Assembly (NCBI GenBank): GCA_026387575.1 | Contig: JAPLLK010000083.1 | Coordinates: 1-35,632, forward strand | Direction of reading: 5' to 3' | Length of the DNA: 35,632 nt | DNA from: Nitrospirota bacterium | Lineage (GTDB): Bacteria > Nitrospirota > Thermodesulfovibrionia > Thermodesulfovibrionales > UBA1546 | Part shown: piece after piece, positions 1 to 35,632 of the stretch | How positions within the stretch are numbered: position 1 is the stretch's first letter | Layout of the letters: every line of letters starts with the position of its first letter | Translations under genes and position numbers: made by a program | The notes under the pieces: generated by a model | What the model was told of the DNA's origin: nothing | Seen by the model: the letters and a program-made list of their open reading frames with translations, nothing else | The model's database searches: none

Positions 1-45
1 GTCATAGACAACGCCGTTTTTAATAAGCAAATCAAGTTTTTTCAT
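1..45 (-). CDS. N-terminal fragment of an amidohydrolase-like protein (runs off the window)
   Basis: A leftward frame begins with ATG at 45 and stays open to the window edge. It encodes MKKLDLLIKNGVVYD, which resembles the opening strand of cyclic amidohydrolases such as dihydroorotase, dihydropyrimidinase and N-acyl-D-amino-acid deacylase, which typically start with a 'DLLIKNGxVxD' stretch. A GAGGG Shine-Dalgarno-like sequence lies about ten bases upstream of the start, within 46-60 read leftward. Only 15 codons are visible, so the metal ligands that would define the family are outside the window. The gene is divergent from the lipoprotein gene at 204; the roughly 150 bases between them must hold both promoters, but I could not pick a convincing one. 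Confidence 0.5.
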   Translation of the reverse strand, partial: MKKLDLLIKNGVVYD

Positions 46-203
46 TTAACCAAAACCCTCGGCTGTACTATTTTATCATATCTCTAATTTGCAAGACCTG
101 CACGTCATTTTTTCAAGGAAATTTCTCATTGACAATTCATATCCTGCAAGATATTATCAATCTGAATAAAAAATGTTTTATCAAGAAATACCAAGGGGTT
201 TTC

Positions 204-800
204 ATGAAAAAATTCACTCTCTTTTTATGTATCACAGTGTTACTCCTTTCCGCATGTGGCACCATTGATATGCGGAAAATTTCGGTTGAGCCAAAAATCT
301 CGACGGAGAATATGAAGAAAAGTTCCCTGAAAGCGGGGCTTCTTCTCAATGACCGGCTCACCAGTTACAAGTACGCATTTGAGACGGGTAAACAAGTGTT
401 CTTGATGGCGAATGTGAAGGGAGAAATAGATGTCGGCAAGAATCTGTCCCAAGCCCTTTACGGGATTGTCTCCAGCAAATTCGGAAACGTCGCCGTTGCT
501 CGCGATGTAAGCGAAATCCACGATGTCGACCTTTATTTTGTTCCCCGGATCAAATCCTTCAAGTATTCGCCCCCTTTTACCGGGATGGGTTCTCATATCG
601 CTGCTGTGGAACTGGAAACGGAAATCTTCGCCGGGGATGGACGGCGGCAGCGCAGTTTCATCGTCGAGGCTGATGGGAGCAGAAGCATGTTAAATCAATT
701 CAAGATGGAAACGAACTATGATATGGCGCACTACGCGGTAAACGAGGCCATAGACAAGCTCCTTAAGGAATTTTCCAGGAAGCTTGATGAACTTTATTGA
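204..800 (+). CDS. Putative outer-membrane lipoprotein of unknown function
   Basis: A 198-residue protein. I choose ATG 204 because it is preceded by AAGGGG with good spacing and begins directly with a lipoprotein signal peptide; the frame is open further upstream to 129. The peptide MKKFTLFLC... ends in the lipobox LSAC with the acylated cysteine at residue 18. The residue after the cysteine is Gly, not Asp, so by the E. coli rule outer-membrane sorting is expected. The mature part has mixed alpha/beta character and no catalytic motif I recognise. It ends 25 bases before the TPR-CHAT lipoprotein gene, so the two are probably one transcript and may act together in the periplasm. A small family of bacterial lipoproteins accompanies surface or envelope TPR proteins, but I cannot place this one. 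Confidence 0.8.
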   Translation: MKKFTLFLCITVLLLSACGTIDMRKISVEPKISTENMKKSSLKAGLLLNDRLTSYKYAFETGKQVFLMANVKGEIDVGKNLSQALYGIVSSKFGNVAVARDVSEIHDVDLYFVPRIKSFKYSPPFTGMGSHIAAVELETEIFAGDGRRQRSFIVEADGSRSMLNQFKMETNYDMAHYAVNEAIDKLLKEFSRKLDELY

Positions 801-825
801 TTAAGATTAGGAACACGAGATAGGT

Positions 826-3450
826 ATGAGACGATGGCTGTTAATTGTCCTGGTACTCTGCACCAGCAGTTGCGGACTCACGCAAGGGCTAACCAAGTCT
901 GAAGGTCTTGCCAACTACCACCCCCTCTTACTGACCGCCACGAAGAGCAAGGGGGATATCCTCACGCAGGAAGGCCTGGACTACCTGCGTGAAGGTTCTT
1001 TCGACAAGTTCCTGTCCTCCATGCGCGAGGCATTGATATTTTATTCTGCTGACGGGGAAAAAACCTCTGATATTTACGGATATATCGGCAATGCGTATCT
1101 CGAAAAAAACGAATACGACAAGGCGCTTGATTACTTTAACCAATCTCTATCCGCTTCAAAAAAAAGCCGATACCATCAGGGAATCGTTCTGGCTACCGTT
1201 GGAATTGCAAATTGCTACAAAAAAATCGGTGATCCAGATAAGGCCATAGAGATTCTGGCGGCGGCCCCAAAGGAAAATAACGATGCAAGCAGCGACCACC
1301 CCCTTGTTGCGCTTAGCTTAGGGGAGAATTTCGCACAAAAGGGCGATTTATCTCAAGCGCTTGCAATATTCAACAAATTGCTTTCCGGCATTAAAAGCTA
1401 CAAAGATGACAAGCTTAAGCAGTCGGTATATTCATCGCTGGGTACAACTCTTCTTGGCCTTAACCGATATGAAGAGGCGATTGCCAATTATCAACACGCG
1501 CTTGACCTCGCCCGGAAAAGTTTCAACACGGCAGATGTTGTGGATCTTCTCAACAATATTGGATTTTGTCTGGTGTCTTTGAAGAAATACGACGATGCCG
1601 CCATGGCCTTTAAGGAAGGGCTCGGCCTATTAGCGGTCATGGACCTTTATTATCCCGAAAAACAGATGTATGCAAATTATGGGCTGGGGCTTTTGAACGA
1701 AGAGCAAAACAGGAATACCCAGGCACTTCTCTACTACAACACCGCAATCAGATTCATTGAAGATTTGAGAGGAAAACTGAGCTCAACAGAGTTCAGATCA
1801 TTTTTCCTTGCCAACAAAATAGCTGCCTATGAACATGCCATAGATATTCTGCTCACTATCGGCGGCCAAACTCTTGATGATAGTCGCCTTAATGAAATGT
1901 TCCACAAAGCGGGCTTATCCCCTGCAGAATTAGCCTTCTTTTACGCCGAAAGCACAAAGGCCAGATCCTTTCTCGAACTTCTTTCAAAAACCAAAACGGG
2001 AACACTGGCAGACAGAATCCCCAAGGAATTGGCCGAACAGGAAAAGAAATTACTCAACATCATTGCCTCTATCCAGGCTGCTGGAGGCGACCAGTCGAAA
2101 TCCCAGAAAGAGCTCCTGAAAAAATCAAAAAGGGAACTTGATGAGTTGATCGTAAAATTACGGAAAGATTATCCGGATTATGCATCCATTCGCTATCCGG
2201 AACCGGTCACGGCCGGGAATATTCCGTTGCGCGGCAACGAGGTGCTTTTGGCGTATAAGGTGAATCCCGGGAAAACATATCTCTGGATAATTGAAAAAGA
2301 TAAGAAAACGTCTGCTATCGAAATTGCCGTGAGCAGAGAGGAACTCATCCGGAGAGTCGGGGAATTCAGGGGATTTCTGGAAAATCCTGGCAGTTTAGAA
2401 GCATACGACCCTGAGAAAGGGCATGCCCTGGGCAGGCTCTTGCTTGGAGAGGCTCTCAGCCGGATTGACCCCGCCAAAAATATAATAATAACGCCCGACG
2501 GTGTGCTTAACATTCTTCCTTTCGAGGCATTAACCGTCGGTAAAACTTCAAACACGGGTCAATACCTGGGAGAGAAATACAAGATCAGCTATTATCCTTC
2601 CGCCTCGGTAATGGCGACCATGAGGCGGTTCAAAGAGAGCCCCAAATTATCAAACCCCCTGTTTGCGCTCGGCGACCCGGTATACGATGATTCGGATTTA
2701 CGCTACAGCCCGAAAGAGTCCGGAAATATTGCCCTGGCTGCAGCAGATAAGACGCCCGGTCTAAATTTGCGCAGTGCCGTAATCAAGAGCGGCTTCTCTC
2801 TGCCCCGCCTTCCCGAAACCAGGGACGAGGTCTTAAGAATCGGGGAACTCTTCGGGTACAAAACAAATAATCCCAATATCAAACTGGATATGGACGCCAC
2901 TAAGAGCGAACTCCTGAAATCCAATCTCGGCAATTATCGTTTTATCCATTTTGCCACTCACGGCATTTTGAGTGGCGACATACCCTATATCCTGGAACCG
3001 GCGCTGGTACTTACCCAGCCTGGAAACCGCAATCCTGATGACGGTTTCCTGAAGATGAGCGAAATCCTAGAATTAAAGCTGAATGCCGATACGGTCGTCC
3101 TGTCGGCCTGCAAGACGGCCCTTGGAAAAGAAATCGCAGGAGAGGGTGTCGTGGGCCTGAGCCGCGCATTTATGCTTGCAGGGTCCAAATCGGTCATCGT
3201 GAGCCTTTGGAGCGTGGAATCGAATTCCACGGCAGTCTTGATGAAGAGCTTCTACTCTCATCTGATGAAACCCGGAAGGTCCAAGGAAGAGGCTCTCAGG
3301 CTGGCCAAGCAGGAATTAAAAAATCAAAGTTTAATATCAGATGATCTCAGCCGTGGCGTGAAGATAGTCGGACGGGACAAGAAAACTCAGGCCAGCACCG
3401 ACCACCCTTTCTTCTGGGCGCCTTTCATATTAATCGGTGAATGGGAGTGA
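826..3450 (+). CDS. TPR-CHAT lipoprotein (caspase-like protease domain)
   Basis: 874 residues. The N-terminus has a lipoprotein signal peptide with lipobox TSSC (cysteine 16), so the protein is predicted to be membrane-anchored and periplasmic. Residues about 55-320 form tandem tetratricopeptide repeats, with recurring patterns such as GNAYLEKNEYDKALDYF and 'GLNRYEEAIANYQHAL'. After a coiled linker (about 395-450), the C-terminal half is a CHAT domain with the expected caspase-type dyad: His712 in HFATHG and Cys762 in LSACKTALG. CHAT proteases are clan CD cysteine peptidases; known members include HetF and the gRAMP/Craspase-associated TPR-CHAT peptidase. Nothing here suggests a CRISPR link: no cas gene or array is present. 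The upstream lipoprotein is the only obvious partner. Substrate is unknown. The start ATG 826 has only a weak ribosome site (TAGG). Confidence 0.9.
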   Translation: MRRWLLIVLVLCTSSCGLTQGLTKSEGLANYHPLLLTATKSKGDILTQEGLDYLREGSFDKFLSSMREALIFYSADGEKTSDIYGYIGNAYLEKNEYDKALDYFNQSLSASKKSRYHQGIVLATVGIANCYKKIGDPDKAIEILAAAPKENNDASSDHPLVALSLGENFAQKGDLSQALAIFNKLLSGIKSYKDDKLKQSVYSSLGTTLLGLNRYEEAIANYQHALDLARKSFNTADVVDLLNNIGFCLVSLKKYDDAAMAFKEGLGLLAVMDLYYPEKQMYANYGLGLLNEEQNRNTQALLYYNTAIRFIEDLRGKLSSTEFRSFFLANKIAAYEHAIDILLTIGGQTLDDSRLNEMFHKAGLSPAELAFFYAESTKARSFLELLSKTKTGTLADRIPKELAEQEKKLLNIIASIQAAGGDQSKSQKELLKKSKRELDELIVKLRKDYPDYASIRYPEPVTAGNIPLRGNEVLLAYKVNPGKTYLWIIEKDKKTSAIEIAVSREELIRRVGEFRGFLENPGSLEAYDPEKGHALGRLLLGEALSRIDPAKNIIITPDGVLNILPFEALTVGKTSNTGQYLGEKYKISYYPSASVMATMRRFKESPKLSNPLFALGDPVYDDSDLRYSPKESGNIALAAADKTPGLNLRSAVIKSGFSLPRLPETRDEVLRIGELFGYKTNNPNIKLDMDATKSELLKSNLGNYRFIHFATHGILSGDIPYILEPALVLTQPGNRNPDDGFLKMSEILELKLNADTVVLSACKTALGKEIAGEGVVGLSRAFMLAGSKSVIVSLWSVESNSTAVLMKSFYSHLMKPGRSKEEALRLAKQELKNQSLISDDLSRGVKIVGRDKKTQASTDHPFFWAPFILIGEWE

Positions 3451-3487
3451 AAACACTACCCTTCGGGCTTCTTTTACAACTGGGACG

Positions 3488-4120
3488 TTAAACACATGTC
3501 GTCGTATCCTGATGTTCCTCTCCCTGCTTCTCCTGAAAGAACATCTCCGGTGACTGTATACTCTGTATAAACATAGGCAAAAGAAAAGACGATACGATAT
3601 TTACCCTTCCCCAAAAGCCCTTTGATTCAGTATTGTTCTTATGATTCCTGTAATTCTCTCCCATATAGTCCTTAAGCCTTGGAAAACACTTAAGGGTTAA
3701 CCCCATTACGGAAAAAAAATCACCAACAGGCATGCCTATCTTTTCAAGAGGACTGAGGGTTTTCCTGAGAGCTTCTACCATAACATCAATAGGTGTTGTT
3801 GCTGTAAGTATCTTTGCTCCTGCGACCATAAAAAATATTCGCAGCGTCCTTACTGCGGCAAGACGGAGTCCTTCCTCTGTGATTACTATAGAACCGATGC
3901 TGTATAAAATCTTTCCATGGCTGAAAAACACATTACTAAGAAAAGTGAATAGAAGAAAGAAGGTTACAGTTACCCATCCTTTTTTTATTAACGCAAAAGG
4001 GATCCTTATCAGCAAAAGCAAAATGAAAAACAGTACTAAGGCATAGAGCGGAAGACTTTCCATTAAAAACAGGGTAATAATAAAAACTACGTACAGAATG
4101 ATTTTTGTTTCGGAAGACAA
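3488..4120 (-). CDS. EcfT/CbiQ-type transmembrane protein of an ECF transporter
   Basis: 210 residues, mostly hydrophobic in the first 110, giving about four or five membrane helices, then a cytoplasmic helical part containing 'RKTLSPLEKIGMP' and 'LTLKCFPRLKDY'. This layout matches the EcfT/CbiQ family, the scaffold subunit of energy-coupling-factor vitamin or metal importers; the conserved helical coupling region follows the pattern 'RtLsPlkkigxP'. The start appears to be TTG at 4120, two bases after the amidase stop, with GGCGGA serving as ribosome site inside the end of the amidase gene, so translation is likely coupled. No ATPase (EcfA) or substrate-binding S component is visible nearby, making it an orphan here. 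It may borrow ATPases encoded elsewhere. Confidence 0.75.
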   Translation of the reverse strand: MSSETKIILYVVFIITLFLMESLPLYALVLFFILLLLIRIPFALIKKGWVTVTFFLLFTFLSNVFFSHGKILYSIGSIVITEEGLRLAAVRTLRIFFMVAGAKILTATTPIDVMVEALRKTLSPLEKIGMPVGDFFSVMGLTLKCFPRLKDYMGENYRNHKNNTESKGFWGRVNIVSSFLLPMFIQSIQSPEMFFQEKQGEEHQDTTTCV

Positions 4121-4122
4121 GG

Positions 4123-5340
4123 TTATTTTTCCGCCCCGACGGATATATGACGCCCTGCTACTTTCTGCTCTGAGGGCATTGCAGCCGCATAGGTATTAAC
4201 GCCTTCAGCCATTGCTTTTGCAATATGAGTTTTGTAATCCTCCTTTGAAAGCAGTTTTTCCTCTGCAGGATTGCTTATAAATGAGACCTCTGCCAGAACA
4301 GAGGGCATTCTTGCACCGAAAAGCACATAAAAAAGCGCATTTTTAACGCCAAGGTTTTTTATGTCATTATAATTTTCACCAAGGGTTGACACTATCGATC
4401 CCTGAACATAATTGGCAAGTTTTATTGATTCATCTCTCTTGAGGTCCCTTCTCAAATCACTCAGCATTATATCAACGTCGCTCTTGTACTTTTTCATCTG
4501 TTCTTTCATCTTCTTCAAAGAAATTGCATTCTCTCTCGCCGCGACCCTTATGGATTCCTCATCGTTTGTCCAGTTAAGAAGATATGTCTCAACGCCTCTC
4601 GCTGTCTTCTTGGGGCTTGCATTAACATGTATTGATATAAACAGATCTGCATTCTTGCTGTTTGCAAAAGCAGTCCTCTCTACCAGAGGGATAAACACAT
4701 CCTTATCCCTTGTCATCAATATCCTGAAGTTCTTATTCTTTGAAAGAATCGTTCTTACTTTCAAGGCAATATCTAAAACAATGTCCTTTTCATAAAGACC
4801 GTTAGGCCCGACTGCGCCGGGGTCGTATCCGCCATGTCCGGGGTCAAGCACAATGGTCTTTACAGCAGACGCCAGATCGTGAGTATTAGCAGTCTTTTCA
4901 TAGCCATAAACGTCAATGACAAGTTTTGCAGGGTCCTCAAGTATAAATACCTTAAACTCCTTTATCTCCTCCAAATCCAGCACTACCCTCACAGTATCCT
5001 GATTAAACTGCCCTGCCCTGACTGTCTTTAATATCCCGTCTCCGACAGGAAGGGTGTTTTTTATCTCTTTTGAAATTCTGCTGTTTTTTAGGTCAAAATA
5101 AAGCCTGTCAGGATTTGCAATGCGATTTTTGGAGAATTCAACAGGAGCGGAAAGGTCAACAACAACCCGCGTATATCCCTTAGACGTCCAATGCTTAAGA
5201 TCGAGAACCTCAATTCTATCTTCAGAACTGCTTATGACAGGCGATAATATTACAAGGAAAAATAAAAGGAGACAGGATGCACGCTGCGCGATGCAAGATG
5301 CATGTATATCCTGCATCCTGTCTCTTGCATCCCCTCTCAT
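4123..5340 (-). CDS. N-acetylmuramoyl-L-alanine amidase (AMIN + Amidase_3)
   Basis: 405 residues. Cleaves the amide bond between MurNAc and the L-Ala of the peptide stem in the periplasm, chiefly during daughter-cell separation. Residues about 43-146 are an AMIN domain (peptidoglycan/septum targeting); about 161-385 form the zinc amidase with ligands His169 (LDPGHGGYDPG), Glu184 and His238 (FISIHVN) and the catalytic Glu351 (LAEVSFIS). An insertion of about 50 residues between 255 and 310, typical of AmiC-like enzymes, probably holds the autoinhibitory helix. The start ATG 5340 overlaps the nfu stop as ATGA, indicating translational coupling. Odd feature: residues 1-22 are encoded by a dispersed inverted repeat, and the hydrophobic signal peptide only begins near residue 23. 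EcfT follows directly. Confidence 0.93.
   Translation of the reverse strand: MRGDARDRMQDIHASCIAQRASCLLLFFLVILSPVISSSEDRIEVLDLKHWTSKGYTRVVVDLSAPVEFSKNRIANPDRLYFDLKNSRISKEIKNTLPVGDGILKTVRAGQFNQDTVRVVLDLEEIKEFKVFILEDPAKLVIDVYGYEKTANTHDLASAVKTIVLDPGHGGYDPGAVGPNGLYEKDIVLDIALKVRTILSKNKNFRILMTRDKDVFIPLVERTAFANSKNADLFISIHVNASPKKTARGVETYLLNWTNDEESIRVAARENAISLKKMKEQMKKYKSDVDIMLSDLRRDLKRDESIKLANYVQGSIVSTLGENYNDIKNLGVKNALFYVLFGARMPSVLAEVSFISNPAEEKLLSKEDYKTHIAKAMAEGVNTYAAAMPSEQKVAGRHISVGAEK
5269..5324. repeat. Dispersed inverted repeat encoding the amidase N-terminus
   Basis: GAGACAGGATGCA at 5269-5281 is the exact reverse complement of TGCATCCTGTCTC at 5312-5324, a perfect 13-base arm with a 30-base spacer. 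The spacer and flank carry further GATGCA/TGCATC words. The same GATGCA... and ATCCTGCATCCTG vocabulary recurs inside the gene at 9820-11358. Read leftward, the element supplies about 20 N-terminal codons of the amidase, ahead of the signal peptide. Confidence 0.75.
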
Positions 5341-5561
5341 ACTGCCTGAACAGCAGTAATCTCAGGGATTTCGCGCTTGATAGTTGCCTCCACCCAGTTC
5401 TTCATCGTAAGCGTGGACATCTGACATGTCCCGCATGCGCCTTTCAGCCTTACATACACGACATTATCTTTTATATCCACAAACTCTATATCTCCGCCCT
5501 CAGACCTGAGACCTGCTCTTACCTTTTCAAGAACAACTTCAATCTGTTCCTTTGATACCAT
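5337..5561 (-). CDS. Nfu/NifU C-terminal domain Fe-S scaffold protein
   Basis: 74 residues consisting of just the NifU C-terminal (Nfu) domain. The CGTCQ motif (CxxC) near residues 43-46 is the [4Fe-4S] cluster-binding site, preceded by the typical 'SEGGDIEFVDI' strand-turn. It carries Fe-S clusters to apo-proteins in the cytoplasm. GGAGGGG lies just upstream of ATG 5561. The stop codon overlaps the amidase start (ATGA). Stand-alone Nfu of this size is common in anaerobes. It is divergent from secA; about 120 bases separate them. Confidence 0.93.
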   Translation of the reverse strand: MVSKEQIEVVLEKVRAGLRSEGGDIEFVDIKDNVVYVRLKGACGTCQMSTLTMKNWVEATIKREIPEITAVQAV

Positions 5562-5680
5562 AAATCCCCTCCGTTATTAGCTCTAATATTATTTTTAATC
5601 ATAAAGGATATTCGTTCATTTATTCAAGAGGCGGGAACGGCTTCCTTGAAATCCGACAGCATTTAATTTTACTATAAACA

Positions 5681-8296
5681 ATGGTCAGCGGATTACTTAA
5701 AAAACTATTTGGCACAAAAAACGAGAGAGAGATAAAACGCCTCCTGCCGCTTGTTGAGCAGATAAACTCTTTTGAGCCTCAGATAAGCAGCCTCAGCGAC
5801 AGCCAGCTAAAGGATAAAACCCCTGAATTCAAAAAACGGCTTGAACTCGGCGAAACGCTTGATGATATACTGCCAGAGGCCTTTGCTGTTGTAAGAGAGG
5901 TCTCAAAAAGGACGCTTAAGATGAGGCATTTCGATGTCCAGCTCCTCGGCGGCATAATACTTCATGAAGGCAAGATTGCAGAGATGAAAACAGGTGAAGG
6001 GAAGACGCTTGTTGCTACCCTTCCTGTTTATCTGAATGCCATTGAAGGCAGGGGTGTGCACATCGTTACGGTAAACGACTACCTTGCAAGAAGGGATGCC
6101 AGATGGATGGGGCCTATTTACAATTTTCTCGGCATGAGCGTGGGTGTCATTGTACACGGACTTACCGACGAACAGAGACAAGTCGCCTACAGCTCTGACA
6201 TAACCTTTGGCACGAACAACGAGTTCGGCTTTGACTACCTCAGGGACAACATGAAATACGATATTTCACAGTATGTCCAGCGGGAACCTAACTATGCAAT
6301 AGTTGACGAGGTGGACAGTATTCTTATTGACGAGGCAAGAACCCCTCTCATAATTTCCGGGGCGTCTGAAGAATCAACTGACAAATATTACAAGATAGAC
6401 AGGATTATCCCGAAACTCCAGAGAGACACTGACTATACGATCGACGAAAAGGCAAAAACCGTAATACTTACAGAGGAAGGAAGTATAAAAGTTGAAAAGC
6501 TCCTCGGCACAGGCAATCTTTATGACCCTTCAAATATAGAATTTGTCCACCATGTGCTTCAGGGACTCAAGGCCCATTCCCTTTTCAAAAAAGATGTTGA
6601 TTATATCCTCAAAGACGGAGAGGTAATTATAGTTGACGAGTTCACAGGCAGATTAATGCCGGGAAGGCGCTGGAGCGACGGACTGCATCAGGCAGTAGAA
6701 GCAAAAGAAGGAGTAAAGATAGAGAGCGAAAACCAGACGCTCGCTACAATTACATTTCAGAATTATTTCAGAATGTACAACAAGCTCGCCGGCATGACAG
6801 GAACCGCTGACACGGAAGCCGAAGAATTTGGGAAAATATACAACCTTGACGTTGTTGTAATCCCCACGAACAAGCCTATGATAAGGGAAGATTCCCCGGA
6901 TTCAATATACAAGACTGAGAAAGGCAAATTTAACGCTGCGCTAAAAGAGATAGAGGAACTGCACAAGAAAGGACAGCCTGCCCTTGTCGGAACGATATCA
7001 ATAGAAAAATCAGAAGTCCTTAGCCATATGCTCAAAAAGAAAGGCATACCTCATTCTGTCCTGAATGCGAAATACCATGAAAAAGAGGCAGAGATAATCG
7101 AACAGGCAGGAAGAAGCAGCGCCGTCACGATTGCAACAAATATGGCGGGAAGAGGCACCGACATAGTCCTTGGAGGCAACCCCGAAGGGCTTGCAAAGGA
7201 ATTTTTAAGGGATAAAAAAGATTACACTGATGAAGACTACAGGCAGGCATTGTTAAAAGCAGCCGAGATTTGCATGAAAGACAGGGAAAAGGTAGTCAGC
7301 CTTGGAGGACTGCACATCCTCGGCACAGAAAGACATGAAGCAAGAAGGATTGACAATCAGCTGAGGGGGCGTTCCGGCAGACAGGGAGACCCGGGCTCTT
7401 CAAGATTCTACTTATCATTGGAAGACGATCTTATGCGGATATTCGGCTCTGACAGGATTTCAGGATTGATGAACAGGCTCGGTATGGAAGAAGACATGCC
7501 AATAGAAAATAAGCTTGTGTCAAGGGCAATAGAGAACTCACAAAAGAAAGTTGAAGCGCATAACTTTGACATAAGGAAGCATCTGCTTGAATATGATGAT
7601 GTCATGAATAAGCAGAGGATAGAGATCTATTCATTCAGGCGTGAGATACTCCAAGAAGAAGGGTTAAAGGAAAGAATATATTATATGGCTGAAGAGACTG
7701 TTGATGAACTTCTGTCTTTATACTGTCCGGAAGAAAAACACAAGGAAGAATGGGACATAAAAGGACTTCATGACGCTGTATTCGGCGCATTCTCTTTAAC
7801 ATATTCTCCAGCCTCAAAATCTTCAGAAGAGACAAGGGAATCTCTCATGTCTGCCATAAAAGAGACTTATGAAAAGAAAGAAACAGAAATTGGAAGCGAG
7901 ATGATGAGATACATAGAAAAAACTATCATGCTTCAGGTGGTTGACACTCAATGGAAGGACCACCTCCTTGCTATGGACCACCTAAAAGAAGGCATAGGGC
8001 TCAGAGGCTATGGACAGAGAGACCCGCTTACCGAATATAAGAAAGAGGCCTTTGATGTCTTTGCCGAAATGACAGACAGGATATCTATTGAGGTGCTTAA
8101 CAGGGTTTTCAAGATTCAGGTTAAAAAAGAGGAAGACATAAAAGAGATTCACAGAAGACAGCAATTGATTTACAATACGAGTGAGACAGGTGAAATGCAG
8201 CAACCGGTCCAAAAAGGGAAAAAAACAGGAAGGAATGACCCATGCACATGCGGCAGCGGGAAAAAATATAAAAAATGCTGTGGTGTAAATGCCTAA
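5681..8296 (+). CDS. secA: Preprotein translocase ATPase SecA
   Basis: 871 residues, full length. SecA drives secretory preproteins through SecYEG by ATP hydrolysis. Visible motifs: Walker A GEGKT near residues 103-108, DEVDS (Walker B/DEAD type) near 208-212, the preprotein-binding domain between about 225 and 370, the second helicase half with [14 protein letters not shown] and '[15 protein letters not shown]', the helical scaffold '[22 protein letters not shown]', and the C-terminal zinc SEC-C motif [13 protein letters not shown] that binds SecB or ribosome. The start ATG 5681 has no clear Shine-Dalgarno sequence in front (TATAAACA), so the start is slightly uncertain. Its stop overlaps the next gene by 8 bases, implying an operon with the GAF-GGDEF gene. 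Confidence 0.97.
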
Positions 8297-9674
8297 TGTT
8301 TTTTTAATAGGTCCAGGTCTTCACAAAAGGAATTTTGATGATATCCTGTCTTGCAACGGGTTTGAGGTCTCGAAATTCAGCTCTATTGAAACTGCCCTCT
8401 CACGGCTTAGCAAAAAAGCAGACATCCTGATAATTGGGAAGGACCAATACAAAAATAAATCATTTAAAAAATTCCTAAAGGCATCCGCCGAAATACCAAA
8501 GCTTATAGTATCGCTTGATTATTCTTTCCGCGGCTTTGCCGTATGGTTAAAGGAATCATTAACCCGCCCTGCCTACAATCCCTCAGGAAAGGAGTTGTTA
8601 TATTTTATCAGACTAATCCTGAAAGAAAAAAATACACGGGGGGAAAACAAGACACTCAGGCAGGAACTGGATACTGCCAAGAAGGAGATTGAATTTTTTG
8701 AAGATGTCGGAAAAACCCTTACATCTTCTCTTGAGCTTAATAAAATACTGGTTGCTGTAATGAGAAAGACAAAGGAAATTATAGGCGCGGAGGCTTGGTC
8801 TGTGCTTGTCGTTGACGAAACAACCGGAGACCTTGTCTTTGAAAGAGCAGACACTAAAAAGGTGGAAAAATACAGATTGAAACCAGGTGAGGGCATCGCA
8901 GGCTGGGTTGCTCAGGAGGGAATTCCGGTAATCGTGCCTGACGTTTCGCTTGACAAAAGATTCTCATCGAGAGTGGACAAGCAGACGCGTTTCAAGACAA
9001 GATCGTTAATGTGTGTGCCCATAAAAAGCCAGGGGCGTGTCATTGGAGTGCTCGAGGTTGTAAACAAAATAACAGGAGAACCTTTCACAAAAGAAGACCT
9101 AAACCTGCTTATGAGACTTGTTGATCAGGCAGCGCTTACTATAGAGCGCACAACACTATACCAGAAAATGGCAGAACTTGTAGTAACAGACGACCTCATA
9201 AAACTATTCAATACGAGATACCTGAACAGGACCATTGAAACAGAAATACAGCGTTCAAACAGATATAAGACATCCATATCATTGATATTCATAGACATTG
9301 ACTATTTTAAAAACATAAATGACCAGTACGGACACCTTATAGGAAGCAAAACCCTTGTTGAATTGGGGCAGTTAATCATAAAATGTCTGCGCAGCATTGA
9401 TATAGTTGCAAGATATGGCGGAGATGAATTTGTAGTCGTGCTTCCCCAGACACCTTCTAAGGCAGCAGTACAGATAGCCGAAAGAATAAGAAAGTCAGTT
9501 GAGCGCAACACATTCCTTAAAAAAGAAGGTTATGTTCTTAAAATGACTGCAAGCTTTGGCGTTGCATCTTATCCTGAAAGCGCAAAGACCAAAGAAGACC
9601 TGATTCGCCTCGCAGATGAAGCAATGTACAGGGTGAAATATACCACCAGAAACGGGGTTTATTCTATAGCATAG
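8289..9674 (+). CDS. GAF-GGDEF diguanylate cyclase
   Basis: 461 residues. Residues 1-110 look like a degenerate receiver-like domain (alternating strands and helices but no obvious phospho-acceptor aspartate cluster). A short coiled coil (115-145) leads to a GAF domain (about 145-290; '[18 protein letters not shown]' is typical), then a GGDEF domain (about 295-458). The active site GGDEF is intact at residues 377-381, so it should make c-di-GMP from two GTP. An RxxD inhibitory site (R368-D371) sits five residues before it, so product inhibition is likely. ATG 8289 lies inside the secA end. The signal sensed by GAF is unknown. Immediately after the stop comes the mglA remnant. Confidence 0.92.
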
Positions 9675-9678
9675 CCTG

Positions 9679-9758
9679 ATGGCTCTCTTTAATTACGCTG
9701 CAAAGGAAGTTACGCTCAAAATCGTTTATTACGGCCCGGCTTAAGTGGAAAGACAACC
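9679..9758 (+). pseudogene. mglA: Remnant of mglA (Ras-like polarity GTPase), N-terminus only
   Basis: Starting 4 bases after the GGDEF stop, ATG 9679 reads MALFNYAAKEVTLKIVYYGPA and then TAA (9742-9744). Restoring a single missing G in the CCCGGC stretch near 9735-9740 gives GPGLSGKTT, the P-loop of MglA GTPases, which begin 'MALFNYaxkEitlKIVYYGPGLSGKTTNLQ'. Homology stops at the KTT codons near 9758; the remaining roughly 165 codons of a normal MglA are absent, and the opposite-strand gene begins its end at 9820. So this is a frameshifted and truncated scrap. MglA sets cell polarity with MglB in gliding or twitching bacteria. The frameshift could be a sequencing error; the truncation could not be repaired by one base. 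Confidence 0.75.
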
Positions 9759-9819
9759 AAACATGAGACAATAGAAAGAATAAAAGAAAAAGGGAAAAAG
9801 GCTGGCTCACAAAATAAAT

Positions 9820-11358
9820 TCATAGCCTCTCCAGTGTCCTTAACAAAGCTTCTGCTTTTTTTAGACTTTCATAATATTCTTTTTCAGGGTCAGAGTCTGC
9901 AACAATGCCTGCTCCTGCCTGAACATACGCAAATCCATCCTTGATAACAAACGTCCTGATTATAATATTCAGGTCCATACTGCCTGAGAACCCTATATAA
10001 CCAAAGGAGCCTGTGTAGGGGCCTCTTGAGACAGGTTCAAGCTCATCGATTATCTCCATGCATCGCACTTTAGGAACGCCTGTTATCGTCCCTCCGGGGA
10101 ACACCGCTTTTATCGCATCAAAGCAATTTTTCCCTGAAGCGAGATTGCCTTTTACATTGGAGACAATATGTATCACATGGGAATAGTCCTCTGTTATCAT
10201 AAGCTCATCCACATGAACACTTCCGTAACCAGAAACCCTTCCGATATCATTTCTTTCAAGGTCAATGAGCATTATGTGTTCCGCCCTCTCCTTCTCGTTC
10301 AGAAGAAGCTCGGCGCGCATGAGTTCGTCTTCTTTCACATCCCTGCCTCTTGGTCTTGTGCCTGCTATCGGCCTTGTCTCAATAACACCGTCTTTGACTT
10401 TTAACAATCTCTCAGGAGAAGAACTGACAATCTGATAATCCCCAAAATCAATATAACCCGCAAACGGAGATGGATTAATTGAACGAAGTATCTCATAAAG
10501 ACTCCATGGCTTAATATTTCCTATATCGGCTGATACCCTGACTGAAAGATTTATCTGAAAAATATCTCCAGCAGCAATATACTCTTTTGCCCTTTTTACA
10601 ATATCTATATATTGTTCTTTGGACATTTCATGACAGACTGATGATGCGTGATGCACGATGCACGATGCACGATTTTTCTCTTCTTCTATCCTGCATCCTG
10701 CATCCTCGCCTCGGCGAGTCGCCTGAGGAGACTGTATCCTGTATCTAATATTCTTTAGCGTTTCCTCAGCTTCATCATACTTTTCAGCCCAGTCAACATC
10801 CACATCTCCATAACCCAATTCCGTATCTCGAGCGCCGGGACATACAACAATCCATGCTTTCTTATCTAGATGATCAAATGCTATCAGCTTATCAATCATA
10901 AGAAAATGTGCGTCAGGAATCTTCAGGTCATCCTTAGTTGTCTTAGGAAGCCTCTCGATGTACTGGACAAAGTCATAGCTAAGCAATCCGACTGCGCCTC
11001 CCTGAAAAGGAGGTAGTGCTTTCAGTGGAGCCTGCCTGTATGCATCAACAAGCGATTTAAGTCTGGCAAGCGGATTAGCGGAAGATACAGCCCTTTTGTC
11101 TTTAGTCTTTATCTCGACAGCGCCATCCTTTACCTTGAATGTTAAATATGGATCAAACCCTATGAAAGAATAGCGGGCAATATTTTCAGGCCCTTTTACG
11201 CTCTCAAGAAGAAAACTGTTTGCACCTGAAAATACCGGATACAAAATATTAGGCTGGATATAGGGAATTTCAGCGGCAAGGGGCGGAATCCCGCTGACTT
11301 TAACTTTTCTCAGAAAATCCACTTTGCTTACAGAAAAATTAGTATTGGAGTTTAACAC
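9820..11358 (-). CDS. Chorismate-utilising synthase component I (PabB or TrpE type)
   Basis: 512 residues. Makes either 4-amino-4-deoxychorismate (PabB, folate) or anthranilate (TrpE, tryptophan) from chorismate and ammonia. N-terminal TrpE_N-like region about 1-200, chorismate-binding domain about 245-510. Motifs: '[12 protein letters not shown]', [44 protein letters not shown], '[20 protein letters not shown]', '[15 protein letters not shown]'. The signals conflict: [11 protein letters not shown] is PabB-like, but the nucleophilic Lys of the PabB PIKGT motif is Ala332 here (PIAGT, as in TrpE). No glutamine-amidotransferase partner (TrpG/PabA) is adjacent. Residues about 205-240 are an insertion encoded by a short-repeat element in the inter-domain linker. 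The dcd-pyrF gene lies 12 bases upstream in the same direction, suggesting an operon. Confidence 0.9.
10643..10746. repeat. Heptamer repeat and hairpin element inside the PabB/TrpE coding sequence
   Basis: Three parts: a tandem heptamer at 10643-10670 (GATGCGT then GATGCAC three times); a second heptamer run ATCCTGC-ATCCTGC-ATCCTCG near 10688-10708; and the palindrome CTCGCCTCGGCGAG near 10705-10718 followed by GTCGCCTGAGGAG. The GATGCA and TGCATCC words match the element at 5269-5324. The whole stretch is read through in frame as about 35 residues of linker in the enzyme, a segment that PabB/TrpE proteins normally lack. Confidence 0.75.
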
Positions 11359-11370
11359 CTGACAACTCTG

Positions 11371-12513
11371 CTAAACAGTGAGCATCTCCAGCGATATTAA
11401 CTCTACTGCCTTGAGAGGGTCGCTGTGGTTCAGCACCGACCTTCCCATAACAATATAATCCGCCCCTTCCCTTAACGCCTGCTTCGGCGTCATTGTCCTG
11501 TGCTGGTCATCAGGAGGATACCATGACGGCCTTATGCCCGGCGTAACAATAATAAATCCCTTGCCGCAGTGGTTTTTTATCTTTGACACCTCATGCCCTG
11601 ATGCGACAACACCATCCAGTCCTGCCTTAAGCGCAAGCGCAGAAAGATGCCTGACATGCGTGTTAAGGCTGTGCTGAATCCCTATTTCTGCCTTCAGGAC
11701 ATCCTGTGACATGCTTGTCAGGACAGTAACGCCAAGAATTTTGGGTTTTGGCAGATTCTCTTTAAGGCAGAGTTCAACCACAGAGTCCCTGCACATCTTC
11801 ATCATATCAAGCCCGCCTGATGCATGGACATTGAACATGAATACTCCAAGCCTCGTGGCAGCAACCGCTGCCTTTGCCGCTGTATTGGGTATATCATGCA
11901 ATTTGAGATCAAGGAAAACCTTTTTCTTCCTCTTATGTATTCCCTGCACTATCTTGGGCCCTGCTGAGGTAAAAAGCTCCAGCCCGACCTTGTATATCTC
12001 TATCTGCTCTCCAAATTTATCAACAAGTTCAAGAGCATATTCGGAATCAGAAACAAATATAAGCTGGGCCAGCCCCTCATTCGAATATAATTTTGCTGGA
12101 ACAGGCGCTGTGTTTGAAATGGAAATGGTTATGTAGCCTTCCCACTCAGGTTCCAGCGGCGTTACATTCACAATAATTCCTGAGCGTGCGTATGTTGATT
12201 TTCCAAGGCATATAACGAGCACGTCTCTCGGAATCTTGAAATATTCCAGAGAGCGCCCAAGGACATACGAATTCGCAGGCATTGTGCAGACATCGCCCTT
12301 GAAATCAACAAAGTGCGTCTTGTCAAAATTCTTAGGGTCAATAACGGCATTTCCCTTGGCATCAAAAACCTTAAACTCATCAAATAATCTCATGTCATAG
12401 CCGTAAGAACTCACGCCGTAAGAGATAACCCCTTTTCTCACCTGATTCCTGTCAAAGGGAGCTATCATCCCCTTCTCAGCCATTTCTATTATCCATCTGT
12501 CATTTTTAACCAT
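11371..12513 (-). CDS. Fusion of dCTP deaminase (C-terminally truncated) and OMP decarboxylase (N-terminally truncated)
   Basis: 380 residues. Residues 1-158 are dCTP deaminase-like: [32 protein letters not shown] (conserved Ser/Arg present), [20 protein letters not shown]. Residues from about 159 are orotidine-5'-phosphate decarboxylase: [14 protein letters not shown], the catalytic D-x-K-x-x-D as D202-L-K204-L-H-D207, [14 protein letters not shown] and the phosphate-binding MGRSV near the end. At the joint (about 12040) Dcd lacks its last roughly 30 residues (normally 'SYADRKGKY...GVTLP') and PyrF lacks its first strand with the ligand Asp (normally 'ALDV'). The usual catalytic Glu of Dcd (ITLE-x-SN) is Ser131 here (ITISISN). 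So Dcd activity is doubtful and PyrF activity uncertain. It looks like a deletion between two adjacent genes. Start ATG 12513 is preceded by TAGGAT. Confidence 0.85.
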
Positions 12514-12682
12514 ATTTTAATCCTACAGTGACAGTGAGGATTGCAAGATAGAGAAATATTTTTACACTTGCACTATCACTGAATAAGCTGTCTGAGATTA
12601 ACATATCTTTTTTCTCTTTTCAATAGAGCAGTTTTGTGATATGTTAGAGATACCATTTACTTTTTATATAAGGAGGAATTTT

Positions 12683-13033
12683 ATGGGACTATGGGACAAG
12701 GTTAAAAAAGACATCCAGAAAGGCGTTGATGAGAGCATTGCTGCTGTAAGAAAGGGAGCTACTGTTGCCGTTGAAAAGGCAGAGGAACTGGCAGAGGAAG
12801 GAAAGAGGAGATACAAAGTTTTTGAACTGAAAATGAAGGTTCAGTCTAATTTCACCGAACTCGGCGGTAAGGTTTACGATCTCGCATCAAAAGGCTCCAA
12901 GAATCCACTCCTTGACGCGAAAGTGATATCTGCTATCAAGGGAGTAAAAAAACTTGAAGCTCAGATTGCAAAACTTGAAAATATCTCCCCCCAAAAGAAA
13001 GGCGCCGGCAGATCAAAATCAAAAAGAAAGTAG
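12683..13033 (+). CDS. Small helical, phasin-like or YtxH-like protein of unknown function
   Basis: 116 residues. ATG 12683 has a strong AAGGAGGAA site 4-5 bases ahead, so I prefer it to the earlier in-frame ATG at 12641. The protein is almost entirely charged amphipathic helix (MGLWDKVKKDIQKGVDESI..., EKAEELAEEGKRRYKVFELKMK...), has no signal peptide or cysteine, and ends in a Lys/Arg-rich tail. Such proteins resemble phasins or stress-associated YtxH-type proteins, but I recognise no specific family. An overlapping reading frame after the stop (13030-13179) may be its real C-terminus. Confidence 0.75.
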   Translation: MGLWDKVKKDIQKGVDESIAAVRKGATVAVEKAEELAEEGKRRYKVFELKMKVQSNFTELGGKVYDLASKGSKNPLLDAKVISAIKGVKKLEAQIAKLENISPQKKGAGRSKSKRK

Positions 13034-13179
13034 ATAAGGGTAAACCGAAAAACATAGAAAGGACTGTTCCAAAGATTCATAATAAAGGGGCAATAACTGC
13101 ATGCTTCAATGCCTCATGCCGGCTGCGAAAAGTAGGATGCGCAGGATTTGCAGGTTGTCCGGGATTTATGTCAAAATAA
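13030..13179 (+). other. Open cysteine-rich frame, possible frameshifted C-terminus of the preceding gene
   Basis: In the -1 frame relative to the gene ending at 13033, 49 sense codons run without a stop to TAA 13177-13179. They encode a basic stretch (KGKPKNIERTVPKIHNKG) and then ACFNASCRLRKVGCAGFAGC, where four cysteines sit in two C-x4-C pairs. There is no start codon with a ribosome site at its beginning. The frame is also open upstream to a run of six C at 12987-12992, where a one-base change would join it to the helical protein. It could be a sequencing indel, a programmed -1 shift on the A-rich tract, or chance. Confidence 0.4.
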
Positions 13180-13217
13180 ACAGTCTTTAATTGTTAATAA
13201 AATTCAGGAGGAAATTA

Positions 13218-13802
13218 ATGAAAAAATATCTGCTTTATCTTTTAATCTTGATAACTGTCTTCGCCCTTTCAGGCTGCGGTTATAACACAATGCAGGCAAA
13301 TGAAGAAGCTGTAAAGGCAGCGTGGGGTGATGTTGAAGCATCATACCAGAGGAGAAATGATTTAATACCGAATCTTGTAGAGGTTGTGAAGGGATACGCT
13401 AAACATGAAAGAGAAACACTTACCGCAGTTACAGAAGCAAGGGCAAAGGTTGGATCAATACAGATGTCAAAAAACATGCTTGATAACCCTAAGGCATTTA
13501 CTCAGTTTCAGGAGGCGCAGGGAGCTTTAAGCAGTGCGCTTTCAAGGCTTATGGTTGTAGTGGAAAAATATCCCGACCTCAAGGCAAACCAGAACTTCAG
13601 AGACCTTCAGCACCAGCTTGAAGGAACAGAGAACAGGATAAATGTTGCGCGCACACGCTACAATAAGGCTATTGAGACTTTCAACACATCAATCAGGATA
13701 TTCCCGAATAACATTACGAACAAGCTGCTGCTTCAGCTAACACTGAAGGAGCCATTTAAGGCAGAGGCTGGAGCTGAAAAGGCGCCACAGGTAAAATTTT
13801 AA
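13218..13802 (+). CDS. LemA family lipoprotein
   Basis: 194 residues. AGGAGGAAA precedes ATG 13218. The signal peptide ends in the lipobox LSGC (Cys20), so this is an anchored LemA, whereas many LemA proteins have a plain N-terminal membrane helix. The LemA core is clear: [20 protein letters not shown] near 50-70, then '[20 protein letters not shown]' and '[19 protein letters not shown]'. LemA has a long helical-bundle fold and unknown biochemical role. It is characteristically encoded next to TPM-domain proteins, as here, where two follow; the three probably work together in the envelope. Confidence 0.93.
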
Positions 13803-13803
13803 T

Positions 13804-14799
13804 TTGAAACCTTTTTTAAATGCAGTGAAATCAAGTAAGATTGCCACGCCTTCGGCTCGCAATGACACCTCTTTTTATCATTGCGAGGAACGAAGAGACG
13901 AAGCAATCTCCGCTCTTTGTATTCGACATCTCGGGATGTTAACAACGTTTATTTTTTATTTCTTGCTTATTATTTCCCCTGCCTATGCCCTTGATGTGCC
14001 AAAACTGCAGGGGCATGTCAATGATTACGCAAATATGATATCCCCATCAACTAAGGCTGAATTGGAAAAAGAGCTGAATTCTTTTGAACAGACAGATTCA
14101 ACACAGATTGTCATCCTCACAATCCCCTCTCTTGAAGGTAATGTTTTGGATGAATTCAGCATTAAGGCAGCTGAGGCATGGAAGATAGGACAGAAAGGGA
14201 AAGACAACGGCATAATCATAACTGTTGCGAAACAGGAAAAAAAGATAAGGGTTGAGGTTGGCCGCGGGCTCGAAGGAGTATTGACTGACCTTGTTGCGGG
14301 GAGAATCGTTAACCTTGTTATAGAACCGAGCTTCAAAAGAGGTGATTTTGACGGAGGTTTTGTCGCGGGAGTGCATTCTCTTATTGATGCAACAAGGGGA
14401 GAGTTTAAGGCTGATAAAAATCACCTGCCCAAAAAGAAGGACAACTTACACAGCTTCTTAACCATTCTTATCTTTGGTGTAATAGTTTTACTGTTCATAG
14501 GAAGCATATCGCGCATCTTTGGAGGCGTATCAGGAGCAATAGGCCTTCCTGCGCTTGTCCATCTGGCGCTTACTCCAATCGGGCTTATTGCATTTATCAT
14601 CCTCTCTGCTGCCGGATTGCTTGCAGGGCTTTTCCTGCCAAAACTTTTCTCCTCAGGCGGCCATCACGGCGGCGGCGGTTTCTGGTCCGGCGGAGGATAC
14701 TATGGGTCAGGCAGTGGTTTTAGCGGAGGAGGAGACTTTGGAGGCTTCAGCGGTGGAGGTGGTAGTTTTGGCGGAGGAGGAGCATCAGGAGACTGGTAA
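13804..14799 (+). CDS. TPM-domain (YgcG/DUF477) membrane protein with glycine-rich tail
   Basis: 331 residues from TTG 13804, one base after the lemA stop; ATG 13936 is the alternative start. Neither has a good ribosome site. From TTG the first 44 residues include a dispersed repeat (13839-13908). Around residue 45 a hydrophobic signal segment starts (LTTFIFYFLLIISPAYA). The TPM domain spans about 65-210 (VNDYANMISPSTKAELEKEL, 'DNGIIITVAKQEKKIRVEVGRGLEG'). Two membrane helices follow (about 218-280), then a Gly/Ser-rich tail (GGGGFWSGGGYYGSGSG). TPM proteins have been linked to photosystem repair in plants and to envelope functions in bacteria; the role here is unknown. It overlaps the next gene by one base. 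Confidence 0.88.
   Translation: MKPFLNAVKSSKIATPSARNDTSFYHCEERRDEAISALCIRHLGMLTTFIFYFLLIISPAYALDVPKLQGHVNDYANMISPSTKAELEKELNSFEQTDSTQIVILTIPSLEGNVLDEFSIKAAEAWKIGQKGKDNGIIITVAKQEKKIRVEVGRGLEGVLTDLVAGRIVNLVIEPSFKRGDFDGGFVAGVHSLIDATRGEFKADKNHLPKKKDNLHSFLTILIFGVIVLLFIGSISRIFGGVSGAIGLPALVHLALTPIGLIAFIILSAAGLLAGLFLPKLFSSGGHHGGGGFWSGGGYYGSGSGFSGGGDFGGFSGGGGSFGGGGASGDW
13839..13908. repeat. Dispersed nested inverted repeat at the start of the TPM gene
   Basis: About 70 bases bounded by GATTGC (13839) and GCAATC (ending 13908). The core is TCGCAATGA (13857-13865) facing TCATTGCGA (13878-13886), an exact 9-base arm with a 12-base loop. This CATTGCGAG...GAAGCAATC type is a familiar interspersed repeat in several bacterial genomes. 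It lies in the leader or first codons of the TPM gene and is open in the coding frame (encodes KIATPSARNDT...CEERRDEAIS). Confidence 0.75.
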
Positions 14800-15440
14800 T
14801 GGAAAATAATTCAAAGGCAAAAAGATTTTTCACTGAAGAAGAGAAAAGAAGGATAGAAGAGACAACCCGTGATGTTGAATCCCGCACCATCGGAGAGGTT
14901 GCCGTAATGGTTGTTGGCTGCAGCAATCAATATATTGAGGCGGAAATATTGGGAGGGATATTTCTCGGAGGCATCATCTCGCTGATTATAACCGCTTTAT
15001 ACTTTAACTCATCTGTCTGGTCATTCATTCCTGTGAGTTTTATCTTGTTTTTCCCTTCAAGATTTCTATTCAGAAAATTTCCTGTTCTTAAAACCTCATT
15101 CACCGGCTTTAGAAGAAAAGAGGAAACTGTAAGGCAGAGAGCTGTCAGGGCATTTCATGAAAAAGGGCTTTATAAGACCAGAAAAAACACCGGAGTTCTC
15201 TTCTTCATCTCTATCCTTGAAAGAAAGGTCTGGGTTCTTGCCGACAAAGGGATTCATAAAAGGATAGAACAGGAGACTCTGAATAAATTTGCAATAACCG
15301 TATCTCAGGGGATAAAAGAAGGCCGTGCGTGCGATTCTTTATGTGATGCCATAAGAGAGGCCGGAGAACTTCTTGTAAAACATTTTCCTGCAACTCCGGG
15401 CGATACAGACGAGCTTTCAAATAAAGTGATGACTGAGTAA
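14799..15440 (+). CDS. Second TPM-domain (DUF477) membrane protein
   Basis: 213 residues; ATG 14799 overlaps the previous stop (TAATG), so translation is coupled. No signal peptide: it begins with a charged helix (FFTEEEKRRIEETTRDVE), continues with GEVAVMVVG, two membrane helices (about 47-90), then a TPM-like part containing TGVLFFISILERKVWVLADKGI and 'GIKEGRACDSLCDAI'. This is the cytoplasmic-facing TPM partner that often follows LemA and a secreted TPM protein. Biochemical role unknown. It converges on the OmpA-type gene with 29 bases between stops. Confidence 0.88.
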   Translation: MENNSKAKRFFTEEEKRRIEETTRDVESRTIGEVAVMVVGCSNQYIEAEILGGIFLGGIISLIITALYFNSSVWSFIPVSFILFFPSRFLFRKFPVLKTSFTGFRRKEETVRQRAVRAFHEKGLYKTRKNTGVLFFISILERKVWVLADKGIHKRIEQETLNKFAITVSQGIKEGRACDSLCDAIREAGELLVKHFPATPGDTDELSNKVMTE

Positions 15441-15469
15441 GGGTTCAGCCATCACTTATATTCAACTCC

Positions 15470-16405
15470 TTACTTTGCAATCCTGTCTGAATCAACCGGG
15501 ATCAGAACTATCTCAATCCTGCGGTTTTTTGACTTTCCCTCTTCCGTGTCATTTGATTCAATAGGCTTGTATTCTGCATATCCCGCGGGGCTGAGGAGTT
15601 TAGGGTCAACACCTTTTTCCTGAAGATACCTTACTACATTAGTTGCCCTTGCGTTTGACAGCTCCCAGTTAGTCGGAAATTTCTTTGCTATCCTCGGTCC
15701 TATTTTGATATTATCCGTATGCCCTTCAATCCTTATCTGTTTGTCGGTGACTTTTTTTAGTATCTCCGCGACCCTGTCAAGCACCTTTTTCCCATCCTTT
15801 TTCACATCTGCGCTTCCTGAATCAAACAATATCTTGTCCACCATGCTCAACGAGAGTTTATCCCTGAGCTGCGTAACCGCTATCTCGCCCTTCTTTATCT
15901 CATCCTTTAATTCATCAACAAGGTTGGTATATGTTTTTTTCAGCTCTGCTACCGCCTTGTCCTTTTCTTCTATTGCCTGAGATCTTTTCTTTGAGAGCCC
16001 CGCTATCTCTGTCTTTAATTCTGTTATCTGGACATTTTTTGACTTTAATTCATTTTCAATTTCTTTTATTTTCTGTTCTTTTTCCGACATTTTCGCCTTA
16101 ACGCTGACCAAATCCTTTGTCAGCTCATCCTTATTTGCCTCAAGCAGGGATTTGAGCTTTGCATTCTCCGCTGAAATCGCATCTTTTTCCTTTATAAGTT
16201 CTTCCTTTTCTTTATTCAGTTTTGAAAGCTCTGATTCCAGGGCCGCCTTCTCGCCTTCCTTTGTCTTAAGTTTTTCTTCTAAAGATGAGACATCTTTTTT
16301 AAGATTATCAATATCACTGAGTCTTGCCTTATATTTCTCTGTTGACACACAACCTGAAAAAACCAAAATCCCCAGAATAACAGACAGCATTTTTATTGTT
16401 TTCAT
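15470..16405 (-). CDS. OmpA-family peptidoglycan-binding lipoprotein with long coiled coil
   Basis: 311 residues. Signal peptide with lipobox FSGC (Cys19). Residues about 25-180 are a continuous Lys/Glu-rich coiled coil. Residues about 190-305 form an OmpA C-terminal domain: 'ILFDSGSADVKKDGKKVLDR', IRIEGHTDN, 'WELSNARATNVVRYL', SPAGYAEYKP and KSKNRRIEIVL, including the Asp and Arg that grip diaminopimelate. It likely tethers the outer membrane to peptidoglycan across a long periplasmic span. GGGGGTG lies upstream of ATG 16405. It is the last gene of the run glnD-tamB-omp85-this gene, separated from the omp85 stop by 64 bases that may hold its own promoter. Confidence 0.93.
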   Translation of the reverse strand: MKTIKMLSVILGILVFSGCVSTEKYKARLSDIDNLKKDVSSLEEKLKTKEGEKAALESELSKLNKEKEELIKEKDAISAENAKLKSLLEANKDELTKDLVSVKAKMSEKEQKIKEIENELKSKNVQITELKTEIAGLSKKRSQAIEEKDKAVAELKKTYTNLVDELKDEIKKGEIAVTQLRDKLSLSMVDKILFDSGSADVKKDGKKVLDRVAEILKKVTDKQIRIEGHTDNIKIGPRIAKKFPTNWELSNARATNVVRYLQEKGVDPKLLSPAGYAEYKPIESNDTEEGKSKNRRIEIVLIPVDSDRIAK

Positions 16406-16469
16406 AAATACACCCCCTGAAATATATGCTGATTATATCAAGTTAGCAATGACTCTGCAATACTCAGAT

Positions 16470-19187
16470 TTAGAACGCATGCCCGATACTGAAATGCACT
16501 TCTCCACTGCTTTCACCTTTTTCTCTGTTCAGTTTATGGCCATAGTCAATCCTCAGAGGGCCCACGGGCGTATTGTATCTTATGCCTGCACCGGCAGTAT
16601 ATTTCATCTCTGAGAACTTTATATCGCCGGGTTTCCTCCAAACATTGCCGCCGTCAAAAAATGTTACGAACCCGAAACTCTTACCGATATATGTCCTGAG
16701 TTCAAGATTCGTAAGGACATAGGCATTCCCGCCAGTGGGAGAGCCGTTAGCACCCTTGGGCCCAAGCGTATCCTGTTCATATCCGCGCACTGTAGTCCTG
16801 CCACCGAGAAAAAACCTCTCCACAAGCGGGAGATCTGTAGTATCGTTAAAACCATACGCCATACCGCTTTTTAAAGATACCGCAACAACAAAATATTTGC
16901 TTAACTCTTGGTAAACACTTCCGTTGACTATTGTCTTTACAAAATCCGTTTCTGACAGAAGGTATCCCGATGCGGTTTTCACGGATATCCCTGCAAGCAC
17001 GCCTTTTCTGGGGTCAAACGGATTGTCCCTCGTATCATAGGCTATGCCCGGCCTTATCCCACTGATAGCGACCGTCCCGCTATCTTCCTTCGTGAGGATA
17101 ACATCGGGCTTCACCTCAAAAGTTTTGACTAATGAAAAATCATAAAAAATCTCGCCTTTCACCCTTTCGCTGAATTTCTTCTCAATGCCTACGCTCGCAG
17201 TGTGCCTACTCAGTTTATAGCGCGTCTCACCGGTCTCTATGGTTTTTTCTGTCCTTTCTTCTTTGATAAGAAATACCTTAAAGGGAAGAGGGTTACCTAA
17301 AAACCACGGCTCAGTATAATTCAATATATAGCGCTGCTCAATTGAACTGACCTCGGTCCTGAATGATAGCTGCCTATTCATTCCAAAAAGATTCCTGTAG
17401 CTTACATCAAATGACGCCCTGTACTGCTCATAATCCCCATATCCGACGCCAAATTCAACAGCCCCTGCATTCCCTTCTTTCACCTTAACGTGAACATTCT
17501 TCACATCCCCTTCTTTTTCTATCGCATCCACATCCACATCGGTAAACAAACCCAGCTTATAAAGCTTCTGGCGCGTCCTTGCGAGAAGATAAGGATTAAA
17601 AGGAGCGCCGTTTTCGTAGGGCAATTCTCTCTTTATTACCTCATTCTTTGTCTCCGCATTGCCGCTTATTACTGTTTTCCCGAACAATGTTAGTTTCCCT
17701 TCATCAATCTCAAAAATAACCTTCACCCCTTTTTCTCCGGTTTCCTGCTTTATATCAACCTTTGAGTCAATAAAACCGTTAGACCAATATAGGTCAATAA
17801 TCCTGTGCCTTGCATCCGATATATCAACTTCATTGTAAGGAGCCCCTGTTTTTATCCTGACAGTATTTATTATTTCTTTTTTTGAGATAAAAATCGCTCC
17901 CTTTATCTCAATCCCTTCTATTAAGGTCTTTACGCCTTCTTTAATTTTTATTATAATGTCCGCCCTGGAATCTTTTACTGCAATTCTGACATCATCTATC
18001 ACCACGTTCAGATATCCGAGCGCATTGTAAAGCTCTATTAATATTGCTTTGTCCAACTCTATAAGGTCTGGATTGTACAGCTTCTTTTCCTTTAGGAGCA
18101 TTACATCTTTCAGATTTTTTTCAGATATGGTTATGCCGGTAAAAGTTACAGAATTGACAATAACCTCGCTCCCTTCAAAGATAAAAAACCGGACAGTAAC
18201 TGTGTCCTTGTCTGATGTTATAACAGGCGCAACCTGTGCAAAAGGAAAACCCTTGGAGTGGTATAAAGACACAATCCTTGATATTGCCTCTTCAACAAGG
18301 TCATCCCTGAAGTCTTCAGCATCAAAAAACGGCGTCTCTTTAGTAAGAGCCTTTGAATTCAAGACAGAGTTGTTTTCAAACACAACTTCAAGCTTTTTAC
18401 CCGGGTCTATGTTAATGCCAAGATTGCCATTGCTGAAAGTATAGGGGCCGACAACAGGTTTAAGAAAATTATTTTTCTTATAATGAAGCCTTATCCTGTC
18501 TATCTCTTTTCTTAACTTAACCTGGTCATAGATATCGCCTTCCTCAATTTTAATTAATTCTTTCGCTTCCTCGGGCCCGATAATTTTAATGCTTTTTATT
18601 ATCTCAGGCATCCCCTCATCTATCGTAAGTAAAAGATTCACCCTGTAGGGCGTGCCGGTCTTCTCTACAGCGAGTTTTATATCTGCATGGGAGAATCCCC
18701 TTTCAGACAATTCATTCTTGAGCTCCTTTGCAGCACCTTCCATACGGTCATATCGCATAATCTGATCTTCTTTTAATGGAAAATGATTTTTTATTGTCTT
18801 CTTTGACAGGCGTTGATTTCCGGCAATAACAATTTTCTTTATTATATCTCTCTCCCGGACCTTTACCCTTATGAAGGTTCTGTCTTCATTATTAACTTCA
18901 ACAGATATGTCCTCAAATATCCCCTTGAGAAACGCCAATTTCAACCAGGCGCGGACAGATGAAGGGTTAAAGACATCACCAATCTTTATGTTTAAAATAT
19001 CCAGAAGTTCTTCGCTCTTCATGGAATACAGTCCCGAAATATCAATTTTACTGACTGCAACGTATGGTGTCTCAGCAGCTGTAACAGAGGGATTAGCAAG
19101 AAATGGCGTGGAAATAAAAATCAGAAATGATAAAAAAATGTTTTTTATCATTCTTCTGCGTTTATCAATCTGCCATAAGCATTTCAT
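16470..19187 (-). CDS. Omp85/BamA-TamA family outer-membrane assembly protein with about seven POTRA domains
   Basis: 905 residues from ATG 19187, which lies just beyond the tamB stop; the frame continues upstream to 19256 inside tamB and another ATG exists at 19151. A hydrophobic signal peptide (IKNIFLSFLIFISTPFLA) follows a basic leader. I count about seven POTRA repeats in the first two thirds (each beta-alpha-alpha-beta-beta, ending in patterns such as 'VRERD', 'TIDEG', 'KIKEG', 'EIDEG', 'KVKEG'), then a 16-strand type barrel with the Omp85 signature VRGYEQDTLGPKG and an aromatic C-terminus (HFSIGHAF). BamA has five POTRA, TamA three. Its partner is tamB directly upstream, so a TamA-like role (beta-barrel insertion or lipid traffic) is likelier than BamA. 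Confidence 0.92.
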   Translation of the reverse strand: MKCLWQIDKRRRMIKNIFLSFLIFISTPFLANPSVTAAETPYVAVSKIDISGLYSMKSEELLDILNIKIGDVFNPSSVRAWLKLAFLKGIFEDISVEVNNEDRTFIRVKVRERDIIKKIVIAGNQRLSKKTIKNHFPLKEDQIMRYDRMEGAAKELKNELSERGFSHADIKLAVEKTGTPYRVNLLLTIDEGMPEIIKSIKIIGPEEAKELIKIEEGDIYDQVKLRKEIDRIRLHYKKNNFLKPVVGPYTFSNGNLGINIDPGKKLEVVFENNSVLNSKALTKETPFFDAEDFRDDLVEEAISRIVSLYHSKGFPFAQVAPVITSDKDTVTVRFFIFEGSEVIVNSVTFTGITISEKNLKDVMLLKEKKLYNPDLIELDKAILIELYNALGYLNVVIDDVRIAVKDSRADIIIKIKEGVKTLIEGIEIKGAIFISKKEIINTVRIKTGAPYNEVDISDARHRIIDLYWSNGFIDSKVDIKQETGEKGVKVIFEIDEGKLTLFGKTVISGNAETKNEVIKRELPYENGAPFNPYLLARTRQKLYKLGLFTDVDVDAIEKEGDVKNVHVKVKEGNAGAVEFGVGYGDYEQYRASFDVSYRNLFGMNRQLSFRTEVSSIEQRYILNYTEPWFLGNPLPFKVFLIKEERTEKTIETGETRYKLSRHTASVGIEKKFSERVKGEIFYDFSLVKTFEVKPDVILTKEDSGTVAISGIRPGIAYDTRDNPFDPRKGVLAGISVKTASGYLLSETDFVKTIVNGSVYQELSKYFVVAVSLKSGMAYGFNDTTDLPLVERFFLGGRTTVRGYEQDTLGPKGANGSPTGGNAYVLTNLELRTYIGKSFGFVTFFDGGNVWRKPGDIKFSEMKYTAGAGIRYNTPVGPLRIDYGHKLNREKGESSGEVHFSIGHAF

Positions 19188-19203
19188 TTTGCATTCGCCT
19201 TTT

Positions 19204-22200
19204 TTATTTAAATTCAAATCTGAACTTAATATCTCCGCCAACGCTGCCTTTTTCATCCCTCACGCCAATCAGTGAGACATTCTTATCAAGGATATACTCA
19301 AGCTTGAGCACCCGTTCCTCGGTAGAGCCCACGGCAGATGTGTAAGTTACAAAAAGTTTATCGCCTAAAAGCCTCTTTGATGCGGTAAGCCTCGGACCTA
19401 CCGTGCCTGTAGACTTGGACACATAAGGGTCTACCTGAACCCTGTCAAGCCCTATTATATTTTTTAACCTGTCTTCAAAAACATCCTGAACCTTGCCTGT
19501 CAGAAATGAAGCAGCCTCGCCAGCTCCAATTCCTCCCTCAAGTCCCTTTAATTGTTTTCCTATCTGTCCCACGGTAAGCAGGCTGAGTATATCCGTCTCA
19601 TCAAGCGGCGGGTCAGAAACAAGGGAGAGGTTAAAACGTTCCAGTTGTCCTTCAAGGTTCAGCCTGATATTATACCCTTTCACTACCGTCTGTGCCACAA
19701 TTTCCATTACAGGATTTATCTTGTTCGGGTCAGTAAAATCTGCGCTTGCGTTCAATATCCTGAATTCAGTGTTCCTGAAGTAAACCTTGCCCTCTTTGGA
19801 CTCAATTCTTCCAAAAAGAAGCGGCTGTCCTATTGTTCCTTTCAAAACCATATCCACCTTTAATGGCGCACGCGCTATATTATTGTCCACAATAATATTT
19901 TCTGCTCCGTATATCTTCACATTTAATACTGTTTTTTGTATTCCTGTCTGTTCACCCCTCGGTCTTTCTGATGTCTTTGCCTTAAGAAGCCAGCTTTTCC
20001 ATTCTACCCTCTCCCTGTACCTTGCCCTGTTCACCCTCACATCGCCGGTGACATTCTGCGCTTCAAGAGTCCCCTTATAGAGAACATTGCCGTGAAAATT
20101 AGCAGAGAAATCTTTGGATATAGAAGTTGTAATGTTATTTAGTTTTGTATCGAGATAAAACCTCTTCAGGTTAAACCCGCTGAGATAGACAACGCCTGAC
20201 GCATCTATATCCCCGCCTCCAATTTTACCGTAGAGTTTACGTATAATAATCTTGCTGCCCTCAAAATTAAAATATCCGCTTATTGAGCTGACCCGCTGAT
20301 GCATATCCTTTAATCCGAATAGCCCGTTGCTCACATTGAGATTGCCATTTATCTGTGGGTTGTCCCATTTCCCTCCAACAGTCAGGGTAAAATCAGCATC
20401 GCCCCTTAGAACACCAATCTTATTTGAAAATCCCTTCAGAGGGGAAAGCTCTAAGCTGCCTTCAAGGGATATATCGTACTCTCTGCCGATTTCCATACCG
20501 CCTCGCATTATGAAAGAGGCATTTCCGCTCCGCATTGAAAATGCAGAAAATGACATCCTTTTATTATCAAATTTAAATTTTATATCTGAATCATTGGAGA
20601 AGCTATGTCCATAAAGAGCCGCGTTAACCTGATTTAAAACTGCCGAAGCAGAAAAGGTTTTTCTGGTTCCTGACATAACCGCATTTCCCTTCATATTGAC
20701 TACAAGGTCATCAGGAACATCCTTCAGCAAAGATGACAGAAGAAAGTCATATCTGCCTGATGTCATGGTAAGCTCCGCGCTCCACGGCAGTAAATCACTC
20801 AGATATCCCTTTCCTTTCATCACCACCTTCTCATTGAATAGCGCCGCGGTGAACAGAATATCTTTATTTTTAATAGAGGCATTTATGGCACCTGTGCCAA
20901 GCGGTTTGCCTTTAAATGTTCCGCCTGATAATTTCCCGTCTATAGTTATGGAGGGATTGTCAAAAGTGCCTGAGCCTCGTGCTTTTACATTCAATACCGC
21001 GTCATCAGGCATGCCTCTCAGCCCCATATCTTTTAAGAATAACTTGCTGCCTGATGCGCTGAAAGAAAACTTTTCCATACCTGAAATCTTTCCCTCAACA
21101 GTCATAGCAGAGCCGCCTTTTTTAAGGATAGCTTTTTTTACGGTAATATCTTTATTCCTGTAAAGAAAATCTGTTGATAGAGAGTCAGCTGAGAATTTAT
21201 AAGCCTCTGCATTCATTACAGCCGCAGAACCTGAATATTCAGGATAGGACCCATTGCCAGCTATCTTAAGGTCTGTATTCAGTTTGCCCTTCAATGGAAG
21301 TTTTTTATGAAAGGCTGCCACCAGCCTTTCAATATCGGCGCCTCTTAACGATACTGCAAGATTGTAATCAGGCTGTTTCACATCGAAAACATTCTTTGCT
21401 GCATTAAATTTTACATATCCCTTTGCTGTGTGCTCCTCATCCTTTGATTTAACTGACAAACCTTTTATCTCAAGAATATTTTTTCTGTAGGACAGCTCGC
21501 CTGAAACTGTATCAAGACCGTAACCTTTTAGGGATGCGGCTGTCATCCTCACTGCACCGTCTATCAGCGGGTCATCAAATTTCCCGGTTATTGTGCCTGT
21601 AAACTCGCCTGTACCCTTCAGAAGGTCAAAATAAGGAGATATGAGGTCTGCGATGTCATGCGTTATAAGTCTGCCTTTAAGGTTGAGTACTGAAGCAGAC
21701 ATGGCAACTGTCCCGTTTATTTCCAGCGCTGACTTTTCAGTTCTGACCTCTGCATTGGAAAGGGAAAGCATTTCACCCTGCACCTTAAATTCCCCTTTTA
21801 TCCTCTTTACTCTTCCTATTAAATCACTGCCTGTCTGCTCGCTGTTGTAACTAAACCATCCGGACGGATTAAATTCGCTGTCAGAAGAAAAAAGCTCTCC
21901 CTTTACCTTGCCCTTCGGAGCTTCTATATCCAGACCGACAAGCTTTAATGCCGGCTGACTGTCAACATCCGTAAAATTCACCCTCACTGAATAATGATCA
22001 ACTTTCGGAATTTTTAAAGCTGCCTCTGCATCTGCCCTGCCATTGTAAAGAGCTGCCTTACCGTTTTTAAAACTCAAGACTCCGTTGCTGTAAACTATAT
22101 CGCACTTGAGGCTGTCCACAGCAACATCAAAAAGATTTCCTTTTTTTAACGTTGCATCCGCTTTGCCTGTAATTTTTGAACCCGCCCCGCTTATCTTTCC

Positions 22201-23133
22201 GTCAAAATTCACCCATCCTTCAACTCTCTCTTTTACTTTGAGAAGCTCCATCAAAGACTGAAGATAAAAATTACCGCTGACTCTGATATCCACAAAAGGA
22301 GCGCCTGCTCCAAATTTTATATCGCCCTTTGCAAATATCTTTCCCTCACCGCTCCTCTTCAGTCCGAAAACTTTTTTTACATAATCAGCAGAAAGTTCAA
22401 TAGCTGTCTTTATATCGCCTTTTCCTTCAGCCGAATAAAAACCACCTGCCTTCAGTTCTGAATCATAAGCCCTGAGAGTGACGTTCTTTATTTCAATTCC
22501 GTCTTTCCTGAAAAACAATACGGCATCTGCGCCAACTTTCAATTCAGGGAAATCCCTGATATTGGAGATAAATTCTTTTATGTTAGCTTTCATTCGCGTA
22601 GTTTCACCTAACAGAATCTCACCGCTCAATCCTTTGCCTCTTAAAATAGCGCCATATGCAGGATCATAAAAGCCAAATCCTCCATCACGCACTTCTATTA
22701 CATCCACTACAACCTTCATCTTCTTGGGGTCTTCCTTAATCAAATACTCTTTAACCCTCTTGATGATGTCATCCGCCTGTCCCCTGTCAGTCCATAACTC
22801 AGGCTCTTTCAGCACTATTCTTTTCAGCGCTATTTTTTTTCTCCGTATTGCGGACAGTTTCGGATATCCCTTTATCCTGTCAACAGTCAAAACCCTGTTG
22901 CCCTCATCATCAAACAACTTCACCCCCCTTGCCTCAATGAATAACGGAAATAAATTAAGGTATATTGACTGGGCTATTACCTTGCGGCCTGTCATGTTCT
23001 CAAGTTCAGGCAGTATTATTTTCTTTAATGCATTTGATATGTGCGGGCCGCGGGAAACAAAGATAATTATCCCTATGAGCAGTACACCTGCGGAAAAATA
23101 TGCTATTCGTTTTATCCTTTTAGATTTTTCCAT
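19204..23133 (-). CDS. tamB: TamB (AsmA-like/DUF490) inter-membrane protein
   Basis: 1309 residues. One N-terminal membrane anchor (residues about 8-26: IKRIAYFSAGVLLIGIIIFV) followed by a very long beta-rich periplasmic rod, as in TamB/YhdP-type proteins thought to carry phospholipids between the membranes. The C-terminal DUF490 part is recognisable: 'NPVMEIVAQTVVKGYNIRLN', DPPLDETDILSLLTVGQIGK, and a final beta-strand ending FRFEFK that would dock on the Omp85 partner. Repeated 'Gxaxlkxgxl'-type strands run throughout. It overlaps glnD by 22 bases and sits immediately before the Omp85 gene, the canonical tamA/tamB relationship but in the reverse order to E. coli. Confidence 0.93.
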   Translation of the reverse strand: MEKSKRIKRIAYFSAGVLLIGIIIFVSRGPHISNALKKIILPELENMTGRKVIAQSIYLNLFPLFIEARGVKLFDDEGNRVLTVDRIKGYPKLSAIRRKKIALKRIVLKEPELWTDRGQADDIIKRVKEYLIKEDPKKMKVVVDVIEVRDGGFGFYDPAYGAILRGKGLSGEILLGETTRMKANIKEFISNIRDFPELKVGADAVLFFRKDGIEIKNVTLRAYDSELKAGGFYSAEGKGDIKTAIELSADYVKKVFGLKRSGEGKIFAKGDIKFGAGAPFVDIRVSGNFYLQSLMELLKVKERVEGWVNFDGKISGAGSKITGKADATLKKGNLFDVAVDSLKCDIVYSNGVLSFKNGKAALYNGRADAEAALKIPKVDHYSVRVNFTDVDSQPALKLVGLDIEAPKGKVKGELFSSDSEFNPSGWFSYNSEQTGSDLIGRVKRIKGEFKVQGEMLSLSNAEVRTEKSALEINGTVAMSASVLNLKGRLITHDIADLISPYFDLLKGTGEFTGTITGKFDDPLIDGAVRMTAASLKGYGLDTVSGELSYRKNILEIKGLSVKSKDEEHTAKGYVKFNAAKNVFDVKQPDYNLAVSLRGADIERLVAAFHKKLPLKGKLNTDLKIAGNGSYPEYSGSAAVMNAEAYKFSADSLSTDFLYRNKDITVKKAILKKGGSAMTVEGKISGMEKFSFSASGSKLFLKDMGLRGMPDDAVLNVKARGSGTFDNPSITIDGKLSGGTFKGKPLGTGAINASIKNKDILFTAALFNEKVVMKGKGYLSDLLPWSAELTMTSGRYDFLLSSLLKDVPDDLVVNMKGNAVMSGTRKTFSASAVLNQVNAALYGHSFSNDSDIKFKFDNKRMSFSAFSMRSGNASFIMRGGMEIGREYDISLEGSLELSPLKGFSNKIGVLRGDADFTLTVGGKWDNPQINGNLNVSNGLFGLKDMHQRVSSISGYFNFEGSKIIIRKLYGKIGGGDIDASGVVYLSGFNLKRFYLDTKLNNITTSISKDFSANFHGNVLYKGTLEAQNVTGDVRVNRARYRERVEWKSWLLKAKTSERPRGEQTGIQKTVLNVKIYGAENIIVDNNIARAPLKVDMVLKGTIGQPLLFGRIESKEGKVYFRNTEFRILNASADFTDPNKINPVMEIVAQTVVKGYNIRLNLEGQLERFNLSLVSDPPLDETDILSLLTVGQIGKQLKGLEGGIGAGEAASFLTGKVQDVFEDRLKNIIGLDRVQVDPYVSKSTGTVGPRLTASKRLLGDKLFVTYTSAVGSTEERVLKLEYILDKNVSLIGVRDEKGSVGGDIKFRFEFK

Positions 23134-25583
23134 AGAGATTCCAGCAATTTCACAGCCTTAAGCCCGTTAACCTTCTCGCCGGCATGCTGAATATAAAAAA
23201 CATCCTGAGCAATGCCTGATTCAGTATTAACCCTTGCCGATATTATGTTTAACCCGCTTTCATGCATAAGATTAGACACATCATAGAGAAGGCCGTGCCT
23301 GTCCTGTGAGAAAAACTCAACAACCGTGCTTTCCTCGGAGGTCTCATTATCAAGTTCCACAAACACATCAAATTTTCCGCTAACCTCTTTTGCGATACCA
23401 CACAGGTTTATTGCTCCGCCTCCTGCTGCAACATTCTTCAGCCCGTTTTTAATAACATCTTCCATTTCATTCCACCAGAGTTCTTTCCAGTTTGAAATTT
23501 GAATTTTATCAATAACAAGTCCATTTTTACCAGTATACAGCCTTGCCCTTACTATATTCAGCCATTTTGAGGAGAGAAACCCAACTATCCGTGAAAAAAG
23601 TCCGGGACTGTCCCATGCGCTCACTGTTATCTCTGTTGTGCCGTGTGATTTTTCGCTTATTGATACCGCAAAACCGTCACTCCGGACACCGCATGCAAGG
23701 TTGTAATCCTCCTGGATTTTTTCAGGAGGCGTTGAGAGCAGATACCTCTCAGGCATCTCATTCAGGAAACTGCTTAACCCCTCTCTGTCAGCATCCGCAG
23801 AGAAAGACAGAATACTTTCAATATAAGCGGCAGGGTCTTTTCTTATTCCGCGGAGATGATTTAAGGTCCTTTCATAGAGTTCTTTAAGGAGATAAGCCTT
23901 CCACTCTGTCCAGAAATCAGGATTGACAGCAGACATATCTGCGTATGTCATAAGAAAGAGCGCCGTAAGGCTTTCCTCGTCACTTACTGAATCAGCAAAC
24001 TGCGCTATAACTTCAGTATCCTCAAGCTCCCTTTTTAATGCAAAAACAGACATCAGAATATGGTTTCTAACAAGGAATTCTATCCTCTGCCGTTTCTCAA
24101 TATCAATGTTGCATCTCTCCACAATATTTTTAAGCCTTTTATATCCTTCTTCTTCGTGATATCTGCCCACAGCCTTGCCTATGTCGTGAAAGAGCAATGC
24201 CATAAATAGTATTTCTCTTTCCTTTATATTCTTCATAATCTCGGCAAGATGTTCAAGGTTTTTATACTTTGTAACTGTCAATAGCTCAAGGTTCCTTATT
24301 GCAAGCATTGTATGCTCATCAACAGTATATCTATGAAAAGGCTCATGAATCACAAGAGACTTCAAGGAGCCAAATTCAGGAATAAATCTTCCAAGCACGC
24401 CTGTCTCATGCATTTCTCTGAGGGTTTCATATACCCTTCTGCCCCTAAATATCTCAAGAAAGAATGATACAGCCCTATGCGAATTCCTGACCTTTCTGCC
24501 CACTAAGAGCAAATTGCATTTAATATCTTCCCTGAGAATATGACTGAAATATCTGCCTGTTTTTGAAAAGGCGTAAAAAGCCTCCATGATACTGACAGGG
24601 TCTTTTTTAAAAATACCTTTTTCTGATGAGATAATCACATCTTTATACAAAAGGAAATTATCCGTTATTTTTTTCTTTCTTACTCCTCCCCGGTTTCCTG
24701 TGGTCAACCATTGCCTGAGACACATGCCTGATATTGTGGATGTTATTTCCTTTACGGCGCTTGCCTTAAGATAAAAATACCGCATAAACCTCTCTGATCC
24801 CGAAAACTTCTTTGAATCATTAAACCCCAGCTTTTTTGAAACATAATCATGGACGATGAATGAAAGAGTGTCATCCCTTCTGTTGCTTATGAGATGCAGA
24901 CAGAATCTCACTTTCAGCAGAAAATCATATGCCTTAATAAGCCTCCTGAAATCATTCCTTGAGATAACATCTGACATGCCTTCAATGTTATTAATCTTCA
25001 ATGCAATCTTTGAAAGCCATAACACTGCATGTATGTCCCTAAGCCCTCCCTGCCCTTCCTTTACATTCGGTTCAAGAAGAAACACAGAACCGCCGAAGTC
25101 CCTGTGCCTCTTCTCCATTTCTTTCAGCTTCCCGCTTATAAAATTCTTCTGCTTTCTATATGCAAGCTCAGGATAAACTTTCTTATGAAAGTAGTTGTAG
25201 AGTTCTCTGTCCCCGGCAATAAACCTCGCTTCAAGCAGAGATGTATGCGTCCGCAGGTCTTTTTTTGCCTCTGCAATACATTCATCAGGAGTCCTGAAGC
25301 AGTGCCCTATTGTAAGCCCTGCATCCCAGAGGTTATAAAGCACGGATTCAACCTTTTTTGAATCCGTCTTATCCTCTGCAAAAAACATAATATCAATATC
25401 AGAATAAGGAGCAAGTTCCGCCCTGCCGTATCCTCCGATTGCAATAAGTGCGATAGTTTTTTTTGATTCTATCGAAGTGAAAATTTCTGAAAGCAAAGTG
25501 TCTACTTTTTGAGTGTAAAAAGCTGCCAGCCCGCGGCCGTTTAAGCCGTCAAAAACCTCTTCGATATCCTTCAAAAAGTCCAT
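23112..25583 (-). CDS. glnD: PII uridylyltransferase / uridylyl-removing enzyme GlnD
   Basis: 823 residues. Senses glutamine and adds UMP to, or removes it from, the PII signal protein, controlling nitrogen assimilation. Domain order is complete: nucleotidyltransferase with GGYGRAELAPYSDIDIMFF (residues about 49-67), a GlnD-type helical region (VKEGQGGLRDIHAVLWLSK), HD phosphohydrolase domain with HDIGK (His466-Asp467), and two ACT domains (about 650-720, SAWDSPGLFSRIVGFL; about 750-823, DRHGLLYDVSNLMHESGLNI). No glnB or glnK is in the window. Slightly shorter than the E. coli enzyme (890). First gene of the tamB-omp85 run. Confidence 0.95.
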   Translation of the reverse strand: MDFLKDIEEVFDGLNGRGLAAFYTQKVDTLLSEIFTSIESKKTIALIAIGGYGRAELAPYSDIDIMFFAEDKTDSKKVESVLYNLWDAGLTIGHCFRTPDECIAEAKKDLRTHTSLLEARFIAGDRELYNYFHKKVYPELAYRKQKNFISGKLKEMEKRHRDFGGSVFLLEPNVKEGQGGLRDIHAVLWLSKIALKINNIEGMSDVISRNDFRRLIKAYDFLLKVRFCLHLISNRRDDTLSFIVHDYVSKKLGFNDSKKFSGSERFMRYFYLKASAVKEITSTISGMCLRQWLTTGNRGGVRKKKITDNFLLYKDVIISSEKGIFKKDPVSIMEAFYAFSKTGRYFSHILREDIKCNLLLVGRKVRNSHRAVSFFLEIFRGRRVYETLREMHETGVLGRFIPEFGSLKSLVIHEPFHRYTVDEHTMLAIRNLELLTVTKYKNLEHLAEIMKNIKEREILFMALLFHDIGKAVGRYHEEEGYKRLKNIVERCNIDIEKRQRIEFLVRNHILMSVFALKRELEDTEVIAQFADSVSDEESLTALFLMTYADMSAVNPDFWTEWKAYLLKELYERTLNHLRGIRKDPAAYIESILSFSADADREGLSSFLNEMPERYLLSTPPEKIQEDYNLACGVRSDGFAVSISEKSHGTTEITVSAWDSPGLFSRIVGFLSSKWLNIVRARLYTGKNGLVIDKIQISNWKELWWNEMEDVIKNGLKNVAAGGGAINLCGIAKEVSGKFDVFVELDNETSEESTVVEFFSQDRHGLLYDVSNLMHESGLNIISARVNTESGIAQDVFYIQHAGEKVNGLKAVKLLESLWKNLKG

Positions 25584-25666
25584 CTAGTATGATACTATAT
25601 GCAGCAGGATTAAGAGTAGGGATGAGTGGACAGAAACTCGGAGATATTAATAGATCATGCAGGGCT

Positions 25667-25798
25667 TTATGCAATTATGGGAAGATTGTATGATGCGCAC
25701 AAATACATCATCTGAAACCGTCCTATCCCTTTTATTTTTCGCTTCACTTCTTTGAAACTCCGTTCCACTACATTGGTCGTCCGTATCAAATTAAAACC
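25667..25798 (-). mobile_element. C-terminal scrap of an IS256-type (mutator) transposase
   Basis: The leftward frame directly after the hypC stop reads GFNLIRTTNVVERSFKEV then KRKIKGIGRFQMM..., ending at TAA 25667-25669. The pattern L-x-RTTNxxERxxxExxRR-x-K-x-xGxF is diagnostic for the C-terminus of IS256-family transposases. Only about 43 codons remain, with no DDE catalytic residues, so the element is dead. It is in the same frame as hypC, separated only by that gene's TAA, meaning the deletion or insertion endpoint lies at the hypC 3' end. I saw no matching terminal inverted repeat in the flanking 200 bases. Confidence 0.75.
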
Positions 25799-26032
25799 TT
25801 AGGGTAACTCGCCCGCTTCATCTAAAATCTGTTTTATATATTTCAGCGCTTCTTCGGCGGCTTCCTCATCTACTTTCTGTATGGCAAACCCTGCATGCAC
25901 CAGGACGAAGTCTCCAATCTTTGCATCATCAGGCATAAGGAGAAGGCTTACACTGCGTTGTGCGCCATAAACCTCAACAGTGGCATTCAACTCTTGAATA
26001 TTTATTATTTTAGATGGAACTGCAAGGCACAT
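25799..26032 (-). CDS. hypC: Hydrogenase maturation chaperone HypC/HupF
   Basis: 77 residues with the invariant MCLAVP start; after Met removal Cys2 binds the Fe(CN)2CO precursor with HypD and delivers it to the large subunit of [NiFe]-hydrogenase. The rest of the OB-like fold is typical (GAQRSVSLLLMPD, 'IGDFVLVHAGFAIQKVDEEA'). GGGAG lies before ATG 26032. No hydrogenase or other hyp gene is in the window, so it is isolated here. Its last codons abut transposase remains; the C-terminal tail LDEAGELP may therefore be partly element-derived. Confidence 0.93.
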   Translation of the reverse strand: MCLAVPSKIINIQELNATVEVYGAQRSVSLLLMPDDAKIGDFVLVHAGFAIQKVDEEAAEEALKYIKQILDEAGELP

Positions 26033-26226
26033 TTTTTCTCCCGTTAAAATAGTCTAATGCATTACTTCATAATCTGTACACAGGCTTGTGAATTAAGGCT
26101 CTGCTGTGATTTTTGAATGATTTCCCATCGCTTTTATTTTCTTTAGTTACTGAAAATTAGCAATGCTGCACACTTTTTTGCCTTGAACGATACCTGCTCA
26201 CTGCTTGCAGGGTTTTATCATAATTT

Positions 26227-27681
26227 CTATCTATACTCCAGCCCCTCAATGCTTATCTTACCTATAACAGACAATATCTGCATCTGCTTGTCTATCTCCC
26301 CTGTTGTAATCCTTATGTGCGCTGCATCTGCCGGAAATTGCCCGAGTGTAGGGTCAATCGCAATCCACTGCCCTATAAATATCTCAGGCCATGCATGATA
26401 ATAAAAATAGCCGTCCTTATACGTAAGCCCGAGGGCAATCCTTGTTGGAATCTCAGCTGCACGCGCCAGAGCAGTATAGAGTGTCGTATGTTCATTACAG
26501 TCGCCCCTCCTTGATTTCAGCACCTCTGTTGCCATCGGGATTGTTATTGCCGGAGTCTTCTTGATATTCCTGTAGACCCACTCATAAATAAGCCTTGCCT
26601 TCTTCAGCGCATCTCTTTCATCTTTTACAATCTCTTTTGCCATAGAAATAATCTCAGGGTCTTTTGCTTGAATAAACACTGTTTCCTTTAAATATTTATC
26701 AAGAGACTTTAAACTCTCAGCTTTGAACTTTGGACTTTGAACTTCCTCTTTTCTTGTCTCAAGCACATCTCCCTTAAGATTCTGCCTTCCGCCGTCAAGT
26801 TCAAGAACCTTCAAATCAATTCCTGAGAGCTTTACCCTGAGATATTTTGCATCGGAGGGGAGTTTTAAATTAAACGGCACTGCAACCTGCGTAATAATGT
26901 CCATGGAGGGTTTCCCTATTTGCATTGCATCATCTTCGGTTTCTTTAATCAATACAAATTCCAAAGGACTTTCCTCTCTTAACACCTCACCCTTTTCAGT
27001 AAGCCATACTGAGAATTCAATTCCCTTAAACGACCCCTTCAGCCTGAAAACCTCACGCATAACATTCATTGACATTATCCGCTCTTTCCCTTCCACCTCA
27101 ACAAGAATGCGCTCCTGAGTCATAGTTATAGGGTCAATAACAGTCATGCTAAGTTTTCTGCCAAGTTTAATTCCCTCCTTAATAATATTAGGAATCACCG
27201 AGACATTAAGAGACAGCTCATCTTTCAAAGCAATCACCTGTTCAGATTTTGTACCGGCAGTCTCCATAGAGACATTAAGATTCTTACCATCCACCCTTCC
27301 CTTGATATTCATAGTCACATCAGAATTGAGCATAAAGTCAAAAGATTTAAGTTTTAAATCAGGATCAAGATATGCGCCGGTAAATGTATCTATATCTTTC
27401 AGGACATTCATAACATTGAGCCGCATCTTCATTTGTTCTGAAATTCTATATCCATCAGTTGTTTTTTCAACTTCCCTGTAAGAGTAACCTGTTTTTTCGC
27501 CCTTATAATAAAGTCCCATCCATTGTCCTTTGTACAGTTCTTCAGGGAAAACTTCTTTATTCATAGCATAATGCACAGCCTGATTTAATCCGTAATGCCT
27601 GAATAAAAGGAGAGCAGTCGCAGCAACCCATAAAACAATAATGGCGGTATAGAAAAATCTTTTAGGTGTGATATTTACCAT
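26227..27681 (-). CDS. Membrane-anchored transglutaminase-like protease-fold protein
   Basis: 484 residues. One N-terminal membrane segment (FFYTAIIVLWVAATALLLF), a large periplasmic beta-rich region of unknown type (about 45-330), and a C-terminal transglutaminase-core domain with the full triad: Cys395 (RRGDCNEHT), His429 (FYYHAW) and Asp443 (IAIDPT). Bacterial members are usually thought to be peptidases or cross-linkers in the envelope; substrate unknown. A short direct-repeat stretch (26707-26745) is embedded in frame and encodes 'EVQSPKFKAESLKSL', in the linker before the catalytic domain. It stands alone, divergent from the formate dehydrogenase operon. Confidence 0.88.
   Translation of the reverse strand: MVNITPKRFFYTAIIVLWVAATALLLFRHYGLNQAVHYAMNKEVFPEELYKGQWMGLYYKGEKTGYSYREVEKTTDGYRISEQMKMRLNVMNVLKDIDTFTGAYLDPDLKLKSFDFMLNSDVTMNIKGRVDGKNLNVSMETAGTKSEQVIALKDELSLNVSVIPNIIKEGIKLGRKLSMTVIDPITMTQERILVEVEGKERIMSMNVMREVFRLKGSFKGIEFSVWLTEKGEVLREESPLEFVLIKETEDDAMQIGKPSMDIITQVAVPFNLKLPSDAKYLRVKLSGIDLKVLELDGGRQNLKGDVLETRKEEVQSPKFKAESLKSLDKYLKETVFIQAKDPEIISMAKEIVKDERDALKKARLIYEWVYRNIKKTPAITIPMATEVLKSRRGDCNEHTTLYTALARAAEIPTRIALGLTYKDGYFYYHAWPEIFIGQWIAIDPTLGQFPADAAHIRITTGEIDKQMQILSVIGKISIEGLEYR
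26721..26744. repeat. Short direct repeat within the transglutaminase gene
   Basis: CTTTGAACTT occurs at 26721-26730 and again at 26735-26744, separated by TGGA. Such 'TTTGAACTTTGGACTTTGAAC' strings are low-information dispersed repeats elsewhere in bacterial genomes. Here the stretch is open in the coding frame and encodes a Lys/Ser-rich linker. Confidence 0.55.
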
Positions 27682-27736
27682 GTCTATATTTGATTTTAGC
27701 TAAAACAACTGTCTTTAAGGAAGACATCATAATGGA

Positions 27737-28004
27737 TTAAAACTTGTTGGGCAAATCCGTGTTAGGAAAAAAGAAACTTAAATCACCTGTCAAGTAGTAT
27801 GTCTCGTTAAAAAACGTCCCTGCAACTGCAGCTGTCATAAGGCAGGCAAGAGTTGCTGCTAGAAGCGCCTTCACTCTGACTGTTGCAATGTCTTTCGTCT
27901 ATGCCAAGAGTCTCAGGTCTTTCAGACTCAGGCATTATAATCTTTGAGGGCACCATCGCAGTTATGGCAGAGAGTATGGAGACGAGGGGAAAATATATTG
28001 ACAA
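27737..28004 (-). pseudogene. Remnant of a concentrative nucleoside transporter (CNT/NupC family)
   Basis: Two leftward fragments in different frames. From about 28004 to 27896: LSIYFPLVSILSAITAMVPS then KIIMPESERPETLG, resembling the CNT segment 'MSAPASLVxAKIxVPETExPxT'. From about 27895 to TAA 27737-27739, shifted by one base: TKDIATVRVKALLAATLACL then MTAAVAGTFF, matching the CNT C-terminus 'ARLGLRALLAGTLANLMSATIAG'. In intact transporters these motifs are well over 100 residues apart, so the middle has been deleted as well as the N-terminal half. This fills most of the 437-base gap before the formate dehydrogenase genes. Confidence 0.6.
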
Positions 28005-28027
28005 GAGGCAAGCAAAATTATTATATT
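27998..28027 (+). promoter_or_regulatory. Candidate sigma-70 promoter of the formate dehydrogenase operon
   Basis: TTGACA at 27998-28003 is a perfect -35 box; 18 bases later TATATT at 28022-28027 is a five-of-six -10 box. Transcription would start near 28034, leaving an untranslated leader of about 85 bases before ATG 28119, which is preceded by AAGGGGG. I saw no sigma-54 type GG-GC pair in this stretch. Confidence 0.5.
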
Positions 28028-28118
28028 TTATATGCTATTTTTTTTAAAGTAGGTTAATAAGTCGCTTTAACTTTAATAGCAAATCAGATAACCAGTCTAT
28101 TTTAAAAGGGGGATATTA

Positions 28119-31100
28119 ATGGCTATATCAAGACGTGATTTCTTGAAGTTCTCAGGCGGCACTGCTGTTGCGGCCGGGGCTGCAAGCCTTGGCCTTGCAC
28201 CTGAAGAGGCAGCAGCAAAGGAAATTGAACTCCGCACAAAAGGGGCAAAGGAGACAAAAACTATCTGTCCTTACTGCTCAGTAGGGTGCGGTATTGTTGT
28301 CCACACAAAAGATGGCAAGGTCATCAACACAGAAGGTGACACAGAGCATCCAATTAGCGAAGGAACCCTTTGCTCCAAAGGATCATCGCTCTATCAGATT
28401 ATCAATAATCCTGCGCGGCTTACAAAGCCAAAATACCGCGCTGCGGGCGCCTCTGAATGGAAAGAGGTTGAATGGGACTGGACGCTTGACGAGATCGCAA
28501 AAAGAATAAAAGCTACACGTGACAAGACTTTTAAAACTACCTCAAAATCAAAAATGAAAGAAAAACAGCCTGACGGCACAGAGAAAGAAGTAGAGAAGGA
28601 TTTTGTAGTAAACAGGACAGACGGAATTTCCCATGTCGGAAGCGCAGCACTTGACAACGAAGAATGCTACATGCTTCAGAAACTACTCCGCTCATGGGGC
28701 CTTGTCTATATAGAACATCAGGCACGAATATGACACTCCGCTACTGTAGCGGCTCTGGCAGAGTCGTTTGGTCGCGGTGCGATGACAAATCACTGGATTG
28801 ATTTCAAAAATGCAGATGTGATTCTTGTAATGGGCTCAAACCCAGCAGAGAATCATCCTATATCAATGAAGTGGATAATGAAGGCAAAGGAACAACGTGG
28901 CGCAAAACTCATTGTCGTTGACCCGCGCTTTACAAGAACAGCTTCAAAGGCAGACATATACGCTCCGATGCGTTCAGGGGCTGACATCGCTTTCCTTGGA
29001 GGTATGATTAAGTACATCATTGACCATAACCTCCACTTTAAAGAATACGTTACGAACTATACCAATGCAGCATATCTTGTAAACCCTGATTTTAAGGGCC
29101 CGGGAGAACTTAATGGCATATTCTCCGGATACGATGAAAAGGCAAGGAACTATGACAAAAAGACATGGTCTTTTCAGATGGATGAAAATGGACTTCCGAA
29201 AAAAGACATGACTCTAAAAAATCCGGCCTGCGTATTCCAGCTTATGAGGAAACATTACTCAAGATATACGCTTGATAAGGTCTAGTTGTACGCGATGGGC
29301 TGGACCCAGCATACCGTTGGCACGCAGAACATCAGGGCAATGACTATAATTCAACTCCTCCTCGGAAACATTGGAATGGCAGGAGGCGGAATCAACGCGC
29401 TCAGGGGAGAATCCAATGTTCAGGGTTCAACAGACCATGGGCTTCTCTTCCATATATTGCCAGGATATATGCCTGTTCCTTCAGCATCGATAACTGACCT
29501 GCAGACATATATTGAGAAACACACTCCAAAGACAAAAGACCCAAAGAGCGTGAACTGGTGGAGCAACAGAAACAAGTACATTATCAGCTATCTCAAGGCG
29601 ATTTATGGAAGCAAGGCAGTGAAAGAAAATGATTTTGGATATTCATGGCTTCCAAAGCTTGACGAGGGTCAAAACGGCTCATGGCTTGTGCTCTTTGACC
29701 ATATGCTTAAGGGGAAATTTGAAGGGTTTTTTGCATGGGGACAGAACCCTGCATGTTCTGGAGCGAATGCGAATAAGACACGAAAGGCTCTCGCCAAACT
29801 AAAATGGATGGTCAATGTCAATCTCTTTGACAATGAGACAGGCTCGTTCTGGAGAGGACCCGGCATGAATCCAAAGGAAATTCAGACAGAGGTATTCATG
29901 CTTCCCTGCGCCTCCTCGGTTGAAAAGGAAGGGAGCATCACAAATTCAGGAAGGCTTGCCCAGTGGAGATATAAGGCCATCGAGCCTATCGGAGAATCGA
30001 AACCCGACTCTGAGATAATGAACGAACTTTACTTCAGGGTAAAGAAGCTCTATCAGAAACAAGGCGGCAAATTCCCTGATCCGATCATCAATCTTACCTG
30101 GAATTACGGTGAGAAAGACGCCGGCGGTAAGATCAAGGAAGTAGACACCCATAAAATTGCAAAAGAGATTAACGGATATTACCTTGAAGACCTTGTAGAC
30201 AAAAAAGTCACTCCTCCAAAGACAATCGGCAAAAAAGGACATTTATGCACAAACTTTGTCACATTACAGGCAGACGGCACAACATCCTGTGGATGTTGGA
30301 TTTTCAGCGGAAGTTATACTGAGAAAGACGATAAGATTGTAAATATGATGGCAAGAAGAGGCAAGAAGGATATTGGCGACCTTGGTCTTTATCCTGAGTG
30401 GGCGTGGTGCTGGCCTATAAACAGGAGGATAATTTACAACCGAGCATCAGTTGACCTGAATGGAAAGCCGTGGGATCCAAAGAGAACAGTTATTAAATGG
30501 AATCCCAATAAGCTCGATCCTAAGACAAAACAGACAGCTCCTGGATGGGAAGGAGATGTGCCTGATGGACCTGCGCCTCCTATGGCTGATGAGAAAGCAG
30601 GGAAATATCCGTTTATCATGAAAACAGACGGCAGGGGCGCAATATTCGGACCGGGTCTTGTTGACGGTCCGTTCCCTGAACATTATGAGGCATTGGAATG
30701 TCCTATTCAGGAAAATCCGCTCTCCAGTAAGCACAGGATAAGTCCTACTGTAAAACTGTTTTATGGTGTTAAGGGGCCTCATGATGCACCTGCAGAAAAA
30801 GGTGGTCTACTGCCGGAAGACGTATTCTTCTCATGCGACATAAGGTATCCATACGTTGCGACTACATATCGTGTATCAGAGCACTGGCAGACAGGGGTTA
30901 TGACGAGACACCAGCCATGGTTACTTGAATCCATGCCCCAGCAATTTGTTGAGATGAGCGAAGAGCTTGCAAAAGAAAAGGGCATTAAATCAGGAGACAA
31001 AATAAAGGTTAAATCTGGACGTGGTGAGATTATGGCAGTTGCGGTAGTAACTAAGAGATTCAAACCCTTTAAAGTAGTGGGAAGCACTGTTCATCAGGTA

Positions 31101-31268
31101 GGCCTTCCATGGTGTTTTGGCTGGCAGTATCCTGAGGATGGCAGCGGAGGAGACAGCTCTAATCTTCTTACGCCGACTATCGGAGATTCAAATACACTGA
31201 TACCTGAGACAAAGGCATTTATGGTCAATATTGAAAAGGTCAAGGAGGAGATATATGGCAAAAAATGA
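28119..31268 (+). CDS. Formate dehydrogenase alpha subunit, selenocysteine type, with an additional in-frame TAG
   Basis: Read as one gene of about 1,049 codons. Oxidises formate to CO2 at a molybdenum/tungsten bis-pterin site in the periplasm. A twin-arginine signal (SRRDFLKF, residues 4-11) directs export; a [4Fe-4S] site uses Cys50, 53, 57 and 85. TGA 28731-28733 (codon 205) falls exactly at the selenocysteine of FdnG/FdoG: QARI-U-HSATVAALAESFGRGAMTNHW. Downstream, codon 389 is TAG (29283-29285), in the same frame, between SRYTLDKV and LYAMGWTQHTVG; about 29 residues present in FdnG at this place are absent. If real, the TAG disrupts the enzyme; otherwise it is an assembly collapse. The rest (to YGKK) aligns throughout with FdnG-type enzymes. 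The 3' end overlaps the beta-subunit gene by 14 bases. Confidence 0.9.
28744..28761 (+). promoter_or_regulatory. Candidate bacterial SECIS hairpin for formate dehydrogenase alpha
   Basis: After the TGA at 28731, CTGTAG (28744-28749) can pair with CT-GCAG (28755-28761, one bulged G), including a U-G pair, closing the loop CGGCT. The loop guanines lie 17-18 bases after the TGA, the place where the SelB-binding loop sits in E. coli fdhF/fdnG. An alternative fold, CCGCTAC/GTAGCGG at 28738-28752, would compete. Hand-folded only. Confidence 0.45.
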
Positions 31269-32046
31269 AAAAAAACCCATAGGTGCATTGATAGATTTAA
31301 CCAAGTGCATCGGCTGCAGGGGTTGCCAAATTGCATGTAAAAGCTGGAATAACCGCGCTGTAAAGAAAACGGTAATGACAGGGAATTTCACGAACCCCAT
31401 TGACCTTAACTCCGAGACATATACGATGATCAAATATGTCGAGAAGGAGCAGGACGCGCTCATGGAGTGGGATTTTATTAAGGTACAGTGCATGCACTGT
31501 AAAAATCCTGCCTGTGTCTCTGCATGTCCTGTTGGAGCGTTCCAAAAGAGTCCTGAAGGACCGGTAATGTATGAACCCGAGAAGTGCATAGGATGTCGTT
31601 ATTGCATGATGGCCTGTCCTTTCCAGATTCCAAAATATGAATGGGAGAAAGTATCTCCTGTCGTTCAGAAATGTACATTCTGTGCTGAAAGGATTTCCGA
31701 AGGATTAATCCCTGCATGTGTAAAAACATGTCCTCCAAAGGCTATTATCTTTGGAACTTACGAAGAGATCCTGGCTGAGGCTGAAAAGAGGATTAAGGAA
31801 AATCCAAAAAAATATGTAAACCATATCTATGGTAAGGAAGAAGCAGGTGGCACTTCATGGCTCTATCTGTCTTCTGTCCCATTTGAAACGCTCGGCTTCA
31901 AGATGAATATCCCGAAGAGGCCGTTGCCGGATCTCACGTGGGCATCGCTTTCTAAAATACCTGTGACAGTAGGCAGTCTGGCATTAATCCTCTCTGCAAT
32001 AGCATATATAAGGAACCGCGGAGAAAACAATAAGGAGGAAAAATAA
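31255..32046 (+). CDS. Formate dehydrogenase beta subunit (four [4Fe-4S] ferredoxin-like)
   Basis: 263 residues. ATG 31255 follows AAGGAGGAG with good spacing inside the end of the alpha gene; the frame is open earlier but without a start signal. Four cysteine clusters carry electrons from alpha to the membrane subunit: CIGCRGCQIAC, CMHCKNPACVSACP, CIGCRYCMMACP and CTFCAE...CVKTCPPKAI. A single C-terminal membrane helix (about 235-253, VTVGSLALILSAIAYI) anchors it, as in FdnH. No signal peptide: it should be carried across the membrane with the Tat-targeted alpha subunit. Its stop overlaps the next ATG by one base (TAATG). Confidence 0.95.
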   Translation: MAKNEKKPIGALIDLTKCIGCRGCQIACKSWNNRAVKKTVMTGNFTNPIDLNSETYTMIKYVEKEQDALMEWDFIKVQCMHCKNPACVSACPVGAFQKSPEGPVMYEPEKCIGCRYCMMACPFQIPKYEWEKVSPVVQKCTFCAERISEGLIPACVKTCPPKAIIFGTYEEILAEAEKRIKENPKKYVNHIYGKEEAGGTSWLYLSSVPFETLGFKMNIPKRPLPDLTWASLSKIPVTVGSLALILSAIAYIRNRGENNKEEK

Positions 32047-33182
32047 TGGCTGCATACAAAGAAAGAAAAAATGTATCATTTTTTTCCAGGGGCACAATGA
32101 TTCTCCTAATACTTCTTGGAATCGCTGCTTTTGCAGCCCTTTACCGATTTACATATGGGTTAGGAGCAGCAACAGATATGAGTGATAAGGTGCCTTGGGG
32201 ATTGTGGGTTGCATTTGATGTGCTTGCTGGTGTTGCACTTGCTGCTGGAGGATTTGGCATAACTGCAGCTGTCTATATCTTTAACATGAAAAAGTACAAA
32301 CCAATCGCACGGCCTGCTATACTTACTGCCTTTATCGGCTACCTGATAGTCATAATCGGGCTTGTAATTGACATAGGTCAGCCAACAAGGTTCTGGCATC
32401 CGCTTGTAATGTGGCAGCATAAGTCTATCATGTTCGAGGTCGTATGGTGCATATCACTCTACACTACGGTGCTCGCAATCGAGTTCACACCACCGGTTCT
32501 CGAAAGGCTTAGATGGACAGGCCTTTTGAAGATAATTAAATTCTTCACATATCCGATTGTGATAGCAGGAATTATCCTGTCTTTTCTGCATCAGTCTTCT
32601 CTTGGAGCATTCTTCCTTATAATGCCCAGCAAGCTTAATGCATTGTGGTATTCTCCCATAATGCCTCAGATGTTTTATATATCTGCAATTGCTGTAGGTC
32701 TTTCAATGGTATCAATTGAATCCATTGTAAGTGCATGGGCATTTAAGAGAGAGTATGAGCCAGGGATTATTAAAGGGCTTGGTAAAGGTGTAGCAATAAC
32801 CCTTCTTGTTTATCTTGTTGTGAAGATTGCAGATCTTATTGTAAGAGGTAAGTTCTCTATGGTATTTGATGGAAGCACAGCGAGCAGATTTTATCTTATA
32901 GAGATATTTATGGGTGTGATAATTCCAATGATACTTCTTTCAACCCAAAAAATACGGGAATCTATAGGAGGCACCTTTATATCAGCAATGCTTGTTGTAG
33001 GCGGAGTTCTCATGAACAGGTTCAATACGAACTTTTTCTCGCAGGTAGGTAATGGAGTTTCGTACTTCCCCACATGGAGAGAGTTTGCAATAACAATTGG
33101 ATTGGTATCATTAGGGATTATACTTTACAGGCTTGCTGTCATATTCCTGCCGGTATTCGAAGAGGCAGAAGCCGAACACTAA
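32046..33182 (+). CDS. NrfD/HybB-type membrane quinone-reactive subunit of formate dehydrogenase
   Basis: 378 residues with about ten membrane helices and no haem-ligating b-type pattern, so this complex uses a NrfD/PsrC/HybB-like subunit in place of the FdnI cytochrome b. Diagnostic stretches: YRFTYGLGAATDMSDKVPWG, 'WVAFDVLAGVALAAGGFG', DIGQPTRFWHPLVMWQHKS. HybB-like subunits pass electrons to menaquinone. It overlaps the beta gene by one base and is followed by a strong terminator, so alpha-beta-gamma form the operon. Confidence 0.93.
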   Translation: MAAYKERKNVSFFSRGTMILLILLGIAAFAALYRFTYGLGAATDMSDKVPWGLWVAFDVLAGVALAAGGFGITAAVYIFNMKKYKPIARPAILTAFIGYLIVIIGLVIDIGQPTRFWHPLVMWQHKSIMFEVVWCISLYTTVLAIEFTPPVLERLRWTGLLKIIKFFTYPIVIAGIILSFLHQSSLGAFFLIMPSKLNALWYSPIMPQMFYISAIAVGLSMVSIESIVSAWAFKREYEPGIIKGLGKGVAITLLVYLVVKIADLIVRGKFSMVFDGSTASRFYLIEIFMGVIIPMILLSTQKIRESIGGTFISAMLVVGGVLMNRFNTNFFSQVGNGVSYFPTWREFAITIGLVSLGIILYRLAVIFLPVFEEAEAEH

Positions 33183-33193
33183 TTCATTAATAC

Positions 33194-33222
33194 AAAGGGG
33201 GGCATTTTAATGCCCCCCTTTT
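33194..33222 (+). terminator. Rho-independent terminator after the formate dehydrogenase operon
   Basis: AAA then GGGGGGCAT (33197-33205), a short loop, and ATGCCCCCC (33210-33218) followed by TTTT. The stem is nine perfect pairs, extendable through A-T pairs. The next gene starts only 16 bases downstream, so it needs read-through or a promoter overlapping this site. Confidence 0.9.
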
Positions 33223-33237
33223 ATTTGCAAGGATTTT

Positions 33238-33828
33238 ATGAGAACAAGATTAAGTATAATTATTCTGCTTCTTGTTTATACAATTGCCCTTGCTGAAGAA
33301 CAGCGATATAACATACCTATTGGAAATTCTCCCCAAAAAGGCCCTGCAAATGCTCCTGTAACGATAATAGAATTCCTTGATTACCAGTGACCTCATTGCG
33401 CTGCGGCCGGTCCGGTCGTTGATAAACTGACAAGGGAATACAAGGACAAAATAAGGCTCATTGTAAAACATTATCCTTACAAATATAGAGACTTCTCGCA
33501 TATCGCAGCAGAGGCTGCAATGGCTGCCAATGACCACGGCAAGTTCTGGGAGATGCACCACCTAATGCTCAAGAAATCCCCCCAGCTTGACAGAGAAAGC
33601 CTTATTAAATATGCAAAAGAGATAAATCTGGACATAAAAGCCTTCACAGAATCTCTCGACAAGATGAAACACTCTGCAATAATAGAGCGGGATAAAAAAC
33701 TTGCAATTGAAATGGATTTATACAACACGCCTACGCTTTTTATTAACGGCAGAAAGGTCATAGGGAACAGGACTTATGAATATTTAAAGAAAATTATTGA
33801 GGAGGAGTTAAGAAATGCAAAAAAATAA
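33238..33828 (+). CDS. Selenocysteine-containing DsbA-like thiol oxidoreductase (U-P-H-C active site)
   Basis: 196 residues if TGA 33388-33390 (codon 51) is read as selenocysteine. ATG 33238 has CAAGGA upstream and starts a signal peptide (MRTRLSIIILLLVYTIALA). Then VTIIEFLDYQ-U-PHC: DsbA/Com1-type periplasmic proteins have 'DFQCPYC' here, so TGA replaces the first, nucleophilic cysteine of CxxC. After it the frame stays open for 145 codons with the family's helical insert (FSHIAAEAAMAANDHGKFWE), the cis-proline loop 'DLYNTPTLFINGRKV' and the C-terminal helix. A SECIS-like hairpin follows the TGA. Conventional calling would start at 33520 and lose the active site. It overlaps the cytochrome c peroxidase gene by 14 bases. 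Likely role: disulfide or peroxide redox chemistry in the periplasm. Alternative: a nonsense-mutated gene, less likely given the hairpin and its spacing. Confidence 0.88.
33403..33419 (+). promoter_or_regulatory. Bacterial SECIS element of the DsbA-like selenoprotein
   Basis: GCGGCC (33403-33408) pairs with GGTCGT (33414-33419; two G-U pairs), closing the five-base loop GGTCC at 33409-33413. In E. coli fdhF the SelB-contacting loop is GGTCT and begins 18 bases after the TGA; here it also begins 18 bases after TGA 33388-33390. Fold done by hand. Confidence 0.75.
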
Positions 33829-34996
33829 TAATATTGATAAGGTGATACAGAAGATGACATCTTCTGTCATTCCAGCTTGTCGGGAATCATTCTCCCGATG
33901 CTTCGGGATTCGGAATCGTAAGAAAGATTGCGGACAAGTCGGAATGACAATATATACATTCTTAATACTGTTTCTTTTTGTGTTCCAGTCGTCTTCCTAT
34001 GCAGGCCACTTTGAGCCCCTTAAATCAATCCCCGTGCCTAAAAATAATCCGCAGACACCAGATAAGATAGAACTTGGCAAAAAACTTTTCTTTGACAGAA
34101 GGCTTTCAGGCGACGGCACAATGAGCTGCGCAACATGCCATATGCCGGAACATGCATTCACAGACGGACAGGACATATCGTTAAGCTATCCGACAACAAA
34201 GAACTGGAGGAACTCTCTAACACTGATAAACGCTGCTTTTCAAAAACATCTTTTTCATGATGGAAGGGCTAAATCACTTGAAGAGCAGGCGCTCTTTCCA
34301 TTGATGTCTGCATTTGAGATGAACCAGAACCTTGACTTTGTTGAGGAGGAACTAAGAGTAGTGCCTGAATATGCTGAGGCTTTCAAGAAAATATTTGGAG
34401 GCGAGGTTACACGGGAGAGGATTGCCATGGCCATTGCATCATTTGAAAGGACTTTAATCTCTGTTAATTCACCGCTTGATAAATATCTCAATGGCGACAA
34501 AAAAGCCTTATCACAGGATGCAAAAAAAGGGCTTGAGATATTTAAAGGCAAGGGAAAGTGCGCTGACTGCCACTATGGAGTAAATTTAGCCGACGACAAA
34601 TTCTATGCATTGAATGTACTTGAAAACCCTGCCCTTCTGAATGATCCAAGGGTTACTGCGACAATGAGATTTGTGGCAAAGGTCTATCATTACAAAGACT
34701 ATAAAAACCTCAAGGAAGATCCCGGCAGATACCTGATTACAAAAAAGAAAAAGGACTGGAAAGCTTTCAGGACACCTACATTAAGAGATATCTCAAAGAC
34801 AGGCCCGTACATGCATAACGGAGTATTCAACACTCTTGATGAGGTCGTAGAATTTTTTAACATGGGCGGGGGCAAAGGGAATAAAGTTCTCAAGCCGCTG
34901 GGGTTAACGGATAATGAAAAAAAATACCTGAAGACATTTCTTGTTGAAGCGCTTACAGGAGAGGATATAGTTATAAAATATCCGCAGGTGCCCTGA
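33815..34996 (+). CDS. Di-haem cytochrome c peroxidase (MauG/CcpA family)
   Basis: 393 residues. Reduces hydrogen peroxide in the periplasm with electrons from cytochrome c. Two c-type haem sites: C105-ATC-H109 and C249-ADC-H253, in the usual two-domain layout; also LGKKLFFDRRLSGDGTMSC and TPTLRDISKTGPYMHNGVF, typical of the family. GGAGGAG sits ahead of ATG 33815, inside the end of the selenoprotein gene, so translation is coupled. The signal peptide (TIYTFLILFLFVFQSSSYAG) begins only near residue 44; residues about 17-44 are encoded by a dispersed inverted repeat. ATG 33944 is the alternative start but has no ribosome site. Pairing with a selenoprotein oxidoreductase suggests an oxidative-defence unit. 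Confidence 0.93.
   Translation: MQKNNNIDKVIQKMTSSVIPACRESFSRCFGIRNRKKDCGQVGMTIYTFLILFLFVFQSSSYAGHFEPLKSIPVPKNNPQTPDKIELGKKLFFDRRLSGDGTMSCATCHMPEHAFTDGQDISLSYPTTKNWRNSLTLINAAFQKHLFHDGRAKSLEEQALFPLMSAFEMNQNLDFVEEELRVVPEYAEAFKKIFGGEVTRERIAMAIASFERTLISVNSPLDKYLNGDKKALSQDAKKGLEIFKGKGKCADCHYGVNLADDKFYALNVLENPALLNDPRVTATMRFVAKVYHYKDYKNLKEDPGRYLITKKKKDWKAFRTPTLRDISKTGPYMHNGVFNTLDEVVEFFNMGGGKGNKVLKPLGLTDNEKKYLKTFLVEALTGEDIVIKYPQVP
33865..33949. repeat. Dispersed element with 17-base terminal inverted repeats in the peroxidase leader
   Basis: TGTCATTCCAGCTTGTC at 33865-33881 faces GACAAGTCGGAATGACA at 33933-33949, matching at 15 of 17 positions. Between them lies the hairpin CCCGATGCTTCGGG (33894-33907). 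The 85-base unit looks like a REP or MITE-like palindromic element. It is open in the coding frame and lengthens the N-terminus of the cytochrome c peroxidase by about 28 residues. Confidence 0.75.
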
Positions 34997-35202
34997 GTCT
35001 ACTTATAATACTTTTCTGGAGGCTGTATCTGTCTTTCAGCAATATTAAACTATGTTGCAATAGTGCAAATGTTAGTGCGATATACAAGGACATTATAAAT
35101 TCTTATGCGGGTCTATCCGCCACACTTTGTTGCGACTTCAGCCCCTATTCTGACAGACCCGTGAATCTTGCTTCAATCCAGCCACAGCCTCCCATGGCAT
35201 AG
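34997..35202. other. Intergenic region between convergent genes
   Basis: About 200 bases between the peroxidase stop and the endonuclease Q stop. I found no gene, no perfect terminator hairpin and no recognisable RNA. Weak dyads such as GCGGGTCTATCCGC (35107-35120) are present, without a T tract. Confidence 0.5.
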
Positions 35203-35631
35203 TTAAAACAACCTTGCCTGTCCTTTTGGCTTTTTCCTTTCAACTTCCTCAAATATCTTTATCTTGCCGTACTCTCCGTCAAAGCCGGGCGCTATGCTTA
35301 CCTTTCCTTTTCTCATCCGTGATATTGCCTCTGCAAGCTGAGGAGTGCCTGCGCTTTCAATCTCCTCTACGGTACAGTCCATGAGTATCTTAAATTCATT
35401 TCCGAGACTTTCAAGCAGCTTAAAATACTCATTTCTAACAGCTTTGCTGCTAACGCCTACTTTCACTGTCTCAGAAATAATCTCAGCGAGCGGGATAACG
35501 GAATAAAAAACAGGGGCATTTTTAGGTTTAAATCCGATTTTCCTGTCAGCAAGCTTATCTACCCTGTGCATAACTCCTATTGTCACTTTTTTCCCGCATA
35601 CAGGACATAAATAATTGTTCTTAATTGTCTC
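35203..35631 (-). CDS. Endonuclease Q, C-terminal part (gene continues past the window)
   Basis: 143 codons, open to the window edge, so the N-terminal PHP nuclease domain is outside. The visible part starts with a zinc-knuckle half, LCPVCGKKVTIGVMHRVDKL, then FKPKNAPVFYSVIPLAEII, 'VGVSSKAVRNEYFKLLES', and GFDGEYGKIKIF, matching the C-terminal region of EndoQ-type proteins. EndoQ cuts DNA 5' of deaminated bases (uracil, hypoxanthine) and abasic sites. The last residues are GQARLF; QARLF fits the Q-x-x-L-F pattern of beta-clamp-binding peptides. The family call rests on pattern memory of these motifs, not an alignment. Confidence 0.7.
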   Translation of the reverse strand, partial: ETIKNNYLCPVCGKKVTIGVMHRVDKLADRKIGFKPKNAPVFYSVIPLAEIISETVKVGVSSKAVRNEYFKLLESLGNEFKILMDCTVEEIESAGTPQLAEAISRMRKGKVSIAPGFDGEYGKIKIFEEVERKKPKGQARLF

Positions 35632-35632
35632 T

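Follow-up and report, generated by a model that had tools for sequence, protein, structure and literature searches.

A formate dehydrogenase gene with two in-frame stop codons raises the question of whether both codons are read, or whether one of them marks a gene that has been broken. The gene, fdhA, encodes the catalytic subunit and lies on a stretch of DNA of 35,632 nucleotides from a draft genome of a Nitrospirota bacterium (this whole stretch is called the window here; its features are collected in Table 1). The frame 28119-31265 is interrupted solely by a TGA at 28731 and a TAG at 29283, the latter position being referred to as the seam. Tat signal, Fe4S4, molybdopterin and dinucleotide-binding domains were found by Pfam searches. 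The protein matched D. gigas FDH (1h0h) best, followed by D. vulgaris FdhA, and E. coli FdnG (1kqf) was matched as well. The window resembles these periplasmic selenocysteine enzymes in domain order, Tat signal, selenocysteine, SECIS element and an adjoining fdhB, but differs from them in its 29 missing codons, the stop at the seam and a membrane partner of the NrfD type.

The first interruption had been predicted to align to selenocysteine, and the analysis bears this out. Nearly all relatives have TGA at the same position, and the DNA of the SECIS region behind it hardly varies across the 12 sequences that were aligned, the window included. The match to the SECIS model RF01989 covers the full model (1-59) with 30.2 bits and an E-value of 6e-4, under the gathering score of 63. 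Both tRNA-Sec (68.1 bits, also detected by ARAGORN) and SelB (387 bits) are encoded in the genome. Hence, because the codon aligns to the selenocysteine of solved formate dehydrogenases, is followed 3' by a SECIS_3 match and occurs in a genome with tRNA-Sec and SelB, the TGA is, as judged from sequence, a true selenocysteine codon. One FdhA relative, L108, carries cysteine instead of selenocysteine at the active site (about position 3340). Another FDH-like gene with an in-frame TGA is present on contig C48 of the same genome. Three forms of FDH are described as encoded by Thermodesulfovibrionales of the Lost City (PMC9469722).

Table 1. Features of the fdh locus in the window (strand as + or -; a dot where no strand applies)
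Feature	Position	Strand	Basis or remark
Transglutaminase-like gene	26227..27681	-	Left flank, common to G006 and G007
fdhA, formate dehydrogenase catalytic subunit, interrupted	28119..31268	+	Pfam PF10518, PF04879, PF00384, PF01568
SECIS element, SECIS_3-like	28728..28786	+	Rfam RF01989, hairpin
TGA, selenocysteine codon (from alignment)	28731..28733	+	Aligned to Sec (X) of D. gigas FDH 1h0h
TAG marking the seam; all relatives have 29 further codons (87 nt) here	29283..29285	+	
3' part of fdhA, open; directly past the seam its nearer relative is G009, from another genus of the same family, and not the genus mates	29286..31268	+	
fdhB, 4Fe-4S subunit, G009-type	31255..32046	+	Pfam; 73% to G009 versus about 36% to genus-mate fdhB
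NrfD-type membrane subunit	32046..33182	+	Pfam; 68% identity to G009
DsbA/thioredoxin-like ORF	33520..33828	+	72% to G009
MauG/di-haem cytochrome c peroxidase family gene	33815..34996	+	Pfam; 75% to G009
Dispersed repeat of about 175 bp with 29-nt inverted ends	35018..35192	.	Adjoins right flank
Conserved flank gene, 3' part, genus-type (423 aa in G006)	35203..35632	-	

The TAG is not a selenocysteine codon. According to the original prediction it sits where a segment of about 30 residues is absent, and the comparison with related genomes proposed there leaves the window as the only locus without this segment. Between DKV and LYAMGW the segment is present in 108 of 108 other loci showing the YAMGWTQ motif (some of these are the same contig from two collections, and duplicates were kept). 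We aligned 105 of the loci with the window, giving 106 rows and 93 distinct proteins; the window has a gap in 29 columns where none of the 105 other rows has one. Left out of the alignment were L099 and L108, whose nearest upstream stop lies beyond the distance filter, and L084, which the search pattern did not match, while L124 ends before the motif and was not scored. Several of the missing columns hold near-invariant residues (G 1.0, Y 0.99, T 0.99, T 0.98, G 0.98). From the TGA to the Tyr codon of YAMGW nearly all relatives have 213-215 codons, and the window has 186, which is 215 less 29. One TAG replaces 30 residues, a net loss of 87 nt; the stop and the gap are a single lesion, as had been proposed. 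In the alignments to 1h0h, D. vulgaris FdhA and 1kqf the best match starts anew at the TAG each time. In the structure predicted by AlphaFold for L047, whose FdhA is intact, the residues missing in the window (389-417) comprise the end of a helix (385-392), another helix in full (396-407) and the beginning of a strand (416-420); only local secondary structure was used from this model, with block pLDDT of 75-89 over residues 381-420 and a mediocre mean of 65.6. With a TAG at codon 389 and 29 codons absent, the FdhA of the window does not form a complete catalytic chain. The missing segment was not found elsewhere in the genome (best match E 0.07, 42% over 26 residues).

It might be asked whether the TAG is used, be it by read-through, by being assigned an amino acid or by a restart of translation from the TTG at 29286 behind an AAGG. 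The TTG follows the stop directly with the AAGG 5 nt upstream, and both parts of fdhA show purifying selection: comparing the window with four genus mates gave dN/dS values of 0.060-0.079 upstream of the TAG and of 0.055-0.082 downstream, slightly higher than the 0.046-0.069 and 0.056-0.069 observed among six genus pairs. However, RF1 is present in the genome (537 bits), the best PylS match reaches 27.6 bits at a cut-off of 178, and no CUA anticodon was found by ARAGORN among 42 tRNA places plus tRNA-Sec in a draft that is 92% complete, so that this absence is not proof; tRNA-Tyr was not seen among the tRNAs of this draft either. TAG terminates 4 of the 21 ORFs of the window, AAGG also occurs inside the coding sequence of intact relatives, and a read-through product would be predicted from the L047 model to lose core structure. 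We therefore rejected UAG recoding by pyrrolysine or a suppressor tRNA, given RF1, the PylS score under the cut-off, the lack of a CUA anticodon and the use of TAG as an ordinary terminator, and consider any use of this TAG highly improbable. Little sign of relaxed selection was seen in dN/dS or at conserved positions: of the columns that agree in 95% of rows or more, the window departs at 4, compared with a median of 4 and a mean of 4.5 in the 105 others. Similar dN/dS on both sides and no excess of odd residues suggest that the lesion is recent, or absent from the organism itself.

The original prediction had also considered a collapsed assembly. The DNA around the gap was compared side by side for the window and 14 relatives. 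In 6 unbroken relatives inspected by eye no direct repeat beyond chance was found at the two breakpoints, and no microhomology was visible there, which speaks against slippage and against repeat collapse alike. A collapsed repeat was set aside as unlikely for this reason.

At the seam the affinity of the gene changes as well. Left of it the nearest relative of fdhA is a genus mate in every 60-residue bin; over residues 421-600 it is not, and over residues 661-780 and 841-960 it is a genus mate again. The margin by which similarity to genus mates exceeds that to non-genus relatives drops from 0.105 (residues 351-400) to -0.012 (residues 401-450), while in the control L047 it stays at about 0.05-0.065 over residues 401-550. 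Measured over 30 codons, the seam takes rank 16 among 989 positions for such a drop, with the top five all at residues 45-49. For each of the two parts of fdhA we computed a quick tree from the window together with the 34 distinct relatives nearest to it. In the 5' tree the window groups with its genus mates (SH-aLRT 98), nested inside four of them, and in the 3' tree it groups with G009 (SH-aLRT 99); by path length the nearest row of the 3' tree is the genus mate L048 (0.42) versus 0.44 for G009. An AU test rejected the grouping of the window with G009 for the 5' part (p 0.022); for the 3' part, its grouping with genus mates was not rejected (p 0.187 with 5 rows, 0.178 with 4). MaxChi placed a break at the seam (29276-29291 and 29282-29294) in 2 of 12 triples; controls showed heterogeneity in genus mates too. 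Since the strongest break lies elsewhere in the other 10 triples and residues 661-780 and 841-960 are genus-like, the mosaic does not divide neatly into two parts. The nearest candidate donor in our sequence comparison has about 68-89% protein identity, and none closer was found. Base composition was uninformative, with the cassette at percentile 0.944 of 72 stretches and a segment outside the tract (17000-22700) at 0.986. Taken as a whole the mosaic is supported by these comparisons, its precise edges less so. A similar shift is seen in the fdhA of G003 (L048), whose 3' part moves in affinity to L046 (SH-aLRT 92); this hints at repeated exchanges in fdhA.

The genes behind the seam differ from those of the genus, too. 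It had been predicted that the downstream codons and the beta and gamma genes remain intact. This holds for the frame, which is open over 29286-31265, and for the operon, but beta and gamma are not those of genus mates: the order is fdhB-nrfD-dsbA-mauG in the window versus fdhB-cytochrome b561 in the genus. G006, G003 and G004 bear another fdhB (about 36% to that of the window) followed by a cytochrome b561 gene, and the fdhB of G006 includes the FDH-N transmembrane domain; in G002 the contig ends directly after a genus-type fdhB. A close nrfD was not found in 7 genus mates (best match E 2e-11, 33%). E. coli FDH-N uses a cytochrome b.

Both outer flanks are of the genus type. The right end is 94% identical to the region downstream of fdh in G006 and continues on contig C71, for which reason we rejected a gross chimeric contig between organisms. 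The end of C71 (32103-33085) and the end of the window (35203-35632) overlap by about 140 positions of the flank gene. From sequence, C71 and the contig of the window (C27) are probably neighbours. Between these flanks the genus is variable: in G007 the transglutaminase gene adjoins the flank gene and fdh is lacking, G001 keeps only 123 bp of the transglutaminase region, pieces of mauG are left in G005 and 54 bp of its end in G006. As fdh is absent or a remnant in some genus mates, the site is a labile one, repeatedly gained, swapped or lost.

The mauG remnants of G005 and G006 also suggest that mauG is ancestral at this site. Hence it might be possible that a vertically inherited gene simply suffered a deletion of 87 nt, and that the genus mates, not the window, swapped the operon; vertical descent would lead to roughly the distance seen between the window and G009 in the 3' tree. 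However, the four genus mates within which the 5' tree nests the window all have the other operon type, so that a swap in the lineage of the window needs fewer events, and the deletion would have to coincide with the swap point. We regard this possibility as rather improbable.

A single join of a resident 5' fdhA to a different 3' fdhA is the simplest single account of the stop, the gap and the change of affinity together. Thus the interrupted fdhA has the look of a scar, left either by recombination or by assembly of the genome, and not of a novel mode of decoding stop codons. We tentatively favour the scar of a real recombination join and would give it a probability of roughly 0.4. A tract of donor DNA, with the order 3' fdhA-fdhB-nrfD-dsbA-mauG, would have entered the resident fdhA, coming from a relative of the same family. 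One end of the tract may have paired in the mauG remnant or the flank, and the other would have been joined imprecisely within fdhA with the loss of 87 nt, leaving the TAG; such a codon would arise where the T of a resident codon is followed by the AG of a donor GAG. Translation would be expected to stop at codon 389, so that no functional catalytic subunit is expected, and since the rest of fdhA is intact the event would be recent.

In the cell this could be an imprecise crossover as in homology-facilitated illegitimate recombination (HFIR), in which one side is homologous and the other imprecise with loss of resident DNA; the junctions mostly show 3-10 bp of microhomology (PMC3240628). One homologous side together with an imprecise side that loses DNA would yield such a seam. 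However, the loss in the window is small, and no microhomology is visible at the breakpoints in the 6 relatives, which are not the true parents; this is of no help to an HFIR reading.

In the computer the same join could be a haplotype switch: the assembler or gap closer would have joined, inside fdhA, two strains that live side by side, of which one has the genus-type operon at this locus and the other the G009-type, each with an intact fdhA in reality. The seam coincides with the change of affinity, the remainder of the operon is intact, and the genome is a draft of 98 contigs in whose remainder neither a second intact fdhA nor a genus-type fdhB was found. A further draft record, L099 from Desulfobacterales, has an apparent fdhA frameshift between the selenocysteine site and the YAMGW motif (about 3342-4003). 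On the other hand, joins made by a de Bruijn assembler normally lie where the sequence is identical and do not cost 87 nt, the 6 relatives compared have no repeat or shared sequence at the breakpoints, the window is without any N, and the outer flanks fit one locus. We consider an assembly join a serious possibility, if a doubtful one. In that case a stop plus a gap in a draft genome can mark a switch of strains and should not be read as recoding.

If the recombination scar is real, respiratory FDH operons would be swapped and lost inside one genus, with neighbours that have another membrane module, scraps or an empty site. One might go further and suppose that the electron-transfer module of the selenocysteine FDH is exchanged as a cassette within the genus by recombination inside the conserved middle of fdhA, which seems somewhat unlikely to us: the 5' catalytic part would stay, the switch would affect 3' fdhA and fdhB together with the membrane partner, which is either cytochrome b561 or NrfD, and the window would be one failed swap with a scar of 87 nt. 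Hybrid genes broken in this way at a labile operon belong to a kind already known. Bacterial pseudogenes with a premature stop have an in-frame stop in an otherwise conserved gene; unlike these, the window has its stop at a mosaic seam and no other lesion. Our literature search found no paper on a deletion or recombination pseudogene of a selenocysteine fdhA like this one.

The repeat of about 175 bp between mauG and the right flank is MITE-like, with inverted ends that are 76% complementary. At least 10 further copies with 74-80% identity are present in the genome of the window (G000), on contigs C30, C54, C29, C86, C75, C23, C90, C83, C3 and C20. The repeat was also found in opposite orientation in G006, and at 11793-11976 of L177.

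Follow-up and report, generated by a model that had tools for sequence, protein, structure and literature searches.

What does a DsbA-like protein do when an in-frame TGA stands at the codon for its first active-site cysteine, and when its gene lies between those for a selenocysteine (Sec) formate dehydrogenase and a cytochrome c peroxidase? The locus that raises this question is near the end of the window (the whole stretch of 35,632 nucleotides from a Nitrospirota bacterium that was analysed here). An earlier note on this sequence had proposed a DsbA-like selenoprotein with a UPHC active site. Two points need to be settled: whether the TGA encodes selenocysteine, and on what the protein acts. 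The gene, here called dsbA-U, and the elements within it are:

33238..33828, + strand: dsbA-U, predicted periplasmic DsbA-fold selenoprotein of 196 aa, with a UPHC active site and a Thr-Pro loop (T164-P165)
33388..33390, + strand: TGA, predicted codon of selenocysteine 51, with which the UPHC motif begins (supported by TGA in 80/80 homologues and by the presence of selA, selB, selC and selD)
33403..33419, + strand: SECIS-like hairpin with a 6-pair stem and a GGTCC loop at 33409-33413 (supported by covariation and by a GGT-CCG codon constraint)

The frame opens at an ATG (33238) with a hydrophobic, signal-peptide-like export signal, passes through the active-site context LDYQ-U-PHC and stays open for 145 codons after the TGA, ending with a TAA at 33826-33828. 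ORF calling with the standard code recovers only 33520-33828, a fragment of 102 aa. The earlier note had described the same signal peptide, TGA and open codons, and had expected the 102-residue fragment from standard annotation; both statements held in full. The product matches PF13462 (thioredoxin_4; 3.4e-30) and PF01323 (DSBA; 2.4e-19), and its AlphaFold model (pLDDT 94.3) is a confident DsbA fold. Among solved structures, the closest folds belong to Wolbachia alpha-DsbA2, BdbD and ScsC (TM about 0.7-0.8) and to a Silicibacter oxidoreductase. T164-P165, the Thr-Pro preceding the substrate strand, is invariant across all aligned sequences, and the features expected of the DsbA/thioredoxin_4 clan (fold, xPHx site and Pro loop) are all present. 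From the sequence and predicted fold we infer that dsbA-U likely encodes an exported DsbA-fold thiol-disulfide oxidoreductase with a UPHC site. The best NCBIfam match, NF041057 (Rcas_1661 family thioredoxin-like (seleno)lipoprotein, DsbG-like), has the same fold and a UxxC motif, but membership is ruled out by a score of 81.6 against the curated cut-off of 190.

All close homologues found among 61 genomes (that of the window and its relatives) have TGA at the same active-site codon. The same is true for named genomes, where 80 of the 80 best homologues have TGA and none has Cys. This count covers the best 80 of 234 relatives, leaving the other 154 outside it; the scan used two patterns, one of which demanded a Cys codon at the active site. 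Thus, no Cys version of the subfamily was found among the best 80 of 234 loci. The earlier note had held that TGC or TGT at 33388 in relatives would refute its reading, and this is not the case. The TGA-bearing loci span two phyla, Nitrospirota and Desulfobacterota, and carriers in culture include Desulfopila aestuarii DSM 18488, Desulfofustis glycolicus DSM 9705 and Thermodesulfovibrio sp. N1. Sequencing error or a pseudogene is rejected as the origin of the TGA by its presence in 80/80 homologues, a recurrence well outside what chance would give.

The GGTCC loop starts exactly 18 bases past the TGA, as previously noted. The loop constrains codon choice: its Gly codon is GGT in 22 of 23 dsbA-U genes (background in the same genes, 32/165), and its Pro codon is CCG in 23/23 (background 53/167). 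In 39 distinct sequences the six-pair hairpin has 88.9% of cells paired, versus 23-50% when the pairing is slid, a level equalled by 0 of 500 shuffles. Covariation is seen as 16 cells with double changes (C-G to U-A and G-C to A-U). A search of Rfam with the hairpin matched no family, and when the window hairpin sequence was folded alone the SECIS-like hairpin was not the predicted minimum-energy structure. The check for a bacterial SECIS proposed in the earlier note is therefore negative by Rfam and single-sequence folding, and positive by covariation and loop codons.

The genome of the window, assembled to 1.63 Mb over 98 contigs with 92% completeness, encodes the whole Sec machinery, with tRNA-Sec (selC), selB, selA and selD all identified; selD carries a TGA itself. 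The search for these four genes had also been suggested, and none is missing. The selenocysteine reading is very well supported because the obligate TGA, the codon constraint with a covarying hairpin, and the full Sec machinery combine. Thus, the TGA of dsbA-U very likely encodes selenocysteine, and the original proposal of a DsbA-like selenoprotein is supported by these data and the DsbA fold, with selenium incorporation itself inferred from sequence.

The genes and sites surrounding dsbA-U that bear on its function are:

28119..31268, + strand: fdhA, Sec formate dehydrogenase catalytic subunit with a Tat leader, interrupted
28731..28733, + strand: catalytic Sec TGA of FdhA (ARI-U-HSA), identified by aligning it with the Sec segment of formate dehydrogenases of known structure
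29283..29285, + strand: in-frame TAG in fdhA at a deletion point, by comparison with relatives
30699..30701, + strand: codon for the Cys equivalent to Desulfovibrio vulgaris Cys845 (switch disulfide), by alignment
30834..30836, + strand: codon for the Cys equivalent to D. vulgaris Cys872 (switch disulfide), by alignment
31231..32046, + strand: fdhB, 4Fe-4S electron-transfer subunit, start uncertain
32046..33182, + strand: fdhC, NrfD/HybB-type membrane subunit
33815..34996, + strand: ccp, di-haem cytochrome c peroxidase (CCP_MauG) with two CxxCH motifs, by profile match and co-occurrence with dsbA-U

The fdhA (Sec), fdhB and fdhC genes are upstream of dsbA-U and ccp is downstream. The ccp ORF overlaps dsbA-U by 14 bases, and its real start is possibly an ATG near 33944. 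Its haem motifs are CATCH and CADCH, and it matches PF03150 (1.1e-53) and solved peroxidases (e.g., 3hq6). As read from the sequences, FdhA has a Tat leader and both dsbA-U and ccp products have Sec-type export leaders. A MITE-like palindrome (33865-33949), with arms of 35 bases that are 80% complementary, closely follows dsbA-U and falls within the 5' end of the ccp ORF; the palindrome core is also present in L077, L087, L177 and L217.

In relatives, the gene order is fdhA-fdhB-fdhC-dsbA(U)-ccp-fdhE, often with moeA next (FdhE and MoeA are assigned from inspection of their sequences, not from profile searches). Among the best 80 loci of named genomes, ccp adjoins dsbA-U in 76 of 77 that are testable, and fdhB is upstream in 60 of 72. 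A ccp orthologue occurs in 21 of the 61 genomes, every one of which has dsbA-U, and in none of the 38 genomes without it. In two further dsbA-U genomes ccp was not detected, and there the contig stops at or just past dsbA-U. In Thermodesulfovibrio-type genomes the pair adjoins fdhE-moeA, not fdhABC. In a phylum sample of 197 genomes, D. vulgaris-type FdhA is encoded in 39/39 genomes with dsbA-U versus 23/158 without. Most Sec-decoding relatives with selB have no dsbA-U, and a scan of viral contigs for its relatives found none. This adjacency, co-occurrence and shared presence with D. vulgaris-type FdhA show that dsbA-U and ccp behave as a two-gene cassette tied to D. vulgaris-type Sec formate dehydrogenase in Nitrospirota and Desulfobacterota. 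The earlier note had called the peroxidase and formate dehydrogenase context unusual, which held but was an understatement, given that the cassette is conserved.

Several variants of the locus were observed. In genome G012, dsbA-U is split over two contig ends (L061 1-380 and L060 14260-14400), and both breaks run into one and the same inverted end (GAGGCTGTCCCAAAATGA), as would be expected if an insertion sequence interrupted the gene. A tandem dsbA-U pair, with one TGA each, is encoded on contig 1 of G213 (24488-25795; L205). Thioredoxin-fold proteins with TGA in a UPYC motif occur in L032 (G047) and L035 (G026) and are only 27-35% identical; from sequence alone, these are likely further Sec oxidoreductase families in the same order.

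The formate dehydrogenase of the window requires caution. Compared with relatives, its fdhA has the TAG where about 30 codons are missing (net deletion of 29 codons), and thus does not qualify as an intact catalytic subunit. The interruption, which the earlier note had missed, could reflect an assembly fault, or a decaying gene and loss of the enzyme in this strain. The system proposed below may consequently not work in this strain, its fdhA being interrupted. The functional inference on the FdhA switch rests on the relatives and not on the window's own fdhA. A second FdhA without TGA, presumably non-Sec and with both switch cysteines kept, was found in a different genome (G202 contig 40, 18523-21594; L203).

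FdhA of the cassette operons aligns over its full length with D. vulgaris FdhAB (doi 10.1038/s41589-023-01484-2), and the equivalents of Sec, Met405, Cys845 and Cys872 are conserved; the cassette operons differ in having a third, membrane subunit and dsbA-U/ccp. The D. vulgaris enzyme rests in an O2-protected, nearly inactive state when its C845-C872 disulfide is formed and becomes active when the disulfide is reduced; the C872A variant is equivalent to the active form (PMC11134731, PMC11323313, PMC13397495). Activation in vitro was with DTT (doi 10.1038/s41589-023-01484-2, cited in PMC11323313 and PMC11134731). No link between dsbA-U and this regulatory disulfide had been drawn in the earlier note.

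Both switch cysteines are present in the FdhA beside the cassette in all 57 readable loci of named genomes. Within the Nitrospirota set they occur in 44/44 genomes with the cassette versus 7/18 without. In an unbiased scan of 817 testable FdhA columns, C872 had the strongest association with the cassette (p 6e-8; next column, 2e-5), and when the shorter operons of family f10 were removed its p was 1.6e-9 versus 3e-5 for the next. These p-values carry no correction for relatedness. A correlation test on the FdhA tree favoured the dependent model over independence by 29-39 likelihood-ratio units (p 7e-8 to 8e-6 over five data subsets). For this test G196, whose dsbA-U is only 45% identical, solitary and without ccp, was recoded as cassette-negative, and the test was run both ways. 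In a stricter parsimony count, each switch Cys was lost three times, always on branches lacking the cassette and never on branches that carry it (p 0.036 for each). The switch cysteines are not top-ranked in this count, which is weaker than the likelihood test; since it sees three losses per switch Cys, the number of independent events is modest. Other FdhA cysteines were considered as the target and rejected, as they have no comparable association with the cassette.

Otherwise intact fdhABC-fdhE(-moeA) operons that lack only the cassette carry R, N, G or A in place of C872. Several cassette-less genomes encode a close FdhA (82-84% identity to the query) in which position 872 is Arg, Asn or Gly, and G020 (cassette-less, with Ala) belongs to the same genus as G042, which has the cassette and keeps the Cys pair. 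Together, these data show an evolutionary linkage of the cassette to the FdhA switch cysteines.

The linkage has exceptions. Both switch cysteines are retained in seven genomes in which no cassette was detected; four of these belong to family f10 and have a shorter fdhAB operon. The switch also exists in D. vulgaris FdhAB (the presence of the cassette in D. vulgaris is not among our data). Therefore, the switch is not strictly dependent on the cassette. The exceptions include G003 and G006, both members of the same genus as the window's genome. In G004, from this genus too, a short deletion shifts the frame of dsbA-U (L062 4838-5262), and the end of the gene diverges from homologues, which from sequence alone likely represents a recent loss. 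Cassette loss in the genus of G003 and G006 may therefore also be recent.

We propose that dsbA-U serves the periplasmic Sec formate dehydrogenase of its operon as a dedicated thiol-disulfide oxidoreductase, resetting the C845-C872-type disulfide, probably by reduction, while ccp removes H2O2. We place the probability of this reading at roughly 0.55; the contact, the direction of electron flow and the donor are inferred, and there is no biochemical evidence. The exported selenoprotein would act on the FdhA surface disulfide equivalent to C845-C872 of D. vulgaris, and on return of anoxia would reduce it, making the enzyme active. Electrons may arrive via a CcdA/DsbD-type membrane protein. The partner peroxidase would destroy H2O2 made when formate dehydrogenases meet O2, a role that fits because D. 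vulgaris Fdh2 turns O2 mostly into H2O2 (PMC11323313). Operation of the disulfide is the simplest role for dsbA-U because a periplasmic selenol-thiol protein lies beside an enzyme with a regulatory disulfide and is lost together with that disulfide.

With regard to direction, we identified two DsbD_TM/CcdA genes in the window's own genome. VKOR was not found in this genome (92% complete), and DsbB was found neither there nor in the cassette-bearing genomes of the relatives set. A classical DsbA-DsbB (or VKOR) oxidative pathway was rejected for dsbA-U on this basis, and the same gene content favours reduction over oxidation. Reduction is also favoured because loss of the reductase would leave the enzyme locked in the inactive state, and this would explain the replacement of C872. 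CPHC motifs are often oxidising, and this counts against a reductase role. The Thermodesulfovibrio-type arrangement, with the cassette away from fdhABC, also counts against the proposal.

The alternative that survives best, although unlikely, has the same FdhA target and the opposite direction: dsbA-U would sense oxidant, with peroxide acting on it either directly or through the peroxidase, and would oxidise the FdhA cysteines, closing the protective switch. In its favour, UPHC resembles oxidising CPHC sites, a partner that handles H2O2 is always there, and linkage of cassette to switch is compatible with both directions. Against it are the gene content described above (DsbD_TM/CcdA genes but no VKOR found in the window's genome, and no DsbB in relatives with the cassette) and the pattern of loss, as losing an oxidant would leave idle cysteines whereas losing a reductase would leave an unswitchable enzyme, the better fit to C872 replacement.

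It is also doubtful that the peroxidase is the client, with dsbA-U keeping the CxxCH cysteines reduced or repairing ccp and the pair detoxifying H2O2 near formate dehydrogenase. The peroxidase gene is the most constant neighbour (76/77) and usually overlaps dsbA-U, and some loci have the pair without adjacent fdhABC. However, this would leave unexplained why, of the FdhA residues, C872 shows the strongest association with the cassette.

A role as a general periplasmic disulfide oxidoreductase, placed in the operon merely by co-regulation with anaerobic, selenium-dependent genes, is very improbable. The DsbA fold is generic and its clan is rich in general-purpose members, but D. vulgaris-type FdhA accompanies dsbA-U in every genome of the phylum sample that has it, most selB-bearing Sec-decoding relatives lack dsbA-U, and the link is specific to a single FdhA residue. 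That dsbA-U is no selenoprotein, its TGA being a genuine stop, an error or a pseudogene, finds support in the single-sequence fold and the absent Rfam match, but is all but excluded by the invariant TGA with no Cys form and an open frame beyond it, the loop codons and covariation, and the presence of selA, selB, selC and selD.

DsbA-like UxxC selenoproteins have been known since surveys of the Sargasso Sea and of bacteria in 2005-2006 (PMC1088965, PMC1794560), so the statement in the earlier note that such proteins had been reported is correct, and the class is established; a review lists DsbA-like protein form 1 under PF01323 with UxxC (PMC13188914). Like dsbA-U, these proteins have a DsbA/thioredoxin_4 fold, Sec first in UxxC and a bacterial SECIS just downstream. 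The Sargasso family (COG2761) has widespread Cys homologues and is given no operon role in the sections bearing on it, whereas dsbA-U has no Cys form in the best 80 and a conserved operon with ccp and Sec formate dehydrogenase. ScsC, BdbD and Wolbachia alpha-DsbA2, among the best matches by sequence profile as well as by fold, all have Cys, and their usual clients or partners are not known to be related to formate dehydrogenase. The ccp product shares two CxxCH motifs with bacterial di-haem cytochrome c peroxidases (CCP_MauG) and differs in being a dedicated selenoprotein partner in a formate dehydrogenase operon. We found no description of the dsbA-U/ccp/formate dehydrogenase arrangement, and none of a function for dsbA-U, in the open-access literature searched. 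Thus, with the class already known, what is likely new is the operon setting and a testable, inferred functional link to the FdhA switch.

The D. vulgaris-type formate dehydrogenases are leading catalysts for CO2 reduction, with an O2 tolerance that rests on the switch disulfide, and the operator of this disulfide in vivo is not named in the literature sections bearing on it. The dsbA-U protein, which ordinary ORF calling reduces to a fragment, is a specific candidate for this operator and is present in cultured strains. The cassette-less FdhA with C872 replaced are natural counterparts of the laboratory C872A variant. In a bolder reading, which could as easily prove wrong as right, dsbA-U and ccp would constitute a dedicated selenium-dependent module for O2 protection and reactivation, in which one selenoenzyme operates the allosteric disulfide of another in the periplasm and loss of the module favours loss of the switch cysteine. 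The proposed link would assign a likely client to a member of a selenoprotein class whose functions are largely uncharacterised, according to a 2026 review (PMC13188914).
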